Positions 1-58,975 of a stretch of DNA of 58,975 nucleotides are shown in pieces. A program made the position numbers and the translations under genes. The notes beneath the pieces are model-generated. The model saw only the letters and a list, made by a program, of their open reading frames with translations, did not search any database and had not been told where the DNA came from. The DNA is from Actinotignum schaalii (GTDB taxonomy: Bacteria > Actinomycetota > Actinomycetes > Actinomycetales > Actinomycetaceae), in the NCBI RefSeq assembly GCF_028864145.1, contig NZ_JARBHJ010000008.1, forward strand, positions 1-58,975, written 5' to 3'. How positions within the stretch are numbered: position 1 is the first letter of the stretch; each line of letters starts with the position of its first letter.

Positions 1-51
1 AGCATCAGCAGTAGAGCCATTAGCAGTATCAGGAACATCAGTCATAGTCAT
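1..51 (-). CDS. 5' end of an unknown gene, cut by the window edge
   Basis: An ATG at 51 (a second in-frame ATG lies at 45) opens a minus-strand reading frame that stays open to base 1, giving 17 residues rich in T, D and A. A GAGGA ribosome-site-like sequence lies about seven bases upstream of the ATG. Nothing can be said about function. It is divergent from the LuxR regulator at 241, so the two could share a control region. Confidence 0.4.
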   Translation of the reverse strand, partial: MTMTDVPDTANGSTADA

Positions 52-179
52 AGTTAATCCTCAATTTCTTACTCAAATCAAGCATTTACACAAACTATTT
101 GACACCCTCGAGCATGGTGATTAAAACCGCCTCACTGCGGGTGAATTACACGTTCTCTCTTCGTACCATCAGACGAGTA

Positions 180-204
180 GACTAGTCCGTAATTACCGGA
201 AGTA
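180..204. promoter_or_regulatory. Candidate LuxR-regulator site with a dyad
   Basis: ACTAGTCC at 181-188 is followed by the palindrome GTAATTAC and then CGGAAGT, an imperfect dyad upstream of the LuxR gene. A related ACTAGTCCCTAA occurs at about 1123-1134, between this regulator and the hydrolase. Binding is inferred only from position and repetition. Confidence 0.25.
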
Positions 205-240
205 ATACTCAAAAATCCGTGTAGCGAATGGCGGGGCGGA

Positions 241-1116
241 ATGCGAACAAACCTACAATTCTCACAGCGTTTGACGGATGCAATTCAGGCGCTCCACGCA
301 GCTGATGACCGGCGGGCCATCGCACGCTATTTCGTTGCCTTACTTGCGGATGTGGCACCTAATTCAGACTACATTTCTTTCCACGTATTCTTGCCACGCC
401 AGAATATCTTTGCGGTACTGGGTGTATACGGTCTACGCCATTATAATTCGACTCTCCTGGTGGAAGCTGATTCACCCTTCGGAAGAACTCTTGACTGCCG
501 CGAACAGTACTGGGCCCGTACTCCGGCCGAGGTAGCTCGCCTGTATTCCTTCCCGGATGATTCTTCGCTTGCCTACGAACGAACCCGACCGCTATTCCAC
601 TCGGCTTCCGCAGCCACTCACACGTCCGCGGTTATTCAGCCCTGCATCATCGGGGAAGAATTAGAGGGAACTATCTGGCTGGAATCCCACTCGCGAGCCG
701 GAGCTTTTTCGACAACAGATCGGTTGCGCATTTCCCAGCTTTCCACCCTTGCGGCGTTACTTCTGCGCACCGCACCTCACGCAACTATTCTCAATTCTGA
801 CGGTTTAGCGGAGGTATGGGATGTACTTCTTACCACCCCCACTCAGCTCACTGCGGACACACCTGAGAATTCGACCCCTGAAAGTACGCCACCACGAACC
901 GAATCGAGACACGCACCTGCGCTTACGCCCCGCGAAAGGGAGGTATTAACGCAAGTAGCATTGGGACTTACTAATTCCGAAGCAGCCTGCGCTCTGCATG
1001 TATCTATCAATACGGTGCGCAGCCATCGCCGCACCCTCATGCGAAAACTCGGAGCACACAATGTAGTGGAGCTTCTTGACACAGCGGAACGCTATGGAAT
1101 GCTATCGAACTCGTAG
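241..1116 (+). CDS. LuxR-family transcriptional regulator
   Basis: This 291-residue protein ends in a LuxR-type helix-turn-helix (about residues 225-285): LTPREREVL, then NSEAA..LHVSINTVRSHRRTLMRKLG, the usual GerE signature. The first 180 residues look like a GAF-like sensory fold but show no motif that names a ligand. There is no receiver-domain aspartate pattern, so it is probably a ligand-responsive or orphan regulator, not a two-component one. The ATG at 241 follows GGGGCGGA. The nearest candidate target is the alpha/beta hydrolase that starts 120 bases downstream. A similar ACTAGTCC-TAA element lies in front of both genes. Confidence 0.85.
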   Translation: MRTNLQFSQRLTDAIQALHAADDRRAIARYFVALLADVAPNSDYISFHVFLPRQNIFAVLGVYGLRHYNSTLLVEADSPFGRTLDCREQYWARTPAEVARLYSFPDDSSLAYERTRPLFHSASAATHTSAVIQPCIIGEELEGTIWLESHSRAGAFSTTDRLRISQLSTLAALLLRTAPHATILNSDGLAEVWDVLLTTPTQLTADTPENSTPESTPPRTESRHAPALTPREREVLTQVALGLTNSEAACALHVSINTVRSHRRTLMRKLGAHNVVELLDTAERYGMLSNS

Positions 1117-1235
1117 AGAGACTAGTCCCTAACAGCTACTGGAAGGCGTTTTCACCCCAATGGGACAAGCTAATTCAGCGTTTGGACTCTATGCTGGCAC
1201 TTAATCGCACAGGAGATTATTTCGAGGGAGAAATG

Positions 1236-2750
1236 ATGAACGCACCGACATTGTCAGTACCAGTTCCCGCTGCCACAGGCCCAATTGCAGTCAACAATGA
1301 GAGCTATCCCTTTTCTGCAATGCGGTTCGCACGCGAACCACTAGATTTAGCCTCGTACGGATACGTTGAGGAGGAGTATTTCCTTTCCGGTACCGCAAAC
1401 GTTTATGGTTTCACTCCGGAGGAAGACACCCGCATAATCGTCGAAAAAGAGGGAATTCCATACTGTACCCGCGTACTGGTGCGGCGCCCAGCTAAGGAAA
1501 GTTCACCGACCGCATGGGTATCTATTTTGAATGCCTCGCAGGGATACGACATCGAAGACGATTGGAGGCGGGCCTGGGACTACCTTATGGACAAGCGGCA
1601 CACCTATGTTGCCGTGACGGCCAAACCCATCCAGATCTCCGCCTTGCACACCTTTGATCCGGAGCGCTACAGACAGCTCAACTGGGGCGGAAAACCGCGC
1701 CAGATCGATGCCGCAGAGCCGGGATGGAATCCTTTTATGCAGCTTGACGAGTGCGAAGAGGGCCTGGCCTGGGATGTGATCGCGCAGGTGTCCGCGTGGC
1801 TACGATCCTCGAACAGCCCTGTGAGCCTAGAGCGCGTCTTCCTTATCGGCCAGTCCCAATCCTCGGTGTATACCAATACATATCTCACCTACTTCCACAA
1901 TCTGTTACGGCTAGCCGACGATGCACCTACCTATGACGGTTATGCTCCCGGGGTCGGATCTGTGTTTGTCAAAGCTATTAACCAGCACAAGTCCGGGATC
2001 CCGCCGCAAATGCTGAGCGGCGTAGATCTTGATGCACCTGGGACTGGGGAGAAACAAGCAGCCTTTGTCCCCTACCTCGTTGAGCCCGCCCAACTTGATG
2101 TTCCGATTATCAGCACCTCCTCGGAGGCTGATGTGAGCCTCTTCGGCGCTGGTCCCGAATCTTTCCGCCTAGGGGACGGACCGTTGCGCCGGCATTGGCA
2201 TGTGAAGCGTTCACCACATTCGGATGCCCGTTCGCGTGTTATCCCACAAAATTCGGAAGTGGTCAAGGCGAAGCGGCGCCCACGCCAGATGGATACCGCG
2301 TTCCTCGAATCCCTCAGTGCGCTTCCCATTGAACCGATTATTACCGGGTCCATGGCCGCGGTAGAAAAGTGGGCAGCGGAGGGGGTACCGGCTGCACCTT
2401 CCACCTGGTTCGATGCCGAAAATGGGCAGTGGGTAAAAGATGGCGCCGGGCTGCTTTCGGGTGGGATTGAATTGGGACTCCTCGCTCATCCGATCGCGGA
2501 TTTCCTCCCCGGAGCGCCCGAAAATCCCGTGTACGGCCTCATGACCTTGCATGCGCGCGAGTCGATTCTCAAGCGTTTTTCTTCTTTCGAGGGCTACCGG
2601 GCCGCCTGCGATGAAGTCGATGACGCGCTGGAAAAGGCGGGTTATCTTGAGCCTGTGGGCCGCCGCTTGCTCCACGCCGTGGAACGCGAGCTGTGGGAGC
2701 GCGCGGTGGAAGGCGCACCGGCTCCCCTGAGTTCACCGCAAGGTCGGTAG
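1236..2750 (+). CDS. Alpha/beta hydrolase domain protein (PF20091-like)
   Basis: About 504 residues. The frame is open from a TTG at 1182, but the GAGGGAG at 1224-1230 best serves the ATG at 1236 (or 1233). The protein resembles the large actinobacterial alpha/beta hydrolase-domain family: a beta-rich start, a YVAVTAKP-LHTFDPERY segment, and a nucleophile elbow GQSQS near residue 205. A late AHPIADFLPG-ENPVYG region may hold family-specific acid/base residues. No signal peptide is apparent, so it is probably cytoplasmic. The substrate is unknown; an ester or lactone hydrolase is the reasonable class. It lies directly downstream of the LuxR gene and is convergent with the MFS gene that ends at 2794. 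Confidence 0.75.
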   Translation: MNAPTLSVPVPAATGPIAVNNESYPFSAMRFAREPLDLASYGYVEEEYFLSGTANVYGFTPEEDTRIIVEKEGIPYCTRVLVRRPAKESSPTAWVSILNASQGYDIEDDWRRAWDYLMDKRHTYVAVTAKPIQISALHTFDPERYRQLNWGGKPRQIDAAEPGWNPFMQLDECEEGLAWDVIAQVSAWLRSSNSPVSLERVFLIGQSQSSVYTNTYLTYFHNLLRLADDAPTYDGYAPGVGSVFVKAINQHKSGIPPQMLSGVDLDAPGTGEKQAAFVPYLVEPAQLDVPIISTSSEADVSLFGAGPESFRLGDGPLRRHWHVKRSPHSDARSRVIPQNSEVVKAKRRPRQMDTAFLESLSALPIEPIITGSMAAVEKWAAEGVPAAPSTWFDAENGQWVKDGAGLLSGGIELGLLAHPIADFLPGAPENPVYGLMTLHARESILKRFSSFEGYRAACDEVDDALEKAGYLEPVGRRLLHAVERELWERAVEGAPAPLSSPQGR

Positions 2751-2793
2751 CAGCGCCCGGGTTGCCAGGGCGGAACGCGCCGCGGCGTCGCCG

Positions 2794-4197
2794 TTAATCC
2801 CGCGCGCTCAGGGCACCGGATTCTTCCAGGTAGCTCTCCCAATGGGGTGAAGCCGGCACCTGCCTGACCTGCCGGGAGGCCAGCATGAGCACGGCCGCGA
2901 GCGCGGTGGGAATCGCGAAGGAGATTTGGGTGAGTTCCCATCCGATCATCCCAATCCCCCAGCCGGCCAGCGCGGGGGCGAAAGCCGCGGCTCCGGAGGC
3001 GAAGAACTGGCTGACCGAACCCACGCGGCCCATCAGCTCATTGGGCGTCATGAGCGTGACCAGGCCCATCACCGCGGCATTGACGGCGGGGATAATCAGG
3101 CCCATTAATGCGTACATCGCGCCGATCCACCCCAAACCGGGAAGGAAAGGAACAATGGCGACGACGCCGGCGCACATGAGGAATCCGGCGATGATGAGAA
3201 TTCCGGAGGGGACCCGCGCGACGAGACGCGCGGCAACCACCGCCCCGGCAAGCGCCCCGCACCCGAGCGCGGTGGCGAGCAGGCCGATGAGCGCCGGCTC
3301 CACCCCGCGGTCGGCGAGGCCGAGGGTCACGCTCATCATCATGCCTGCCCACCCCAGGTTGAGCAGGCAGGCGCAGATAAGAAGCACTCGGACCACGGCG
3401 CGTTCCCACATCCACCGTAGCGACTCGTTGAATTCCGCGAGCGCACGGGAGATGCGGCCGGTACGAACAGGGCGCGCAGAGTTGTCCGAGTTCTCAGGGC
3501 ACCTGGCACTGCTGGAGCACTCAGCGCCGCCGGAACACTCAGCGCCGCCGGAACGCCCGGGCCGGTAATCCCCGCGCATGAGGAGCGTAGCCCCCATGCT
3601 CGCCAGCTGCCCGACGATTTGCGCGAGAGCGGGGACGTAGAGGTGGATGGCAAGAAGCGCTCCGCCGGCCGGGCCGGTGGCGAGGGTGACCGCGGCATCG
3701 CGCCCCTGATTCGCAGCCACGGCGTTGGGAAGAAGTCGCCCGGGAACCACCTGTTTGAGCATGGAATTTGAGGCCGGGGAAAGCAGGGAGTTACGCAGGC
3801 GGTCGAGGAAAGCAAGAACGGCAAGATTGAGCACGTTCGCGGTGCCACTGAGCAACAGAGCTACCAGCGCAACCTGCGCGAGCGCCCCTAGGCCAGACGA
3901 GACCAAGCGGAGGGTACGCCGGTTATGGCGGTCGGCCAATACCCCGCCGGGAAGAATACCCAGCAACGTACCTACGCCTTGGAAGAATCCCACCGTTCCG
4001 GCGTGTACAGGAGAGCCGGTCACCGCCAGGCAGACCAGCGGGAAGGCGAACATCGCGATCCCCGCGCCCAGGTCCTGGAGCAGATCGCCGGTAAACCAGG
4101 CCCGGTATTCACGGGATGCCCAGATGGTGGCAGGTTCACGCTCTGATGCGGTCACCTGTTCCGTTGCTATAACTGTCCCATTGTCCGTACCTGACAT
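2794..4197 (-). CDS. MFS transporter, probable drug or siderophore exporter type
   Basis: This 467-residue membrane protein has about twelve hydrophobic segments and the MFS loop 2-3 signature GGVLADRHNRRTLRL near residues 80-95. The N-terminal pattern (SREYRAWFTGDLLQDLGAGIA) resembles the MFS_3/enterobactin-exporter-like group. The central cytoplasmic loop carries a serine/glycine/cysteine insert encoded by a small tandem repeat. The start ATG at 4197 follows AAGGAG. It is divergent from the ArsR-like gene at 4325, and its promoter overlaps repeated TTGCGCAA boxes, so that regulator probably controls it. The substrate is not readable from sequence. Confidence 0.85.
   Translation of the reverse strand: MSGTDNGTVIATEQVTASEREPATIWASREYRAWFTGDLLQDLGAGIAMFAFPLVCLAVTGSPVHAGTVGFFQGVGTLLGILPGGVLADRHNRRTLRLVSSGLGALAQVALVALLLSGTANVLNLAVLAFLDRLRNSLLSPASNSMLKQVVPGRLLPNAVAANQGRDAAVTLATGPAGGALLAIHLYVPALAQIVGQLASMGATLLMRGDYRPGRSGGAECSGGAECSSSARCPENSDNSARPVRTGRISRALAEFNESLRWMWERAVVRVLLICACLLNLGWAGMMMSVTLGLADRGVEPALIGLLATALGCGALAGAVVAARLVARVPSGILIIAGFLMCAGVVAIVPFLPGLGWIGAMYALMGLIIPAVNAAVMGLVTLMTPNELMGRVGSVSQFFASGAAAFAPALAGWGIGMIGWELTQISFAIPTALAAVLMLASRQVRQVPASPHWESYLEESGALSARD
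3518..3553. repeat. 18-bp in-frame tandem duplication
   Basis: Two exact 18-bp copies (3518-3535 and 3536-3553) lie in the coding sequence of the MFS transporter and encode repeated SGGAEC units in its central loop. A multiple of three keeps the frame, so copy number could vary without breaking the protein. Confidence 0.8.
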
Positions 4198-4246
4198 GAG
4201 GTCTCCTTACGTGCTGATGAGCCGAATACCTCGGCCTCCACCTCCC

Positions 4247-4275
4247 ACTATAATTACGCAAGAATTATTGCGCAA
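4247..4275 (-). promoter_or_regulatory. Promoter of the MFS exporter gene
   Basis: On the minus strand, TTGCGC (4275-4270) is separated by exactly 17 bases from TATAGT (4252-4247), a good sigma-70-type promoter about 50 bases before the ATG at 4197. The -35 box lies inside the palindrome TTGCGCAA. Confidence 0.55.
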
Positions 4276-4289
4276 CATTTGTTGCGTAT
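4254..4289. promoter_or_regulatory. Three TTRCGCAA-type boxes at 14-bp spacing, likely operator
   Basis: TTACGCAA (4254-4261), TTGCGCAA (4268-4275) and TTGCGTAT (4282-4289) start exactly 14 bases apart between the divergent MFS and ArsR-like genes and overlap the MFS promoter. This is the expected place for the binding site of the winged-helix regulator encoded at 4325. Confidence 0.5.
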
Positions 4290-4324
4290 GTGGGCAAGTC
4301 CGTTGTTCCAGCTACAATGATTCT

Positions 4325-5062
4325 ATGGCTTCTTCTGACAGCACTGCCGAATCACGTGACACTCCCGAAATGACCAGCGCCGATTCGGGCAGCGCGCCCA
4401 CCGCGGGCACCACCACGGGAACCACCACGCCGGAAACGGTGGCTCGCCTCAACCGGGAGCAGCTGCGGGCCCTATCTCACCCGGTCCGCTTGAGCCTGCT
4501 CCACACTCTCAGCCGACTAGGCCACGCGCGCGCCGCGGATTTGGCTGAGGAACTGGAGCTTCCCGCCAATTCCATGAGCTATCACCTGCGAATTTTGGCC
4601 CGCGGTGGGCTGATTCGCGAGGATCCGACCCGGGCGCGCGATAAGCGTGATCGGGTGTGGACCCTCACTTCCCCGCGCATGGCCACCGATTCCAGCCTGC
4701 CCAATTCGGAGTATTCCAAAAGCGTGACCGCGGCCGGCACCGCGATTCTGGAATGGGCCACCTCACTGTGGCTGGCCGCCATGACCGCCCGCACTAACCA
4801 CCCGGAGGAGCGGCCGCTGTTCACCAGTTTGCACCCGGCGGAAGTCCTTCTCACACGTGAGCAGGCCGCCGATCTTTCCAAGAAAATGTATGAACTCGTG
4901 GAAGAATATCGGGTGGATAATGAGGCGGGCGCGGCAACCCGCCCGAATAACTCTTCTGATTCTTCCAAGAAAGCCACACCCGAAAACGCCACTCCCTTTG
5001 TGACACTCCAGGCTATTATCCCGCGCAGCCCTGGCCACAACACGCACGCAAGTACCCGCTAG
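4325..5062 (+). CDS. ArsR-like winged-helix transcriptional regulator
   Basis: I chose the ATG at 4325 (245 residues); upstream codons in the same open frame are antisense to the MFS gene. A low-complexity Ser/Thr-rich N-terminus of about 40 residues precedes a winged helix-turn-helix (RALSHPVRLSLLHTL, then ADLAEELELPANSMSYHLRILARGGLI), followed by a C-terminal domain of unknown role. There is no metal-binding Cys motif of classical ArsR sensors. It is divergent from the MFS exporter and only 12 bases upstream of the double hydrolase gene, so it probably regulates both. The effector is unknown. Confidence 0.85.
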   Translation: MASSDSTAESRDTPEMTSADSGSAPTAGTTTGTTTPETVARLNREQLRALSHPVRLSLLHTLSRLGHARAADLAEELELPANSMSYHLRILARGGLIREDPTRARDKRDRVWTLTSPRMATDSSLPNSEYSKSVTAAGTAILEWATSLWLAAMTARTNHPEERPLFTSLHPAEVLLTREQAADLSKKMYELVEEYRVDNEAGAATRPNNSSDSSKKATPENATPFVTLQAIIPRSPGHNTHASTR

Positions 5063-5074
5063 CAAAGGAGCGCA

Positions 5075-6778
5075 ATGAGGCATTCCGCGTTATCGTATTC
5101 AGTTTCCGGGGCTCCCATCGAGGGCACCATCGTTGCTTTTCACGGGGTGACAGATTGCGCCGCCTCGTTACACAGCCTCGCCGCGCATTACGGGCGTGAT
5201 TACCGAGTGGTGCTCTGCGATCTGCTCGGCCACGGACTCTCGGCCCGTTTCGCCAAGGACGACCTGGCCGATCCCTTCACCGCCCTCGTTGCCAGCGCAA
5301 CCGATGTGGTGGTGCGCGCCGCCGCCGGCACTCCCGCACGCCAGATCCTCCTCATGGGGCACTCCCTAGGCGGTGCGGTCGCCGCGCATATTGCCGCAGC
5401 TCACCCGGCGCTCATCGCGGGTCTGGTGCTTGAAGACCCCGCGCTCCTCACCCCGGAGCAGGCCCGTACCTACCGCGAGGCCGCCGAAGATCTTGGCAAA
5501 ACCCAGGAGCGCGTGCGCGAGTATCTACCCGAAGCTATCGCGTCATTGCGCGAATCGTATACCACCTGGACCCCCTCCGAATACGCCGGCTGGGCACAGG
5601 GTAAGACCGAGGTGGACCTCGATTTCATTGCCACCGGCGTGGTGGGCCGCCCCGGGCGCGCGGTGCTTGGCCAGCTAAGCATGCCCACCCTCCTCGTGAC
5701 CGGCGACGGCGACGATGTGCTCTTCGGCGCCACCGGCATCGAGGCACTGACTGAGCATCACAATCCGCACCTGCGCGGGGCGGTCATCCCGCACTCCACC
5801 CATACGGTCCGCCGCGACCAGGAGAGCGCTTTCTACGCCGCGGTGGACCCCTTCCTTGCCGAGTGCGCGAAGGCGCAGAAGCGCCCGCAGCCTTACCTCG
5901 ATCCGCAGCTCACGCCTTTGCTCGCGGGCGTGCCCGAGCAAACCACCTGGGATGCTCCGGCGATGCGCGCGGAAGGCGAAGCGCTGCTGGGTGCCGAACC
6001 GGAACTGCCCGCGGGTATCCGCCGCGAGGTTGTGGTGGAGAACGGCCTGGAGCTGCGTATCTTCCACCCCGATAGCACGACGCCGCCGCAGCCCCGCGTG
6101 GTGCTGTCTTTGCATGGCGGCGGTTACGTTGCGGGCCGCGCCCGCTACGACGACGCCCGCAATGCTGAGATCGCCCAGCTGGCCGAAGTCACCGTGGTGG
6201 TTCCCGATTACCGGCTGGCACCCGAGCATCCTTTCCCGGCAGCGGTGGACGACTGCCGGGTTGCGCTCGCTTATATTACGCGGGTTTTCCCGGGTGCACC
6301 CGTGCTGGTTTTCGGAGATTCGGCCGGCGCCGGCTTGGCCGATCAGGTGCTGCGCTTCGCGCAGCCAGAGGAACTGGCGGGCTTGTGCGGCGTCGTCGCC
6401 CTAGAACCGTGCGTGAGCCCGCGCCTCGATACGCTCTCCTATCGAACCTATTGCGACGGCCCCGTATGGACGCGGGAGGCCGCGGCCGCGGCGTGGAACG
6501 CCTACGCTGACGATTCCGGGTACCGCGCCGAGCCACTTTCCGCAGGTAGCGGCCCGTATTCGGGATTGCCGATGCTGCTTGTGGTCAATCCGGTTGATCC
6601 GCTGCGCGACGAGGGCCTCGACTGGGCGCGCGACCTCATGGACGCCGGCGCGGCCGTGGAACTCCACATGTATCCGGGTACTTTCCATGCGATGCTATGT
6701 TCCCCCGGCACGAAGGTGTGGGAGCAGGTACGCGCGCGAATAAGTGAGTTTATTGCGACTGCGTTTGCCGGGCGTTAG
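5075..6778 (+). CDS. Fusion of two alpha/beta hydrolases
   Basis: This 567-residue protein contains two complete hydrolase domains. Residues 1-270 are a classical fold with FHGVTD, the elbow GHSLGG (Ser97), GDGDD and a late histidine (HSTHT). Residues 290-567 are a hormone-sensitive-lipase/acetyl-esterase type domain with HGGGYVAG (about residue 347, oxyanion hole), the elbow GDSAGAG (Ser near 416), NPVDPLRDEG (acid) and YPGTFHAM (base). Both catalytic sets look intact. No signal peptide is visible, so it is probably cytosolic. The ATG follows AAGGAG and is 12 bases after the regulator's stop, so they form one operon. A two-step ester or lactone hydrolysis is an inference. Confidence 0.85.
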   Translation: MRHSALSYSVSGAPIEGTIVAFHGVTDCAASLHSLAAHYGRDYRVVLCDLLGHGLSARFAKDDLADPFTALVASATDVVVRAAAGTPARQILLMGHSLGGAVAAHIAAAHPALIAGLVLEDPALLTPEQARTYREAAEDLGKTQERVREYLPEAIASLRESYTTWTPSEYAGWAQGKTEVDLDFIATGVVGRPGRAVLGQLSMPTLLVTGDGDDVLFGATGIEALTEHHNPHLRGAVIPHSTHTVRRDQESAFYAAVDPFLAECAKAQKRPQPYLDPQLTPLLAGVPEQTTWDAPAMRAEGEALLGAEPELPAGIRREVVVENGLELRIFHPDSTTPPQPRVVLSLHGGGYVAGRARYDDARNAEIAQLAEVTVVVPDYRLAPEHPFPAAVDDCRVALAYITRVFPGAPVLVFGDSAGAGLADQVLRFAQPEELAGLCGVVALEPCVSPRLDTLSYRTYCDGPVWTREAAAAAWNAYADDSGYRAEPLSAGSGPYSGLPMLLVVNPVDPLRDEGLDWARDLMDAGAAVELHMYPGTFHAMLCSPGTKVWEQVRARISEFIATAFAGR

Positions 6779-6779
6779 G

Positions 6780-6890
6780 AGCAATCTCTCTGAAGGCCAG
6801 AGATTTCACAATGTCCTTGAACGCCGTTTGAAGAAGCGCTGGATCGCCGTCTTCTAATACCACGCGGAGATAAACCGCAATATCTTCCTG
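6780..6890 (-). pseudogene. Remnant of an HI1420/HigA-type addiction-module antidote gene
   Basis: Reading the minus strand from 6890 gives an uninterrupted 37-codon stretch beginning QEDIAVYLRVVLEDGDPALL, which matches the conserved N-terminal region of 'putative addiction module antidote' proteins (EDIAxYLxxALExGDPALLxxALGDIA). The expected helix-turn-helix that follows (GLSRESLYKAL) is absent; the frame runs into the end of the neighbouring hydrolase gene. No start codon or toxin partner is nearby. I call it a decayed fragment. Confidence 0.6.
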
Positions 6891-6951
6891 CCGCCTCCAG
6901 CATAGGGCCCTGCGGCCAAGTTAGTTACATTTCTATGTCATTTCAGAATTG

Positions 6952-6982
6952 CGGGGGAACAATCATTATGACTGCTCCCCCG
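6952..6982. terminator. Hairpin between convergent genes
   Basis: CGGGGGA (6952-6958) pairs with TCCCCCG (6976-6982) across a 17-base loop, followed on the plus strand by TCTCTATTTTCTG. It lies between the convergent hydrolase gene (ends 6778) and the phosphotriesterase-like gene (ends 7020) and could terminate transcription of either. Confidence 0.55.
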
Positions 6983-7019
6983 TCTCTATTTTCTGCACTA
7001 TCTTCTGCCCGGTGCCCGC

Positions 7020-8114
7020 TTAAGCTGTCAACACCCTGGCCGGATTCTCGTACAGTAACTTGTGCAGATCACTTTCGCTCACGCCTTCCTGGCGCAACAG
7101 GTCAATGACGACCGTTGGAACGAAGGCAAATCCATTACCGCCATTCTGAGTCCACATTTGCTTGAGGAAGAGATCGTGACTGAGGATAATCTGATCCGCG
7201 TACCCATCAGCTATGAGGTCAGCAAGAACACTCACAGTTTCGTTAACTGACGGAGATACACCTTCTTTCGGGAAGGTGATATCCAGGCCGATCATGTCGA
7301 ATTCCAGCCACACTCCCCTATCGAGGAGCCGACGCTGGTAATCCTTATCAGCACCGGAAGGATCCGAGTGGGCAAGGGAAACCTTATGCGGCGCCACGCC
7401 CTGCGCAAAGACCAGGTCCAGAACCTCATCTCCGCGCCGTTGCCACCCGGGCATATGAATATTGAGCGCTACGGTCGGATTATTTGTTTGAGCAAGGGCT
7501 CCGGCAAGCAAGGACGCATGTTCCCCTTCTGTAAAGAAGGGAGATACCCCTATCTCACCGATCATGCCGGCTTTAATCTTCCGGTCGCCACCCTCCGACT
7601 TTTCCGCCGCACTGCCCGGAGCGGTATCAATTGCCGGAATACCCTCATTGATATCGGCATCAATTTCTTCCGCAATGGCGTCAACGCTACGCGCGGTAAT
7701 GCGTTCACCTTCGAACTTTTCAAGATATGGCCCGGTCGACATAACAACGTTGAGTCCAGTCACTTCCGCAACTTTTAGTAAGCGCGCCGGGTTACGGCCG
7801 ATGCTGACGGTTCCAGTTGCGTCAACGATAGTCTGCCCGCCGAGCTCAGCGAATTTACGGACTTCCAGGATCACATCCTGAGCCGGCTTATCCGCCATAT
7901 TATCCGCGTTGCAGTACGGATCTTGGCGCAGGCCATACATAAGATCCGGCGTGACTTTCTTGCCGACTATTTCCTTGGAGAACTCGTAATAGGGCTCATC
8001 CACAACCGAGGACAAGTCATTGAAAAGGTGTTCGTGGGGAAGTGTCATCCCCATATCTTGAGCCTTGATAATTCCGCGAACGGTTTGCAGTTCGCCGTTC
8101 TTCAGTTGAGACAT
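7020..8114 (-). CDS. Phosphotriesterase-family metallohydrolase (PHP-like)
   Basis: This 364-residue amidohydrolase-superfamily protein keeps a complete binuclear metal site: HEH at residues 27-29, Glu187 in GEIG (in the place of the carboxylated lysine of true phosphotriesterases, as in E. coli PHP), His220 in NIHMPG, His249 in LAHSDPSG and Asp314 in SHDLFLK. Family members with this pattern are often lactonases, not organophosphate hydrolases. It has AAAGGA in front of its ATG. It is last in a three-gene operon after the DMT permease and the GATase-like protein, so it probably hydrolyses a compound imported by the permease. Confidence 0.85.
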   Translation of the reverse strand: MSQLKNGELQTVRGIIKAQDMGMTLPHEHLFNDLSSVVDEPYYEFSKEIVGKKVTPDLMYGLRQDPYCNADNMADKPAQDVILEVRKFAELGGQTIVDATGTVSIGRNPARLLKVAEVTGLNVVMSTGPYLEKFEGERITARSVDAIAEEIDADINEGIPAIDTAPGSAAEKSEGGDRKIKAGMIGEIGVSPFFTEGEHASLLAGALAQTNNPTVALNIHMPGWQRRGDEVLDLVFAQGVAPHKVSLAHSDPSGADKDYQRRLLDRGVWLEFDMIGLDITFPKEGVSPSVNETVSVLADLIADGYADQIILSHDLFLKQMWTQNGGNGFAFVPTVVIDLLRQEGVSESDLHKLLYENPARVLTA

Positions 8115-8137
8115 TGCAGCTGTCCTTTCTTCGCTGC

Positions 8138-9223
8138 CTAGTGAGATTCTTCAGTTTTATGTTCGGTACCTGCTCCGAGCTTGCGAGACGGGACCATGGC
8201 GATTCCTGCGGCAACCAGCGCTACCGCAGCGCCCGCAACCGTAACGGCATAAATGACGTGCCCTTCTTGCGGGAGGATGAGGTCAATGAGGATGGATCCG
8301 ATAAGCTGACCCGCAGTTGAAGCAAGAGCGAGGAGCAGCAAACCAAGCTTGCGAACCAGCAGTGCCATGAGTGCGATGGAGAGCAGACCCAAAGGACCGC
8401 CGAGGTACATCCACCACTGAGTCGGAAGATGGAAAGTAGCAGCACCCATCGCCAATCGAATAATGAACGCAAGAGCGAGCGCGGAAAACCCAATGATGAA
8501 ATTCCAGGTAATGGATACCAGCATAGAATCCGCAAGATAGCCGATCTTGGAGTTACCCGCCGGTTGCCATCCAGCAAGGAGACCACCACAGAACGGCAGA
8601 ATTGCCAACGCAATCATATGGGGAGCCGTGAAATTCGGCGATACCACCAGCACGGTCGCTGCAATAGCGAGGAGTGCCCCCAAAATACGGGGGATATTCA
8701 GCGCTTGTTTGAACTCAACTCCGATACCGAAACGGTCACAAATAATTCCGGAGATAACCATGCCTGCAATCAATGAGGTCTGGAACGTCGCCACCCCGAG
8801 CGCTCCGACGGAAACACCCTCAGAGAGAACGATAACGGCTCCGCACAGACCTGCGAAGAAGTACGGCCACGGCAAGGTTCCATGCCGCAGATGCCCCGGA
8901 ATCGAAATGAGGGCTTTCCGCAGCCGGCGCTGCGGCAGCACGATAATGAACATGACGACAAGTCCCGAGAAGAATGAAATACACGCGGCCAGATGTCCGT
9001 CGTCGACCGCAACACCGAGCCGCCCGTTGACGGAACTCTGCATGGGACCGAGCATGCCCGCCAGAACGGTGAGGAAGGTAAACAGCACAATGGCAGTTCC
9101 TTGCGCAGCACTTCCGTGTGCACGCACGCGCTTCTCCGCCGCATGAGTTTCCGTTTGTTGAGAATTAGTCACTGCGTCGCCAGTATCCACAACGCACGAA
9201 TCAGATTTTAATGAAGACATCAT
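8138..9223 (-). CDS. DMT-superfamily permease, YdcZ type
   Basis: 361 residues with about ten hydrophobic segments in two similar halves, each opening with the GMLGPMQSSVNGRLG or AGWQPAGNSKIG type of pattern seen in the DMT_YdcZ family (PF04657). The cytoplasmic N-terminus of about 40 residues is hydrophilic. Two adjacent ATGs (9223 and 9220) compete as start; only three bases separate the first from the stop of the GATase-like gene, implying translational coupling. The direction of transport and the substrate are unknown; the operon context suggests uptake of the hydrolase's substrate. Confidence 0.75.
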   Translation of the reverse strand: MMSSLKSDSCVVDTGDAVTNSQQTETHAAEKRVRAHGSAAQGTAIVLFTFLTVLAGMLGPMQSSVNGRLGVAVDDGHLAACISFFSGLVVMFIIVLPQRRLRKALISIPGHLRHGTLPWPYFFAGLCGAVIVLSEGVSVGALGVATFQTSLIAGMVISGIICDRFGIGVEFKQALNIPRILGALLAIAATVLVVSPNFTAPHMIALAILPFCGGLLAGWQPAGNSKIGYLADSMLVSITWNFIIGFSALALAFIIRLAMGAATFHLPTQWWMYLGGPLGLLSIALMALLVRKLGLLLLALASTAGQLIGSILIDLILPQEGHVIYAVTVAGAAVALVAAGIAMVPSRKLGAGTEHKTEESH

Positions 9224-9226
9224 TGC

Positions 9227-9973
9227 CTACTTTCCCGAGAGCCAGGTGACGATATTGCCAAAAAGGGTGGAATAGCCGGGCCACTCCATGAACTCCTGCG
9301 GAGCCCAATGCGGGGAGATGTCCGAGGCGAAAGCTACCGACCGGCCTCGCCCGTATTCACGTGCCACCAAGAGCGGCTTATGCGCCGCAGTTGCCAAGAC
9401 ACTCGCGCCTTCTTTCGCCACGAGGTCTTGGAAACCGAGCAGATACGGCCACGTTTTATCTATTCCTTGAGTAATGGGGTGATTGACATCCGTGAGCTCT
9501 CCGCGGACACCTTCAGGCGCTTCAATACGGTCGTCATAGCGGTGGATAGTAACCGGGAGTACATCCTCAACTGGAGTGCCCGCATAATTCGCCATCGCTT
9601 GGAATCCCTGGAAGCTGAGATAGCCGCCCGCCATCATTAATCCGCCCCCGTTCTTCACCCAGTCACGAATGAGAGTGAGTCGATTCGGAACACGCTTTCC
9701 CTCTTCGAAAACTTGCGGCGGGAGAAGGAGGGTATTAGCTCCAACATCCGACAAAATGAGGACGTCATACTCATTGAGTTCCTCTTCCGTAAAAGGAAAC
9801 TCGACCGCCACATCATGCGATCGCATATGGGTCACTTCATGCCCAGCTTTGCGCAAACATTCGAGAAGTTTTGCGCAACCGATATGTACTTGAGTGTGCG
9901 GGAATTGATCGAAGCCTTTATGGTCAACAATATCGCTGACCCACGACTCGCCTGCAAGCAGAACTTTTACCAT
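9227..9973 (-). CDS. Glutamine-amidotransferase-like protein (PF07090/DUF1355 type)
   Basis: 248 residues with a class I GATase-like flavodoxin fold: KVLLAGESWVSD at the start, DVLILSDVGANTLLLPP in the middle, a GGGLMMAGGYLSFQGF glycine-rich turn, and GRGRSVAFASDISPHWAPQEFMEWPGY at the end. I see no Cys at the usual nucleophile elbow (that region reads GGYLSF), so amidotransferase activity is doubtful. Family members occur in sugar and lactone catabolic operons with unknown roles. The start ATG follows GGAGACTGGA. It is first in the operon and divergent from the LacI regulator. Confidence 0.75.
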   Translation of the reverse strand: MVKVLLAGESWVSDIVDHKGFDQFPHTQVHIGCAKLLECLRKAGHEVTHMRSHDVAVEFPFTEEELNEYDVLILSDVGANTLLLPPQVFEEGKRVPNRLTLIRDWVKNGGGLMMAGGYLSFQGFQAMANYAGTPVEDVLPVTIHRYDDRIEAPEGVRGELTDVNHPITQGIDKTWPYLLGFQDLVAKEGASVLATAAHKPLLVAREYGRGRSVAFASDISPHWAPQEFMEWPGYSTLFGNIVTWLSGK

Positions 9974-10061
9974 TCCAGTCTCCTTCGACTACCAATTATG
10001 TTTCGCTCAAGGTAGCGACAGAGCCGTCAGAAACGACTTTCACCACCACAACCATCACGAG

Positions 10062-10083
10062 CGTTGCGCAACGTTACGCAACG
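10062..10083. promoter_or_regulatory. LacI-type operator
   Basis: A 22-bp palindrome with arms CGTTGCG and CGCAACG around the centre CAACGTTA, broken by one mismatched pair. It lies between the divergent LacI gene and the GATase/DMT/PTE operon and overlaps the -35 box of the LacI gene's promoter. This is the expected form and place for autoregulation plus control of the operon. Confidence 0.65.
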
Positions 10084-10102
10084 TCTGGTTGTTATGTTAT
10101 AG
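10074..10102 (+). promoter_or_regulatory. Promoter of the lacI-type gene
   Basis: TTACGC (10074-10079) and TTATAG (10097-10102) are 17 bases apart, about 45 bases before the ATG at 10148. The -35 box lies inside the operator palindrome. Confidence 0.45.
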
Positions 10103-10147
10103 GCTTGAGGTGTTTCACACAAGACCCTCGTTTACATCAGGAGTCCC

Positions 10148-11185
10148 ATGGCAGCTTCTCTAAGCGAAATAGCACGAATTGCTGGCGTTTCACCGTCGAC
10201 AGTCTCTCGGTTCGTGCGTGGGGAACTCAATGTTCGAGGGGAAACCGCAGAGAAAATCCAAGAGGCGATGTCCCAAGTAGGCTGGCAAGCTCCCACTTTG
10301 ACAAACACTTCATTGCGCACAATCGCCCTGATTATCCCCAACCTAACTAACCCGTTTTTCGCAAAGCTAGGGGCCGAAGTTATCTCCGCGGGTGACGCTG
10401 CACAGAAAACAGTGGCTGTATTCGTTTCGGGAGGGCAAATTGATAACGAAGTGGAACTCATCGAGGAAGCCCTCGCAAATCCTACAGTTGACGCGATCAT
10501 CCTGGTTGGAAATAACTCGCTCGATGGAGATATCAATTCCGTGAGCCTAACTAAACCCTTCGTCATGCTTGACGAGATGGTTCTCAATGTGGATGCAGCT
10601 CTCGAAAATTCAGCCTTGGGGTACACCAATATTCGCCCGAGCTCTATCCCCTACGTTGTAGCGGACAACGCTAATGGCGCCTACCAGGCAACGAATCATC
10701 TTCTGGCGTTCGGGCATCGCCGCGTGGCGTTCATTGGTGGACCTGAGGGACTTCTCTCCGCACATCAACGAGAACTCGGCTACCGGAAAGCCATAACATT
10801 CCACGGGCTCAAGGTGGATGAGCGCTACATTTTCCACGGTCCCTACTCCGAGGCTTTTGGTGCGTCCACATTACCACGGCTTTTAACCGCCCCGGATCCT
10901 GTTACTGCGGTCTTCGCAAGTTCGGATGTGGTGGCCATTGGTCTTATCCGTGCCGCAGAGCAATGTGGACTGCATATTCCCGATGACCTTTCCGTCATCG
11001 GATTCGACAATATTAGCCTGTGCGATTGGATTCATCCGGGTCTGAGCTCAGTACAACAACCCATTGCAGATATGGCACAAGCTGCCTTGCGCGCTATTGT
11101 TGACACCGCAACTGGACAGGCACCCAGCGGACATATTTTCCCCATGCATGTGGTGACGCGTGCATCGGTGAAACGGATCGGGTAA
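10148..11185 (+). CDS. LacI-family transcriptional regulator
   Basis: 345 residues. The N-terminal HTH (SLSEIARIAGVSPSTVSRFVRGE, residues 4-26) and hinge are canonical, followed by a periplasmic-binding-protein-like effector domain with IALIIPNLTNPFFAKL, an NANGAYQATNHLLAFGHRRVAFIGG segment and a late FDNISLCDWIHPGLSSVQQP motif. The ATG at 10148 has CAGGAG six bases upstream. It probably represses the divergent operon at 7020-9973 in response to a small sugar-like or lactone-like ligand; the ligand is unknown. Confidence 0.9.
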   Translation: MAASLSEIARIAGVSPSTVSRFVRGELNVRGETAEKIQEAMSQVGWQAPTLTNTSLRTIALIIPNLTNPFFAKLGAEVISAGDAAQKTVAVFVSGGQIDNEVELIEEALANPTVDAIILVGNNSLDGDINSVSLTKPFVMLDEMVLNVDAALENSALGYTNIRPSSIPYVVADNANGAYQATNHLLAFGHRRVAFIGGPEGLLSAHQRELGYRKAITFHGLKVDERYIFHGPYSEAFGASTLPRLLTAPDPVTAVFASSDVVAIGLIRAAEQCGLHIPDDLSVIGFDNISLCDWIHPGLSSVQQPIADMAQAALRAIVDTATGQAPSGHIFPMHVVTRASVKRIG

Positions 11186-11293
11186 ACGGTTCGAGGCGCC
11201 CCGGACTGGACACCTGTAATCGTAAAAGTTGTTGCACTCAATTTTAGAGTCCATGGGTATTTGCTCCACCTCACCGATACGGTAAACTAAAGC

Positions 11294-11437
11294 ATGTCTA
11301 TAGCTGACTCTCCACAGCTTGCCATCACCACCACCGATGCGCGTGCAGGCTGCGAAGAGGCTGCTCGTAACAATGCGGGAGTACACAGTAGGTACTTACG
11401 CACCCATGCGATAGTCATTCAGTTTTATGAAGCATAA
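11294..11437 (+). CDS. Short open frame of 47 codons, doubtful
   Basis: An ATG at 11294 opens a 47-codon frame that ends just before the preferred RhuM start. A possible promoter (TTGCTC, 16 bases, TAAACT, about 11263-11290) sits directly in front of it, but there is no clear ribosome site. I recognise no family. It may be a leader peptide, a decayed gene end or chance. Confidence 0.2.
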   Translation: MSIADSPQLAITTTDARAGCEEAARNNAGVHSRYLRTHAIVIQFYEA

Positions 11438-11447
11438 AGAGTTGAAG

Positions 11448-12473
11448 ATGTCTAAGAAGCTTGTTCGGCACAGCACTGCTAAGTTTTTGGTGTTTACGAC
11501 CAATGCGGCTAACAGCGTTGAAGTACGGTACGAAGAAAGTACCATCTGGCTTACCCAGAAGTTGATGGCACAATTGTTTGACGTCGACGTCCGAACCGTA
11601 AGCGAACACTTGCGAAATATTTTCCAATCGGGGGAGTTGTCGGATTCTGCAGTTATCCGGAAATTCCGGATAACTGCTACTGACGGAAAAAACTACCTCA
11701 CACAGCACTACAACCTGGACGCAATTATCTCGGTTGGTTACCGGATCAATTCAATACGCGCCACTCAATTCCGGCAGTGGGCCACTGGCATCCTGCGTGA
11801 TTTCACTTTACGTGGCTACGTGATTGACCGAGAACGTATGGAAACTGGCGACATTCTTGGCGAGGACTACTTTGAGCAACTCCTCCAAGAAGTGCGGGAA
11901 ATCAGGCTCTCAGAGAGGCGTTTCTACCAGAAGATAACCGACATCTATTCAACAGCTGTCGATTATGATGCCAAAGCGCCCACAACCCGGACTTTCTTCG
12001 CTACTGTCCAAAACAAGCTTCACTATGCTGTACACGGACACACCGCGGCGGAACTCATCACCGAGAGAGCCGATGCTAAGAAACCACATATGGGTTTAAC
12101 TTCGTGGAAAAATTCGCCTGACGGTAAAGTGCTCGCGGGTGACGTGACCATCGGCAAAAACTACCTCACCAAGAACGAGCTTGATGATTTGGGGCGGTTG
12201 GTAGAAGCGTATTTAAACCTTGCAGAGTCACGCGCACGCCGTCACATTGCCACTACTATGAACGACTGGGTACAGTTCCTCGACCAAGTTCTTACCCTCG
12301 ATAGTCGTGAACTGCTGAACAATGCGGGAAAAATTTCAAAGAACCTTGCCGATGAACACGCACTAGAGGAGTTCTCCAAATATCGAGTGGTGCAGGATCT
12401 CACCTATGAATCAGATTTCGATAAGTTTGCTCTCCAAGCAGAACGGGTCAACGAGGATCACGGACAACCTTAG
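11448..12473 (+). CDS. RhuM-family (virulence RhuM/PF13310) protein
   Basis: About 341 residues from the ATG at 11448; an upstream in-frame ATG at 11427 is the alternative start. The family signature is clear: VRYEESTIWLTQKLMAQLFDVDVRTVSEHLRNIF near the N-terminus, then YNLDAIISVGYRINSIRATQFRQWAT, then LHYAVHGHTAAELITERADA. RhuM proteins carry a putative DNA-binding N-domain and are found on pathogenicity islands, prophages and near toxin or restriction loci; their biochemical role is not established. Here the gene is solitary, in AT-richer DNA, between the LacI cluster and the tetrulose cluster, which suggests horizontal arrival. Confidence 0.85.
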   Translation: MSKKLVRHSTAKFLVFTTNAANSVEVRYEESTIWLTQKLMAQLFDVDVRTVSEHLRNIFQSGELSDSAVIRKFRITATDGKNYLTQHYNLDAIISVGYRINSIRATQFRQWATGILRDFTLRGYVIDRERMETGDILGEDYFEQLLQEVREIRLSERRFYQKITDIYSTAVDYDAKAPTTRTFFATVQNKLHYAVHGHTAAELITERADAKKPHMGLTSWKNSPDGKVLAGDVTIGKNYLTKNELDDLGRLVEAYLNLAESRARRHIATTMNDWVQFLDQVLTLDSRELLNNAGKISKNLADEHALEEFSKYRVVQDLTYESDFDKFALQAERVNEDHGQP

Positions 12474-12496
12474 ATAATTAATTTACGTTCGGGCAA

Positions 12497-12528
12497 GCTG
12501 CCGTCCAGAATTTGTTTCCAACGGCAGC
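12497..12528. terminator. Hairpin after RhuM
   Basis: GCTGCCGT (12497-12504) pairs perfectly with ACGGCAGC (12521-12528) over a 16-base loop, between the convergent RhuM and TIM-like genes. There is no T-run, so termination is only a possibility. Confidence 0.35.
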
Positions 12529-12590
12529 CTCCCCAACGCAGGTACTCGCAAAGCATAGAAAGAGCCCCGCGACACCACACCTTCTTCTCG

Positions 12591-13334
12591 CTACTCGCGC
12601 ATCGCTTCCGCAGCGAGTTCGAGGTTGCGAATATATCCTTCCGCGGTCCATGCCGAACGGCCAATAAACAGGCCACCCACGCCCGGGATTCCCAGAATAT
12701 CCTTGTTGTTATCGTGATTGACGGAGCCTCCATAGAGGATGGCCTCCACGCGATCCCCGTAACGCTCCGCGAGCGCGGCAAAGGTACGTACCAGGTCCTC
12801 GCGCCGCGGTGGGCGCCCATGTTCCCCAATTGCCCAGATCGGTTCGTAGGCGAGGAGCACGCGGGAAGTATCCGCTATCCCATCCAGGGCCGCATTAATC
12901 TGCGCGGTGATGAAGGGAAGGGTCTCCCCCGCCTCGAATACCTCGGCCGGCTCGCCGAAGCACACCAGCGGAATAACCCCGTGGCGCAGCGCGGCTTTGA
13001 CCTTGAGATTCACGGTCCGGTCCGTTTCCCCGAAGTATTCGCGCCGCTCGGAATGCCCCATTTCGATGATGGTGGCTCCGGCGTCCATCGCCTGCGGAAT
13101 CGACACTTCGCCCGTCCACGCCCCGGCATCCTCCCAGGCCGCGTTTTGCGCACCCACCAGGATCCCGGTTCCCTCAAGCTCGCTAGCTGCTACATCGATG
13201 GCAGTAAACGAAGGGATAATAAAGGGCTGGATGTCACCGAGGCCAACCGCATCAAGGCCGGCGAGAGTACGGGCGTAGTCCCGCGCGAAAGCGCGAGTGC
13301 CGTTCATTTTCCAGCTGGTTCCAACCCAGAGCAT
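12591..13334 (-). CDS. TIM-like isomerase, probable L-erythrulose-1-phosphate isomerase
   Basis: 247 residues of the triosephosphate isomerase family with all catalytic residues: Asn11 and Lys9 in TSWKMN, His94 in MGHSERR, Glu164 in AYEPIWAIG. The opening WVGTSWKMN, instead of the usual GNWKMN, is what I know from the tetrulose-phosphate isomerases EryH and LerI. Its neighbours (RpiB-like isomerase, DhaKL-type kinase) match the same pathway: this enzyme would convert L-erythrulose-1-P to D-erythrulose-4-P. Its ATG shares one base with the stop codon of the RpiB-like gene (TAATG). A plain glycolytic TIM is unlikely in this context. Confidence 0.8.
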   Translation of the reverse strand: MLWVGTSWKMNGTRAFARDYARTLAGLDAVGLGDIQPFIIPSFTAIDVAASELEGTGILVGAQNAAWEDAGAWTGEVSIPQAMDAGATIIEMGHSERREYFGETDRTVNLKVKAALRHGVIPLVCFGEPAEVFEAGETLPFITAQINAALDGIADTSRVLLAYEPIWAIGEHGRPPRREDLVRTFAALAERYGDRVEAILYGGSVNHDNNKDILGIPGVGGLFIGRSAWTAEGYIRNLELAAEAMRE

Positions 13335-13798
13335 TATTCCTCCAGCGAGCCGTCATAAGCGCAGATCGCATCCACATTGGCCTTGGAATGCGAACTCGGA
13401 TCGAATTCATAATTGAAGAATTCTTTGGCGAGTCGCCGCGCGAGCTCCGCGCCAATCACCCGCTGCCCCAGGCACAGCACCTGCGCATTATTGGACAGCA
13501 CCAGGCGTTCCACCGAGTAGGAATCGTGCGCGGTGGAGGCGCGAATTCCCTTGACCTTATTAGCGGACATCGCCACGCCCATCCCGGTCCCGCATACGAA
13601 AATGCCGCGATCCGCTTCGCCGCGCGCGATCATTTCCGCGCCCGCGGTGGCGAGATTGGGATAAAGCGCGGATTCACCTTCCTTGAGGCCCAGGTCGATC
13701 ACTTCGTCGATGCGCTCGTCTTTTTCCAGGTCAGCCTTGATGAGGTCCTTGTATCCGTACCCGGCCGAATCGCCGAGCACCACCACACGAAATCCCAT
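13334..13798 (-). CDS. RpiB/LacAB-family isomerase, probable D-erythrulose-4-phosphate isomerase
   Basis: 154 residues from the ATG at 13798 (AAGGAG upstream); the longer open frame is non-coding. RpiB hallmarks are present: Cys69 in IFVCGTGMGVAMSANKVKGIRA, His91 in AHDSYSVERLVLSNNA, and a phosphate loop. The usual N-terminal DHAG motif reads DSAG (residues 10-13), a change that fits a substrate other than ribose-5-phosphate. With the adjacent TIM-like enzyme it would make D-erythrose-4-phosphate from D-erythrulose-4-phosphate (EryI/DerI role), which feeds the pentose phosphate pathway. Confidence 0.8.
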   Translation of the reverse strand: MGFRVVVLGDSAGYGYKDLIKADLEKDERIDEVIDLGLKEGESALYPNLATAGAEMIARGEADRGIFVCGTGMGVAMSANKVKGIRASTAHDSYSVERLVLSNNAQVLCLGQRVIGAELARRLAKEFFNYEFDPSSHSKANVDAICAYDGSLEE

Positions 13799-13871
13799 AT
13801 CTACTCCTTTGTTTTCTTTTCTCGACATGTATACGGGTTGGTACGTTCTTGCGAGGTTGCGTGACAGTGAG

Positions 13872-13882
13872 GTGACGGTCAC
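13872..13882. promoter_or_regulatory. Short palindrome GTGAC-G-GTCAC upstream of the RpiB-like gene
   Basis: A perfect 11-bp dyad about 75 bases upstream of the RpiB-like start, in the 182-bp gap after the kinase gene. It could be an operator for a secondary promoter; binding is not shown. Confidence 0.3.
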
Positions 13883-13899
13883 TCATCGCTATTCCACCA

Positions 13900-13970
13900 C
13901 ACGAACCGTGCAAAAAGCCATATTTTGGTGTATTTTCACCGTTTTATTCCACCTTCTTGCGCGGTTCGTG
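13900..13970. repeat. Inverted repeat with 14-base arms in the kinase/RpiB gap
   Basis: CACGAACCGTGCAA (13900-13913) and TTGCGCGGTTCGTG (13957-13970) are reverse complements with one mismatch, 43 bases apart. They may be two operator half-sites or a long stem. The AT-rich DNA between them contains TATTTT-like sequence. Confidence 0.6.
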
Positions 13971-13980
13971 CAGATTGGTC

Positions 13981-15693
13981 TCAGAGCGCCACCGCCGCTG
14001 CAGCCATGAGCAGGGCAAAGGACACCGCGCCCGGATCCGGGTGTCCGAGTGACGCGTCGCCGTGGGTCTTGGCCCGCCCCTTGCGCGCGGCTAGTTCCGC
14101 GGTGGCTTCAGCGGCTTCGCGAGCTACTTCGGCCGCGCGCGTCCAGGCTTCCTTAAGGCCCACACCCCCGGCCAGTTCCTTTTCCAGCGCATCGGCAAAG
14201 GGTTCGGTTGCGTCCACCATCGTTTTATCTCCGACGACGGCGCCACCGTCCCGCGCCACATTCCGCGCCGCATCGATCACGGCTGCGCCCAATGTTTCGG
14301 CCGAAACCGCAGCGTCATCGTCAAGGTGGGTAGCGGCTTGGCAGATAGCATCTCCCCAGAGCGCGCCCGAAGTCCCGCCCGCACCTTCAGACCACGCCTT
14401 ACCGGCCGCGTCTACCATGCTGGCCGCTCCGGCTTTCGCGGAAAGCGCCCGGCGCACCGCATCGCGCGCGGCCACCGAGCCGAGGGTCATGCCCTGACCA
14501 TGGTCGCCATCTCCGGCGATAGAATCCAGCTTGCCCAGATCCGCTTCAGCCGCGATTGCGGCATCGGCGAAAGCGGTGAAAACGGTAGCGATGCGTTCCG
14601 CCTGCGCCGCTGATTCGGGCGCGCCGGCGCTGAGCTCCACTGCGTGTGCTTCAGCAACGGGGCGTTCGCGGCGCTGCTGGTTCTCCACATTTCCGGTACG
14701 GAAAGCGGGGGTATCCGCTCCGGCCAACCAGAACTTCTCCAGCTCTTCATCAAGGAAAGCCACCGTGAGGGAAACCCCGGCCATATCGAGCGAGGTCACC
14801 TGTTCGCCCACGACCGGTGCCACGATCTCCAGGCCGCGCTCGGCAAGGAGTGCGGAAACGGCGTGGTAGAGCACGAACATTTCTTCGTACTTCACTCCGC
14901 CCAGCCCGTTGACGATCACGGTCACGCGCCCGTTATAGCCACCCTCGCGGCGTTCGGGTTCTTCGGCAAGAACACCGTCTACCAGCAGGGCCGCGAGCTC
15001 ATCCGCGGTGGCGTGCTCGTGTTCGGAAATCCCGGGCTCACCGTGAATGCCCAAGCCAAGCGCAAACTTCCCATCCGGCACGGTAAAGAGCGGTTCACCT
15101 GCTCCCGGGAGGGTGCAGCCGGTGAAGGCCACCCCGAGGGTGCGAGTGGAATCATTAGCATGCCAGCCGATGCGTTCAGCTTCGTCCAGGTTGTACCCAG
15201 CAGCAATCGCCCCGCCAGTTACTTTCACGACGAAGATATCGCCCGCGATACCCCGGCGTTCGCGATGTTTTTCTGGGGTTCCCGATGCGACGTCGTCAGA
15301 AATCTGTACTTCGCGCACGTCCAGACCGTCTGCACGCATAATGCTGGCGGCTTTCCCGAAGTGGAGGACGTCCCCGGCGTAATTGCCGTACATGAGAAGC
15401 ACGCCGCCGCCGTTATCAGCAGCCTGGGACACCGCGGTGACCTGGGACTGCGAGGGGGAAGCAAAAACGTTCCCGCATACGCAGCCGTGCGCCATACCTG
15501 GGCCGACCCAGCCGGGGAAAGCCGGGTAGTGCCCCGAACCACCCCCGATCACCAGGGCCACTTCACCCTTCGGGGAGGTAGTAGAACGGACGACACCGCC
15601 GTGCACCCCTTCCACGTACCGCTCATTGGCGGCGATGAAACCCGCGAGGGCTTCAGCGGGGAATTGTTTGGGATCGTTGTAGATAAACGTCAT
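13981..15693 (-). CDS. DhaK-DhaL fusion kinase, probable erythrulose kinase
   Basis: 570 residues: an N-terminal DhaK domain (1-330) with GGGSGHYPAFPGWVG and the substrate-binding histidine in LGIHGEPG (about residue 217), and a C-terminal DhaL ATP domain (about 370-570) with the magnesium aspartates in IAGDGDHGQGM and GGTSGALWG. This ATP-dependent architecture serves as dihydroxyacetone kinase or, in mycobacterial threitol/erythritol and related pathways, as L- or D-erythrulose kinase (LerK/DerK). The two downstream isomerases make L-erythrulose-1-kinase the likeliest role. It starts two bases after the stop of the upstream MFS gene. Plain dihydroxyacetone kinase cannot be excluded. Confidence 0.85.
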   Translation of the reverse strand: MTFIYNDPKQFPAEALAGFIAANERYVEGVHGGVVRSTTSPKGEVALVIGGGSGHYPAFPGWVGPGMAHGCVCGNVFASPSQSQVTAVSQAADNGGGVLLMYGNYAGDVLHFGKAASIMRADGLDVREVQISDDVASGTPEKHRERRGIAGDIFVVKVTGGAIAAGYNLDEAERIGWHANDSTRTLGVAFTGCTLPGAGEPLFTVPDGKFALGLGIHGEPGISEHEHATADELAALLVDGVLAEEPERREGGYNGRVTVIVNGLGGVKYEEMFVLYHAVSALLAERGLEIVAPVVGEQVTSLDMAGVSLTVAFLDEELEKFWLAGADTPAFRTGNVENQQRRERPVAEAHAVELSAGAPESAAQAERIATVFTAFADAAIAAEADLGKLDSIAGDGDHGQGMTLGSVAARDAVRRALSAKAGAASMVDAAGKAWSEGAGGTSGALWGDAICQAATHLDDDAAVSAETLGAAVIDAARNVARDGGAVVGDKTMVDATEPFADALEKELAGGVGLKEAWTRAAEVAREAAEATAELAARKGRAKTHGDASLGHPDPGAVSFALLMAAAAVAL

Positions 15694-15695
15694 TG

Positions 15696-17015
15696 TTACT
15701 CCGTTGGTTGATCTTTGAGGATTGCACTCTGGCGGGCGCGATCCTCAGCGATTTTTGCTCGTACCGCACCGGATAGGCCGAAAGCCATGAGCCCGGCAAC
15801 GGCGACCGATACCCCGAAGAACACCGTGGTAGCGAACATATTTCCGTTCGTGAGATCTTGCAGCCACCCGCCGAGGTACGGGCCGAGCATGCCGCCGAGG
15901 TTCCCGATACCGTTAATGATACCGAAGCCGGCGCCTACCGCTGCCGGGGGTAGCAGCAGGGAGTTGATCGTCCAGTACGGGGCGAAGAAGGAGAGCTGGC
16001 AGGCGGTTGCCGCCGCGAGCGCGACCACCACCAACCACCGCTGGTCCGCCGTCACGAAGGAAGAAAGCGCCAGGATAATACCGCCGAGGATGAGCGGAAT
16101 GCCCACGCGGGTGCAGTAGCGCTGGTCTCGGTCCGCGCCCTTGCCGTTGAACCAGATGGCGATCCCGGCGCAGACGGGCGGGATGGCGGAGACCAAGCCT
16201 ACCGTGAGCGAGCCGTGGAAGGACTGTTTGAGGAGGGTGGGCAGCCAGATCTGTAGCCCGTAGAAGCCCAGCCACACAAACATCCCCAGGAAGGCCAGGT
16301 ACCAGGTGAAGGGATTGCGCACCGCGAGGCGCCAATCCGATTCCACCGGTTTTTCACTACCGTCGATGATTTGCAAGGCGCGGATTTCGTCCTTTTCATC
16401 CTGGTCAATCCATCTGGCGGTATCCGGATTATCGGCGGCGAAGTACCACCACAGCCCCACGCCGATGACCAGCGGCAACGCACCCTGAATAATGAAGAGT
16501 TCACGCCAGTTCCCGTACATGAGGATGAGGCCGGCGAAGGGGCCGGTGATGATCGTGGCGATGGGATTGTGCATGATGAACAGCGAGAAAGCCCGCCCGC
16601 GTTCCGCCTTGGAGAACCACCGGGAAATGAGGACCATGAGTGCTGGCTGCACCCCGCCCTCAAAGACCCCGAGCATAAAGCGTGCGATGAGTAGCTGCGT
16701 ATACGAGTGGACGAAACCGGCCAGAATCGCGCAGACTCCCCACCCGATCATGAGCACAAAGACAACTTTCCGGGCACTCCACTTCTGCGCCAGGTAGCCG
16801 CCCGGAACCTGGAGCACCAGGTACCCGATAAAGAAGATTCCCGCGGCGAATCCGGCCTGGGAAGCATCCATATTGAGACTTTCCCGGATGCCTTCCATGC
16901 CGAAGCCAATATTGACACGGTCGATATACGCGATGATGTAGATCGTGATAATGACGGGAATGAGAATTTTCCAGCGGCGCCGCGCTGACGTGGGAACGTG
17001 GACCGGAGTTGTCAT
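15696..17015 (-). CDS. MFS permease, anion:cation symporter (ACS) type
   Basis: 439 residues and about twelve membrane segments. The N-terminal IIYIIAYIDRVNIGFG and GYLVLQVPGGYLAQKWSARKVV patterns are typical of the ACS family, which imports sugar acids, tartrate, phthalate or similar carboxylates with protons. Its ATG directly follows the stop codon of the cyclase-family gene (TAAATG), so the two are coupled. In this cluster it probably imports the carboxylate or lactone being degraded. Confidence 0.85.
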   Translation of the reverse strand: MTTPVHVPTSARRRWKILIPVIITIYIIAYIDRVNIGFGMEGIRESLNMDASQAGFAAGIFFIGYLVLQVPGGYLAQKWSARKVVFVLMIGWGVCAILAGFVHSYTQLLIARFMLGVFEGGVQPALMVLISRWFSKAERGRAFSLFIMHNPIATIITGPFAGLILMYGNWRELFIIQGALPLVIGVGLWWYFAADNPDTARWIDQDEKDEIRALQIIDGSEKPVESDWRLAVRNPFTWYLAFLGMFVWLGFYGLQIWLPTLLKQSFHGSLTVGLVSAIPPVCAGIAIWFNGKGADRDQRYCTRVGIPLILGGIILALSSFVTADQRWLVVVALAAATACQLSFFAPYWTINSLLLPPAAVGAGFGIINGIGNLGGMLGPYLGGWLQDLTNGNMFATTVFFGVSVAVAGLMAFGLSGAVRAKIAEDRARQSAILKDQPTE

Positions 17016-17723
17016 TTAGGCCTCCTCGGCGATTGTTTCGAGCGCGTAGACACGCGCGGGGCCGCCATCCGCACCCTTGATCTTCAACGGTGCGGCAAAG
17101 AAGAGGAAGCGATCCTGGCTAAGCTGTTCCAGTCCGGCCAGATATTCGATTTGCAGGATTCCCTTGGGGAGCAGCACGGTATGGCAGGCCCAGTCTTCGA
17201 TGGGTTCGTGATGTTCGAAATCTGTGAGGTACGGTTCGCGGATCGCGCGGTCCTGCGGGAAATCAAAAGCGATTGCCTTGGCCTCCAGCTCGAGGAGGTA
17301 TTCCGCGCCGGACTTCGTAATCCACGGGGACATGGTCCAGAATTCTGCTTCGGTTGTGGGGTGGCGCAGTGCCTGGTTGCTGCGGATAAGTACGACGTCG
17401 CCGGCGCGTACCGCGCCGGCCCGGGCCTCAAGAACTTCGCGGGAAAGTGCGGCGTTATCACCCAAATCTGCGACGTCGATCAGGCTTGCTTCCCCGCAGA
17501 AACGTTCGATGGGGAGCATCTCAATGGTTTCTAAGGCCCGATCAACGTGCTGGGGCGCATCGCAATGGGAGAAATTATGGGCACCGTAATCTTTGAGCAC
17601 GGTGGAACGGAAGGTGAATTCCGGTTTCGGAAGTTCCTTGAAGGCGAACTCCGGAGCGAAACGCCAATGCGGCTCAATAAGCATCGACAGGTCGACGACG
17701 CGATAGTGATCGAAAAATCCCAT
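17016..17723 (-). CDS. Cyclase-family hydrolase (kynurenine-formamidase fold)
   Basis: 235 residues from the ATG at 17723; the longer open frame upstream overlaps the amidohydrolase gene and is not coding. It carries the metal-binding motif of the family, here AHNFSHCDAPQHVD (near residues 47-60), plus a late DFPQDRAIR segment and the pattern GDVVLIRSNQA. Family members open amide, lactone or ester-type rings using metal. In this context it may hydrolyse a lactone or related intermediate, but the substrate cannot be read. It starts ten bases after the amidohydrolase stop. Confidence 0.75.
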   Translation of the reverse strand: MGFFDHYRVVDLSMLIEPHWRFAPEFAFKELPKPEFTFRSTVLKDYGAHNFSHCDAPQHVDRALETIEMLPIERFCGEASLIDVADLGDNAALSREVLEARAGAVRAGDVVLIRSNQALRHPTTEAEFWTMSPWITKSGAEYLLELEAKAIAFDFPQDRAIREPYLTDFEHHEPIEDWACHTVLLPKGILQIEYLAGLEQLSQDRFLFFAAPLKIKGADGGPARVYALETIAEEA

Positions 17724-17733
17724 GGTAGTTGTC

Positions 17734-18702
17734 CTATTTTTCGGCGTGCGCGGCGGTGCGCACGGCTTCCGATGTTGTGTTGAGCAGAGCCTGCGGGAGG
17801 CGGTAGATCCGCACCGCGTTCTCTGCGTAGGCGGCTCGTTGTTCCGCCTGGGACCATCCGCTCGTGATCTCACGGAAGCCATTCCAAATATCGGCGAAGC
17901 TTCCGGCGATGGAATCGACCGGGAAATTCGAGGCGAACATAATGCGTTCGGTTCCAAAAATCTCGGTGATTCTTTCCACGATGGGACGATTATTTTCCAC
18001 GGTCCAGGGCTGATCTTTCAGCCCGATTCCGGAAATCTTGATGGAGACCTGCGGATATTGCGCCATGAATTCCAGGGCGCGCGCCCAGCCGGCAATCATA
18101 TCCGGGTGGCGATCCGCGGGGAGCCCGGAGTGGTTAATAATGAGGGGAATATCCGGGTTCTGATCCAGAACGGTTTTCGCCTCGGTCATATGCCACCAGG
18201 CCACTTGCAGGTCGAAACTAAATCCGACGGCGCGCAGCGCGGCGTAGCCCTTCTGCCACTGCGGGTCAGTTAGCAGGCTCGGGTTGCTTTCCGCGCTGGC
18301 CGGCGAATCGGATTGCCCGGGCTTATTACGAACCCCGCGCACAATGGGAATCTCCGCTAATTCTTCGAGAGTACCCTGCACCTGCGGGTCTTTGAGAATC
18401 GCGTGCCCCACCCCGGCGTTGGGGAGGCCGAAGCGATCCGCGATATTTTGGGTGTAGCGCATTTCGCCAACCGGATCATCGAGTTCCCATTCGGTTTCCA
18501 TCGTTACCGAACCGACGAGGTTGAGATTAATACTCGCGGCTAAATCGGTGAGATCCGCCGGCACGAAATCAACTTTGATTGGATCGTAATTTCCGTAGCG
18601 GAAGGGGATATGCGCATCGGGGCGCAACCAGGGTTGGTAACCCAGATGCGGCTCCCAAAAGTGATGATGCGCGTCAATAACTGGACCTGTGTATAACTCC
18701 AT
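17734..18702 (-). CDS. COG3618-type amidohydrolase, probable sugar lactonase
   Basis: 322 residues from the ATG at 18702, which follows AAGGAGG; the longer frame runs into a poly-G/C tract. The opening IDAHHHFWEP (metal HxH), INHSGLP (His) and FASNFPVDS (Asp) are the features of the COG3618 group that includes L-fuconolactonase, L-rhamnonolactonase and PDC hydrolase (LigI). Its place among sugar-acid permeases and tetrulose enzymes favours hydrolysis of a sugar lactone to the acid. Aromatic-pathway pyrone hydrolysis is the alternative, but no oxygenase is present. Cytoplasmic. Confidence 0.8.
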   Translation of the reverse strand: MELYTGPVIDAHHHFWEPHLGYQPWLRPDAHIPFRYGNYDPIKVDFVPADLTDLAASINLNLVGSVTMETEWELDDPVGEMRYTQNIADRFGLPNAGVGHAILKDPQVQGTLEELAEIPIVRGVRNKPGQSDSPASAESNPSLLTDPQWQKGYAALRAVGFSFDLQVAWWHMTEAKTVLDQNPDIPLIINHSGLPADRHPDMIAGWARALEFMAQYPQVSIKISGIGLKDQPWTVENNRPIVERITEIFGTERIMFASNFPVDSIAGSFADIWNGFREITSGWSQAEQRAAYAENAVRIYRLPQALLNTTSEAVRTAAHAEK

Positions 18703-18717
18703 TGTTTCCTCCTTGGT

Positions 18718-18781
<64 letters not shown>

Positions 18782-18815
18782 ACCGCACCCAAAAATTCGT
18801 CGCTACGAGGCGCGC

Positions 18816-20150
18816 TTAGGCGATAAGCCGCCGCTGCGCCAAGGGACGATTGAAATTAATGAGGGCAGAACCGATCATGTACAGTCCTGCCGCGCAGGCG
18901 AGGAATACGAACGCTCCAGTAAAGGAGCCCCCGGCTGCCTTGATCGCGTAGCCCATGATGATGGGAGCAAGCGCACCGCCCAGGGATGAGGCCATGTTCA
19001 TGACAGAACCAACCGTTCCCACCTGGCTCTTCGGGGCGAGCCAAGCCGGAATAGCCCAGTACAGCCCACCGAAGTTCGTGAAGAATACCGCGCCGGAGAG
19101 TAGGAAGAGGGCGGTCATTCCGGAGGGGGCGAAGGGGATAGCTGCCACGCATACCGCCATGCCGAGGGCGGAGCCGACCAGCAGTGCCTTCATAACCTTG
19201 TTGTAATCGTTGAAGGTGCGCCGGCCCCAGTCCGCGAGCCACCCGGCTACCAGCTGGCCCACCACGCCCATCATGAACATGAAGAAGGTGCCCCAGCCTA
19301 GGCCGGCTAAATCGAAATCGCGGGCACGCGAGAGATAGGACGGGGTCCAGGAAATGAGGCCCCACCATACTGTGGCCCAGCCAAGACGCCCGAACCAGAA
19401 GGCCCACCAGGAGGTGGAACGTGCATAGTCAACGATGCGCGGGACCTTGGCCTTTTCTTCTGCGGTGAGTTCGGCCCCTTCCTGACCTACCTCACCTTCG
19501 CGGATGTGTTCGAGTTCTTCCGCGCTCACCCGTGGGTGTTCTTCCGGAGTGTCACGCACCCAGATGTAGTAGATAATCGCAACGATCACCGTGATCCCGC
19601 CGGTTATATAGAAAGCCCAGCGCCAGGACCCGAAGAATCCAATTATTGCGGTGACCATAATGCCACCCACAGCGGAGCCGAAGGCCCCGGCCATATCCAC
19701 GAAAGTGGCGCCGCGGGCACGTTCCCCGGAAGGCAACCAAGAAGAGTTGAGCTTGGAGCCCGAGGGCGCACACGGTGCTTCCAATGCACCGAGGAGCAAG
19801 CGGGATACCCCGAAGCCCAAGCCGGTGTGGATAAAACCAATAACCATCTGGGTTCCGCCCCAAAGTGCTCCGGCCGCACCGATAACGCGGCGTGGCCCGA
19901 ATTTATCGAGGAGCCAACCACCCGGAACCTGGAAGATGAGGTAGGTCCAGAAGAAAGTAGAAAGAATCCATCCCTGCATATCCTCATCGATGCCCAGTTC
20001 CTTATCGATAAAGGGCAGGGCGATGGACAGGGTGGTGCGGTCAATGTAGTTGAGCAGAATAATGAGCCACAAAATCATGAAGACTTCAATGCGAATCTTC
20101 GATTTTTTACCCTTGCGTGGGTGGCTCACTGCGTGCTTATTAACGGACAT
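18816..20150 (-). CDS. MFS permease, ACS type (second)
   Basis: 444 residues, about twelve membrane segments. The N-terminal LNYIDRTTLSIALPFI and the YLIFQVPGGWLLDKFGPRRVIG loop mark the ACS family again (hexuronate/glucarate/phthalate permease relatives), but the sequence differs clearly from the MFS protein at 15696, so it is not a recent duplicate. It begins 14 bases after the PdxA-like gene with a weak ribosome site. Two such permeases plus TctABC in one cluster suggest that more than one acid or lactone enters the pathway. Confidence 0.85.
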   Translation of the reverse strand: MSVNKHAVSHPRKGKKSKIRIEVFMILWLIILLNYIDRTTLSIALPFIDKELGIDEDMQGWILSTFFWTYLIFQVPGGWLLDKFGPRRVIGAAGALWGGTQMVIGFIHTGLGFGVSRLLLGALEAPCAPSGSKLNSSWLPSGERARGATFVDMAGAFGSAVGGIMVTAIIGFFGSWRWAFYITGGITVIVAIIYYIWVRDTPEEHPRVSAEELEHIREGEVGQEGAELTAEEKAKVPRIVDYARSTSWWAFWFGRLGWATVWWGLISWTPSYLSRARDFDLAGLGWGTFFMFMMGVVGQLVAGWLADWGRRTFNDYNKVMKALLVGSALGMAVCVAAIPFAPSGMTALFLLSGAVFFTNFGGLYWAIPAWLAPKSQVGTVGSVMNMASSLGGALAPIIMGYAIKAAGGSFTGAFVFLACAAGLYMIGSALINFNRPLAQRRLIA

Positions 20151-20164
20151 GGTGAACCGGCTTT

Positions 20165-21157
20165 CTATGCCTGGGCCGCTTCTGCGGTCTTGACCCCGAG
20201 GGAAGTAGCAATATCAAAGGCTCGCTGGGAGGGACCGATGGAGGCAATACCCTGGCCCACGATTTCGTAGGCGGTGCCGTGGGCCGGGGTGGCCAACGGC
20301 ACGGGCAAACCTCCCTGAACCGTCACACCCTTATCGAAGCCAATGGTCTTGAGAGCAATCTGGCCCTGATCGTGGTACATCGTGACAACGCCGTCGAAAT
20401 TCCCCTTCTGGGCTCGCATGAAGGTGGTGTCCGGCGGGAAGGGACCCTGCACATTAACACCATCAAACTGGGCGAGTTCCACCCCAGGGGCAATATGGTC
20501 AATTTCTTCCCGGCCGAACTGCCCGGATTCTCCACCGTGCGGGTTGAGCGCGCATACCGCGATACGCGGTTCTTCTACTCCGATGCCCTTAATAACATCG
20601 TTGAGAAGGTTAATGGCATCGCGAACCGCTCGGGCGTTAATACGGGCGGCTACTTGCGAGATTCCACAATGCGAAGTAACGCGCGAAGTGGTGAGCCCGG
20701 GAATGAAATTGAGTTCGGAAGTGAAGCCGTCGTAATTGAGTTCCTTGGCGAACCAACGCAGCTCGTCCTCTTCATGCATGCCGGCTTCGTGGAGCGCGGC
20801 TTTGTTGAGGGGGAGGAAAATAATCGCATCCGCTTTGCCGTCCTTGTACATGCCGATAGCCTTGAGGAGATCGGATTTCACACGCCGACCGCCTTCCACG
20901 GAATGCTCCCCGCGTTTAACGGGCTGATCTTGGAGCTCGGATCCCACGATCTGCACCTCACCGGGCTTTGCTTCTTCCGAATAGGGGAAGCTCAGAGAGA
21001 GCTCCGCGCAGTATTTCTCTACTTCGGAAGCCGATGCAAGCAGCTTAATATTGGCCTTCTGACGGTTCTCCTCATCGGCACATAACTTCATCGCCAGTTC
21101 GGGGCCGATGCCTGAGGGATCACCGATAGTCATAGCAAGATTGGGAACGATAGTCAT
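20165..21157 (-). CDS. PdxA-family beta-hydroxyacid dehydrogenase (decarboxylating)
   Basis: 330 residues with the full PdxA architecture: MTIGDPSGIGPE at the start, LPLNKAALHEAG (116-126), and the three metal histidines His163 (TSHCG), His207 (LNPHGGE) and His262 (YHDQGQ). The family oxidises a beta-hydroxy group next to a carboxylate using NAD(P) and the product decarboxylates. PdxA2 members act on 4-phospho-D-threonate/erythronate, TphB on a diol dicarboxylate. Pyridoxal synthesis is unlikely here. The DUF1537 kinase that partners PdxA2 is absent, so an unphosphorylated sugar acid is a real possibility. AAGGAG precedes the ATG. Confidence 0.85.
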   Translation of the reverse strand: MTIVPNLAMTIGDPSGIGPELAMKLCADEENRQKANIKLLASASEVEKYCAELSLSFPYSEEAKPGEVQIVGSELQDQPVKRGEHSVEGGRRVKSDLLKAIGMYKDGKADAIIFLPLNKAALHEAGMHEEDELRWFAKELNYDGFTSELNFIPGLTTSRVTSHCGISQVAARINARAVRDAINLLNDVIKGIGVEEPRIAVCALNPHGGESGQFGREEIDHIAPGVELAQFDGVNVQGPFPPDTTFMRAQKGNFDGVVTMYHDQGQIALKTIGFDKGVTVQGGLPVPLATPAHGTAYEIVGQGIASIGPSQRAFDIATSLGVKTAEAAQA

Positions 21158-21232
21158 TGTTTTCTCCTTTGTAGCTGTGGTCGCTCGTGCGGCCAGTGAC
21201 GGACGGATAACTGGGGTAAATAGGTTCGGGGA

Positions 21233-22240
21233 TTAGTACGACGGTGCGGGGGCCGACTCACGAGTAATCTGTCCAATGGCACCCTGGCCCGTGGCGGAAA
21301 GATTCGCGTTGAAAGGATCAATGGTGCGCAGTGCGGAGCGCAGTACCTGGCGGATATAGCGGGCATTTGTTGCTCCCACTCCCAGCCAGTCCGAGCCGTA
21401 GTGTTCCACCATGAATGCTCCGGTAAAGCCACCCCGCAAAGCTTGCCGAATCACGGCGCGGTAGTTAATAAGTCCGCTTTCCAGGGGAACCGGCGCGGAC
21501 ATATAGGTGCCAGTTTCCGGGTCCTCATCGCGAATATAGTTCTTGATATGCCAGTAATTGGCGTAGGGAAGAACCGCATCGAACATGTCCTGGTAGCTGG
21601 GCATGGGCCGGTGCAGGCGAATGAGGTTGCCGATATCCGGATTAAGCCCCACGTTGTCACGGTCAATATCACGCACGAAACTCACCGCGCCGTCGTGGGT
21701 TCCCACGTAGGTGTCTTCGTACATTTCCAGGCTGATGTGCATTCCGAGCTGGCCGGCGTGCCGGGCTAGTTCCCGCACCCGTTCCACCGCGAGCGGACGC
21801 AATTGCGGATCGCATACGTGCCCGGGTGCTAGCCAGAACCACAGCGCTTTTTCCTGCGCCGGGGTGAGGGCCTCCATAAAGCCGATATTGATGACCTGTG
21901 CCCCGAGCTCATGCCCGCGGTCAATGAGGTCATGTACGAAGGCAAGATTGGTATCTCCGTTGCGAACATCGACGACGGAACGCCTACCTACGGAAATAGC
22001 GGGAATGCTGAGGTCGAGATCGCGGCACATATCCCGGAAAGACGCGAAGCGTTCCTCGGATATCTCAACAAGGGGAACCCAATCATCCATCGGATCAATG
22101 GCACCGAAACCAAGCTCCTTGACTTGGAGAAGCTGGTCTTCCCATATGCTTACCGGTGCGGTTCCTATATCCTCCCCTGTTTCTGTGCGGGATCCGAAAT
22201 TCATCTTGGCCGCAATTGGCCAGGTATCCGCCGTATACAC
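21233..22240 (-). CDS. TIM-barrel sugar isomerase/epimerase (AP-endonuclease-2 fold)
   Basis: 335 residues from a GTG at 22240 with AAGGAG seven bases upstream. The xylose-isomerase-like barrel is recognisable: a conserved glutamate in HISLEMYEDTYVG, an Asp in VGLNPDIGNLIRLH, His in WHIKNY, and a final Glu-His in AFMVEHYG, which together would bind one divalent metal. Members include isomerases, epimerases, dehydratases and decarboxylases of sugar acids, so the reaction is open. It sits between the tctC and PdxA-like genes, pointing to an early step on the imported acid. Confidence 0.75.
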   Translation of the reverse strand: MYTADTWPIAAKMNFGSRTETGEDIGTAPVSIWEDQLLQVKELGFGAIDPMDDWVPLVEISEERFASFRDMCRDLDLSIPAISVGRRSVVDVRNGDTNLAFVHDLIDRGHELGAQVINIGFMEALTPAQEKALWFWLAPGHVCDPQLRPLAVERVRELARHAGQLGMHISLEMYEDTYVGTHDGAVSFVRDIDRDNVGLNPDIGNLIRLHRPMPSYQDMFDAVLPYANYWHIKNYIRDEDPETGTYMSAPVPLESGLINYRAVIRQALRGGFTGAFMVEHYGSDWLGVGATNARYIRQVLRSALRTIDPFNANLSATGQGAIGQITRESAPAPSY

Positions 22241-22255
22241 CTCATCACTCCTTTC

Positions 22256-22279
22256 GCCGGCCCCGGTTCCGGGGCCGGC
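22256..22279. other. Strong hairpin between tctC and the isomerase gene
   Basis: GCCGGCCCCGG (22256-22266) and CCGGGGCCGGC (22269-22279) form a perfect 11-bp stem. On the minus strand no T-run follows and the next gene's ribosome site comes directly after, so it is more likely an mRNA-stabilising or partial-attenuation element that raises tctC message over downstream genes than a full terminator. Confidence 0.6.
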
Positions 22280-22305
22280 GCTTATCTGCTTATTGCTAGC
22301 GAGCC

Positions 22306-23289
22306 TTAGCTCTGCCCGAGTCCCTTCTTGAGATCTGCTTCGTACCCTTCGAGGTACTTGACGAAATCATCGCCGAAGAGAGGATCGATCTGCATGAAAT
22401 TGGTTTCCATGTAGTTGGTGAAGTCCTTGCTTTCGCTGTACTTCTTTGCTGCATCAATCCAGTACTCGCGGGCTTCTTCGCTGATCCCACCTGTCGCGAT
22501 AAGGCCGCGGAACTGGGAGAAGGTCACGTTAATGCCTTCCTCCACGGTGGTGGGGATATCCTTGAGCGCATCGTAGCTATAGCGATCTTCGGAGATCACG
22601 CACAGGGGAACAAGATCGCCGGCTTCCAGCTGGCCCATCACTTCGCTGGGATTACCCAGGGCGACATCAACGTGTCCGCCGAGCAACGCAGTCACGGCTT
22701 CACCTCCGGATTCGTAGGGCACGCGTTGGAACTGCACACCCTGGTCCTTTTCGATAAGGCCAAATTGGATAGCGTCGTTACCGGTCACACCACCGGATAT
22801 GGAAACCTTGACAGGACCGGCCTTCGCCGCATCCACCACAGCACGGCAGGAATTGTAAGGAGAGCCCTTCTTTACAACCATGATCGTCGAGTCCTGACCC
22901 GCCTTCATGATCGGGGTGAAACTACGCCACGTGAAGGGCACATTTTCGGTGAGAGGAAGGTTTATGAGGGCGGTTTCGGTGGCGAGGAGCTTGGAACTAT
23001 CACCTTCTTCGCCCAGGAACGCAGCATAGCCGACGGCGCCGCCGGCACCCTGGCGATTCTCCACCGAGATGGACTTACCTGTGACGTTCTCCAGGCCGGA
23101 GGCGATGGCACGGCCTGACATATCGGAACCACCACCGGGGGCCATAGGTACCACCATGGTGATACGGGCGCCGGGATCGAAATCGCTTCCTCCCGCGGAG
23201 GAACCCCCGCCCTTATCCTGACAGCCGGAGAGGGCAAGGAGCGCGCAGCTAACAGCGGCGATACCGCTCATGAGTCGTGATATTTTCAT
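22306..23289 (-). CDS. tctC: TctC/Bug-type solute-binding lipoprotein
   Basis: 327 residues with a lipoprotein signal (LLALSGC lipobox, Cys near 22) and the tripartite tricarboxylate transporter binding-protein pattern: ITMVVPMAPGGGSDMSGRAIA, ENRQGAGGAVGYAAF, a PFTWRSFTPI strand and GGHVDVALGNPSEV. It binds the organic acid outside the membrane and presents it to TctAB. TctC proteins as a class prefer carboxylates such as citrate, C4 acids or aromatic acids. It lies two bases downstream of tctA. The hairpin behind it would fit the need for excess binding protein. Confidence 0.9.
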   Translation of the reverse strand: MKISRLMSGIAAVSCALLALSGCQDKGGGSSAGGSDFDPGARITMVVPMAPGGGSDMSGRAIASGLENVTGKSISVENRQGAGGAVGYAAFLGEEGDSSKLLATETALINLPLTENVPFTWRSFTPIMKAGQDSTIMVVKKGSPYNSCRAVVDAAKAGPVKVSISGGVTGNDAIQFGLIEKDQGVQFQRVPYESGGEAVTALLGGHVDVALGNPSEVMGQLEAGDLVPLCVISEDRYSYDALKDIPTTVEEGINVTFSQFRGLIATGGISEEAREYWIDAAKKYSESKDFTNYMETNFMQIDPLFGDDFVKYLEGYEADLKKGLGQS

Positions 23290-23291
23290 TG

Positions 23292-24986
23292 TTATTCCTT
23301 AGAGTTGATCGTCGTTGATCCGGATTGGGGGATGTCACCGCCTAGCGCAAGACCCGGCGGTGGGGTGGTTGTCGTGTCGAGAGCGCGGGTTCCGCGCGCG
23401 GCCGAGCCGGTGCACTCCCCCACGGCAGCAGGTTGCGCAGCATCCACGGACGGCACAGGCTCAATCGCGGAAGTCGCTTCTGCGGGAACTTCGGCCGCCG
23501 CGGATTTGCGGCTGGATTTACGTGAAAAACGCTTGAGGAGGCCCGGGACCACCATGATGGCAAGGGTGATGCCAAGGATGGTCAAGGCTAGGGGCTGACG
23601 GAATACGATGGTGAGATCGCCCTGACTGAAAGCAGAAGTCTGCACCAGATAACGTTCCACCATGGGCCCAAGCACCATGCCCAGGATGAGCGGCGCCGTC
23701 GGATAGTTATATTTCTTGATGAAGAACCCAGCCAAGCCAGCAACGAAAAGAACCGTGAGTGCGAAAACACCATTCTCTACTGCAAATGCCCCAAACATCG
23801 AGAAGAAGATAATGAGGGGATAGAGGTAGGAGTAAGGCAGGCGCAGAACTTGGGCAAAGACGGGTGCCATGGGCAGGTTGAGGACGAGCAGGATAACGTT
23901 CCCGATGAAGAAAGACGTTAGCAAACCCCACACCAACGTAGGTTGATTCTCAAAGAGGAGGGGCCCCGGCTGGATCCCGTACATGACAAATGCGCCGAGG
24001 AGAACTGCCGTCGTCGTACCACCGGGAACGCCCAGCGCGAGAGTCGGAACGAAATTCGCATTGGCCGCGGCGTTATTTGCAGATTCGGAGGCTGCTACGC
24101 CTTCAATAGCGCCCTTACCAAAGTTGCGGGAGTTCTTGGAGACCTGCTTTTCCGCGCCGTAGGCAACCAGGGAGGCAAGAGTGGACCCCGCACCGGGCAG
24201 GCAGCCGAGTACAAATCCAAGCCCGGTACCACGAGTAATGGCCGGAAAAGCCTGCTTAATATCGGAGGGCTTAATGACCATGTCACGCATGCGGGCACGA
24301 ATCGGTTTCGCGGTGCCCGCACCGATCTGGGACACTACTTCACCGATGGCGAATACTCCGATCATAACGACGACGAAATCAATGCCGCCCAGCAAACTCA
24401 CGCTTCCAAAGGTGAAGCGCGAAGCCGCGAAGGCCGAGGACATTCCCACGGTGGAGAGCACTAGGCCAATACCGGCCATCATGAGGCCCTTGGCGAGGTT
24501 ATCGCCGGAGAAGGAGATGATGGTGAGCAGGCCCATGATCATAATGGCGAGCATTTCAGCCGGGCCGAAACGCAGCGCGAATTGAGCAATAGGAGCTGCC
24601 ACCAAGCAGAGCAGAATAAGGGAAACAATGGCGGCGAAGAAGGAGCCGATGGCAGCAATCGCGAGCGCCTTACCAGCTTTTCCTTTTCGGGCTAGAGAGT
24701 AGCCGTCTATAACTGTTGCGACGGCGCTCGCATCTCCCGGAGTGGCAATGAGGACCGCAGCAATCGTGCCGCCGTACTGGCACCCGTAGTAAATACCCGC
24801 GAGCATAATGAGCGCGGTGACCGGTTCCATCGTGAGGGTAAGAGGCAGCAGAATTGCCACGCCCGTGGTGGCCCCCAGTCCGGGGAGCATCCCAATAACG
24901 GTACCGAGAAGTACCCCGATGAAACACCAGAGCAGGTTGTCTGGGGTGAGAGATGTTTGGAAACCGAGTAGAAGATTCTCAATCAT
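23292..24986 (-). CDS. tctA: TctA, large membrane subunit of a tripartite carboxylate transporter
   Basis: 564 residues with many membrane segments and the family signatures GTVIGMLPGLGATTGVAILLPLT near residue 32 and TRGTGLGFVLGCLPGAGSTLASLVAYGAEKQVSK near 250-285. About 60 hydrophilic residues rich in Ala, Pro and Thr follow the last membrane segment, longer than usual. It is the transport channel and is driven by an ion gradient. The order here is tctB-tctA-tctC, with 18 bases between tctB and tctA. Confidence 0.92.
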   Translation of the reverse strand: MIENLLLGFQTSLTPDNLLWCFIGVLLGTVIGMLPGLGATTGVAILLPLTLTMEPVTALIMLAGIYYGCQYGGTIAAVLIATPGDASAVATVIDGYSLARKGKAGKALAIAAIGSFFAAIVSLILLCLVAAPIAQFALRFGPAEMLAIMIMGLLTIISFSGDNLAKGLMMAGIGLVLSTVGMSSAFAASRFTFGSVSLLGGIDFVVVMIGVFAIGEVVSQIGAGTAKPIRARMRDMVIKPSDIKQAFPAITRGTGLGFVLGCLPGAGSTLASLVAYGAEKQVSKNSRNFGKGAIEGVAASESANNAAANANFVPTLALGVPGGTTTAVLLGAFVMYGIQPGPLLFENQPTLVWGLLTSFFIGNVILLVLNLPMAPVFAQVLRLPYSYLYPLIIFFSMFGAFAVENGVFALTVLFVAGLAGFFIKKYNYPTAPLILGMVLGPMVERYLVQTSAFSQGDLTIVFRQPLALTILGITLAIMVVPGLLKRFSRKSSRKSAAAEVPAEATSAIEPVPSVDAAQPAAVGECTGSAARGTRALDTTTTPPPGLALGGDIPQSGSTTINSKE

Positions 24987-25004
24987 GATATGTTCGTTCC
25001 TCCC

Positions 25005-25655
25005 TTACACCAGGTCAAGCATCCCGGTAGGAAGCGGCACTTGGAGAAGCACAGAGAAAACCACGTAGCCGAAGAGGAAGGTGAGAATAGCAGCGAGGAG
25101 CCCCTGCCACCATTTGCGCCGTTCCACGAAAACAACGAGGACAAAGACCATGAGCGTGACGGAAAACAGCAGGCCGATCACGCGGGTGAGGATAATTGCG
25201 CCAAGCATTGCGAGGAAGACGTAGACTACCGCGAGCTGACGCTGGCGTTCGGTGCGTTCACCTTCCGCGGGCGTTTCTTCTGCCGCATACTGTTCCATCA
25301 GCTGGACGGATTCGTCATCTTCTGAGTCAGTTTCCGGCGCGGGCTTCGTGATGTTGGAGCGAATGAGATCCCAAATCGAGGCGAGGACAATAACGCAACC
25401 GGCGACGAAAGGCATGAGCCCGGCACCAACTTCGCCATTGGTTTCTGATAGTCCGTAATTCCATCCCGACACAATGACGTAGATGCCGATACCTAAAATA
25501 ACGAGGCGGAAAGCCAGTGCGCCGATATCCCGATTTCCGCACTGGCGTTGGGCTTGTGCCGGCGCGCTTGTGGTGGCACCCGTGGTGTTCGGAGAAACCG
25601 CGCCGGGTGGGTGCATCCCAGGGTCTCCATCGGTCTTCACCGTTGTACTCCTCAT
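25005..25655 (-). CDS. tctB: TctB, small membrane subunit of the carboxylate transporter
   Basis: 216 residues. About 45 hydrophilic residues precede four hydrophobic segments, with the family-like YVIVSGWNYG...GAGLMPFVAGCVIVLASI motif and a long acidic loop (TDSEDDESVQLMEQY). The start ATG at 25655 is taken as given: a CGATGAGGAG sequence lies close upstream. It is the first gene of the catabolic operon; the promoter and a perfect palindrome lie about 100 bases upstream. Confidence 0.85.
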   Translation of the reverse strand: MRSTTVKTDGDPGMHPPGAVSPNTTGATTSAPAQAQRQCGNRDIGALAFRLVILGIGIYVIVSGWNYGLSETNGEVGAGLMPFVAGCVIVLASIWDLIRSNITKPAPETDSEDDESVQLMEQYAAEETPAEGERTERQRQLAVVYVFLAMLGAIILTRVIGLLFSVTLMVFVLVVFVERRKWWQGLLAAILTFLFGYVVFSVLLQVPLPTGMLDLV

Positions 25656-25754
25656 CGAGCAACCTTTCCTTCTGGTAGTGCACTTCTGTGGTAGGGATGA
25701 CGTTTCTGCTTTGAAACCGACATCGACAGTGACGCGCGCTACTAAGTTTCCAAT

Positions 25755-25773
25755 ATCCTATATCGTATAGGAT
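25755..25773. promoter_or_regulatory. Perfect palindrome, likely GntR/FCD operator
   Basis: ATCCTATATCGTATAGGAT is a perfect inverted repeat with 8-base arms and a TCG centre. It covers the spacer and -10 box of the tctB promoter, so a bound protein would block the catabolic operon. The GntR/FCD regulator encoded at 26114-26809 is the obvious candidate. Confidence 0.65.
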
Positions 25774-25783
25774 TCTGTGACAA
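25755..25783 (-). promoter_or_regulatory. Promoter of the tctB-led catabolic operon
   Basis: On the minus strand TTGTCA (25783-25778) and TAGGAT (25760-25755) are separated by 17 bases, about 100 bases upstream of the tctB ATG. The operator palindrome overlaps it. Confidence 0.55.
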
Positions 25784-25865
25784 GGGTCGCGCGGTACTGT
25801 GACATGCCGAAGCTACACAAAAGCGAGACGTTCTCAGCCGTCACACCGATGCCGAAGGAGGAGCG

Positions 25866-26105
25866 ATGGGGCAGATTCTCATCACGGTCGGGATTGTTAT
25901 CTACCTAGGTGTCGCGGTGCTCTGGGCTATTAACCTGGTACGCGGATTGCGCCACGCAGCAAAGGATCCCCACTCGCAGCTGGATCGGGGCGCACGGCGA
26001 ACCACCTACTTCGCCTTAGCTACTTGCTGGGCTTGGCCTGCGTGGATCTTTATCAGCCTCGCGCTTGCCGCGCGGCGCATTCGCCAAGCCGGCCGTGGAT
26101 GCTAA
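25866..26105 (+). CDS. Small two-helix membrane protein, unknown
   Basis: 79 residues from an ATG with a strong GAAGGAGGAG ribosome site. Two hydrophobic segments (about residues 5-27 and 47-70) flank a basic, hydrophilic loop. I recognise no family. It is divergent from the tct operon across the GntR-type operator and convergent with the regulator gene, so it may be co-regulated with the transporter; a role as an accessory subunit is only a guess. Confidence 0.6.
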   Translation: MGQILITVGIVIYLGVAVLWAINLVRGLRHAAKDPHSQLDRGARRTTYFALATCWAWPAWIFISLALAARRIRQAGRGC

Positions 26106-26113
26106 TAAACGAT

Positions 26114-26809
26114 TTATTCCGCGTCAGAAATTGATCGGCGCAGCACCCCGTTGAGATGGGCTTCCATAGCAGCTAGTGCATCCTCGCGCGCACCCGAGGC
26201 GAAAGCCTCCAAAATAGCATGATGCTCCGCAGTGGCCTGCGCACCGTCAGAACTTCCTTCCCCAACGGTTTGGCGAATGCGGTGAGCCTGGAAAGCGAGG
26301 TTATCCACCGCCGATTCCAGGTATGAATTATTGGCGTAGCGAATAATAACGCGGTGGAAGTTCCAATCAGCATCGAAATAGTGGCGGATATGGGCGAGGT
26401 CAAGGTGCCCTTTTTCATGTTCGAGATTCTGCCACGCGACTTCGTGTTCGGCGTGGGCCTGGCGCAATTCCGGAAGAAGTCGCTTGGCGTGCGGATAAGC
26501 CCAGTCAACCGCCTGGAGTTCCAGAAGCTTACGGACATCAATGAGTTTGCGAATTTGCTCGGTAGAGATGGGGGGCGCCACCCGGTAGCCGCGCCGAGCT
26601 AGACGCTCCACCAAGCCAGTATGCTCCATTTCCACCATGGCTTCGCGTACCGGGGTAGGAGAGACATCGAGATCACGAGCCAGGCCGTCAATGCTCAAAG
26701 ATTCTTCCGGCTGGAACACGCCGCCCAGCAGCATATCGAGTATGGTGGAATACACCTCGTCACGCAAAGCAGCACGACGACGCTTAAGCAGAGAACCGGT
26801 GACGGCCAC
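26114..26809 (-). CDS. GntR-family regulator with FCD domain
   Basis: 231 residues from a GTG at 26809, chosen because AAGGAG lies five bases upstream; the longer frame to 26872 lacks one. The winged helix (RDEVYSTILDMLLGG, then GLARDLDVSPTPVREAMVEMEHTGLVERLARRGYRV) is followed by an all-helical FCD effector domain with metal-type histidines (DADWNFHRVI, AEHHAILEAF). FCD regulators typically sense carboxylates or sugar acids and release DNA on binding. The palindrome at 25755 in the tctB promoter is its likely target. It stands at the promoter end of the 13-26 kb cluster. Confidence 0.9.
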   Translation of the reverse strand: MAVTGSLLKRRRAALRDEVYSTILDMLLGGVFQPEESLSIDGLARDLDVSPTPVREAMVEMEHTGLVERLARRGYRVAPPISTEQIRKLIDVRKLLELQAVDWAYPHAKRLLPELRQAHAEHEVAWQNLEHEKGHLDLAHIRHYFDADWNFHRVIIRYANNSYLESAVDNLAFQAHRIRQTVGEGSSDGAQATAEHHAILEAFASGAREDALAAMEAHLNGVLRRSISDAE

Positions 26810-26982
26810 GGCGACTCCTTGGAATCCAATGAACACACTCTTCGCCCACCGTCTCGCGCCGTTAGCACGCAAAGAATCGCGTCACAGAGGCGGGGGTATG
26901 GGCATAGTATACCGAGGGCGCTGGGCCAGCTCCGGGACTTGAGTCAAGGTCACTTAAGCAAAGGAACGCCGCTGCGATAACC

Positions 26983-27017
26983 GCGGGCGGCTTGACTGCA
27001 CTCATCAAGCCGCCCGC
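26983..27017. terminator. Strong hairpin terminator
   Basis: GCGGGCGGCTTGA (26983-26995) pairs perfectly with TCAAGCCGCCCGC (27005-27017) over a nine-base loop, followed on the plus strand by ACTTTATTAGCTTTTT. It lies downstream of the HAD gene that ends at 27099 on the minus strand and upstream of the GntR gene, so it insulates the two units; on the minus strand it lacks a clear T-run. Confidence 0.7.
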
Positions 27018-27098
27018 ACTTTATTAGCTTTTTCGGGAGGTCCGTAGGCTTGCTGATCAGCGCGCCTCCGTGCCTTTCGCGCGACTCCCACACCTCCG

Positions 27099-27962
27099 TC
27101 AGCGTGCCTCCCGCGCCTCCGCGATCCGATTGCACAGCGCAGCCACGGCATCCTCGTCATTGGAGCCGATCTCATAGGCGGAAATGTCCTTGACCGCCGC
27201 TACCGAATTCGACGGGCAGATCGCCACACCCACTTCGCGCAGCCAGGGCAGGTCATTCGCGGAATCGCCGATGCCGGCGGTGCGAGCAACCGGGGCGCCG
27301 AGCCCCTCGAGGATGGTGCGCAGCGCTACCCATTTATCGGTAGCCGGGCTGGTCACCTCAATAGTGCCGTCATAGGAGCGCGCCGCGTTGGGGAATTCCG
27401 CCGCAAGATCAGCGCGGATACGCTCATACTCTGCGTCGTTAGCAAAAAGCGCGGCCTTGAGGCGGTCTTCGCGGGGCAGCTCCTCCAGATCCGCCACGAT
27501 GGGCTGCTCGCCTTCGTTGCGTTCGGCGAGCACCCGCACCGCTTCGCCGTCCTCCTTGGCGAAAAGGTGGTCGCGTCCAAAAATAACCAGCTGGAGGGCA
27601 TGCTTGCGGCAAAAGTCGAGGATGCGCTCGTAGAGTTCATCATCCATAGGTTCGTACGACGCCGCGCCTACCTCACCATGCGCATAATCCCGCACGGAGG
27701 CCACCGCCATAGCGCCACTAGCCGCGATCAGCGGGCCGTCAATATTGGCACGCTCGTAAATCCCCACGGTAGCCGGGTATACCCGGCCGGTCGCTACGAT
27801 AATCGCGACGCCGGTGGCATGCAGCCGGGCCAGTGCCGTGATCGTGGCATCGGAAACGTGTTTGTCATTGCGCGCCAGGGTGCCGTCCAAATCAAGGGCC
27901 AGCGCGTCAATGGTGAGAAGGTCTGCGGGAAGCTCTGCTTCCAGGTCCAGATGAATAGCCAT
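27099..27962 (-). CDS. HAD-superfamily phosphatase, Cof/IIB type
   Basis: 287 residues. Motif I is ALDLDGTLARND (Asp near 24, 26), motif II a Thr/Ser in ATGRV, motif III a Lys in SPATDKWVAL and motif IV GIGDSANDLPWLREVG: a complete HAD hydrolase with the C2B cap of the Cof subgroup. Such enzymes dephosphorylate small sugar or nucleotide phosphates with broad specificity. It is last of a minus-strand set after two lipoprotein genes; no functional link to them is evident. Confidence 0.85.
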   Translation of the reverse strand: MAIHLDLEAELPADLLTIDALALDLDGTLARNDKHVSDATITALARLHATGVAIIVATGRVYPATVGIYERANIDGPLIAASGAMAVASVRDYAHGEVGAASYEPMDDELYERILDFCRKHALQLVIFGRDHLFAKEDGEAVRVLAERNEGEQPIVADLEELPREDRLKAALFANDAEYERIRADLAAEFPNAARSYDGTIEVTSPATDKWVALRTILEGLGAPVARTAGIGDSANDLPWLREVGVAICPSNSVAAVKDISAYEIGSNDEDAVAALCNRIAEAREAR

Positions 27963-28060
27963 ATCTCCACGGTACGCTACTCGCGCGCGCTCCGGGTGGG
28001 CCGCGCGGCCGGCATCACCGCAGCCACACCCGCCGCCACACCCGCCGCCGACACCGCCCG

Positions 28061-28564
28061 CTACCGGTGGCTCACCGTTTCTTTCCCGTGAATTTCCACC
28101 AGCTGCGCGGTGGCGGACTGGCCATCCTTGGCGATCTCCGTGATATCAATCGTCAGGGCCAGCTCACCCCAGGCCGGATCCGGGCTGGCCGGCTTGGGAG
28201 TTTCACCCGGGCGCGTCACCACTGCCGGATCCACGGTTTGCAAGCCGAGCCGCTGGGGCGAATAGCTTTCCAGGCCGGCGATAGTCACCCGCGCTCCCCC
28301 GCATTGGGGCGGGTAGCTCGCCATAAACACCTCACACATGGTGGCCACCCCGCCGCTAATAATCACCCCGCCGCGTACTTTCACTTCCCCGGTCCCGTGC
28401 GCAATAGCCGCAGCGGGACCGGATTCGGTATCCCCGGGGCCGCCGGGGAGGGGCGTGGCCGGTGGCGGCGTCGTCGTATCACCGCTGCAGCCGCCCAGGC
28501 CCGCCACGCCGCAAAGCGCAGCCATCACGCCCGCGGCAACCGCCATCATGTTCTTGCTCCGCAT
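28061..28564 (-). CDS. Unknown lipoprotein
   Basis: 167 residues. A signal peptide ends in the lipobox GLGGC (Cys near 26), followed by a Pro/Thr/Gly-rich linker and a small domain with two cysteines (ATMCEVFMASYPPQCGG) and ELALTIDITEIAKDGQ. I recognise no family. It lies 49 bases downstream of the larger lipoprotein gene. The coding DNA is rich in GCC/CCG repeats. Confidence 0.65.
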   Translation of the reverse strand: MRSKNMMAVAAGVMAALCGVAGLGGCSGDTTTPPPATPLPGGPGDTESGPAAAIAHGTGEVKVRGGVIISGGVATMCEVFMASYPPQCGGARVTIAGLESYSPQRLGLQTVDPAVVTRPGETPKPASPDPAWGELALTIDITEIAKDGQSATAQLVEIHGKETVSHR

Positions 28565-28613
28565 GTCACGCCTTTCGTTTCCGGGCCCGTGCCCCGCGCG
28601 GATTCGACCGCGC

Positions 28614-30143
28614 TTACTGGTAGCTCACAAAAGCCGGGGTTGGCTCCACCTGGGTGTAGGTTTCCTCCGGCGTGAGCATGGGGGTGTCCTCATCGTAAAA
28701 GTTCTTCCAGCCCCACGCCACACCCGCGGGCGCGTAGCTGTGCAGGGTGTGCCAGGTGTCCTGCTTGGCGGCCTGGCTACCCTGGCCGTCGGCGTGGATC
28801 ACCAGCGCGACTTCGGCGCGGGACCGGTCGAGCTGATCGACGTCGCGCAGCATCTGCACCTGGAACTGGTGCAGAATCACGACTTTCTGGGGTAGCTGAT
28901 TCTCCCGCACAAAATCAGCGAGCCAATTAATGGTTTCGTTGACCTCGCTGATCTCCACGTGGCCGATGCGCTCGAGCGGGAAATCATCCGGGCCCAGGCG
29001 CCATTCCGGATCCAAGGCGATACCCACATTCGGGTAGCGCAACAGCTTCTCGTAGCGTTTGACCTGCTCCGGGAAGCTGGAACGCCCGGGCTGGAAATCG
29101 AGGACCACGTACTGGCCGTGCCGCGCGGCCTCCTCAATATAGGGGATGAAAATATCCGGATCCCATTCGTGCGAATAATTACCATCGTCACCGGCCTGCC
29201 CGGCCGCCACCGTCACGATGAGTTCCAACGCGGGAATAACGGCATCCTCCGTGAGGGCGCGATAGGGCTGGGCATGCGCTGCGGCCCGCGCCACGGTTTC
29301 CTCCACGCCCTGCTCGCCGAGCACCCCCAGCGCGGCCGTGACCGGCGAACCGTAAAGCGCTACGTAGCGCTTGCCGTCCAGCACCAGCTGCCCGCCGCCG
29401 GGCAGTTCCGTTCCGGTGCGCGCCGCCGCTAATTGCCAAGAAAGATTCGGAAGGTCGACGCCGAAGCTGGCCACCGCCGCCTCGCTTCCCGCGAGCGCGC
29501 GGATAGTTGCACTGCGTGCGCGCGGATCGGGCCCAGATTCGACGACGGCGCCACCTGCCGCACGCACCGTGGCCAGAGTAGCGGAATTCGCACCGTCGGT
29601 AATGACGGGGAATGGCGCGGTGGTGGTGGCCGGCAGGTAGTGGAAATCGGCCGGCGTGAGCGGGTACCGATACTCCTCGACCGTGCCGCTAAACCAGGCC
29701 GGGGCCGCGGTTCCAACCAGGAGAGTATGCGTGACTCCGAGCCGCTCAAATTCCGCGGCGAGGGCGCTCTCGGCAATCGGGGCTTCGGGCTGCGCCCCTC
29801 CTTGAGGCGCGAGAGGCGCGACGTGCGCTTGCGCATTCCCCACCGGGAAAACCGGCACCCCGAGAGATTCGGCCAGCTCACCGGCCTGTTCCACGGAGTC
29901 CGGGCCGCTCACTACCGCGAGCCGGGCGCTGGCAAAAAGCGTGGCGGAGGCGGCAAGGGCACCTTCCATATCCGCGACGGGGAGCACCAGGTCCGCCGTT
30001 GGAGCGCGGTGCACGGCAATGGGACCGCGTTCTTGGGCGCTCGGGGCGCTGCTGCATGAGCTGAGACCGAGAGCTAGAACGAGGGCCAGGACGGCGAGCA
30101 GGGTGAGCGATGCCAGGTGCGATCGACGGTGACGATGCGGCAC
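28614..30143 (-). CDS. Large surface lipoprotein of unknown function
   Basis: 509 residues from a GTG at 30143 with GGAAGGAAG upstream. The signal peptide ends in LGLSSC. The N-terminal half (ASATLFASARLAVVSGPDSVEQAGELAESLGVPVFPVG) looks like a cell-wall-binding-repeat-2-like fold. The C-terminal half (about 300-500) has strands such as YVVLDFQPGRSSFPEQVKRYEKLLRYPNVGIALDPEW and HVEISEVNETINWLADFV, suggestive of a TIM-barrel glycosidase-like domain. The DFQPG and ALDPEW acidic residues could be catalytic; this is inference. Similar proteins seem widespread in actinobacteria without an assigned role. Confidence 0.7.
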   Translation of the reverse strand: MPHRHRRSHLASLTLLAVLALVLALGLSSCSSAPSAQERGPIAVHRAPTADLVLPVADMEGALAASATLFASARLAVVSGPDSVEQAGELAESLGVPVFPVGNAQAHVAPLAPQGGAQPEAPIAESALAAEFERLGVTHTLLVGTAAPAWFSGTVEEYRYPLTPADFHYLPATTTAPFPVITDGANSATLATVRAAGGAVVESGPDPRARSATIRALAGSEAAVASFGVDLPNLSWQLAAARTGTELPGGGQLVLDGKRYVALYGSPVTAALGVLGEQGVEETVARAAAHAQPYRALTEDAVIPALELIVTVAAGQAGDDGNYSHEWDPDIFIPYIEEAARHGQYVVLDFQPGRSSFPEQVKRYEKLLRYPNVGIALDPEWRLGPDDFPLERIGHVEISEVNETINWLADFVRENQLPQKVVILHQFQVQMLRDVDQLDRSRAEVALVIHADGQGSQAAKQDTWHTLHSYAPAGVAWGWKNFYDEDTPMLTPEETYTQVEPTPAFVSYQ

Positions 30144-30204
30144 AAAACTTCCTTCCTTCGGCGCCTTTCCAGGGTAGCGATAATGCGCCGCCCGCGCATC
30201 TGGG

Positions 30205-30927
30205 CTACTGCAAAAGAGGCTCCTCGCTTACGTCCGCTTGGTAGTCAGCGAGGAGTGCTGCCGCGAAGGCGGCGTCGTCGGAATTAATGGAACGGAGCAC
30301 GCGGGCCGGAACTCCACCCACAACGCTCCCCGGCGGGACGTCGCGCAGCACCACGGCGCCGGCGCCCACCACGGAATTCTCACCGATGGTCACGCCGCCC
30401 GCGATGGAGGCACCCATGCCGATCCAAACGTTATTTTCGATGGTGATGGGGCGGCCGTATTCGAGGCGGGTGGCGCGCAGAGCTGGGTCGATGGGGTGCG
30501 ACGCGCAGGACATGGTGACGTGCGGGGCAATGAGGACCCCGGCGCCGATGCGCACCGGGCACAGGTCGAGGATAACCGCTCCGGTATTAATGAAGGAGCC
30601 CTCCCCCAAGCTGATATTCACGCCGTAATCGCAGGTGAAGGGGCGCACGATCTGGGAGCCGGCCCCGATTTCACCGAGTAGTTCGCCCAGGATTTCGGTG
30701 GCGCGCGGGCTGCCCCAAGCGGCCTCGGCGTTGAATTCTTCCAGCAGCGCGATGGCGCGTTCGCGCACCCGGGCTTGCGTTGGCCCCCAGCGGTAGAGCC
30801 GGCCTTCCACCATGCGCCGCCACTGCACGTCCACGGGTTCACCCGGAATCGGGCAGCGGCTGCGTTCGGGCAGCTCACCAACGTGCGGGCGGGCCACACG
30901 GCGCGGGTTGAGAGGCTTTTCAGGCAT
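30205..30927 (-). CDS. Left-handed beta-helix O-acetyltransferase (maltose/galactoside type)
   Basis: 240 residues. The hexapeptide-repeat core (about residues 95-210) runs from TCDYGVNISLGEGSFINTGAVILDLCPVRIGAGVLIAPHVTM through IENNVWIGMGASIAGGVTIGENSVVGAGAVVLRDVPPGSVVGGVPARVLR, with the catalytic histidine in SCASHPID. This is the maltose/galactoside O-acetyltransferase (LacA/Maa) subgroup, which acetylates sugars using acetyl-CoA. The N-terminal 50 residues are longer than usual and lack a clear Maa domain start. Its upstream region runs into a poly-G/C tract. Confidence 0.85.
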   Translation of the reverse strand: MPEKPLNPRRVARPHVGELPERSRCPIPGEPVDVQWRRMVEGRLYRWGPTQARVRERAIALLEEFNAEAAWGSPRATEILGELLGEIGAGSQIVRPFTCDYGVNISLGEGSFINTGAVILDLCPVRIGAGVLIAPHVTMSCASHPIDPALRATRLEYGRPITIENNVWIGMGASIAGGVTIGENSVVGAGAVVLRDVPPGSVVGGVPARVLRSINSDDAAFAAALLADYQADVSEEPLLQ

Positions 30928-30985
30928 TTTTCTTCCTTAGGTTGATGTGCGGGGCAAGATGGAAAGGTGGTACGACGACGCCCGT

Positions 30986-31029
30986 GGGGGGGGGGGGGTT
31001 GGCTGCCCCCCCCCCCCCCCCCCCCCCCC
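30986..31029. repeat. Poly-G (13) - spacer - poly-C (24) tract
   Basis: 13 G (30986-30998), the spacer TTGGCTG, then 24 C (31006-31029). Immediately to its right begins the C-terminal third of a ygfZ-like gene with no N-terminal part anywhere in the window, so sequence is very likely missing or wrongly joined here. Confidence 0.9.
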
Positions 31030-31039
31030 GCGCGCCGGG

Positions 31040-31510
31040 GCGGGCCCGACTGAGATATACGGACCTGGGATAGCGGGCAGCTGCGCATCCCGGGAAGTAA
31101 GCGCTCGCGGATCCGGAGAAGGGAGCACCCGCCAGCTCGGCGGTGCAGGCCGGAGCCTGGCCTGCTTATATTTGGAAGGCCCGGACGCGGCCGACTTACC
31201 CGAGGCTGGCACGCCGGTACTCGCGGAGCGGTCCGATGCGGTGAGTGCGGGTGGGGCGAGCGGGATTGCGGCGGTCGAAACGGAAACGAATCAGCCCGAG
31301 GGGGTGGCTGTGGGCCTGGTGCTGTCGGCGGTGCGGCATTGGGAAGAAGGTCCGCTTGCCCTCGCGCTGATCAGGGAGCCAGCGGCGCTGGGCGCGGTGC
31401 GGGTAGGGGAATTCCGCTGCGGCGTCGAACCTATTCCTCTGCCTACTCGCGCTCCCGTTGTGGTGACCATTCGTGAAAGCGGCGAAAAAAGTGTCGTAGG
31501 CCGTGACTAG
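31040..31510 (+). pseudogene. ygfZ: C-terminal fragment of a YgfZ-like folate-binding protein
   Basis: The frame after the poly-C run encodes GSCASREVSARG, reminiscent of the KGCYxGQE-xxAR motif, then RSLACLYLEGPDAADLPEAGTPVLAE, GLVLSAVRHWEEGPLALALIRE and a final beta-strand region, matching the C-terminal domain of actinobacterial YgfZ/GcvT-like proteins. About 150 residues are present where roughly 330-370 are expected. YgfZ assists iron-sulfur enzyme repair or assembly. Its neighbours DUF2516 and dtd fit the normal gene order. The missing start is best explained by the adjacent poly-G/C artefact, not by real truncation. Confidence 0.65.
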
Positions 31511-31551
31511 AATGAGGGCGAGCACCACGCTCACCACGAGGACGGAGAACC

Positions 31552-31893
31552 ATGAACCTAACAACCTTGCGGCTCGTCACAGATATCTGCAACGGGATAT
31601 TTTTTGTGATCCAGCTGGCGATTCTCGCGTTTATGGTGTGGGCGCTGGTGGCTTGCCTGCGCCGCCCGGATGCGGATTTTCGCTATGCCCGCAAGGATAA
31701 AAAGTTCTGGAGCGGGGTGCTGCTGGGCTGCGCTCTCGTCACGGGGATCGTGCTTTTTACACCCATTCGCCTACCTTTCCAGCCGTTCCTCATGCTCGGG
31801 GCGGCTTACGGCGCGCTCTACTATCTGGGTCCCGAAGAACAGCGGATGGGGCCGCGCCGCAGTTCGCGCGGGCGCGGGAAAGGGTCCTGGTAA
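31552..31893 (+). CDS. DUF2516-like small membrane protein
   Basis: 113 residues with three hydrophobic segments (about 15-37, 52-70, 75-95) and the pattern ALVACLRRPDADFRYARKDKKFW between the first two, which I associate with the actinobacterial DUF2516 family. The C-terminus is short and basic. Function is unknown. It sits between the ygfZ fragment and dtd, all on the plus strand. Confidence 0.6.
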   Translation: MNLTTLRLVTDICNGIFFVIQLAILAFMVWALVACLRRPDADFRYARKDKKFWSGVLLGCALVTGIVLFTPIRLPFQPFLMLGAAYGALYYLGPEEQRMGPRRSSRGRGKGSW

Positions 31894-31955
31894 AGCGGGG
31901 TAAGCGCAGGCCCTTAGCTGCGTCGTCGTACTACACGCACCACGAAGGAGGAAGA

Positions 31956-32423
31956 ATGCGAGCAGTTATTCAGCGCGTCACGCGCGCATCCGTCACGGTG
32001 GACGGCAGTGTGATTTCGCAGATCGGCACGGGACTGTGCGTGCTCCTGGGCGTAACGCACGGGGATGGCGCCCCGGAAGTGGAGAAAATCGCGCGGAAAA
32101 TCGCGCAGCTGAAAGTACTGCGCGCCGCGGATGGAACCGATGAGCCGAATAGTCGGCGCAGCGCGGAAGAAGCGCAGGCTCCTGTGCTGCTCGTTTCGCA
32201 ATTCACTCTGTACGCGGATGTGCGTAAGGGTCGCAAGCCTTCGTGGTCCAAGGCCGCGCCCGGGGAAATTGCCGATCCGCTCTATGAGGCGGTGGTGCGC
32301 GAATTGCGTGAGACCTACGGGCTGGAGGTAGCCACCGGGCAATTCGGGGCCATGATGGATGTGGAGCTCGTTAATGACGGCCCCTTTACGCTCCTGGTTG
32401 AGGTGGAACCGGCCAGCGCCTAA
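31956..32423 (+). CDS. dtd: D-aminoacyl-tRNA deacylase
   Basis: 155 residues, normal length for DTD. The active-site motif SQFTLYADVRKGRKP (81-95) and the C-terminal cis-proline loop NDGPFT (140-145) are present. The enzyme removes D-amino acids (and glycine from tRNA-Ala) mischarged on tRNA, acting as a homodimer in the cytoplasm. The ATG follows GAAGGAGGAAG. The GCGTCGTCGTAC element that also precedes two other genes in the window lies about 25 bases upstream. Confidence 0.95.
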   Translation: MRAVIQRVTRASVTVDGSVISQIGTGLCVLLGVTHGDGAPEVEKIARKIAQLKVLRAADGTDEPNSRRSAEEAQAPVLLVSQFTLYADVRKGRKPSWSKAAPGEIADPLYEAVVRELRETYGLEVATGQFGAMMDVELVNDGPFTLLVEVEPASA

Positions 32424-32440
32424 CTCGCCGCGGCGCCCCA

Positions 32441-32463
32441 TATTCCTAGGTCTAAGGGCCTAG
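32441..32463. terminator. Weak hairpin after dtd
   Basis: Two CCTAGG palindromes about 14 bases apart, within the region 32441-32463, can pair as a six-base stem (CCTAGG/CCTAGG) just after dtd. No T-run follows. The rest of the 210-base gap before clpC holds its promoter region, including an AGCG-N7-CGCT dyad near 32497-32511 that could bind a ClgR/HspR-type regulator; this is speculative. Confidence 0.25.
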
Positions 32464-32633
32464 GGATAGTGAAATAAGCTCAGAAATCTCATCAAGAACA
32501 GCGATTTCCGCGCTAATTCGGCTTTTTCCCTCAGCAAAATGTGAGCCACACACTCATGCCACTGGCGAACAGGGGACGGCTCCCGGGCCGCGGGCCGTTA
32601 CTCTTTTAGAAGATTGCAAGTGCAAGGAGAGTT

Positions 32634-35237
32634 ATGTTCGAAAGGTTCACTGACCGCGCCCGGCGAGTCATCGTGCTCGCGCAGGAAGAGGCACGGAACC
32701 TCAAGCACAACTACCTGGGGACCGAACATATCTTGCTCGGCCTCATTCGCGAGGGCGAAGGGGTGGCCGCAAAGGCCTTGGAAGCCCTGGGGGTGACGCT
32801 TGAGTCCGTCCGGACGCAGGTCATCGATATTATCGGCGAAGGCCAGGAACCACCCTCGGGTCATATTCCCTTCACGCCGCGCGCCAAGAAGGTCATTGAG
32901 TTCGCGATGCGTGAGGGGCTGCAGATGGGCCACTCCTATATCGGAACCGAACATCTCCTCCTCGGTCTCACCCGCGAAGCGGATGGTGTTGCCGCGCAGG
33001 TCCTCATCAAGCTCGGTGCGGATATGCCCACCGTGCGGAACCAGGTCAGCCAGCTCATCTCCGGTTTCCAAGGTAAGGAAGCCGTTGGGGTGGGTGGGGG
33101 CCCGCGTGAAGGCACCAAGGCCGGCTCCACGATTCTGGATCAGTACGGGCGTAACCTCACGGCCGCCGCGCGCGATCACAAGCTTGATCCCGTGATCGGC
33201 CGGCATACCGAAACCGAGCGGGTTATGCAGGTGCTTTCCCGGCGCACCAAGAATAACCCGGTGCTGATCGGGGAACCCGGCGTGGGTAAAACCGCGGTGG
33301 TCGAGGGCCTGGCCCAGTCCATCGCCGCGGGTAATGTGCCGGAAACCCTCAAGGATAAGCAGCTGTATTCCCTGGATATGGGTTCCCTCGTGGCTGGTTC
33401 GCGCTACCGCGGCGACTTCGAGGAACGCATGAAGAAGATCCTCAAGGAAGTTAATACCCGCGGGGATATTATTCTTTTCATTGACGAAATCCATACCCTG
33501 GTGGGTGCGGGTGCCGCGGAAGGTGCCCTGGATGCCGCCTCGCTGCTCAAGCCGATGCTGGCCCGCGGGGAACTCCAGGTCATCGGGGCAACCACCCTCG
33601 ATGAATACCGTAAGTACATTGAAAAGGATGCCGCGCTTGAGCGCCGCTTCCAGCCCATCCAGGTGGAACAACCCACCGTGGAACAAACCATTGATATTTT
33701 GCGTGGTTTGCGGGACCGGTACGAGTCCTACCACCGCGTGACTATTACCGACGACGCCCTGGAGGCGGCCGCCACCCTGGCGGATCGGTATATTAACGAC
33801 CGCTTCCTTCCCGATAAGGCCATTGACCTCATCGACGAAGCGGGGGCGCGCCTGGCCATCCGTAAGATGACCGCGCCGCCGGAGCTGCGCGAGCTGGACG
33901 ATAAAATCGCCTCCACGCGCCGCGCTAAGGAAGCGGCTATTGACGCCCAGGACTTTGAGAAGGCCGCTGGCCTGCGTGATGAAGAGCAGAAGCTCGGTGA
34001 AGAACGCGATGCCCGTGAGCAGGCTTGGAAGGACGGGGATATGGATGTCGTCTCGGTGGTGGATGAAGATCTCATCACCGAGGTGCTCTCCATGTCTACC
34101 GGTATCCCGGTCTTCAAGCTCACCGAAGCGGAGTCCGCGAAGTTGCTGCGTATGGAAGACGAGCTGCATAAGCGGGTTATCGGCCAGCATGAAGCCGTGA
34201 CCGCGCTTTCCCAGGCAATTCGCCGTACCCGCGCGGGACTCAAGGACCCGAACCGCCCCGGTGGCTCTTTCATTTTCGCCGGGCCTACCGGTGTGGGGAA
34301 AACCGAGCTCGCTAAGGCGCTCGCGGAATTCCTTTTCGGGGATGAATCCGCGCTGATCACTTTGGACATGTCCGAATATTCGGAGAAGCACACCGTTTCG
34401 CGGCTCTTTGGTGCGCCTCCGGGATATGTGGGTTATGAAGAAGGAGGCCAGCTCACTGAGAAAGTGCGGCGCAAGCCCTTCTCCGTGGTGCTGTTCGACG
34501 AAATTGAAAAGGCCCACGCGGATCTCTTCAATTCTCTTCTCCAAATCTTGGAAGAAGGGCGGCTCACGGACTCGCAAGGTCGGGTGGTGGACTTTAAGAA
34601 CACCATCATCATCATGACTACCAATCTGGGTACGAAGGATATCGCGAAGGGTGTGCAAACTGGTTTCCAGTTCGATGCCGATACCACGTCTTCCTACGAG
34701 CGCATGAAGACGAAGGTTGCGGAAGAACTCAAGAACAATTTCCGGCCCGAATTCCTCAACCGCGTGGATGATATTATCGTCTTCCCGCAGCTGGGCCGCC
34801 CGGAAATCCTCCAGATTGTGGATCTGATGATCGGCAAGCTGGATAAGCGCCTGCGGGATCAGAACCTGTCGATCGCCCTGACGAAGGATGCGAAGGAACT
34901 CTTGGCGGATCGTGGTTACGATCCGGTGCTCGGGGCACGCCCGCTGCGCCGCGCCATCCAGCGTGACGTGGAAGATGTGCTCTCCGAGAAGCTGCTCTAT
35001 GGCGAATTCGCCAAGGGGGACATCATCGTGGTGGATGTGGATAAGGAAAATATTCCGATGTCCTTCACCTTCACCGGCCAGTCGCCCGACCAGCCGCTAC
35101 CGGATGGTGTGATCGAAGCCGAAGAACCGGCGCAAATGGAAGGCCTGGCTTCCGGGGTGAATACTCGCCCCAGCGGCGGGTCGGTAGCCGGTGCCGGCGC
35201 GCCGACTTCCGGAGGTGGCCTGGCCGCAGCGAACTAG
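32634..35237 (+). CDS. clpC: ATP-dependent Clp protease ATP-binding subunit ClpC
   Basis: 867 residues. Domains in order: two Clp_N repeats (1-150; [33 protein letters not shown], then [13 protein letters not shown]), AAA1 with Walker [10 protein letters not shown] near 212-220 and [12 protein letters not shown], a UVR-containing middle region (about 420-460), AAA2 with GPTGVGKTE near 549-557 and the LFDEIEKAH Walker B, then the C-terminal D2-small domain. It unfolds substrates for ClpP in the cytosol and is essential in many actinobacteria. The ATG at 32634 has AAGGAGAG. The C-terminal 40 residues are Gly/Ala-rich. Confidence 0.97.
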
Positions 35238-35353
35238 GATTGCTGCGTCCCAAGCGGGGCCGCGAGCTAAAGCCCCACCCACATTAGGGGCGGCCACGCT
35301 CAGGCACCGGCTAGGGCCGCGAGCAAGGAATAGCTGATACCGAGAGCTCGAAG

Positions 35354-36280
35354 CTAACCGATCAGGTGCGCTTCGAGCTCTCGCGTTATCACCGGGGCTG
35401 TTTCGGAGCGGGTAGTGAGCAACTCCGATACCGTGCGGCGCTGCCCGGCAACGGTGTAGTGCACCTCCCACTCCATGACGAGCGTGGCTTTCACCTCCTT
35501 ATTGGCCTGGCGGTAGATGACTTCTGTACAGGGCTGACGGGCCGGGATGAGCTGTGCTGAGTGAGCGAGGAGCGAGCCGCTGGGCGTGGCGTTTCCGGAG
35601 TTTCTTGCGGCCGTGCTTTCCGCGCCGGGCACCTCCCAAGTTGCCCGCACGGGAATCAGGTCAATAACAACCTCCGCGCCGAGCACTACAACCGGATGCC
35701 GTTGAGCCGGAGCGGAATAATGCAGGCGAACAGGGTAGTTGATCGCCACCCAGCCGCGCGCCGGTTCCATCCGCGCCTCAGCGCTCGCTACCGCGATCCG
35801 GATACTTTCCGTATGGATAAGCCTTTCCAGCTGCGCGGGGGTGGGAGGCGCTCCCGTTTGAGTGCCGGCCGGCGGAGTGCCATTACCCAGTATCCAACTG
35901 AGAATTCCTGCCGCGCCGCGCACATGGCCCGGTAGAGACGCATCACGCACCGCGGCTACTAGTGCACTGCGTGACCACGGCAGTCCATAAGGCCCGCTGG
36001 AGAGTCCGGCGCTCCCGCTGGCAAGGGCACCTGAGCTTGATGACACTCCGGCTGCCTCGCCGGGCGAACGCCTGGTGTAACTCACCTGACCTTCCACGGT
36101 CACTCCGCCGGCATCGGTGCGGGCGGTGTAAATGCGTTCCTCACCATCCGCATATTCGCGGGCGAGGGCAGGAGCGCTCACCGTGCACGAGCCAAGGCAT
36201 ATCACTGCGACCACGCCTACGATGAAGGCGCGCAGGAACCAGCGCGGTCTGAACCTGGGGTTGGTGTATGGCCTCATCAC
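35354..36280 (-). CDS. Exported protein of unknown function
   Basis: 308 residues. An N-terminal hydrophobic segment (about residues 15-38, with FIVGVVAVICLGSC) is a signal peptide or lipoprotein signal. A Ser/Gly/Ala-rich linker follows (about 75-95), then a domain with ARGWVAINYPVRLHYSAPAQRHPVVVLGAEVVIDLIPVRATWEVPG and TLVMEWEVHYTVAGQRRTVSELLTTRSE, which is probably all-beta. I recognise no family. Its ATG overlaps the stop of the DUF6318-like gene by four bases (ATGA), so the two exported proteins are translated together and may work together. Confidence 0.65.
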   Translation of the reverse strand: MMRPYTNPRFRPRWFLRAFIVGVVAVICLGSCTVSAPALAREYADGEERIYTARTDAGGVTVEGQVSYTRRSPGEAAGVSSSSGALASGSAGLSSGPYGLPWSRSALVAAVRDASLPGHVRGAAGILSWILGNGTPPAGTQTGAPPTPAQLERLIHTESIRIAVASAEARMEPARGWVAINYPVRLHYSAPAQRHPVVVLGAEVVIDLIPVRATWEVPGAESTAARNSGNATPSGSLLAHSAQLIPARQPCTEVIYRQANKEVKATLVMEWEVHYTVAGQRRTVSELLTTRSETAPVITRELEAHLIG

Positions 36281-36951
36281 ACGCCTCCATCCAAAATGTC
36301 ATCGTTCATCCCCACCGCATCGACGATCCAGTTACTACCGGAGCGGAAAATCCGCATGGTCACAAAGAATTCTTCGGCACGATCTGTTTTTTCGGCGCCT
36401 TTGCGGTTCATCACTGGATTGGGTGGATGGGAAACGGAGAACTGCACGGTATAAGCGGCTATGGGATCATTCCAGCGCCCCCGCGCATCGCTAAAACTAA
36501 AAACGGTGGCTTGCCGGGGCCGGAAATCAGTTTCTTCACGTTTCGCGATCTGGTGTTGGCACCAATCGCATTGTTCTCCGGCCAGTGGGGAGAGGGGCGC
36601 GATATCGCCGGTGATAGTTGCGTAATCGAGGAGGGTGAAAAGATACTGCCCGGCCGCGATGGCTCCCGCTACGGAATCTTCGGACATCTGAGCGGGTGGT
36701 GCGGGCACTGGAATCTGGACCGGCCAGGTGGGGGGAGAGGATGGGGGAACCGAGGGCGCGACAGAGCCAGAACTGATGGTAGACGAGGGTGAGTTCGCAG
36801 CGGCTGGGGCGGAGCTAGCTGCTGGCATTCCGGAAAAGTTACCGGGGGAGAGCCCAGGGGGAGGCGCGCCTGCCCCTGCCCCACAGCTGCTGAGAAGGAA
36901 ACAGAGGCTGGCAAGAATTCCGGCACGGCGCCCGGTTATGAGTACGTTCAT
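36277..36951 (-). CDS. DUF6318-like lipoprotein
   Basis: 224 residues. A lipoprotein signal ends in LLSSC (Cys near 23), followed by about 70 residues of Pro/Ser/Ala linker. The folded part (about 95-224) has AGQYLFTLLDYATITGDIAPLSPLAGEQCDWC, the actinobacterial DUF6318 pattern with its CxxC pair, and ends in SNWIVDAVGMNDD. The fold resembles NTF2-like surface domains; function is unknown. It is the first gene of a two-gene operon with the protein at 35354. Confidence 0.65.
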   Translation of the reverse strand: MNVLITGRRAGILASLCFLLSSCGAGAGAPPPGLSPGNFSGMPAASSAPAAANSPSSTISSGSVAPSVPPSSPPTWPVQIPVPAPPAQMSEDSVAGAIAAGQYLFTLLDYATITGDIAPLSPLAGEQCDWCQHQIAKREETDFRPRQATVFSFSDARGRWNDPIAAYTVQFSVSHPPNPVMNRKGAEKTDRAEEFFVTMRIFRSGSNWIVDAVGMNDDILDGGV

Positions 36952-37043
36952 GGCGCCACGTTAACAGTCGCGTTGCATCCGCCCAGAGCCTATCCACAGG
37001 AGGACTCGTAGCGGCGTGTCATCCACAGCTTGTGTCGGCTCAG

Positions 37044-38111
37044 CTACGCGGTACCCGCCTCCGTCACCACAACCCGCGCTTCGAGCTCTCGGCTGGCGCC
37101 CGGCTCCAGCAGCATTTCGCGGCCCTCGGCCCGGTTGAAAGCATTAGGGAGCGCCTGGCACGGCTCCATAGCTACCGCCTGCCCGGGATCGCGCGCCAGC
37201 CCGGCGCCAGCAAAAATATGGAAATTCTTCGAGGGCCAGTCACCCAGGCGCGCCCACAGCGCCACCTCGCGGTTACCGGTGTGCAAGCGCGCCACATTCC
37301 AGCTAGTCCCGGCGCCACCGTTTCCGTCCGCACTACCGTCCGCACTACCGTCCACACCTCCGCCAGCGCCGACAGCACCCGCATCCGGTCCGGCGTCATC
37401 GGCAAGCTGCGCGTAGGCCCAATCCGTGGCCGGGTCGATGGGGGAGTGCGCGAGCGGCTCGCACGGCGCGAAAGCGCCGGCGCCGTCGTACGGAATAAGC
37501 GTGGTATCGGTGGCGATACGCGCGCGGCAGTCCAGGCTCAGGCGTGCCTCCCCCAGCGGACCGGCGAGCCGGAAATACGGATGCCAGCCGAGAGCGACCG
37601 GGGCCGCTACTTCGCTGAGGTTCTCGGCGCGTAGACGCACGTGCAAGGAGCCGTCGGCACCAATGCTGTAAACAATGTTTACGGCAAGCTCGAAGGGGTA
37701 AACACCGTTTGCATCCACGCGGGTGGCGAACTCAAGAACGCCGTCGCCTGCGCGAATAACCTCGAATTCCCGGGTGGTGACCAGGCCGTGCAGGCCCGGT
37801 TCCGTATCGGGAAGCGGCGCCGGCACATTGTGAACGCCGCTTACTGGAACCTCGACGTGGAGGCGAGTGCGCACGGCGGCGTCGTCACCATGATAGAGCG
37901 CGGTCGGGTAGCGCCCCGCGCGGATGCGATTGGACCACGGCACCAGCACGGCACTGCGAAAACCATTGAGCTCACGCAGCTCAGCGGGGCCGCGGTAGCC
38001 GTCGATAATCTCGGTATCGCCGAGGCGGTAGTTGAGCAGGGTGGCGCCGCGGGTGGCCGCGCGCAGCGTAACGGTTCGGCCCGCGCACTCGCGTTCAGTG
38101 GTGACGATCAT
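37044..38111 (-). CDS. galM: Aldose 1-epimerase family protein
   Basis: 355 residues with a mutarotase fold: FRSAVLVPWSNRIRAGRY, GLHGLV, VALGWHPYF (active-site histidine) and the late Glu in AMEPCQALPNAFN. It converts alpha and beta anomers of sugars before phosphorylation or isomerisation. A Gly/Asp/Ser-rich insert of about 28 residues (near 240-268) is encoded by a small tandem repeat. It lies at the edge of the sugar island, and a second, AT-richer epimerase occurs at 47852, so this one may be the native copy. A GCGTCGTCGTAC element lies about 26 bases upstream. Confidence 0.85.
   Translation of the reverse strand: MIVTTERECAGRTVTLRAATRGATLLNYRLGDTEIIDGYRGPAELRELNGFRSAVLVPWSNRIRAGRYPTALYHGDDAAVRTRLHVEVPVSGVHNVPAPLPDTEPGLHGLVTTREFEVIRAGDGVLEFATRVDANGVYPFELAVNIVYSIGADGSLHVRLRAENLSEVAAPVALGWHPYFRLAGPLGEARLSLDCRARIATDTTLIPYDGAGAFAPCEPLAHSPIDPATDWAYAQLADDAGPDAGAVGAGGGVDGSADGSADGNGGAGTSWNVARLHTGNREVALWARLGDWPSKNFHIFAGAGLARDPGQAVAMEPCQALPNAFNRAEGREMLLEPGASRELEARVVVTEAGTA
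37324..37356. repeat. 12-bp in-frame tandem repeat in galM
   Basis: CCGTCCGCACTA occurs twice in tandem (37324-37335, 37336-37347) with a partial third copy. It encodes DGSADGSADG-type repeats in a surface loop of the epimerase; the unit is a multiple of three. Confidence 0.7.
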
Positions 38112-38239
38112 GGTCCTTCTTCCTCGTAGTCCCAGGTACGACGACGCCGCAGCCGCGGGCGCCTCCTTTAGCTGCCCACGTTCTCCAGGGTACCCGCCAA
38201 GGCCCGGTAGGCGGGCCAGGAGTTTACTCAGTAAATGGA

Positions 38240-39490
38240 TTATGTGTCGATCTTTAACTGGATTTCCGGCAGTGAAGAGGCATCTACCGGATTATCGTGA
38301 TCCGTGTGCTCCCTATTCCAGGTTTCGGGCCTTCCTAAGAAGTTGGCGATTGCTAACCAGGCAGCGCCGCGGGAAAGAGGTGCTCCCCGAGCGAGGGTAG
38401 CCCGAATATCTAAAGGAGTCTGACCACTCCAAATTACGCGGGAACTAATTTCCTTTTGGATATTAGGGAGCAAAAAATCATAAATATCGGCGAGTTGCCC
38501 GCCAAAAATCAAAGTAGGGGAGTGGATCAGATTAATTGCGCTAGCAGCTGCCCGGCCAATTAGAGTAGCTACTTCCTTGACCACTTTGGTAACGGGGGTT
38601 TCGTTTCGCTTAAGCAAGGAAACAAGGGTTCCAATCGTTGTTTCAGCCGGTAGGTTGCTGGCTGCAATAATTGCAGATCTGGTAGCAAATGCCTCAAGAC
38701 AGCCGTTTTGTCCGCAGGTGCAAATGCGCGCTTGATCTGAAACGTAGATGTGACCTAAAGACCCACTCCAGCCGGTGCTATCGGGTGAAAGTGCTCCGTC
38801 CAATATATGTACGGCGCCGATGCCCGAATCGAGGTTGACGTAAAGAAAATTGTCAAGCTGCTCGTCATTACGATGAAGATAGACCGTTTCTGCGCTCGCT
38901 CCCGCCGTTGTGGAATTGGAAATGACGATATTGCAATCAATTATTCCCTCGACAATTCGAGATAATTCGACGTTTATCCAACCAAGGGGGGTGGAATTTA
39001 CTACGGTGGAGGTGGCTGGATCTACGATTCCAGGAAACGTGATTACAACTTGCTTAAGTGAGAGCCCGGCAACGTTGCATTGCGTTGATACGGATCGCAG
39101 AATTGCGGCAATATCATCGAGGGTTTGAGAGGTTGAGTCTGGGGGCATGTCAATTAGTCGTTCAATCAGCACGTTTCCCGTCAGATCTATTAGAGATGCC
39201 TCTACCGCTTCAGCAGAAACATTGATCCCGAGGGCGCAGTATGTTCTTGGGGCTGGCGTTAAGGGTGCCCCGGGCCTGCCAGGGCCAGAGACTTCAACTT
39301 CGTTTTCCCGCACGATATCTCGGTTAACAAGCTCGTCAACTAGTCGTGAAATAGTGGACCGATTCAATCCGGTTGAGCGGGCTAGATCCGCCCTTGATGG
39401 GGCTGAATTAGTGAAGATAATCCGACTTGCTAAAGAAGCTAAATTTTGGTTGCGTACAGCACCATGAGAGGTCTCAGCAGCTTTTCGCAC
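38240..39490 (-). CDS. ROK-family transcriptional regulator (first)
   Basis: 416 residues from a GTG at 39490 with GGAG seven bases upstream. An N-terminal HTH (RADLARSTGLNRSTISRLVDELVNRDIV) is fused to a sugar-kinase-like ROK domain with the zinc motif CTCGQNGCLEAFA. ROK repressors of this XylR/NagC type bind a sugar and leave the DNA. It is divergent from the FGGY kinase and Rbs-like transporter operon at 39668, with a perfect palindrome between them. A dense AT-richer composition starts here and continues to about 53.2 kb. Confidence 0.9.
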   Translation of the reverse strand: MRKAAETSHGAVRNQNLASLASRIIFTNSAPSRADLARSTGLNRSTISRLVDELVNRDIVRENEVEVSGPGRPGAPLTPAPRTYCALGINVSAEAVEASLIDLTGNVLIERLIDMPPDSTSQTLDDIAAILRSVSTQCNVAGLSLKQVVITFPGIVDPATSTVVNSTPLGWINVELSRIVEGIIDCNIVISNSTTAGASAETVYLHRNDEQLDNFLYVNLDSGIGAVHILDGALSPDSTGWSGSLGHIYVSDQARICTCGQNGCLEAFATRSAIIAASNLPAETTIGTLVSLLKRNETPVTKVVKEVATLIGRAAASAINLIHSPTLIFGGQLADIYDFLLPNIQKEISSRVIWSGQTPLDIRATLARGAPLSRGAAWLAIANFLGRPETWNREHTDHDNPVDASSLPEIQLKIDT

Positions 39491-39596
39491 AGCAAGTCTC
39501 CGTAGATGTTCCGAAAGGGGTGGTCACCACTTAATGATAGAGGATGCTATCAGCCGAGCTTGTGGTGCGTGACACAGAAGTGTCGACGTGCGCATT

Positions 39597-39613
39597 GTTG
39601 CATTTAATGCAAC
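39597..39613. promoter_or_regulatory. Palindromic operator for the first ROK regulator
   Basis: GTTGCATTTAATGCAAC is a perfect palindrome with 8-base arms and one central base. It covers the -35 region of the kinase-operon promoter. A looser dyad TTGC-N5-GCAA follows at 39626-39638. Confidence 0.65.
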
Positions 39614-39627
39614 TGGACGGGTATATT
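39598..39627 (+). promoter_or_regulatory. Promoter of the kinase/ABC transporter operon
   Basis: TTGCAT (39598-39603), 18-base spacer, TATATT (39622-39627), about 40 bases before the ATG at 39668. The -35 box lies within the palindromic operator. Confidence 0.45.
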
Positions 39628-39667
39628 GCAAACAGCAACAAAATCTAACGCTGGGGTTGGAGGTGCA

Positions 39668-41143
39668 ATGAAAAAGAGCAATGTCGCTGGTATTGACTTG
39701 TCTACACGTTCCTGCCACGTAGTAATTCGTGATCTGGAAACGGGTGAGCTGGTTCGCGGCGCAACTGCATCTTTCCGCACTAAGACAGAGACCAATCCGC
39801 GGACATGGATGGAGGCTTATAGTTCAGCGGTCGAACTTGCTGGCGGATTAGATGATGTAGTGGCGATGTCTGTTGCCGGACAACAGCATGGTTTCGTTGG
39901 TCTAGGCGCTGACGGGAATGTCCTGCGTCAAGCGATTCTTTGGAACGATAATCGCTCTAAAGAAGATGCCGAAGATCTGATTCGAGAATTAGGCCGAGGC
40001 GATGTTTCTGAGGGGCGTAAGCTGTGGGCTGACAGTGTCGGAAGCGTGCCAGTTTCGTCGTTGACAGTTTCGAAGCTGAGGTGGTTCGTTGATCATGAGC
40101 CTCAGCTATTCAAACGATTATGTGCCATTGCATTGCCTCATGATTGGCTCACGTGGCAACTTATGGGTACTGACGGCTCCCGAGACGGCCTAGAGACAAA
40201 GCGGGATATTCGGGAACTTGTTACAGACCGCTCGGAGGCTTCGGGTACCGGTTATTACTGCGCGGAAAAGAACGAGTACCGCAACGACCTAATTGACTTG
40301 GCGGCAAGAAGTGAATTATCTAAGAAACTCGTTTTGCCACGTGTCGTTGGAAAAGCAGAATCGGTAGGAGAACTGAAAGCTAAGGGTGAGGCAATCGTTT
40401 TGGGTCCCGGCTGCGCTGACAACGCAGCCACGGCGCTGGGGCTGGATTTGCCTCCAGGTGAGGTGTGTGTTTCTATCGGAACTTCTGGTGTTACTTCCTT
40501 GGTTTCGGACAGTCCGATTAAGGATAGGACTGGTCAGGTTACTGGTTTTGCGGATGCGACTGGACGGTATCTTCCTTTAGTCGGGATGCTTAATGCAAGC
40601 CGTGTTCTCGATGACGTTGCACTTCTACTTGGAATGACACTAGAGGAACTCTCACGTGCCGCACTTAATGCCGCGCCTGGGGCGGAAGGCCTTGTGGTGA
40701 TTCCATATTTCGCGGGAGAGCGAAATCCGCGGCTTCCGGAAGGAATGGGAGCGGTTTTGGGAGTGTCGTCACGAAACCTCACGGCGCCAAATCTCGCGCG
40801 TGCGGCATATGAAGGAATCGTAGCGAGTGTAGCTCGAGGTCTTTCCGCATTCCGAAGGCTTGGTGTGGAGGTTACCGGTATAACACTGGTAGGTGGGGCG
40901 TCGCGTACGCCAGCTATGCGCCGGATAGCTGCATCAGTGCTCGGTTTACCTGTGAGCGTTCCTGAGTATTCAGCTTACTCAGCCGATGGCGCAGCAAGAC
41001 AGGCGGCATGGACTTATATGGGAGGAGACGATCCTCCGGCATGGACTCCACGTCTCCGGTCTCAGTACCAAGCGAAACACGACTCTTTTATTATCGAGAG
41101 ATTTGAGGAGGTTGCAGAAAAATATCTTGCAACGGTCAGATGA
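39668..41143 (+). CDS. FGGY carbohydrate kinase, xylulokinase-like (first)
   Basis: 491 residues from the ATG at 39668, which follows GGAGGTGC; the upstream part of the frame is not coding. Xylulokinase-type motifs are clear: GIDLSTRSCHVVI, MSVAGQQHGFV, LWNDNRS, LPHDWLTWQL, TDRSEASGTGYY and GTSGVTSLVSD, with a late VGGASRTPAMRRIAA. It phosphorylates a ketose, probably a pentulose. Two further FGGY kinases occur in the island, so the three probably differ in substrate. It leads an operon with an ABC transporter and is controlled by the divergent ROK regulator. Confidence 0.88.
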   Translation: MKKSNVAGIDLSTRSCHVVIRDLETGELVRGATASFRTKTETNPRTWMEAYSSAVELAGGLDDVVAMSVAGQQHGFVGLGADGNVLRQAILWNDNRSKEDAEDLIRELGRGDVSEGRKLWADSVGSVPVSSLTVSKLRWFVDHEPQLFKRLCAIALPHDWLTWQLMGTDGSRDGLETKRDIRELVTDRSEASGTGYYCAEKNEYRNDLIDLAARSELSKKLVLPRVVGKAESVGELKAKGEAIVLGPGCADNAATALGLDLPPGEVCVSIGTSGVTSLVSDSPIKDRTGQVTGFADATGRYLPLVGMLNASRVLDDVALLLGMTLEELSRAALNAAPGAEGLVVIPYFAGERNPRLPEGMGAVLGVSSRNLTAPNLARAAYEGIVASVARGLSAFRRLGVEVTGITLVGGASRTPAMRRIAASVLGLPVSVPEYSAYSADGAARQAAWTYMGGDDPPAWTPRLRSQYQAKHDSFIIERFEEVAEKYLATVR

Positions 41144-41231
41144 CTGTCTATCTTCAATAGATCCGGGAAAGTTTTGGCTAGGCATCCGGTCTCTCGATCT
41201 GTAAAAGCGAAGTCATGCAAAGGAGCATGTA

Positions 41232-42326
41232 ATGAAAAAATTCCGCGTACCGCAGGAGGCGGGAATCTTTGGTGTTGTGCTGATAGTGGGTGCTATTATG
41301 GCGCTGCTCTCTCCAGCATTCCTAACAATGAATAACATGCAGGTTCTCCTGCTCAATGGGACGGTCGTGCTTTTCCTTGCAATGGGGCAGACATTCGTTC
41401 TCCTAACTGGTGGTATTGACCTTTCTGTAGGATCAAATATCGCGTTGACTGGAATGATTGCAGCGCTGGCGATGCAGGGAGGTCTCCCCTGGTGGCTTGC
41501 CGCATTGCTGGCCATTGTGACTGGTGCTCTCGTTGGCGTATTCAACGGCGTTTTTATTCATTTTGGGAAAATGCCAGCATTCATCGTCACGTTTGCTACC
41601 TTTGGGATTTCCGCTTCAATTCCGAAGATCCTGACGCAAGCCCGGTCAGTAACTGTTGCTGATCCAATGTTCGCATTCTTCGGCCGAGGGAGTATTTTCG
41701 GCATCCCTATTCCGGTGGTTTTAGTGCTTATTGCTGCGGTTATTCTCGCTTGGTTCTTGCACCGGACGAAAACGGGTCTCCATATTTACGCGGTTGGCGG
41801 CAACAAAGAAACGGCCCGTCTCGCCGGTGTGAATAATGGAAAGATCATCATTCTGGTGTACGTAATCTCCGGTATTTGTTCAGGGTTCGGCGGAATTATT
41901 GTTACATCGCGCCTTATGGTCGGCTATCCGACAGCCGGATCGGGTACTGAGCAGTTCTACTCAATCGCTTCGGCAGTTGTTGGTGGCGTTTCGCTTTTCG
42001 GTGGCGTCGGTACCCTTCTCGGAGCGTTCCTTGGTGCCATTTTGATCGCAGAAGTTTCCAATGGAATGAACGTTATTGGAGTGGATTCTTATTGGCAGCC
42101 GCTTGTCATTGGCGTAATTATTCTCGTTGGTGTTCTTCTCGATACTAATCGCCAGCAGCTGTCTCTCTCGAAGCTGTTCCGCAAGAAGCAGCAAGATACG
42201 TCGGTGGCATCGCATGCATCTGCGGATACGACCAATTCCGAAATTAGTCATTCACAAAAACAACCTACTGGAGTGTCCAGTGGGGAGCAAAGTATCCAAA
42301 CCCATGACCGAGACAACGAGGTCTAG
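41232..42326 (+). CDS. ABC sugar permease, RbsC-like
   Basis: 364 residues with about eight to ten membrane segments and the BPD_transp_2 pattern: TFVLLTGGIDLSVGSNIALTGMIAALAM, FNGVFIHFGKMPAFIVTFATFGI, and AVGGNKETARLAGVNNGKIIILVYVISG. The last 60 residues are a hydrophilic Ser/Gln/Lys-rich tail, longer than in E. coli RbsC. Gene order here is permease, binding protein, ATPase. It forms the membrane pore of an importer for a ribose-like monosaccharide. Confidence 0.9.
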   Translation: MKKFRVPQEAGIFGVVLIVGAIMALLSPAFLTMNNMQVLLLNGTVVLFLAMGQTFVLLTGGIDLSVGSNIALTGMIAALAMQGGLPWWLAALLAIVTGALVGVFNGVFIHFGKMPAFIVTFATFGISASIPKILTQARSVTVADPMFAFFGRGSIFGIPIPVVLVLIAAVILAWFLHRTKTGLHIYAVGGNKETARLAGVNNGKIIILVYVISGICSGFGGIIVTSRLMVGYPTAGSGTEQFYSIASAVVGGVSLFGGVGTLLGAFLGAILIAEVSNGMNVIGVDSYWQPLVIGVIILVGVLLDTNRQQLSLSKLFRKKQQDTSVASHASADTTNSEISHSQKQPTGVSSGEQSIQTHDRDNEV

Positions 42327-42345
42327 GAAAACAGAGGAGAAAAAC

Positions 42346-43356
42346 ATGAGAAAGAAGCTCTATGCAACTCTTGGCGCGACAGCTCTTGTTGCGACAATGG
42401 GTGCCTGCGGGGGAGTCGATACCGGAACCGGTGAAAACAGTGGTGGCACTGGTGAAACCGGTAAGGCAAGTATTCAGATTCCTGAAGCATGTAACGCTGA
42501 GAATCCATACCTCGCAGTGTTGCTTCCTAACCAACAGAATCCTTACTACGTCGCAATGAAGCGAGGATTCGAAGAAGAAGGCAAGGCTAAAGGATTCAAC
42601 GTTGAGGTCCAGATCGCCAATGACGACGATGCAAACCAGCTTGCTCAAGCTCAGGCCATGTTGCAGAAGAATCCCTGTGCTCTGGCACTTAACCCAGTGA
42701 AGTCAGAACCCGCGGCTGCAATCGTGAAGGCAGCTAATGATGCCGGGGTGCCGGTGTTCACTGTGAATATTATCGTCGATCCTGATGCATTAAGCGCCCA
42801 AGGCGCGAGCGTTGTTCAGTATGTGGGAGCCAACAACCACGAGGGTGGCGTCCAAATGGCAGAGAAAGTTCTTGCCGATTTCGGTGCCGACGCGAAGCTG
42901 AACATTGGGTACGTTACTGAACCGGATGAATTGCCAGTGGTCCAGCGAGATCTAGGCTTCCGGGAAAAGATGAAGAGTAACCCGAATGCCAAGGACGTTG
43001 CGGAAGTCGACGGCAATGTTAAACCAGATGATTCACTCAATGTTACATCCGCGATGATTCAGGGTAACCCTGACATTAACGTAATTTTCGCGTCGACTGG
43101 GCCTGCCGCGTACGGCGCACTGCAGGCTGTCCAGGCATCTGGTAAGGACATTAAAGTCTACGGTTTCTGTGCCGCCGGTGAAACCCTCACTGATGCTTAC
43201 CCTGGTTGTGTCGCCCAAGAGCCTGAAGAGTACGGACGCATCCTGGTGCAACAAATCGCAGAATATAAGCAAGGTAAGTCTGTTGAGAGTGAGCTATTGC
43301 AGTCGCTTAAGCAGTTCGAGAAGGGCCAAACCCCTGGTGAAGGAGAATTGGGGTAA
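42346..43356 (+). CDS. Sugar ABC transporter substrate-binding lipoprotein
   Basis: 336 residues from the ATG at 42346 with AGAGGAGA upstream; the longer frame overlaps the permease. A lipoprotein signal ends in ATMGAC. The mature protein is a Peripla_BP_4-type receptor: YLAVLLPNQQNPYYVAMKRGFEEEG, ALNPVKSEPAAAIVKAANDAGVPVFTVN and a FCAAGETLTDAYPGCVAQEPEEYGRI C-terminal part. It should bind one monosaccharide outside the cell. The sequence does not fix the sugar. Confidence 0.9.
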   Translation: MRKKLYATLGATALVATMGACGGVDTGTGENSGGTGETGKASIQIPEACNAENPYLAVLLPNQQNPYYVAMKRGFEEEGKAKGFNVEVQIANDDDANQLAQAQAMLQKNPCALALNPVKSEPAAAIVKAANDAGVPVFTVNIIVDPDALSAQGASVVQYVGANNHEGGVQMAEKVLADFGADAKLNIGYVTEPDELPVVQRDLGFREKMKSNPNAKDVAEVDGNVKPDDSLNVTSAMIQGNPDINVIFASTGPAAYGALQAVQASGKDIKVYGFCAAGETLTDAYPGCVAQEPEEYGRILVQQIAEYKQGKSVESELLQSLKQFEKGQTPGEGELG

Positions 43357-43359
43357 AAG

Positions 43360-44910
43360 ATGACAACGTTGGAAACGCCGGGGAGCAAGCGGTCCCTCAA
43401 GGCGGTCGATATTTGGAAGCTTTTTGCGGGTACACCCGCTCTCTCCGGTGTTTCTTTAACGGTTCACCCTGGCGAAGTCGTGGGGCTCGTCGGGCATAAC
43501 GGAGCGGGAAAATCAACTCTGCTTAAAGTACTTTCAGGTGCATACCGTAATGATGATGGTTACCTTGAAGTGGACGGGGAGAAAGTAACCTTTGCTTCTC
43601 CCTCGGATGCCCTTTCACACGGGGTCGCTACTGTTTACCAGGAGCTTTCCCTTCTTCCTAATCTCTCGGTGACCGAGAATACGTTCTTAGGGAGAGAAGT
43701 TAGGAAAGGCCCTAACCTCGACCGGTCAGTTATGCGAAAATCCGCCAGGTCTCTTATGGAGAAATACGGAATTGATGTTGATGTTGATCGTAAGGTAGGT
43801 AGCTACCCCGTTGCGACTCGGCAACTGATGGAGATTGCTATTGCTACAACTCGAAACACGCGCTATTTGCTCCTGGATGAGCCAACAACGTCGCTCGAAG
43901 GTGATCAGGTAGAGAGTTTCCTGGAGTGGGTGCGTGATCTTTCTAAAAAAGAGGGTATCGGGATTGTACTCGTCAACCACAAACTTGATGAGCTGTACGC
44001 CGTAGCCGATAAAATCGTTGCTCTCGTTGACGGTAAAGTCAGGATTTCGGGAAGTGCGGACGAAGTTTCGCATGCAGAGGTTGTAACCGCGATCGCCGGT
44101 GAAGTGAATGCGGGTACAGATGTATCCGTTGAAACTAGCGCTACTGTTCGTGAACGGCAAGGGAAGGTGCCGGAAGGTGTACCTGCACTTTCTGTTCGGA
44201 ATCTGCGTTCAGCAGCCCATAAAGGTGTATCGTTCGATGTTTATCCGGGTCGAGTTCATGGGTTCTATGGGTTAATCGGATCTGGGCGGACCGAGGCGAT
44301 GCGTTGTATATACGGGGCTGACGAATATGATTCGGGTGAATTTACGGTTAATGGGGACTCGTATAAGCCTAAGAACCCGAAAACCGCGCAGAAAGCTGGA
44401 TTTTCTTATCTTACAGAGGAAAGGAAACTTGATGGGATTGTTCCTCAGTTAAATAGCTATCGAAATGCCACACTCCCAATTACAGACCGGTACTCTAAAC
44501 CTGGATTCCTCGACCGCGGGAAGGCACGGAAAGCATCGAAACAACAGTTCGACGCTTTAAAGGTGCGAGGTAATGTCGAGGCGTCGATAGAGTCGCTTTC
44601 TGGAGGTAACCAGCAGAAAGTCCTCCTAGCTCGAGTCATAATGGAAGACTCGCAGATTCTGATGCTAGACGAACCAACAAAGGGCGTGGATATTGGTGTC
44701 AAAGCTGAAATTCATCGAATCGTCCGGGAACTCGCGCATGAAGAGGGTCTTGCTGTCATGGTCGTATCGTCCGAGGAAGAAGAGATTCTTGAGCTTTGCG
44801 ATGATGTGACCGTTTTCGCGCATGGCCGAGTTGTCCAATCGGGAGTTCCTGCGGGAGATCTAAACGTTACGCGACTCCGTGAGATGGCGTGGCAAGAGAT
44901 TTCTGAATAG
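43360..44910 (+). CDS. Sugar ABC transporter ATPase, RbsA-like with two nucleotide domains
   Basis: 516 residues. NBD1 has the Walker A GHNGAGKST (about 47-55) and Walker B LLLDEPTTSLEG with a divergent signature (YPVATRQLMEIA). NBD2 has the degenerate Walker A GLIGSGRTE, the signature LSGGNQQKVLLAR and LMLDEPTKGVDIG. This asymmetry is normal in the RbsA/MglA family. It energises import through the permease at 41232. It starts four bases after the binding-protein stop. Confidence 0.92.
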   Translation: MTTLETPGSKRSLKAVDIWKLFAGTPALSGVSLTVHPGEVVGLVGHNGAGKSTLLKVLSGAYRNDDGYLEVDGEKVTFASPSDALSHGVATVYQELSLLPNLSVTENTFLGREVRKGPNLDRSVMRKSARSLMEKYGIDVDVDRKVGSYPVATRQLMEIAIATTRNTRYLLLDEPTTSLEGDQVESFLEWVRDLSKKEGIGIVLVNHKLDELYAVADKIVALVDGKVRISGSADEVSHAEVVTAIAGEVNAGTDVSVETSATVRERQGKVPEGVPALSVRNLRSAAHKGVSFDVYPGRVHGFYGLIGSGRTEAMRCIYGADEYDSGEFTVNGDSYKPKNPKTAQKAGFSYLTEERKLDGIVPQLNSYRNATLPITDRYSKPGFLDRGKARKASKQQFDALKVRGNVEASIESLSGGNQQKVLLARVIMEDSQILMLDEPTKGVDIGVKAEIHRIVRELAHEEGLAVMVVSSEEEEILELCDDVTVFAHGRVVQSGVPAGDLNVTRLREMAWQEISE

Positions 44911-44922
44911 GTTCAAAAGATA

Positions 44923-44963
44923 GTGGGGTGCGAGGCTGCTCAACCATGGCCCTCGCACCCCAC
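44923..44963. other. Strong hairpin in the middle of the sugar operon
   Basis: GTGGGGTGCGAGG (44923-44935) pairs perfectly with CCTCGCACCCCAC (44951-44963) over a 15-base loop, between the ATPase and SIS genes. No T-run follows, so it may attenuate, stabilise or mark a processing site separating transporter and enzyme messages. Confidence 0.65.
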
Positions 44964-44986
44964 CTTCACTTAGGGAAGAATGAAAC

Positions 44987-45610
44987 ATGAAAAACCAGGC
45001 TGTTTTGGAAGCTGCATGTCAACAAATTGAACGGGAAGCTAGGGCAGTTGCAGGAGTAGCGCAGTTGCTGAACAACTCTTTTATAGAGGCGGCAGACTTA
45101 TGTTTGCGCATGACAGGAAAAGTTATAGTTACCGGAGCGGGAACTTCTGGACATGCCGGTCGCCGAATGGCTCATCTTTTATCCGTATCTGGCACGCCAG
45201 CGGTCTTCCTTCACGCGATGGACTGTCTCCATGGCACCATGGGAGCTATCACCAAAGACGATGTCGTTTTTGCGATTTCTAAAGGAGGCGGATCCGACGA
45301 GCTTAATCAGCTCTGCTCGATTTTGCGAGAAAAGGGAACGAAAATTGTAGCGTTGACTGAGAATGAGTCCTCGGAACTTGCTGGACTGGCTGATGTAATG
45401 GTCCTCTTACACACGCCCGATCAAGCGGATCCAGGCAACGTTATCGCCATGGGATCAACGCTGGTTTCCGGGGTGTGGGGTGATGCGTTGGCTTATGTGC
45501 TTATGCGTTTACGTAAGAGATCATGGAAGGAGACGCTTGAAATACATCCGGCGGGCGCAGTTGGAAAAATGCAGACGGCACCTGAAGAGCTCAACAGATT
45601 GGAGCAATGA
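44987..45610 (+). CDS. SIS-domain sugar-phosphate isomerase (KdsD/PHI-like)
   Basis: 207 residues: a single SIS domain with VIVTGAGTSGHAGRRMAHLL (47-65), FAISKGGGSDELNQL (95-109), a LTENESSELAGLADVMVLLHTPDQADP stretch and the terminal HPAGAVGKM, which recalls the HPGGALG of KdsD-type arabinose-5-phosphate isomerases. The CBS domains of KdsD are absent. Alternatives are 6-phospho-3-hexuloisomerase or another ketose/aldose phosphate isomerase. The next gene's ATG overlaps its stop (ATGA), so kinase and isomerase are coupled and probably consecutive in the pathway. Confidence 0.8.
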   Translation: MKNQAVLEAACQQIEREARAVAGVAQLLNNSFIEAADLCLRMTGKVIVTGAGTSGHAGRRMAHLLSVSGTPAVFLHAMDCLHGTMGAITKDDVVFAISKGGGSDELNQLCSILREKGTKIVALTENESSELAGLADVMVLLHTPDQADPGNVIAMGSTLVSGVWGDALAYVLMRLRKRSWKETLEIHPAGAVGKMQTAPEELNRLEQ

Positions 45611-47109
45611 AAGTGTCCTTTGTCCTTGGGATTGACTGTTCAACCCAATCCGTAACCTTAGAAGTGCGGGATGTGGAGACATTTCACGTAGTTGATTGCG
45701 TGTCTAATCCGCTACCGGCTACTCAGCCACCAGTGTCGGAACAGAATCCGGAGACCTGGTGGGACTCTCTAGTAAAAGGGATGCGTCTCCTTCATGCGCG
45801 TGGTCTTGAAGTGCGCAAAATTGGAGCTATCTCAGTTGCAGGTCAGTGCCATGGACTTGTGCCTTTAGATCGAGAATGCGCAGTCATTCGACCGGCGAAA
45901 CTGTGGAATGACACGACTTCTGCACTTGAAGCAGAGATGCTCGTTGAAACGTATGGTAAAGAATTCTGGGTAGAAAAAGTCGGTTTCGTTCCGAATGCCG
46001 CGCACACGGTTTCAAAGTTACTCTGGCTCGCGCGTCATGAATTAGATACGTTGGAGCGGATTTCTAAAATCTTGCTTCCGCATGATTACCTTACCTATCG
46101 TCTCACTGGTCAATTTGTGACAGACCGGAGCGAAGCCTCTGGGACTGGTTATTTCGATGGTGTAAGAAACGTCTATCTCTTCGACTTGGTGTCTGACGTT
46201 ATAAGCAACGCGTTCGGGAAGGAAGGGAAGGGGATTCCTTCCCGATCTTGGCATGACGTTTTCCCCGAAGTTCTCGAACCGTCGGAGGCTGTAGGCTCAA
46301 TATCTCCTGAAGTGGCCGTAGATCTAGGACTTGCCTCCGACGTCATTGTGGCGGTTGGGGGTGGCGACCAGCATCTTGGCGCGGTCGGCATAGGTCTCGA
46401 CGACGGCGATATGTGTTTTTCAATTGGCACATCGGGAGTCACTTTTAGTTCATCTCCTACACCGGTTCGCGATTATTCTGGCGATGTTGACGGAGTTTGT
46501 AATGCCACAGGTGGTTGGTTGCCATTAACGTGCACGCTCAACTCGACGAAAGTGACGGATACGGTGGCGAAATGGCTAGGAGTGTCCGTTCAGGAGTTAG
46601 GCAACCTGGCGGAATCGATGGGTGTTTCTTGTAATACGCCACTGCTGGTTCCATTTTTTGATGGTGAACGTTCTCCGTCGATACCGAACGCAACCGGATT
46701 GCTTGAGGGGCTAACAAACGGTACGACACGCGAGGATCTAGCCTTCTCTGCCTTCGAGGGCGTTGTAATGGGTTTATATGCCGGATCAAGAAAAATACGG
46801 GCTCTAGGTTCGGGTATCAACGGTGTAAATGTCGCCGTGGGCGGAGGCGCAAAGTCGGATGTCTACTGTCAGTTATTGGCAGACTTTATGGGTGAGCCGG
46901 TCTCCCGTCTAGAATTGACAGAAGCAACTGCTAGGGGCGCGTGTGTCCAGGCGTTGGCGGCGATGACGGGTGATTCGATTGATGCCGTTCGGGCTCGGGT
47001 TCGACCTTCTATTTCATCTACATTTACCCCGAAAGCTGAGCGCGGGCGAAGTGACAGATTCTCGCGTTATCTCGACATGGTAGCTAGTAGAAAAGCTAAT
47101 TGTCGTTGA
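45607..47109 (+). CDS. FGGY carbohydrate kinase (second, divergent)
   Basis: 500 residues. FGGY motifs are GIDCSTQSVTLEV, SVAGQCHGLV (GQCHG instead of the usual GQQHG/QMHG), LWNDTTS, LPHDYLTYRL, TDRSEASGTGYF and SIGTSGVTFSSS. It is clearly a kinase of the xylulokinase branch but less like XylB than the other two copies, so its substrate may be different, for example a hexulose or an unusual pentulose. It is translated with the SIS isomerase and followed by the FSA-type aldolase. Confidence 0.85.
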   Translation: MKVSFVLGIDCSTQSVTLEVRDVETFHVVDCVSNPLPATQPPVSEQNPETWWDSLVKGMRLLHARGLEVRKIGAISVAGQCHGLVPLDRECAVIRPAKLWNDTTSALEAEMLVETYGKEFWVEKVGFVPNAAHTVSKLLWLARHELDTLERISKILLPHDYLTYRLTGQFVTDRSEASGTGYFDGVRNVYLFDLVSDVISNAFGKEGKGIPSRSWHDVFPEVLEPSEAVGSISPEVAVDLGLASDVIVAVGGGDQHLGAVGIGLDDGDMCFSIGTSGVTFSSSPTPVRDYSGDVDGVCNATGGWLPLTCTLNSTKVTDTVAKWLGVSVQELGNLAESMGVSCNTPLLVPFFDGERSPSIPNATGLLEGLTNGTTREDLAFSAFEGVVMGLYAGSRKIRALGSGINGVNVAVGGGAKSDVYCQLLADFMGEPVSRLELTEATARGACVQALAAMTGDSIDAVRARVRPSISSTFTPKAERGRSDRFSRYLDMVASRKANCR

Positions 47110-47213
47110 ATAAAAGGTAACGTCTCTGAGTGAGCGTGGCTCACTATGACACGAGTGTTCTTTGCCGATACGCCAAAACAGTCCGGATAGCAATCAAGAA
47201 TGAGAGAGATAAA

Positions 47214-47855
47214 ATGGCGATCTATTTTGATAGTGCCGATTGCGCGCAGATGCGTAAGTATGCATCAGCAGGAGTTTTTTCTGGAGTGACATCGAACCCT
47301 ACCATTTTGGCGCGGCAGGGATTGCGCCAGCAGGATATCCCAGAGCTTTATCGCACTCTCCAAGAATTTGGTTTTGATCGATTATTCTTCCAAACCGCAG
47401 GGTGTACCGAGAGTGAGATTGAGGAGTCTGCTCGTCGAATTCTAAGTCTTGGCGATGACGTTGTGGTTAAAATTCCGGCGACACTTGAGGGGTTAGCTGT
47501 TGCGGCTAAAGTGACCAACGAAGGATATGAAGTGCTGCTTACTGCGGTTTATGACTCTACACAGGCTGCTATTGCTGGAGAATTAGGGTTGTGGGGACTT
47601 GCTCCGTATTTTTGCAGAATGCGTGACATCGGCAAAGATCCGGAATTGGAGCTCAAACGTATGGCTCGGATTCTATCTGAGACAAAAACCCGTATCCTCG
47701 CGGCGTCGCTTCGGAAGCTTGATGATGTATCGGCGGCGTTTGCAGCAGGTGCAGATGATGTCACGATCTCGCTCTCAATAGCCGAGATGTTGGTGAATAA
47801 TTCACTCTCAATTGAGGCACTGACCACGTTTGAGCGTGACGGCGGGAGAATTTAG
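47214..47855 (+). CDS. FSA/TalC-type aldolase (transaldolase family)
   Basis: 213 residues from the ATG at 47214 (GAGAGAGAT upstream), the usual size for fructose-6-phosphate aldolase-type proteins. It has Asp6 (YFDSAD), SNPT (27-30), the Schiff-base lysine Lys86 in DDVVVKIPAT, a TAVYDSTQAAIAG strand and LAPYFCRMRDIGKD. The family splits or joins sugars through a dihydroxyacetone or glycolaldehyde donor; here it probably cleaves the phosphorylated ketose from the upstream kinase and isomerase. Its last four bases overlap the end of the convergent epimerase gene. Confidence 0.82.
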   Translation: MAIYFDSADCAQMRKYASAGVFSGVTSNPTILARQGLRQQDIPELYRTLQEFGFDRLFFQTAGCTESEIEESARRILSLGDDVVVKIPATLEGLAVAAKVTNEGYEVLLTAVYDSTQAAIAGELGLWGLAPYFCRMRDIGKDPELELKRMARILSETKTRILAASLRKLDDVSAAFAAGADDVTISLSIAEMLVNNSLSIEALTTFERDGGRI

Positions 47856-48928
47856 CTGCGCGTCGGATCGGTTGTAGTATACGATCCTTGGATCTGGGCT
47901 TGGATAAGAGTGCCCATTTGCCTGCTATCTCCTGGTTGTACAAGTTTATTTCCGACATCATGCCGGTTGAAGGCATTGACAATAGCCTGACACGGTTCGA
48001 TGGCGATTGAGGTAAGAGGATTTCGCTTGAGGTTATGCCCGGTGAACACATGGAATGTGCGCAACGGAAGATCGGCTCCGAAATCCACGTATATGTGAAT
48101 CGAGCGGTTCCCAGTGTTTAGATGGGCATAACCCGAAAAATCGCTCAAAGCCCTATCGTCAAGGAATGCAATCGCACCTGTCGGGGGATTGCAGTGCTCA
48201 ATATCTTGGATATTTTTCAGGTGGGTGTACCCCGCGTCCGCATAGGTCGAGACTTTCCCAGGCGCGGGACTTTGTATCGGTTTAAATGCAGCGTTTCCTG
48301 GAAGTGGAATGAGGTCGTCGTTGGTTTCCACTACTGAAGATCCATATATGCGCAGGTCGGCTTGCCCTAGAGGGCCGTCAAGAAGAAAATATGGATGCCA
48401 ACCGATAAAGATTGGGCAGGCGAGCAGAGATTGATTCTGCGCGCTTATTCGTGTGACGAGGTCTCCGTCGGGTGTTATGTCGAAACTTACAGAGATTAGT
48501 AGTTCAAAGGGGTATCCAGGCTCGGATTCCAGATGAAGCTCTAACCTAAGAGATTCGGAGCTGTTCTCGACAACCTTGAAATCTTTGTCGTAAACAAGAC
48601 CGTGAATGCCAGGTTCATACTTCGGGTTTTTTGCCGAGAAAATGTGATCAGCAGTGAATGGGCCGGGGCTCTGACCAATGCGTGGACGGTCACCTACACC
48701 ATCGTCCTTGTAGATAGTGGAAGAATATCGTCCGTCACAAAGTCGATCTGACCAGGGCACCAACACTGCAGATCTGAAACCATCCTGTGTTTGCAACTCA
48801 TCTTCGCTGAGATAACCGTCTATAAACTCGGTCCCATCTATTTGATAGCTGAGAAGGGTTGCGCCGATTGTAGATACTTTTAACGTAACCTGTCCGCGTG
48901 TGGAAGTGCGATTGTAAGAAAGAATCAT
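47852..48928 (-). CDS. Aldose 1-epimerase family protein (second)
   Basis: 358 residues with the same fold and motifs as the galM product at 37044: FRSAVLVPWSDRLCDGRY, GIHGLV, FIGWHPYF (active-site His) and IAIEPCQAIVNAFN. Sequence and base composition differ clearly from that copy, so it came with the island instead of by local duplication. It ends convergently with the aldolase (four-base overlap) and lies upstream of neither kinase in sense; it follows the third kinase gene on the minus strand and probably supplies one sugar anomer. Confidence 0.85.
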   Translation of the reverse strand: MILSYNRTSTRGQVTLKVSTIGATLLSYQIDGTEFIDGYLSEDELQTQDGFRSAVLVPWSDRLCDGRYSSTIYKDDGVGDRPRIGQSPGPFTADHIFSAKNPKYEPGIHGLVYDKDFKVVENSSESLRLELHLESEPGYPFELLISVSFDITPDGDLVTRISAQNQSLLACPIFIGWHPYFLLDGPLGQADLRIYGSSVVETNDDLIPLPGNAAFKPIQSPAPGKVSTYADAGYTHLKNIQDIEHCNPPTGAIAFLDDRALSDFSGYAHLNTGNRSIHIYVDFGADLPLRTFHVFTGHNLKRNPLTSIAIEPCQAIVNAFNRHDVGNKLVQPGDSRQMGTLIQAQIQGSYTTTDPTRS

Positions 48929-48988
48929 GTCCCACGTTCTCCGTATTGATAAAGGATGAATTAGTGTGGTCGCTATTGCGATTTACAG

Positions 48989-50455
48989 TTAGGCTGATTC
49001 AGGACGAAAAGTCGGGTAGCTTTTACGAATTGACTCAGAGACGGCTCGATAGCGTTCCCAGACGCTTTTATTCTCTCGAGGTTTGTATGTTTGGGTAATG
49101 TCTGGGGACCAGGAGTTAGTATTCTCAGGAATACCCGCGACCACGGCGGCTTGCCGCGCTGCACCCCTAGCGACGTATTCGGAAGTTCGCGGAACGCTAA
49201 TAGGAATTTCAAGAACATCCGCAAGAATCTGGTTGAGCGTTTCTGATTGTGCGCCTCCGCCGATAAGCATGGCACTATTGACTGATATTCCTCCGCCGCG
49301 AAGAGCTTCGAGCGCCCCGCGCATTAGGCAAGCAAGACCCTCGTAGGCCGCACGGGCGAGGTTTTCACGTGTGAAATTATGAGAGGTAAGCCCCGCGATC
49401 TGTGCGGTTGCGTAAGGTAGATTGGGTGTTCTTTCTCCTTGGAAATAAGGAACCAGGGTAATGCCTTGGGCTCCTGGTTGTGCTCGTTCGGCAAGTGTGC
49501 CTAACTCTTCAAAGCTCACGTTTAGGATCTTTCGGAAGTAGTCCTGGATGAGGGCACCATTAAGGGTGCAGGCAAGCGGTAGCCATTTGTCCGTGGCATC
49601 TGAAAACCCGGTAACACCGAAACGAGGGTCTTGAATAGGGGTGTCGGAAATCGTCGCGATAACGCCGGAGGTTCCGATGGAGATTGATGCCTGGTTAGTT
49701 TGAAGGTTAAGACCAAATGCCGATCCGGCGTTATCACCCATTCCGGGGCCAATTAGAATTTGTTGACTGGAAGGTTTGTCGGTTATCCATTCCTGCGCGA
49801 CAGTTCCAACGCTTTGGTTATAGGGAACAATTCGGGGAAGAATTATATCCTTAGCTTTTTCGGTGGTGATGTGTAGAGCATGCGCCAGGATATCATAGCG
49901 GTATTCGTCAGTTAAGCAGTCTACATATCCTGTCCCAGATGCATCGCTGCGGTCAGTTGTAAGTTCAGATAGCCTCGCTGACCCAGATAATTTCCATGTT
50001 AACCAGTCGTGAGGTAGGCATATCGCCTTGATCCGAGCGGCATTGTGAGGTTCGCTATCGGCGAGAAAACGGAGTTTGGAGACCGTCAAGGAAGCGACGG
50101 GAACGGAACCGGTCGCTTTTGCCCAAAATTCGGGCCCCAACTCATCAACAAGCGCGGCAGCGCCTGGCGCGGAACGCGTGTCATTCCAGAGAAGCGCGGG
50201 CCGAATAACATCGCCGTTCGCATCCAATGCGACCAGACCATGTTGTTGGCCCGCGATGGAAATGGAAGATACGTCGCTTATTCCACCAGCTTTTTGGATA
50301 GCTGTTCTCAAAGCTGTAAGCCATTCGTTAGGATCTACTTCGGTTCCTGAAGGATGGGGACAAGTGCCCACCCGAACAATTGCGCCGTTATCTGTGTTGA
50401 CAATGAGAACTTTTGTTGACTGAGTAGAAGAATCTACACCCGCTACAAGTGCCAC
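48989..50455 (-). CDS. xylB: Xylulokinase-like FGGY kinase (third)
   Basis: 488 residues from a GTG at 50455 with AAGGAG upstream. This copy looks the most like canonical actinobacterial XylB: GVDSSTQSTKVLI, SIAGQQHGLVALD, LWNDTRSA, LPHDWLTWKL, TDRSDASGTGYV, GPGMGDNAGSAFGL and a C-terminal IGGGAQSETLNQILADV. It would phosphorylate D-xylulose at O5 after xylose isomerase. It is divergent from the AGE-type isomerase gene; the shared gap holds a small dyad TTAG-N6-CTAA (50487-50500) that could be a ROK half-site pair. Confidence 0.85.
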   Translation of the reverse strand: MALVAGVDSSTQSTKVLIVNTDNGAIVRVGTCPHPSGTEVDPNEWLTALRTAIQKAGGISDVSSISIAGQQHGLVALDANGDVIRPALLWNDTRSAPGAAALVDELGPEFWAKATGSVPVASLTVSKLRFLADSEPHNAARIKAICLPHDWLTWKLSGSARLSELTTDRSDASGTGYVDCLTDEYRYDILAHALHITTEKAKDIILPRIVPYNQSVGTVAQEWITDKPSSQQILIGPGMGDNAGSAFGLNLQTNQASISIGTSGVIATISDTPIQDPRFGVTGFSDATDKWLPLACTLNGALIQDYFRKILNVSFEELGTLAERAQPGAQGITLVPYFQGERTPNLPYATAQIAGLTSHNFTRENLARAAYEGLACLMRGALEALRGGGISVNSAMLIGGGAQSETLNQILADVLEIPISVPRTSEYVARGAARQAAVVAGIPENTNSWSPDITQTYKPRENKSVWERYRAVSESIRKSYPTFRPESA

Positions 50456-50620
50456 TATGTCTCCTTTGACTATTCTGTGGGTGACGTTAGCTTTAACTAA
50501 GAAACAGTCTATCAGTGTTTGTTGCCGCCGGGAACTAATGTTTTTGTCTTTTGCCCGACAGGGGCGAGAGTGGAATACAATAGAGAGGTCAATGTCGTTA
50601 GGGACAAGGAAGTCGACACG

Positions 50621-51886
50621 ATGCCTGTTTTCTCATCTCAGTTAAATTCCTCTGAAACTCCAGCGTTTTCTGATGTAACACACCAGGAGTACCTTTTATG
50701 TGAGCGGGAGAGGCTTTTGGATCATTTCCAGCCGCGAGTGTGGCAGTCATCGGATCTGGGGTTCGCTTATCTGGATCGAGACGGCAATCCTATGCCTGAA
50801 CGGGGTGCTGAACTGTATCTTGGGGCGCGAATGATCCACTGTTTTGCGGTCGCCGCAATGCTCGGTCGGCAAGGTGCGGAAAAACTGGCTGAACAAGGCG
50901 TGCGTTTTTACTTAGATGGGCCGGGCAAGGATCGCGAATATGGTGGGTGGTATGCCACCGTGGGAGGTAATACCCCATCGGATCGGAAAGAGCTATACGG
51001 TCAGGCCCATATTATGCTTGCTGCCGCCTCGGCAACTCTTGCAGGCATACCCGGTGCGGTAAAACTACTCGAAGAATCCATCGACTTAATCGATACGAAA
51101 TACTGGCTTGACGACGAGGGGCGCTGCGTCGAAGCCTATGATCGGACATTTACAGACCTTGACCCCTATCGGGGTCAAAATGCAAATATGCATCTGACTG
51201 AAGCGTTTCTAGCTGCATATGAGGCTACAAACGATAAGCAATTCCTCAAGCGTGCTAGTCGTATTGCGGAGAATACGGTGGGGCAGGCCGTATCTAGCGA
51301 ACAAGGAAGTTGGCGCATCCCGGAGCATTTCGATGAAGAATGGCATCCGTTGCGTAACTATAACCGTGACGATCCGCGACATGCGTTCCGTCCTTACGGA
51401 TCACAACCTGGACACTGGCTGGAGTGGGCGAAACTGCTTATGCAAATTCGTGGTGCGGGAATTGAGCAGGATTGGATGGTCCCAGCGGCGAAAAACCTTG
51501 TGAAGGGAGCATTCGAAGACGGGTGGACTCGAGAGGGCGGATTTGTTTACACCGTTGATTGGGATGGATCGCCTGTGGTTACGGAAAAATTCTGGTGGCC
51601 ACCCGCCGAAGGAGCTGGCGCTACTCGCTTCCTATACGAGGAAAGTCCGGACGCTGGGCTATCTAACCTATATGAACGTATTTGGCGTTGGATTGATTCG
51701 GCAATCGTAGACAGGCCCGGTGGCGGGTGGTTCCATGAAGTTGACAGGAGCAATACTCCTGTAACCTACACGTGGCCAGGGCAACCAGACCTCTATCATG
51801 CTTATCAAGCAACCCTTTACCCTTTTATGTCGCCGAAACAAGGAATTGCCTCATGGGCTCGTAGTTGCCGTGAAAATAATAAATAA
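50621..51886 (+). CDS. AGE-family sugar isomerase/epimerase (YihS/mannose isomerase type)
   Basis: 421 residues from the ATG at 50621 (AAGGA ten bases upstream); codons before it are untranslated leader. The alpha/alpha-barrel family marks are GQNANMHLTEAFLAAYEAT, PEHFDEEWHP, PGHWLEWAKLL and PDLYHAYQATLYPF, with the catalytic histidines inside them. The YihS/ManI branch interconverts unphosphorylated aldoses and ketoses (mannose, fructose, lyxose, sulfoquinovose); the AGE branch epimerises N-acylglucosamine. Next to three ketose kinases, an aldose-ketose isomerase is likelier. A TACAAT at 50576-50581 may be its -10 box. Confidence 0.82.
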   Translation: MPVFSSQLNSSETPAFSDVTHQEYLLCERERLLDHFQPRVWQSSDLGFAYLDRDGNPMPERGAELYLGARMIHCFAVAAMLGRQGAEKLAEQGVRFYLDGPGKDREYGGWYATVGGNTPSDRKELYGQAHIMLAAASATLAGIPGAVKLLEESIDLIDTKYWLDDEGRCVEAYDRTFTDLDPYRGQNANMHLTEAFLAAYEATNDKQFLKRASRIAENTVGQAVSSEQGSWRIPEHFDEEWHPLRNYNRDDPRHAFRPYGSQPGHWLEWAKLLMQIRGAGIEQDWMVPAAKNLVKGAFEDGWTREGGFVYTVDWDGSPVVTEKFWWPPAEGAGATRFLYEESPDAGLSNLYERIWRWIDSAIVDRPGGGWFHEVDRSNTPVTYTWPGQPDLYHAYQATLYPFMSPKQGIASWARSCRENNK

Positions 51887-52053
51887 AGTGGTTGTTGCAT
51901 CGCCGCAGGAGGTGAAAGAGGACTGAGACATTCGAAGAATGGCGAGGGTGTGGCATGGGCACGGCTACTGGCTAGGAATGGGGTGATCGTAAAAAACAGC
52001 CAGGCGGTTTATGCTGTCTAGTAGTTTGTCAAAACGACACGGGAGGGTAGCTG

Positions 52054-53238
52054 ATGGGGAAAAGTGGCAAAACGCCCACCTCGCTCCGTATGGATAACAC
52101 TAAACTTGTCCTAAAGACGATCCTCTCCAGTAAAGTCCCCCCATCCCGTGCCGATGTTTCAGCTTCCACCGGTCTAACTCGCGCCACGGTCTCGCGCTTG
52201 GTGGATTCACTTCTTGATTACGGCATTATTAGCGAACTGCCACCGGTGAAATCCGCAATCGGGCGTCCCGCAGCCCCTCTTGTTCCCCGTACCGCGCGGC
52301 ATGCTGTCGTTGGTTGCGAAGTCAATGTGGCTTATTTGTCTGTTGCTGTGATGGACCTTTCCGGAAAACTCCTCTACTCGCAAATCAAAAAAATGAGTAC
52401 ACGTCACTTAGGTCCAAGTGGTGCATTGAAAGAACTCGAGAAGATTTACGGGCAATGGAAGCGGCCCAAAGCTGTCAAAGTTCTCGGTGCCGGGCTTTGT
52501 GTTCCGGGCTTGATTGCCGATGATGGTGCAACGGTATTGACCGCCCCAAACCTAGGCTGGACGGGCGTTCAGATGAAAGAATTATCCTTTGCCCAGCCAA
52601 GATGTTTTGAGGGATTCCGCCTTTTTAACGAGGCTGATGCTGCGGGATACTCTGTTCTCCACACAGCTCCCGGAAAAGTGTCAAGCTATAGGGATTTCCT
52701 TTATGTTTCCGGTGAGGTCGGTGTTGGTGCTGCGGTGTATGAAAAAGGCCGGCGTCTGGGTGGCTCTCATGGTTGGGCTGGGGAATTTGGACATGTTTGC
52801 GTTGACCGATCAGGACCGAAATGCAACTGCGGTTCTAATGGTTGTTTAGAACAGTATGTTGGCGAATCGGGATTAGTGCGAAATGCAGGTCTTCCTGAAG
52901 GTACCGAACTGTCGAAGCTAATTGAGCTTTTCCGAGAGGGAAGTGAAACTGCTCGGGATGCGATGGACGCCGGAGCTCTCGCCCTAGGGCTAGCGCTCGC
53001 AAATACGCTAAATCTTCTTGATCTGGACACGGTTTTCTTTGGCGGGACTTTCGTAGATTTATATCCATGTTTCGAGACGATTCTTAAAGCTGAATTGAAG
53101 TACCGTGTGCTTTCGTCGCATTGGAAAGATATTGAACTCATCGTGAATCGAAAGGGTGAGATATCGGCGGCAATAGGCGCTTGTCTATGGATTTTTAATG
53201 ATTTGATAGAGGATCTGAGTGGTTTCCCTGGCATCTAG
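52054..53238 (+). CDS. ROK-family regulator (second), XylR-like
   Basis: 394 residues from an ATG with GGAGGG upstream. HTH: SRADVSASTGLTRATVSRLVDSLLDYGII. ROK domain with SYRDFLYVSGEVGVGAAVYEKGRRLGG and the zinc motif CNCGSNGCLEQYV. It directly precedes xylA and its gap contains a palindrome, so it is probably the xylose-responsive repressor. It differs from the first ROK regulator and its candidate operator is unrelated. Confidence 0.9.
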   Translation: MGKSGKTPTSLRMDNTKLVLKTILSSKVPPSRADVSASTGLTRATVSRLVDSLLDYGIISELPPVKSAIGRPAAPLVPRTARHAVVGCEVNVAYLSVAVMDLSGKLLYSQIKKMSTRHLGPSGALKELEKIYGQWKRPKAVKVLGAGLCVPGLIADDGATVLTAPNLGWTGVQMKELSFAQPRCFEGFRLFNEADAAGYSVLHTAPGKVSSYRDFLYVSGEVGVGAAVYEKGRRLGGSHGWAGEFGHVCVDRSGPKCNCGSNGCLEQYVGESGLVRNAGLPEGTELSKLIELFREGSETARDAMDAGALALGLALANTLNLLDLDTVFFGGTFVDLYPCFETILKAELKYRVLSSHWKDIELIVNRKGEISAAIGACLWIFNDLIEDLSGFPGI

Positions 53239-53298
53239 CCACATAAGCCGTATGTGAATCGCCTCATAACGCGCTTGACTTAGGCTTTGTTTTGAGCC

Positions 53299-53318
53299 AA
53301 ATCAAAATGCCTTGATTT
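53299..53318. promoter_or_regulatory. Palindrome upstream of xylA, probable XylR-type operator
   Basis: AAATCAA (53299-53305), six bases, TTGATTT (53312-53318): a perfect 7-base inverted repeat just upstream of the xylA promoter and just after the ROK gene. Confidence 0.6.
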
Positions 53319-53326
53319 TCACCCCC

Positions 53327-53355
53327 TTGACGCACCGTTTTCGCGCCTTTAGTTT
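53327..53355 (+). promoter_or_regulatory. Promoter of xylA
   Basis: TTGACG (53327-53332), 17 bases, TAGTTT (53350-53355), about 40 bases before the ATG at 53396. The palindromic operator lies immediately upstream. Confidence 0.5.
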
Positions 53356-53395
53356 AGAGGTAGAACAAAGGAGTTCGGCTAAGCAAGGAGGAATA

Positions 53396-54559
53396 ATGAG
53401 AAAGCCTACAAAAGAAGATAAGTTCTCCTTCGGTCTGTGGACTGTGGGGTGGACCGGAACCGATCCCTTCGGCGGGGATTCCCGCCCGGCCCTAGATCCG
53501 TGGGTCTACACGGAAAAGCTTGCCGAGCTGGGTGCCTGGGGCATTACTTTCCACGACAATGACGTTTTCGCTTTTGACGCCAGCGATGCTGAGCGTGCCG
53601 AGCGGGTGGGCAAAGTCAAGGAAGCAGCCGATGCCAACGGCTTGACCATCGAAATGGTCACCACAAACACCTTCTCCCATCCCATCTTCAAGGACGGTGG
53701 CTTCACCAATAACGACCGCTCGATCCGGCGCTTCGGCCTCCAGAAAATTCTGCGCAATGTGGATCTAGCCGCAGAAGTTGGCGCCACCACCTTCGTGATG
53801 TGGGGCGGGCGCGAAGGAACCGAATACGATTCCTCCAAGGATCTCAATGCCGCTTTCGAACGCTATAAGGAAGGCTTGGATACGGTAGCCGGCTACATCA
53901 AGGAGAAGGGCTACGATCTCAAGATCGGTCTGGAACCTAAGCCGAACGAACCGCGCGGTGATATCTTCCTGCCCACCATCGGTCACGCTCTGGGCATTAT
54001 TGCCGAACTAGATAATGGAGATATCGTGGGCCTCAACCCGGAAACCGGGCACGAGCAGATGGCCGGTCTTAATTACACCCACGGGCTAGCCCAGGCCCTC
54101 AACGCCGGCAAGCTCTTCCATATCGACCTCAACGGCCAGGCTGGTCCGCGCTACGACCAGGACAAGTGCTTCGGCCACGGTGATCTCGCCTCTGCTTTCT
54201 TCACGGTGGATTTGCTGGTCAACGGCTTTTCCAACGGCGGTCCGCGCTACGAAGGCCCCATCCACTTCGATTACAAGCCCTCGCGCACCGAAGGCATGGA
54301 AGGTGTGTGGGAATCCGCGGCCGCGAATATGGAAATGTACCTCATGCTCGCGGAGAAGGCGAAGGCCTTCCGCGCCGACCCGCGCACCCAGGAAATCATG
54401 GAAGCTGCCTCGATTCCCGAACTGGCCGAACCGACCGTGGCGGAAGGTGAGAGCCTGGACGATGTGCGGGCGGAGAAGTTCGACGTCGCCGCGCTGGCCG
54501 CGCGCGAATACCACTACGTTGAGCTCTACCAGCAGGCCATGCGCCACCTTATTGGCTAA
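53396..54559 (+). CDS. xylA: Xylose isomerase
   Basis: 387 residues, the size of the short class I enzyme of actinobacteria. The start is the ATG at 53396 after AAGGAGG. Catalytic His53 and Asp56 lie in FHDNDVF, metal ligands in [27 protein letters not shown] and [19 protein letters not shown]. It converts D-xylose to D-xylulose (and D-glucose to D-fructose) with Mg or Mn in the cytosol. GC-richer and with ordinary host codon use, unlike the island that ends just upstream. Confidence 0.97.
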
Positions 54560-54571
54560 GAACCGCGGGGA

Positions 54572-54596
54572 GTAGGCCTGCGCTATCCCGGCCTAC
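54572..54596. terminator. Hairpin after xylA
   Basis: GTAGGCC (54572-54578) and GGCCTAC (54590-54596) pair over an 11-base loop directly after the xylA stop. No T-run follows. Confidence 0.45.
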
Positions 54597-54622
54597 CTCC
54601 TGGCTATCACTGTGCCCCGGTT

Positions 54623-54658
54623 GGTGGGGGTGAGATGCAGCCGCACCTCGCCCCCACC
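54623..54658. terminator. Second hairpin in the xylA/xylF gap
   Basis: GGTGGGGGTGAG (54623-54634) pairs with CTCGCCCCCACC (54647-54658), 12 pairs with one G-T, over a 12-base loop. With the first hairpin it separates xylA from the transporter operon; about 180 further bases before the binding-protein gene hold no recognisable gene and presumably its promoter. Confidence 0.45.
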
Positions 54659-54837
54659 GCACGCCGGGCTCACCGCGCAGATTGACCACGCTACCCCGGC
54701 GTGCCATGCCCTGCCGGGCTCGCACGCCGCCCGCGCCTGAATCCACCGCGGACATATATACAGGCGCGCCGCATTGACGATAGCGCGAGCTGCGCCGTCG
54801 TTCCCCACTACTTCTCACACAGAGCAAGGAGGCTCCG

Positions 54838-55956
54838 GTGAAGATTTCCCTGAAGAAAATAGCTGCGATGATCACGGGGATGTTCCTCGTGCTTGCCACC
54901 GCAGCCGGGTGCTCCGCCACGCGAAGCGATGAGTACTACGGTCGCAGTGGTGGTGGCACCATCGGCATTTCCATGCCCTCCAAGTCCCTGGAACGCTGGT
55001 CGCGTGACGGTGACTACCTCCAGAAGCAATTGCAGGATATGGGATACAAAACCTCGATGCAGTACGCCGATAACAAGGTGGAACAGCAGATCTCCCAGAT
55101 CCAAAATATGATTAACGAAGGCCCCGCGGTCATTATTGTGGCTTCGATTGACGGTTCGGCCCTCGCTCCGGTGCTTGCCCAGGCAAAGCAGGCCGGTATT
55201 AAGGTCATCGCGTATGACCGCCTCATCCGTGATACCGATGCGGTTTCCTACTACGTGACTTTCGATAATTACCGCGTGGGGCAGATGCAGGGCGAATATA
55301 TCGTCAAGGAACTCGGGTTGGACCAGGGCAAAGGCCCCTTCAATTTCGAGCCCTTCTCCGGTTCCCCGGACGATAATAACGCGCGTTACTTCTTCGAAGG
55401 CGCCTGGGACCAGCTCAAGCCCTACCTTGATAAGGGACAGCTCAAGGTACCCTCGGGTAAAGCACCCGCGAATGTAGCCGATTGGCAGTCCATCGGTATC
55501 CAGGCGTGGATGGCACCCACCGCACAGGCCGAAATGGAAACGCGCCTTAACTCCTTCTACCGTGGCGGCACGCGGGTGGATGCGGTGCTCGCCCCCAATG
55601 ATGCACTGGCGCTGGGTATCACCCAGGCCCTCGACGCGGATGGTTATACGCAGGACACCTGGCCGGTCCTTACCGGGCAGGACGCGGACCAGGCCAATGT
55701 CACCAATATCGTCAAGGGCCGCCAGTCCATGACGGTGTGGAAGGATACCCGCAAGCTCGCCGACCAGGCAGCCCTCATGGTGGATCAGATCGTCAAGGGT
55801 GAAGAGGTGACAGTTAATGACACCGAAACCTATGAGAACGGCATGATGGTTGTTCCCACCTACCTGCTCGAACCGGTGGTAATTAACGCGGAGAACGCCC
55901 GTGAGAAACTGGTGGATTCCGGATACTACTCGGCTGCCGAGATCGGCCTCGAGTAG
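54838..55956 (+). CDS. Monosaccharide-binding lipoprotein, ChvE/XylF type
   Basis: 372 residues from a GTG at 54838 with AAGGAGG. The lipobox is ATAAGC. The mature protein has IGISMPSKSLERWSRDGDYLQKQLQDMGYKTSMQYADNKVEQQISQI, YDRLIRD..YYVTFDNYRVGQMQGEYIVKEL and VLAPNDALALGITQALDADG. These are the marks of the ChvE/multiple-monosaccharide receptors (MmsABC) that bind xylose, glucose, galactose and related sugars. With xylA upstream, xylose is one likely ligand. Confidence 0.9.
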   Translation: MKISLKKIAAMITGMFLVLATAAGCSATRSDEYYGRSGGGTIGISMPSKSLERWSRDGDYLQKQLQDMGYKTSMQYADNKVEQQISQIQNMINEGPAVIIVASIDGSALAPVLAQAKQAGIKVIAYDRLIRDTDAVSYYVTFDNYRVGQMQGEYIVKELGLDQGKGPFNFEPFSGSPDDNNARYFFEGAWDQLKPYLDKGQLKVPSGKAPANVADWQSIGIQAWMAPTAQAEMETRLNSFYRGGTRVDAVLAPNDALALGITQALDADGYTQDTWPVLTGQDADQANVTNIVKGRQSMTVWKDTRKLADQAALMVDQIVKGEEVTVNDTETYENGMMVVPTYLLEPVVINAENAREKLVDSGYYSAAEIGLE

Positions 55957-55965
55957 GAGGACGCC

Positions 55966-57519
55966 ATGTATTCAGACGAGAATATTTTGGAGATGCGCGG
56001 GATCGTCAAGGATTTTTCCGGCGTGCGCGCTCTCGACGACGTGACACTCAACGTGAAACGCGGGGAAATCCACGCGATTTGCGGGGAGAACGGCGCGGGG
56101 AAATCCACCCTCATGAAGGTACTCTCCGGTGTGTGGCCGCACGGCACCTACGAGGGGGAAATTATTTACGATCACGAGCCGGTCAAGTTCTCCACCATTA
56201 AGGATTCGGAGCGTTCCGGAATCGTGATTATCCACCAGGAGCTGGCGCTATCGCCCTTCCTCTCGGTGGCGGAAAATATTTTCCTCGGTTCCGAAATTAC
56301 CCGTTTCGGGGCCATTGACTGGAATAAGACGAATGATCGCGCCGCGATCCTGCTGGCCAAAGTGGGCCTCGACGTCGACCCCACTACCGAAGTGGTGGAC
56401 CTGGGCGTAGGTAAACAGCAGCTGGTCGAAATCGCTAAAGCGCTGTCGAAGAACGTCAAGCTGCTCATCCTTGACGAGCCCACCGCGGCTCTCAATGATG
56501 ACGATTCCGAACACCTGCTCAACCTCATGCGCCAGCTCCAAGCGCAGGGCGTTTCCCAGATCATCATTTCCCATAAGCTCAACGAGATCGCGGACATTGC
56601 CGATAACGTCACGATTATTCGCGACGGGCACGCGGTGGGCACCTGGCCCATGAAGGGCGAGGGCGCTATTAGCGAAGCGGATATTATTCGTCATATGGTG
56701 GGCCGCGAGCTGACCAACCGCTATCCGGAGCACACCCCGAACGTGGGGGAGATGCTTCTGGAAGTGGAGGACTGGACCGCCTACCACCCTCTCGACACCG
56801 GGCGGAAAGTGGTGGACGGCGCCGCGATTAACGTGCGGGCCGGGGAGATTGTGGGCATTGCCGGGCTCATGGGAGCCGGGCGCACCGAACTAGCTATGAG
56901 CCTCTTCGGGCATTCCTACGGAACCAAGATCTCCGGTACGGTGCGCATGCACGGCCAGAAGGTCGACACCTCCACCGTGGGCAAGGCGATCAAGGCGGGC
57001 ATCGCCTACGTTCCCGAAGACCGCAAGAGCTTAGGGCTCAACCTCATCCAGGATGTGCAGCTCAATGTCACCTCCGCTGCGCTGCGCAAACTCGTGCGGG
57101 GCGGCGTGATCGATGAGCATGAAGAGAGCCGGGTGGTGGATGGCTACCGAAAATCGATGCGGATTAAAACCTCCTCGAACCGGGCGCTGGTCTCCTCACT
57201 TTCGGGTGGAAACCAGCAAAAGGTGGTGCTCTCCAAGTGGATGTACACCGATCCGGAGCTCCTCATTTTGGACGAACCGACGCGCGGTATCGACGTCGGT
57301 GCGAAATACGAAATCTACCAAATCATTAACGAACTAGCGGACCAGGGCAAGGGTGTTCTGGTGATTTCCTCCGAGCTTCCCGAATTGCTGGGAATCTGCG
57401 ACCGCATTTACACACTCAACGCCGGAAAAGTCACGGGCTGCTTCGCGCGCGAAGACGCGAGCCAGGAAAAGCTCATGAGCTACATGGCCGGTGATCGTAT
57501 GGAAGGACAGGCAGCATGA
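55966..57519 (+). CDS. Monosaccharide ABC transporter ATPase, XylG/MmsA (GguA) type
   Basis: 517 residues with two ABC domains: Walker A GENGAGKST (about 43-51), VVDLGVGKQQLVEIAKAL, LILDEPTAALND; then GLMGAGRTE, VSSLSGGNQQKVVLSKWM and LILDEPTRGIDVG. The segment IDWNKTNDRAAILLAKVGLDVDPTTEV is typical of the GguA/MmsA branch. It starts ten bases after the binding-protein stop and its own stop overlaps the permease ATG (ATGA). Confidence 0.93.
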   Translation: MYSDENILEMRGIVKDFSGVRALDDVTLNVKRGEIHAICGENGAGKSTLMKVLSGVWPHGTYEGEIIYDHEPVKFSTIKDSERSGIVIIHQELALSPFLSVAENIFLGSEITRFGAIDWNKTNDRAAILLAKVGLDVDPTTEVVDLGVGKQQLVEIAKALSKNVKLLILDEPTAALNDDDSEHLLNLMRQLQAQGVSQIIISHKLNEIADIADNVTIIRDGHAVGTWPMKGEGAISEADIIRHMVGRELTNRYPEHTPNVGEMLLEVEDWTAYHPLDTGRKVVDGAAINVRAGEIVGIAGLMGAGRTELAMSLFGHSYGTKISGTVRMHGQKVDTSTVGKAIKAGIAYVPEDRKSLGLNLIQDVQLNVTSAALRKLVRGGVIDEHEESRVVDGYRKSMRIKTSSNRALVSSLSGGNQQKVVLSKWMYTDPELLILDEPTRGIDVGAKYEIYQIINELADQGKGVLVISSELPELLGICDRIYTLNAGKVTGCFAREDASQEKLMSYMAGDRMEGQAA

Positions 57520-58847
57520 GCGAGAAACCTGAGGTAACCACGGGCGCGGCCGGTGCAAGTGGCACGCGGGCCGCCGGCACCGAAACTGCCGCCAGCACCG
57601 AAAGCACCGCGGCACGCGCTGTTCCCGCGGTACGCGCCCCCAAGAAATCCGAGGACCCGGCCACCGCGCATCGCGGCAGCATGAAACTGGGTGGCATTAA
57701 CCTGCGCCAGTACGGAATTTTGCTGGCCCTCGTCATTATTATTCTGCTTTTCCAGGTCCTCACGAAGGGCCTGCTCCTCGCCCCGAATAACGTAGCTTCT
57801 CTGATCCAGCAGAACGCCTACGTGCTTATTTTGACTATCGGCATGACGATCGTCATTATTGCCCGGCATATCGACCTCTCGGTCGGCTCGGTGGTGGCTT
57901 TCGTGGGCGGCGTTGTGGCACTCATGATGGATTCCATGGGTTGGTCCTGGCCGGTCGCGGTGGTGGCCGGACTCATCATCGGCGCGCTTATCGGCTGCTG
58001 GCAGGGCTTCTGGGTCGCATACGTGGGTATTCCCGCCTTCATCGTGACGCTGGGCGGCATGCTTATTTTCCGCGGCCTGGCCATTGTGCTAGTGGAACGT
58101 ACTATTTCCGGCCTGCCCGGTGGCTTCGTTTCCATTGCTAACGGATCGCTCCCCAATTGGCTCGGTTTCTTCACCCCGTCCTTCCTCCGCGATTGCGACG
58201 TGCTCACCCTCCTCATCGGCCTGCTGGCCGTGGCGGGCATGCTGGTCAGCGCGCTGCGCAAGCGCCGGGCCCGGGCCCGCGGCGGAGCGCTACTCGAATC
58301 CGCGGCGAGCTTCTGGATCCGCAACGTCATCCTCGCGGTCGGCATTATGGCGGTGGCTTACGTGCTCTCGCTATCGGCCGGCGGCACCCCGATTGTGCTC
58401 GTCATTATCGGTGTACTCGTCATGATCTACGCCTTCGTCATGAACCGCACCGTTTTCGGCCGGCACGTCTACGCCGTGGGCGGCAACTTGGAAGCCGCGA
58501 AGCTCTCCGGTGTCAACACTAAGCGGGTGGACTTCCTCGTCTTCGTCAATATGGGCGTGCTTTCCGCGCTCGCGGGCATTGTGACGACGTCGCGCGCGGG
58601 TGCGGCCGTGGCAACGGCCGGAAACGGCTACGAACTGGATGCTATCGCCGCGGCCTTCATCGGTGGGGTAGCGGTAACCGGTGGGCGCGGGCGGCTCTCC
58701 GGAGCTATTATCGGTGCCTTTATTATGGGCGTGCTCAATATGGGCCTGTCGATCCTCAACGTCGATTCCGCCTGGCAGCAGTCCATTAAGGGCCTCGTGG
58801 TTATTCTTGCCGTCGCTTTCGATATGGTTGCTAATCGCAAGAAATAA
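57516..58847 (+). CDS. Monosaccharide ABC transporter permease, XylH/MmsB (GguB) type
   Basis: 443 residues. An unusual Ala/Thr/Glu-rich hydrophilic N-terminus of about 60 residues precedes ten or more membrane segments, with IARHIDLSVGSVVAFVGGVVALMM, WVAYVGIPAFIVTLGGMLIFRGL and AVGGNLEAAKLSGVNTKRVDFLVFVNMG. Length above 400 with an extra internal segment pair is normal for the GguB/MmsB branch. It completes the importer; the stop is at 58845-58847. Confidence 0.93.
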   Translation: MSEKPEVTTGAAGASGTRAAGTETAASTESTAARAVPAVRAPKKSEDPATAHRGSMKLGGINLRQYGILLALVIIILLFQVLTKGLLLAPNNVASLIQQNAYVLILTIGMTIVIIARHIDLSVGSVVAFVGGVVALMMDSMGWSWPVAVVAGLIIGALIGCWQGFWVAYVGIPAFIVTLGGMLIFRGLAIVLVERTISGLPGGFVSIANGSLPNWLGFFTPSFLRDCDVLTLLIGLLAVAGMLVSALRKRRARARGGALLESAASFWIRNVILAVGIMAVAYVLSLSAGGTPIVLVIIGVLVMIYAFVMNRTVFGRHVYAVGGNLEAAKLSGVNTKRVDFLVFVNMGVLSALAGIVTTSRAGAAVATAGNGYELDAIAAAFIGGVAVTGGRGRLSGAIIGAFIMGVLNMGLSILNVDSAWQQSIKGLVVILAVAFDMVANRKK

Positions 58848-58883
58848 TCTCCGGAATTGCACTCCTCCGGGGTCGTGCGGGGC

Positions 58884-58910
58884 GGGGGGGGTGCCACAAC
58901 CCCCCCCCCC
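58884..58910. repeat. Poly-G (8) - spacer - poly-C (11) at the contig end
   Basis: G (58884-58891), TGCCACAA, then C (58900-58910), followed by AT-rich low-complexity sequence to the end of the window. This is the terminator position after the permease gene. The last 100 bases look like a low-quality contig end. Confidence 0.8.
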
Positions 58911-58975
58911 GCCGCGCCCGTACCCCCATAGAAGATTTGCCCCGCAAAAAACAAAACCAAAAAAATAAATAAAAA

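What the first reader, a model, noticed from the sequence alone, without database searches (positions are those of the whole stretch)
12591..26809. Cluster that seems to degrade a sugar acid or lactone through L-erythrulose
Seen: one strand carries TctABC, a TIM-barrel isomerase, a PdxA-like dehydrogenase, two ACS permeases, a COG3618 lactonase-like enzyme, a cyclase-family hydrolase, a DhaKL kinase, an RpiB-like and a TIM-like isomerase, with a GntR/FCD regulator. Known: the last three enzyme types carry L-erythrulose to D-erythrose-4-P in erythritol/threitol and apionate pathways. All three would be needed only for L-erythrulose (D-erythrulose needs no TIM-like step). Inference: the upper part makes L-erythrulose from a C5 (or branched C5) acid. 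I know no described pathway with this exact set.
Basis: partly seen in the sequence, partly recalled or inferred. Interest (0 to 1): 0.78.

Follow-up and report, generated by a model that had tools for sequence, protein, structure and literature searches.

The report
Sugar-acid pathway through L-erythrulose
A bacterium of the genus Actinotignum carries a gene set that probably breaks a sugar acid, perhaps one left over from vitamin C, down to the four-carbon sugar L-erythrulose and on into central metabolism, with an enzyme family of unassigned function that probably removes carbon dioxide.

Summary
The cluster is real (window 12591-26809, minus strand; Actinotignum, nearest A. sanguinis). Its last three enzymes fit the L-erythrulose route (LerK, LerI, DerI): TIM and RpiB are second copies beside housekeeping ones, and the TIM is 47-48% identical to TIMs of erythritol- and apionate-type loci but 32% to its own TIM. 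The upper part is probably not the apionate route: no ApnO match in the genome, and the TIM-barrel protein (APEND) is not the OiaC-type protein, though distantly homologous. In 88 APEND neighbourhoods PdxA (20) and 3HCDH/SDR dehydrogenases (65) are together in only 4. The PdxA-like enzyme has lost residues that bind phosphate in true PdxA (roles recalled). A palindrome, ATCCTATAGGAT, stands before APEND, PdxA, DhaKL, cyclase and dehydrogenase genes of relatives. Inferred: acid -> 3-oxo acid (PdxA) -> L-erythrulose + CO2 (APEND) -> erythrose-4-phosphate. Amidohydrolase and PdxA recall a known L-ascorbate pathway, so vitamin C breakdown lactones are the boldest substrate guess (0.3). No substrate is shown.

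The parts
26114..26809 (-). GntR/FCD regulator
   Evidence: Pfam FCD 2.1e-18 and GntR 3e-12; a homologue is found in 46 of 88 APEND neighbourhoods, window included
25756..25772 (.). candidate operator TCCTATATCGTATAGGA upstream of tctB
   Evidence: perfect inverted repeat, only site with up to 2 mismatches in the window; related sites stand before cluster genes of relatives
25005..25655 (-). TctB
   Evidence: Pfam 1.1e-20
23292..24986 (-). TctA
   Evidence: Pfam 2.8e-152
22306..23289 (-). TctC solute-binding protein
   Evidence: Pfam 1.3e-29
21233..22240 (-). APEND: xylose-isomerase-like TIM barrel, proposed 3-oxo-L-sugar-acid decarboxylase making L-erythrulose
   Evidence: Pfam 7.7e-26; PDB 5tnv_A E 1e-118, no function in its name; profile match to the OiaC-type family E 9.5e-11
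20165..21157 (-). PdxA-like enzyme, proposed NAD-dependent oxidative decarboxylase or dehydrogenase of an unphosphorylated acid
   Evidence: Pfam 4.1e-77; E. coli positions H136, T137, N283, R292 read E, L, T, L here
18816..20150 (-). MFS transporter 2 (ACS-like)
   Evidence: Pfam; 41-42% homologues beside PdxA and amidohydrolase in Caballeronia SBC2 and M. nodulans
17734..18702 (-). Amidohydro_2 lactonase-like hydrolase (start by homology)
   Evidence: Pfam 1.3e-36; alignment A2
17016..17723 (-). cyclase-family hydrolase PF04199 (start by homology)
   Evidence: Pfam 5.2e-16; 39% to the cyclase of the Chelatococcus PdxA/Tct/amidohydrolase locus
15696..17015 (-). MFS transporter 1 (ACS-like)
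   Evidence: Pfam 1.6e-62; 80% in A. massiliense beside the cyclase
13981..15693 (-). DhaKL kinase, proposed L-erythrulose 1-kinase (LerK)
   Evidence: Pfam Dak1 and Dak2; only Dak1 match in the genome
13334..13798 (-). RpiB paralogue, proposed DerI (start by homology)
   Evidence: second RpiB beside C17 copy; 31% to that copy, 45-47% to RpiBs of erythritol/apionate-type loci
12591..13334 (-). TIM paralogue, proposed LerI
   Evidence: second TIM beside C27 copy; 32% to that copy, 47-48% to TIMs of erythritol/apionate-type loci

Best explanation
A catabolic operon under a GntR/FCD regulator. Acid and lactone forms of an L-configured sugar acid are imported by TctABC and two MFS carriers; the amidohydrolase and the cyclase-family hydrolase open lactones; the PdxA-like enzyme oxidises the C3 hydroxyl with NAD+ (losing one CO2 if the substrate is a 2-carboxy pentonate); APEND decarboxylates the 3-oxo acid to L-erythrulose; DhaKL, the TIM paralogue and the RpiB paralogue turn it into L-erythrulose-1-P, D-erythrulose-4-P and D-erythrose-4-P. 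Shown: gene content, paralogy, residue changes, neighbourhood pattern, shared palindrome. Inferred: every reaction and the substrate.
For: Second TIM and RpiB copies, close to erythritol/apionate-type loci. Around APEND, at least one of DhaKL, TIM, RpiB is found in 58 of 67 neighbourhoods of 20 kb or more and all three in 31. PdxA in 20, 3HCDH/SDR in 65, both in 4, neither in 7 of 88 (Fisher 5.5e-9, not corrected for kinship), so they look interchangeable. All 30 PdxA-like rows (window plus 29) have Glu136, Thr283 and no Arg292, while metal His166/211/266 are kept. APEND matches the OiaC-type profile E 9.5e-11 over the LE-x-YE, H-x-K and EH motifs. Palindrome half-sites upstream of APEND in 44 of 87 loci, 45 times denser than elsewhere. 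Atom balance by hand: C6H10O8 - 2 CO2 - 2H, or C5H10O6 - CO2 - 2H, gives C4H8O4.
Against: No activity is known for any member. The RpiB passes the actinobacterial ribose-5-P isomerase model (171.6, cut-off 168.2) and not the DerI model (150.4, cut-off 240); the TIM passes a triose-phosphate isomerase model (311.4, cut-off 293). TIMs of some APEND loci belong to another group (35-38%: L029, L030, L145, L146). Four neighbourhoods have both PdxA and 3HCDH/SDR, so the enzymes could act in series. The single-sequence link of APEND to OiaC (4.4e-6) is only modestly better than to two other TIM barrels (1.4e-4, 4.3e-5). Amidohydrolase relatives in alphaproteobacteria lie beside LtnD-like dehydrogenases more often than PdxA (6 and 1 of 12 places).
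Confidence: 0.55

Rival explanations
1. Apionate pathway: APEND is an OiaC-type 3-oxo-isoapionate decarboxylase and apionate or apionolactone is the substrate.
For: Same lower part; APEND is a distant relative of the OiaC-type family; eight of 88 APEND neighbourhoods also hold ApnO-like and OiaC-like genes.
Against: No ApnO-like match in the genome (the tool warns that an empty answer is weak). In Erwinia E602 and eight APEND loci the ApnO-like gene is paired with another TIM-barrel protein, so APEND is an extra enzyme there. PdxA has no role in that route as I recall it.
Confidence: 0.12
2. C4 acid route: a tetronate such as L-threonate is oxidised at C3 and decarboxylated to dihydroxyacetone, which DhaKL phosphorylates.
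For: DhaKL is a dihydroxyacetone-kinase-family protein and the only Dak1 protein in the genome; curated models call the isomerases TIM and ribose-P isomerase.
Against: It needs neither a second TIM of the erythritol-locus type nor an RpiB, yet both recur beside APEND (46 and 53 of 88).
Confidence: 0.12
3. PdxA-like enzyme makes L-lyxonate without net redox, as in the L-ascorbate pathway, and L-lyxonate leaves by a dehydratase elsewhere; APEND and the L-erythrulose enzymes serve another substrate.
For: PdxA relatives sit beside enolase-family dehydratases in Ruegeria, Cupriavidus and Caballeronia; three enolase-family matches of 30-34% exist in the genome, one in two pieces.
Against: PdxA lies directly beside APEND here, and PdxA and APEND promoters share the palindrome in other genomes.
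Confidence: 0.12
4. Several unrelated transport and hydrolase genes joined by chance to a tetrulose module.
For: Amidohydrolase is found in only 3 and cyclase in 4 of 88 APEND neighbourhoods.
Against: In two other Actinomycetaceae genomes the DhaKL, RpiB, TIM, cyclase, MFS1 and amidohydrolase genes form a second locus beside the APEND-PdxA locus, with the palindrome before DhaKL; cyclase, PdxA, Tct and amidohydrolase also occur together in Chelatococcus and Ponticoccus.
Confidence: 0.06

Closest known systems
Tetritol (erythritol/threitol) catabolism, L-erythrulose branch: LerK, LerI, DerI
   Same: Kinase family and two isomerase families; TIM and RpiB copies close to those of such loci. Steps LerI and DerI to erythrose-4-P as stated in passages of PMC10733421.
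   Different: No tetritol dehydrogenase or FGGY kinase beside it; the entry is by acid transporters, hydrolases, PdxA and APEND.
D-apionate pathway with ApnO, OiaC and L-erythrulose (Carter 2018, recalled; not held)
   Same: L-erythrulose lower part; a distantly related TIM-barrel enzyme.
   Different: No ApnO match; APEND is a separate family present alongside the OiaC-type gene in eight loci.
L-ascorbate pathway of Ralstonia eutropha (Stack 2020, abstract recalled; only its reference entry seen)
   Same: PdxA-family and amidohydrolase-family enzymes; PdxA subfamily shared with dehydratase-linked loci.
   Different: No match to the Ruegeria propeller-like protein in the genome; lower part runs through L-erythrulose, not 2-oxoglutarate; APEND is added.
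PDB 5tnv_A, 'AP endonuclease, family protein 2' (Mycobacterium smegmatis by recall)
   Same: APEND family, E 1e-118 over residues 1-304.
   Different: No function in the entry name; no paper found with this code.

Membership tests
LerK/LerI/DerI module | TIM-like and RpiB-like enzymes distinct from the housekeeping copies | tested here: met
   two TIM and two RpiB matches in the genome; identities
LerK/LerI/DerI module | RpiB passes the curated DerI model NF051858 | tested here: not met
   150.4 bits, cut-off 240; the model name points to rhizobial members
LerK/LerI/DerI module | activity on L-erythrulose and its phosphates | not testable with these tools
   needs enzymes
Apionate pathway with OiaC | ApnO present | tested here: not met
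   no match at E 0.001 in the genome
Apionate pathway with OiaC | TIM-barrel protein of the OiaC-type family | tested here: not met
   only distant profile similarity, 18% over 227 columns; separate ORF clusters
True PdxA (4-hydroxythreonine-4-phosphate dehydrogenase) | phosphate/substrate residues H136, T137, N283, R292 (roles recalled) | tested here: not met
   E, L, T, L in the window; metal His166/211/266 kept; the genome's other PdxA keeps T137 and R292 but also has T283
L-ascorbate pathway (Stack 2020) | propeller-like rearrangement enzyme | tested here: inconclusive
   no match to the Ruegeria protein, whose own propeller hits are below cut-off
L-ascorbate pathway (Stack 2020) | cytochrome b561 and gluconolactonase | not tested
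   own genome not searched for them
L-ascorbate pathway (Stack 2020) | L-lyxonate dehydratase | tested here: inconclusive
   enolase-family matches of 30-34%, far below the 65% between Ruegeria and Caballeronia/Cupriavidus

The most novel reading that the evidence does not exclude
The operon salvages vitamin C breakdown products. [quoted passage not shown] The PdxA-like enzyme oxidises and decarboxylates it to a 3-oxo-L-pentonate, and APEND, a new sugar-acid decarboxylase family, gives L-erythrulose. Other genomes feed the same decarboxylase from L-pentonates through a 3HCDH or SDR dehydrogenase.
Probability: 0.3. Interest if true: 0.8.

Novelty: new variant of a known kind. Interest (0 to 1): 0.6.

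Why it matters
It would give a function to a recurrent TIM-barrel family (at least 533 confirmed matches among genome contigs, with a solved structure of unassigned function) and show that L-erythrulose is a meeting point of several sugar-acid pathways. If the vitamin C reading holds, it would show how a bacterium known from human urine could live on excreted ascorbate breakdown products.

Tried and rejected
Apionate reading of APEND: rejected as the first choice because the OiaC-type protein is a different family paired with ApnO-like genes. OiaC as a simple isomerase relative of APEND was controlled with two other TIM barrels; the margin is modest. The first ORF layout hid the cyclase homology between the window and Chelatococcus; a direct look showed 39%. 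Literature: no paper with the set of terms, with S. meliloti gene names that I guessed or with 5TNV; Actinotignum plus ascorbate gave one unrelated paper. No structure model was made. The palindrome was chosen after seeing the sites; of 20 permuted motifs 18 gave 0-2 loci but two gave 15 and 22. Score thresholds for neighbourhood counts were set by me. The 80 contig loci are the best of 533 and were seeded by APEND, so they lean to near relatives. Cytochrome b561 and gluconolactonase were not sought in the genome.

Papers: passages only of PMC10444878, PMC11066805, PMC5398285, PMC6225978, PMC10537655, PMC10733421, PMC3599248 and PMC11276620; PMC8004716 in a search listing only; Stack 2020 and Carter 2018 recalled.
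Full report
What is there. Probable order of transcription: GntR/FCD regulator; candidate operator; tctB, tctA, tctC; a xylose-isomerase-like TIM barrel protein, here called APEND; a PdxA-like gene; MFS2; amidohydrolase; cyclase-family hydrolase; MFS1; DhaKL; RpiB; TIM. The APEND protein is 99% identical to that of Actinotignum sanguinis DSM 26039 and 96% to A. timonense, so the window is from this genus. The genome G000 has 2.2 Mb in 77 contigs.

Lower part. The genome has one further TIM and one further RpiB and no other Dak1 protein. The window TIM is 31.7% identical to the housekeeping TIM but 47-48% to TIMs next to RpiB in S. meliloti and Roseibium loci of erythritol type, in a Rhizobium gallicum locus and in a Rhizobium locus with a gene annotated oiaX. 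At loop 6 it reads AIGEHG where the housekeeping copy reads AIGTG. The RpiB behaves alike: 31% to the housekeeping copy, 45-47% to those loci, 56-61% to other APEND neighbourhoods. LerI and DerI as the route from L-erythrulose-1-P to erythrose-4-P are described in passages of PMC10733421; passages of PMC3599248 describe an eryR-tpiB-rpiB unit, but in that older text the end product of erythritol is given as dihydroxyacetone phosphate. Against: the TIM and RpiB pass models named triose-phosphate and ribose-5-phosphate isomerase and the DerI model is not passed; and TIMs of some APEND loci are of another group (35-38%).

Neighbourhoods of APEND. The contig scan confirmed 533 relatives and kept the best 80; with seven further loci and the window this gave 88 neighbourhoods. 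By my score thresholds DhaKL is found in 69, RpiB in 53, TIM in 46, the GntR regulator in 46, a 3HCDH-family dehydrogenase in 52, an SDR in 31, PdxA in 20, TctC in 19, GntP in 28. The dehydrogenase pattern is: 3HCDH only 33, 3HCDH and SDR 18, SDR only 10, PdxA only 16, PdxA and SDR 3, PdxA and 3HCDH 1, none 7. A Fisher test gives 5.5e-9 without correction for kinship. Among 43 genera or single genomes, PdxA-only occurs in 10, 3HCDH/SDR-only in 28, both in 4, none in 7, a genus counting in more than one class if mixed. I read this as interchangeable oxidation of the same or like C3 hydroxyl, with APEND acting after it. The genome had no match to the 3HCDH query and only ordinary SDRs of at most 31%.

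APEND is not the apionate decarboxylase. In Erwinia E602 a MFS, DhaKL, TIM, TIM-barrel and ApnO-like run stands beside RpiB; the OiaC-type TIM-barrel there is 44-50% identical to the TIM-barrel proteins paired with ApnO-like genes in eight APEND loci, six of which were aligned with it. The ApnO-like proteins are 33-36% identical to the one in the oiaX-annotated Rhizobium locus. The names ApnO and OiaC rest on my recall of Carter 2018. APEND and the OiaC-type family align over 227 columns with E 9.5e-11 and share LE-x-YE, H-x-K and EH motifs. With single sequences as targets the OiaC-type protein gives 4.4e-6 and two other TIM barrels 1.4e-4 and 4.3e-5, without covering those motifs. A decarboxylase yielding L-erythrulose is therefore the likeliest role.

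PdxA. In all 30 PdxA-like rows (window and 29 from context loci, near copies included) the residues at E. coli positions 136, 283 and 292 are Glu, Thr and Leu/Ile/Val instead of His, Asn and Arg, with the metal histidines, Asp247 and Lys274 kept; the genome's other PdxA keeps Thr137 and Arg292 though it too has Thr283. The roles of these positions are recalled. An unphosphorylated substrate follows, which suits the absence of an upstream kinase. In the tree the actinobacterial APEND-linked PdxAs form one clade (100/99); a Pantoea PdxA joins it with weak support (85/77); the dehydratase-linked ones are not one clade.

Link to ascorbate chemistry. A Ruegeria locus with this PdxA subfamily holds an enolase-family dehydratase, a DHDPS-like protein, an aldehyde dehydrogenase, an SMP-30 protein and a hypothetical protein with sub-threshold propeller hits, much like the L-ascorbate pathway of Stack 2020 as I recall its abstract. 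Caballeronia SBC2 has dehydratase, MFS2-like, PdxA and amidohydrolase in a row; Methylobacterium nodulans has MFS2-like, amidohydrolase and PdxA. Chelatococcus and Ponticoccus have PdxA, TctCBA, amidohydrolase and a homologous cyclase. Against: no amidohydrolase match in the Ruegeria megaplasmid or the Cupriavidus record (their other replicons not searched), and of 12 alphaproteobacterial places looked at, out of 24 found in 18 of 289 genomes, PdxA is near in 1 and an LtnD-like dehydrogenase in 6. Passages in PMC6225978 and PMC5398285 describe 2-carboxy-L-xylonolactone and -lyxonolactone as breakdown products of diketogulonate that open to one acid; PMC11276620 names L-xylonate, L-lyxonate and L-erythrulose among vitamin C products; PMC10537655 lists lyxonate in infant urine. 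This is the basis of the novel case.

Regulon. An inverted repeat stands 100 bp before tctB. Sites like it occur upstream of APEND in 44 of 87 loci: 36 of 45 with the GntR homologue, 8 of 42 without; 53 sites in 32,558 bp against 59 in 1,638,334 bp elsewhere. Among the 13 loci laid out gene by gene they also precede PdxA (L070, L075, L086, L096), cyclase (L033), 3HCDH (L066, L080), GntR (L066, L075, L086) and DhaKL (L034, L066, L070, L080, L145, L146). L145 and L146 are second loci of the genomes of L087 and L039 and hold DhaKL, RpiB, TIM, cyclase, MFS1 and amidohydrolase. Two of 20 permuted motifs also hit 15 and 22 loci, the other 18 at most 2; the motif was picked after inspection.

Judgement. 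A sugar-acid route through L-erythrulose is about 0.8 likely in my view; the step order with APEND as decarboxylase 0.55; vitamin C lactones as substrate 0.3. Nothing here is biochemical proof.

Noticed in passing
window 39626-58847: Low-GC (about 0.50-0.52) plus-strand stretch with two FGGY kinases, sugar ABC ATPases, a GlcNAc 2-epimerase-like protein and another AP_endonuc_2 protein: a second sugar-utilisation island.
   Followed up: no
window 7020-11185: Phosphotriesterase-family protein, YdcZ-type transporter and GATase1-like protein with a divergent LacI regulator: a small operon of unknown substrate.
   Followed up: no
window 11427-12473: RhuM-family protein just downstream of the cluster.
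   Followed up: no
L034, L036, L055, L068, L076, L080, L083, L086: ApnO-like and OiaC-like genes beside the APEND cluster: an apionate branch seems to share the L-erythrulose genes in these genomes.
   Followed up: partly
L097, L086, L055, L080: 2-hydroxyacid dehydrogenase and LldD-type flavoprotein genes near APEND, perhaps to change the C2 configuration of the acid.
   Followed up: no
window about 18703-18792: Upstream of the amidohydrolase start the reading frame is a run of glycine and proline codons, i.e. a G/C-homopolymer-like tract.
   Followed up: no
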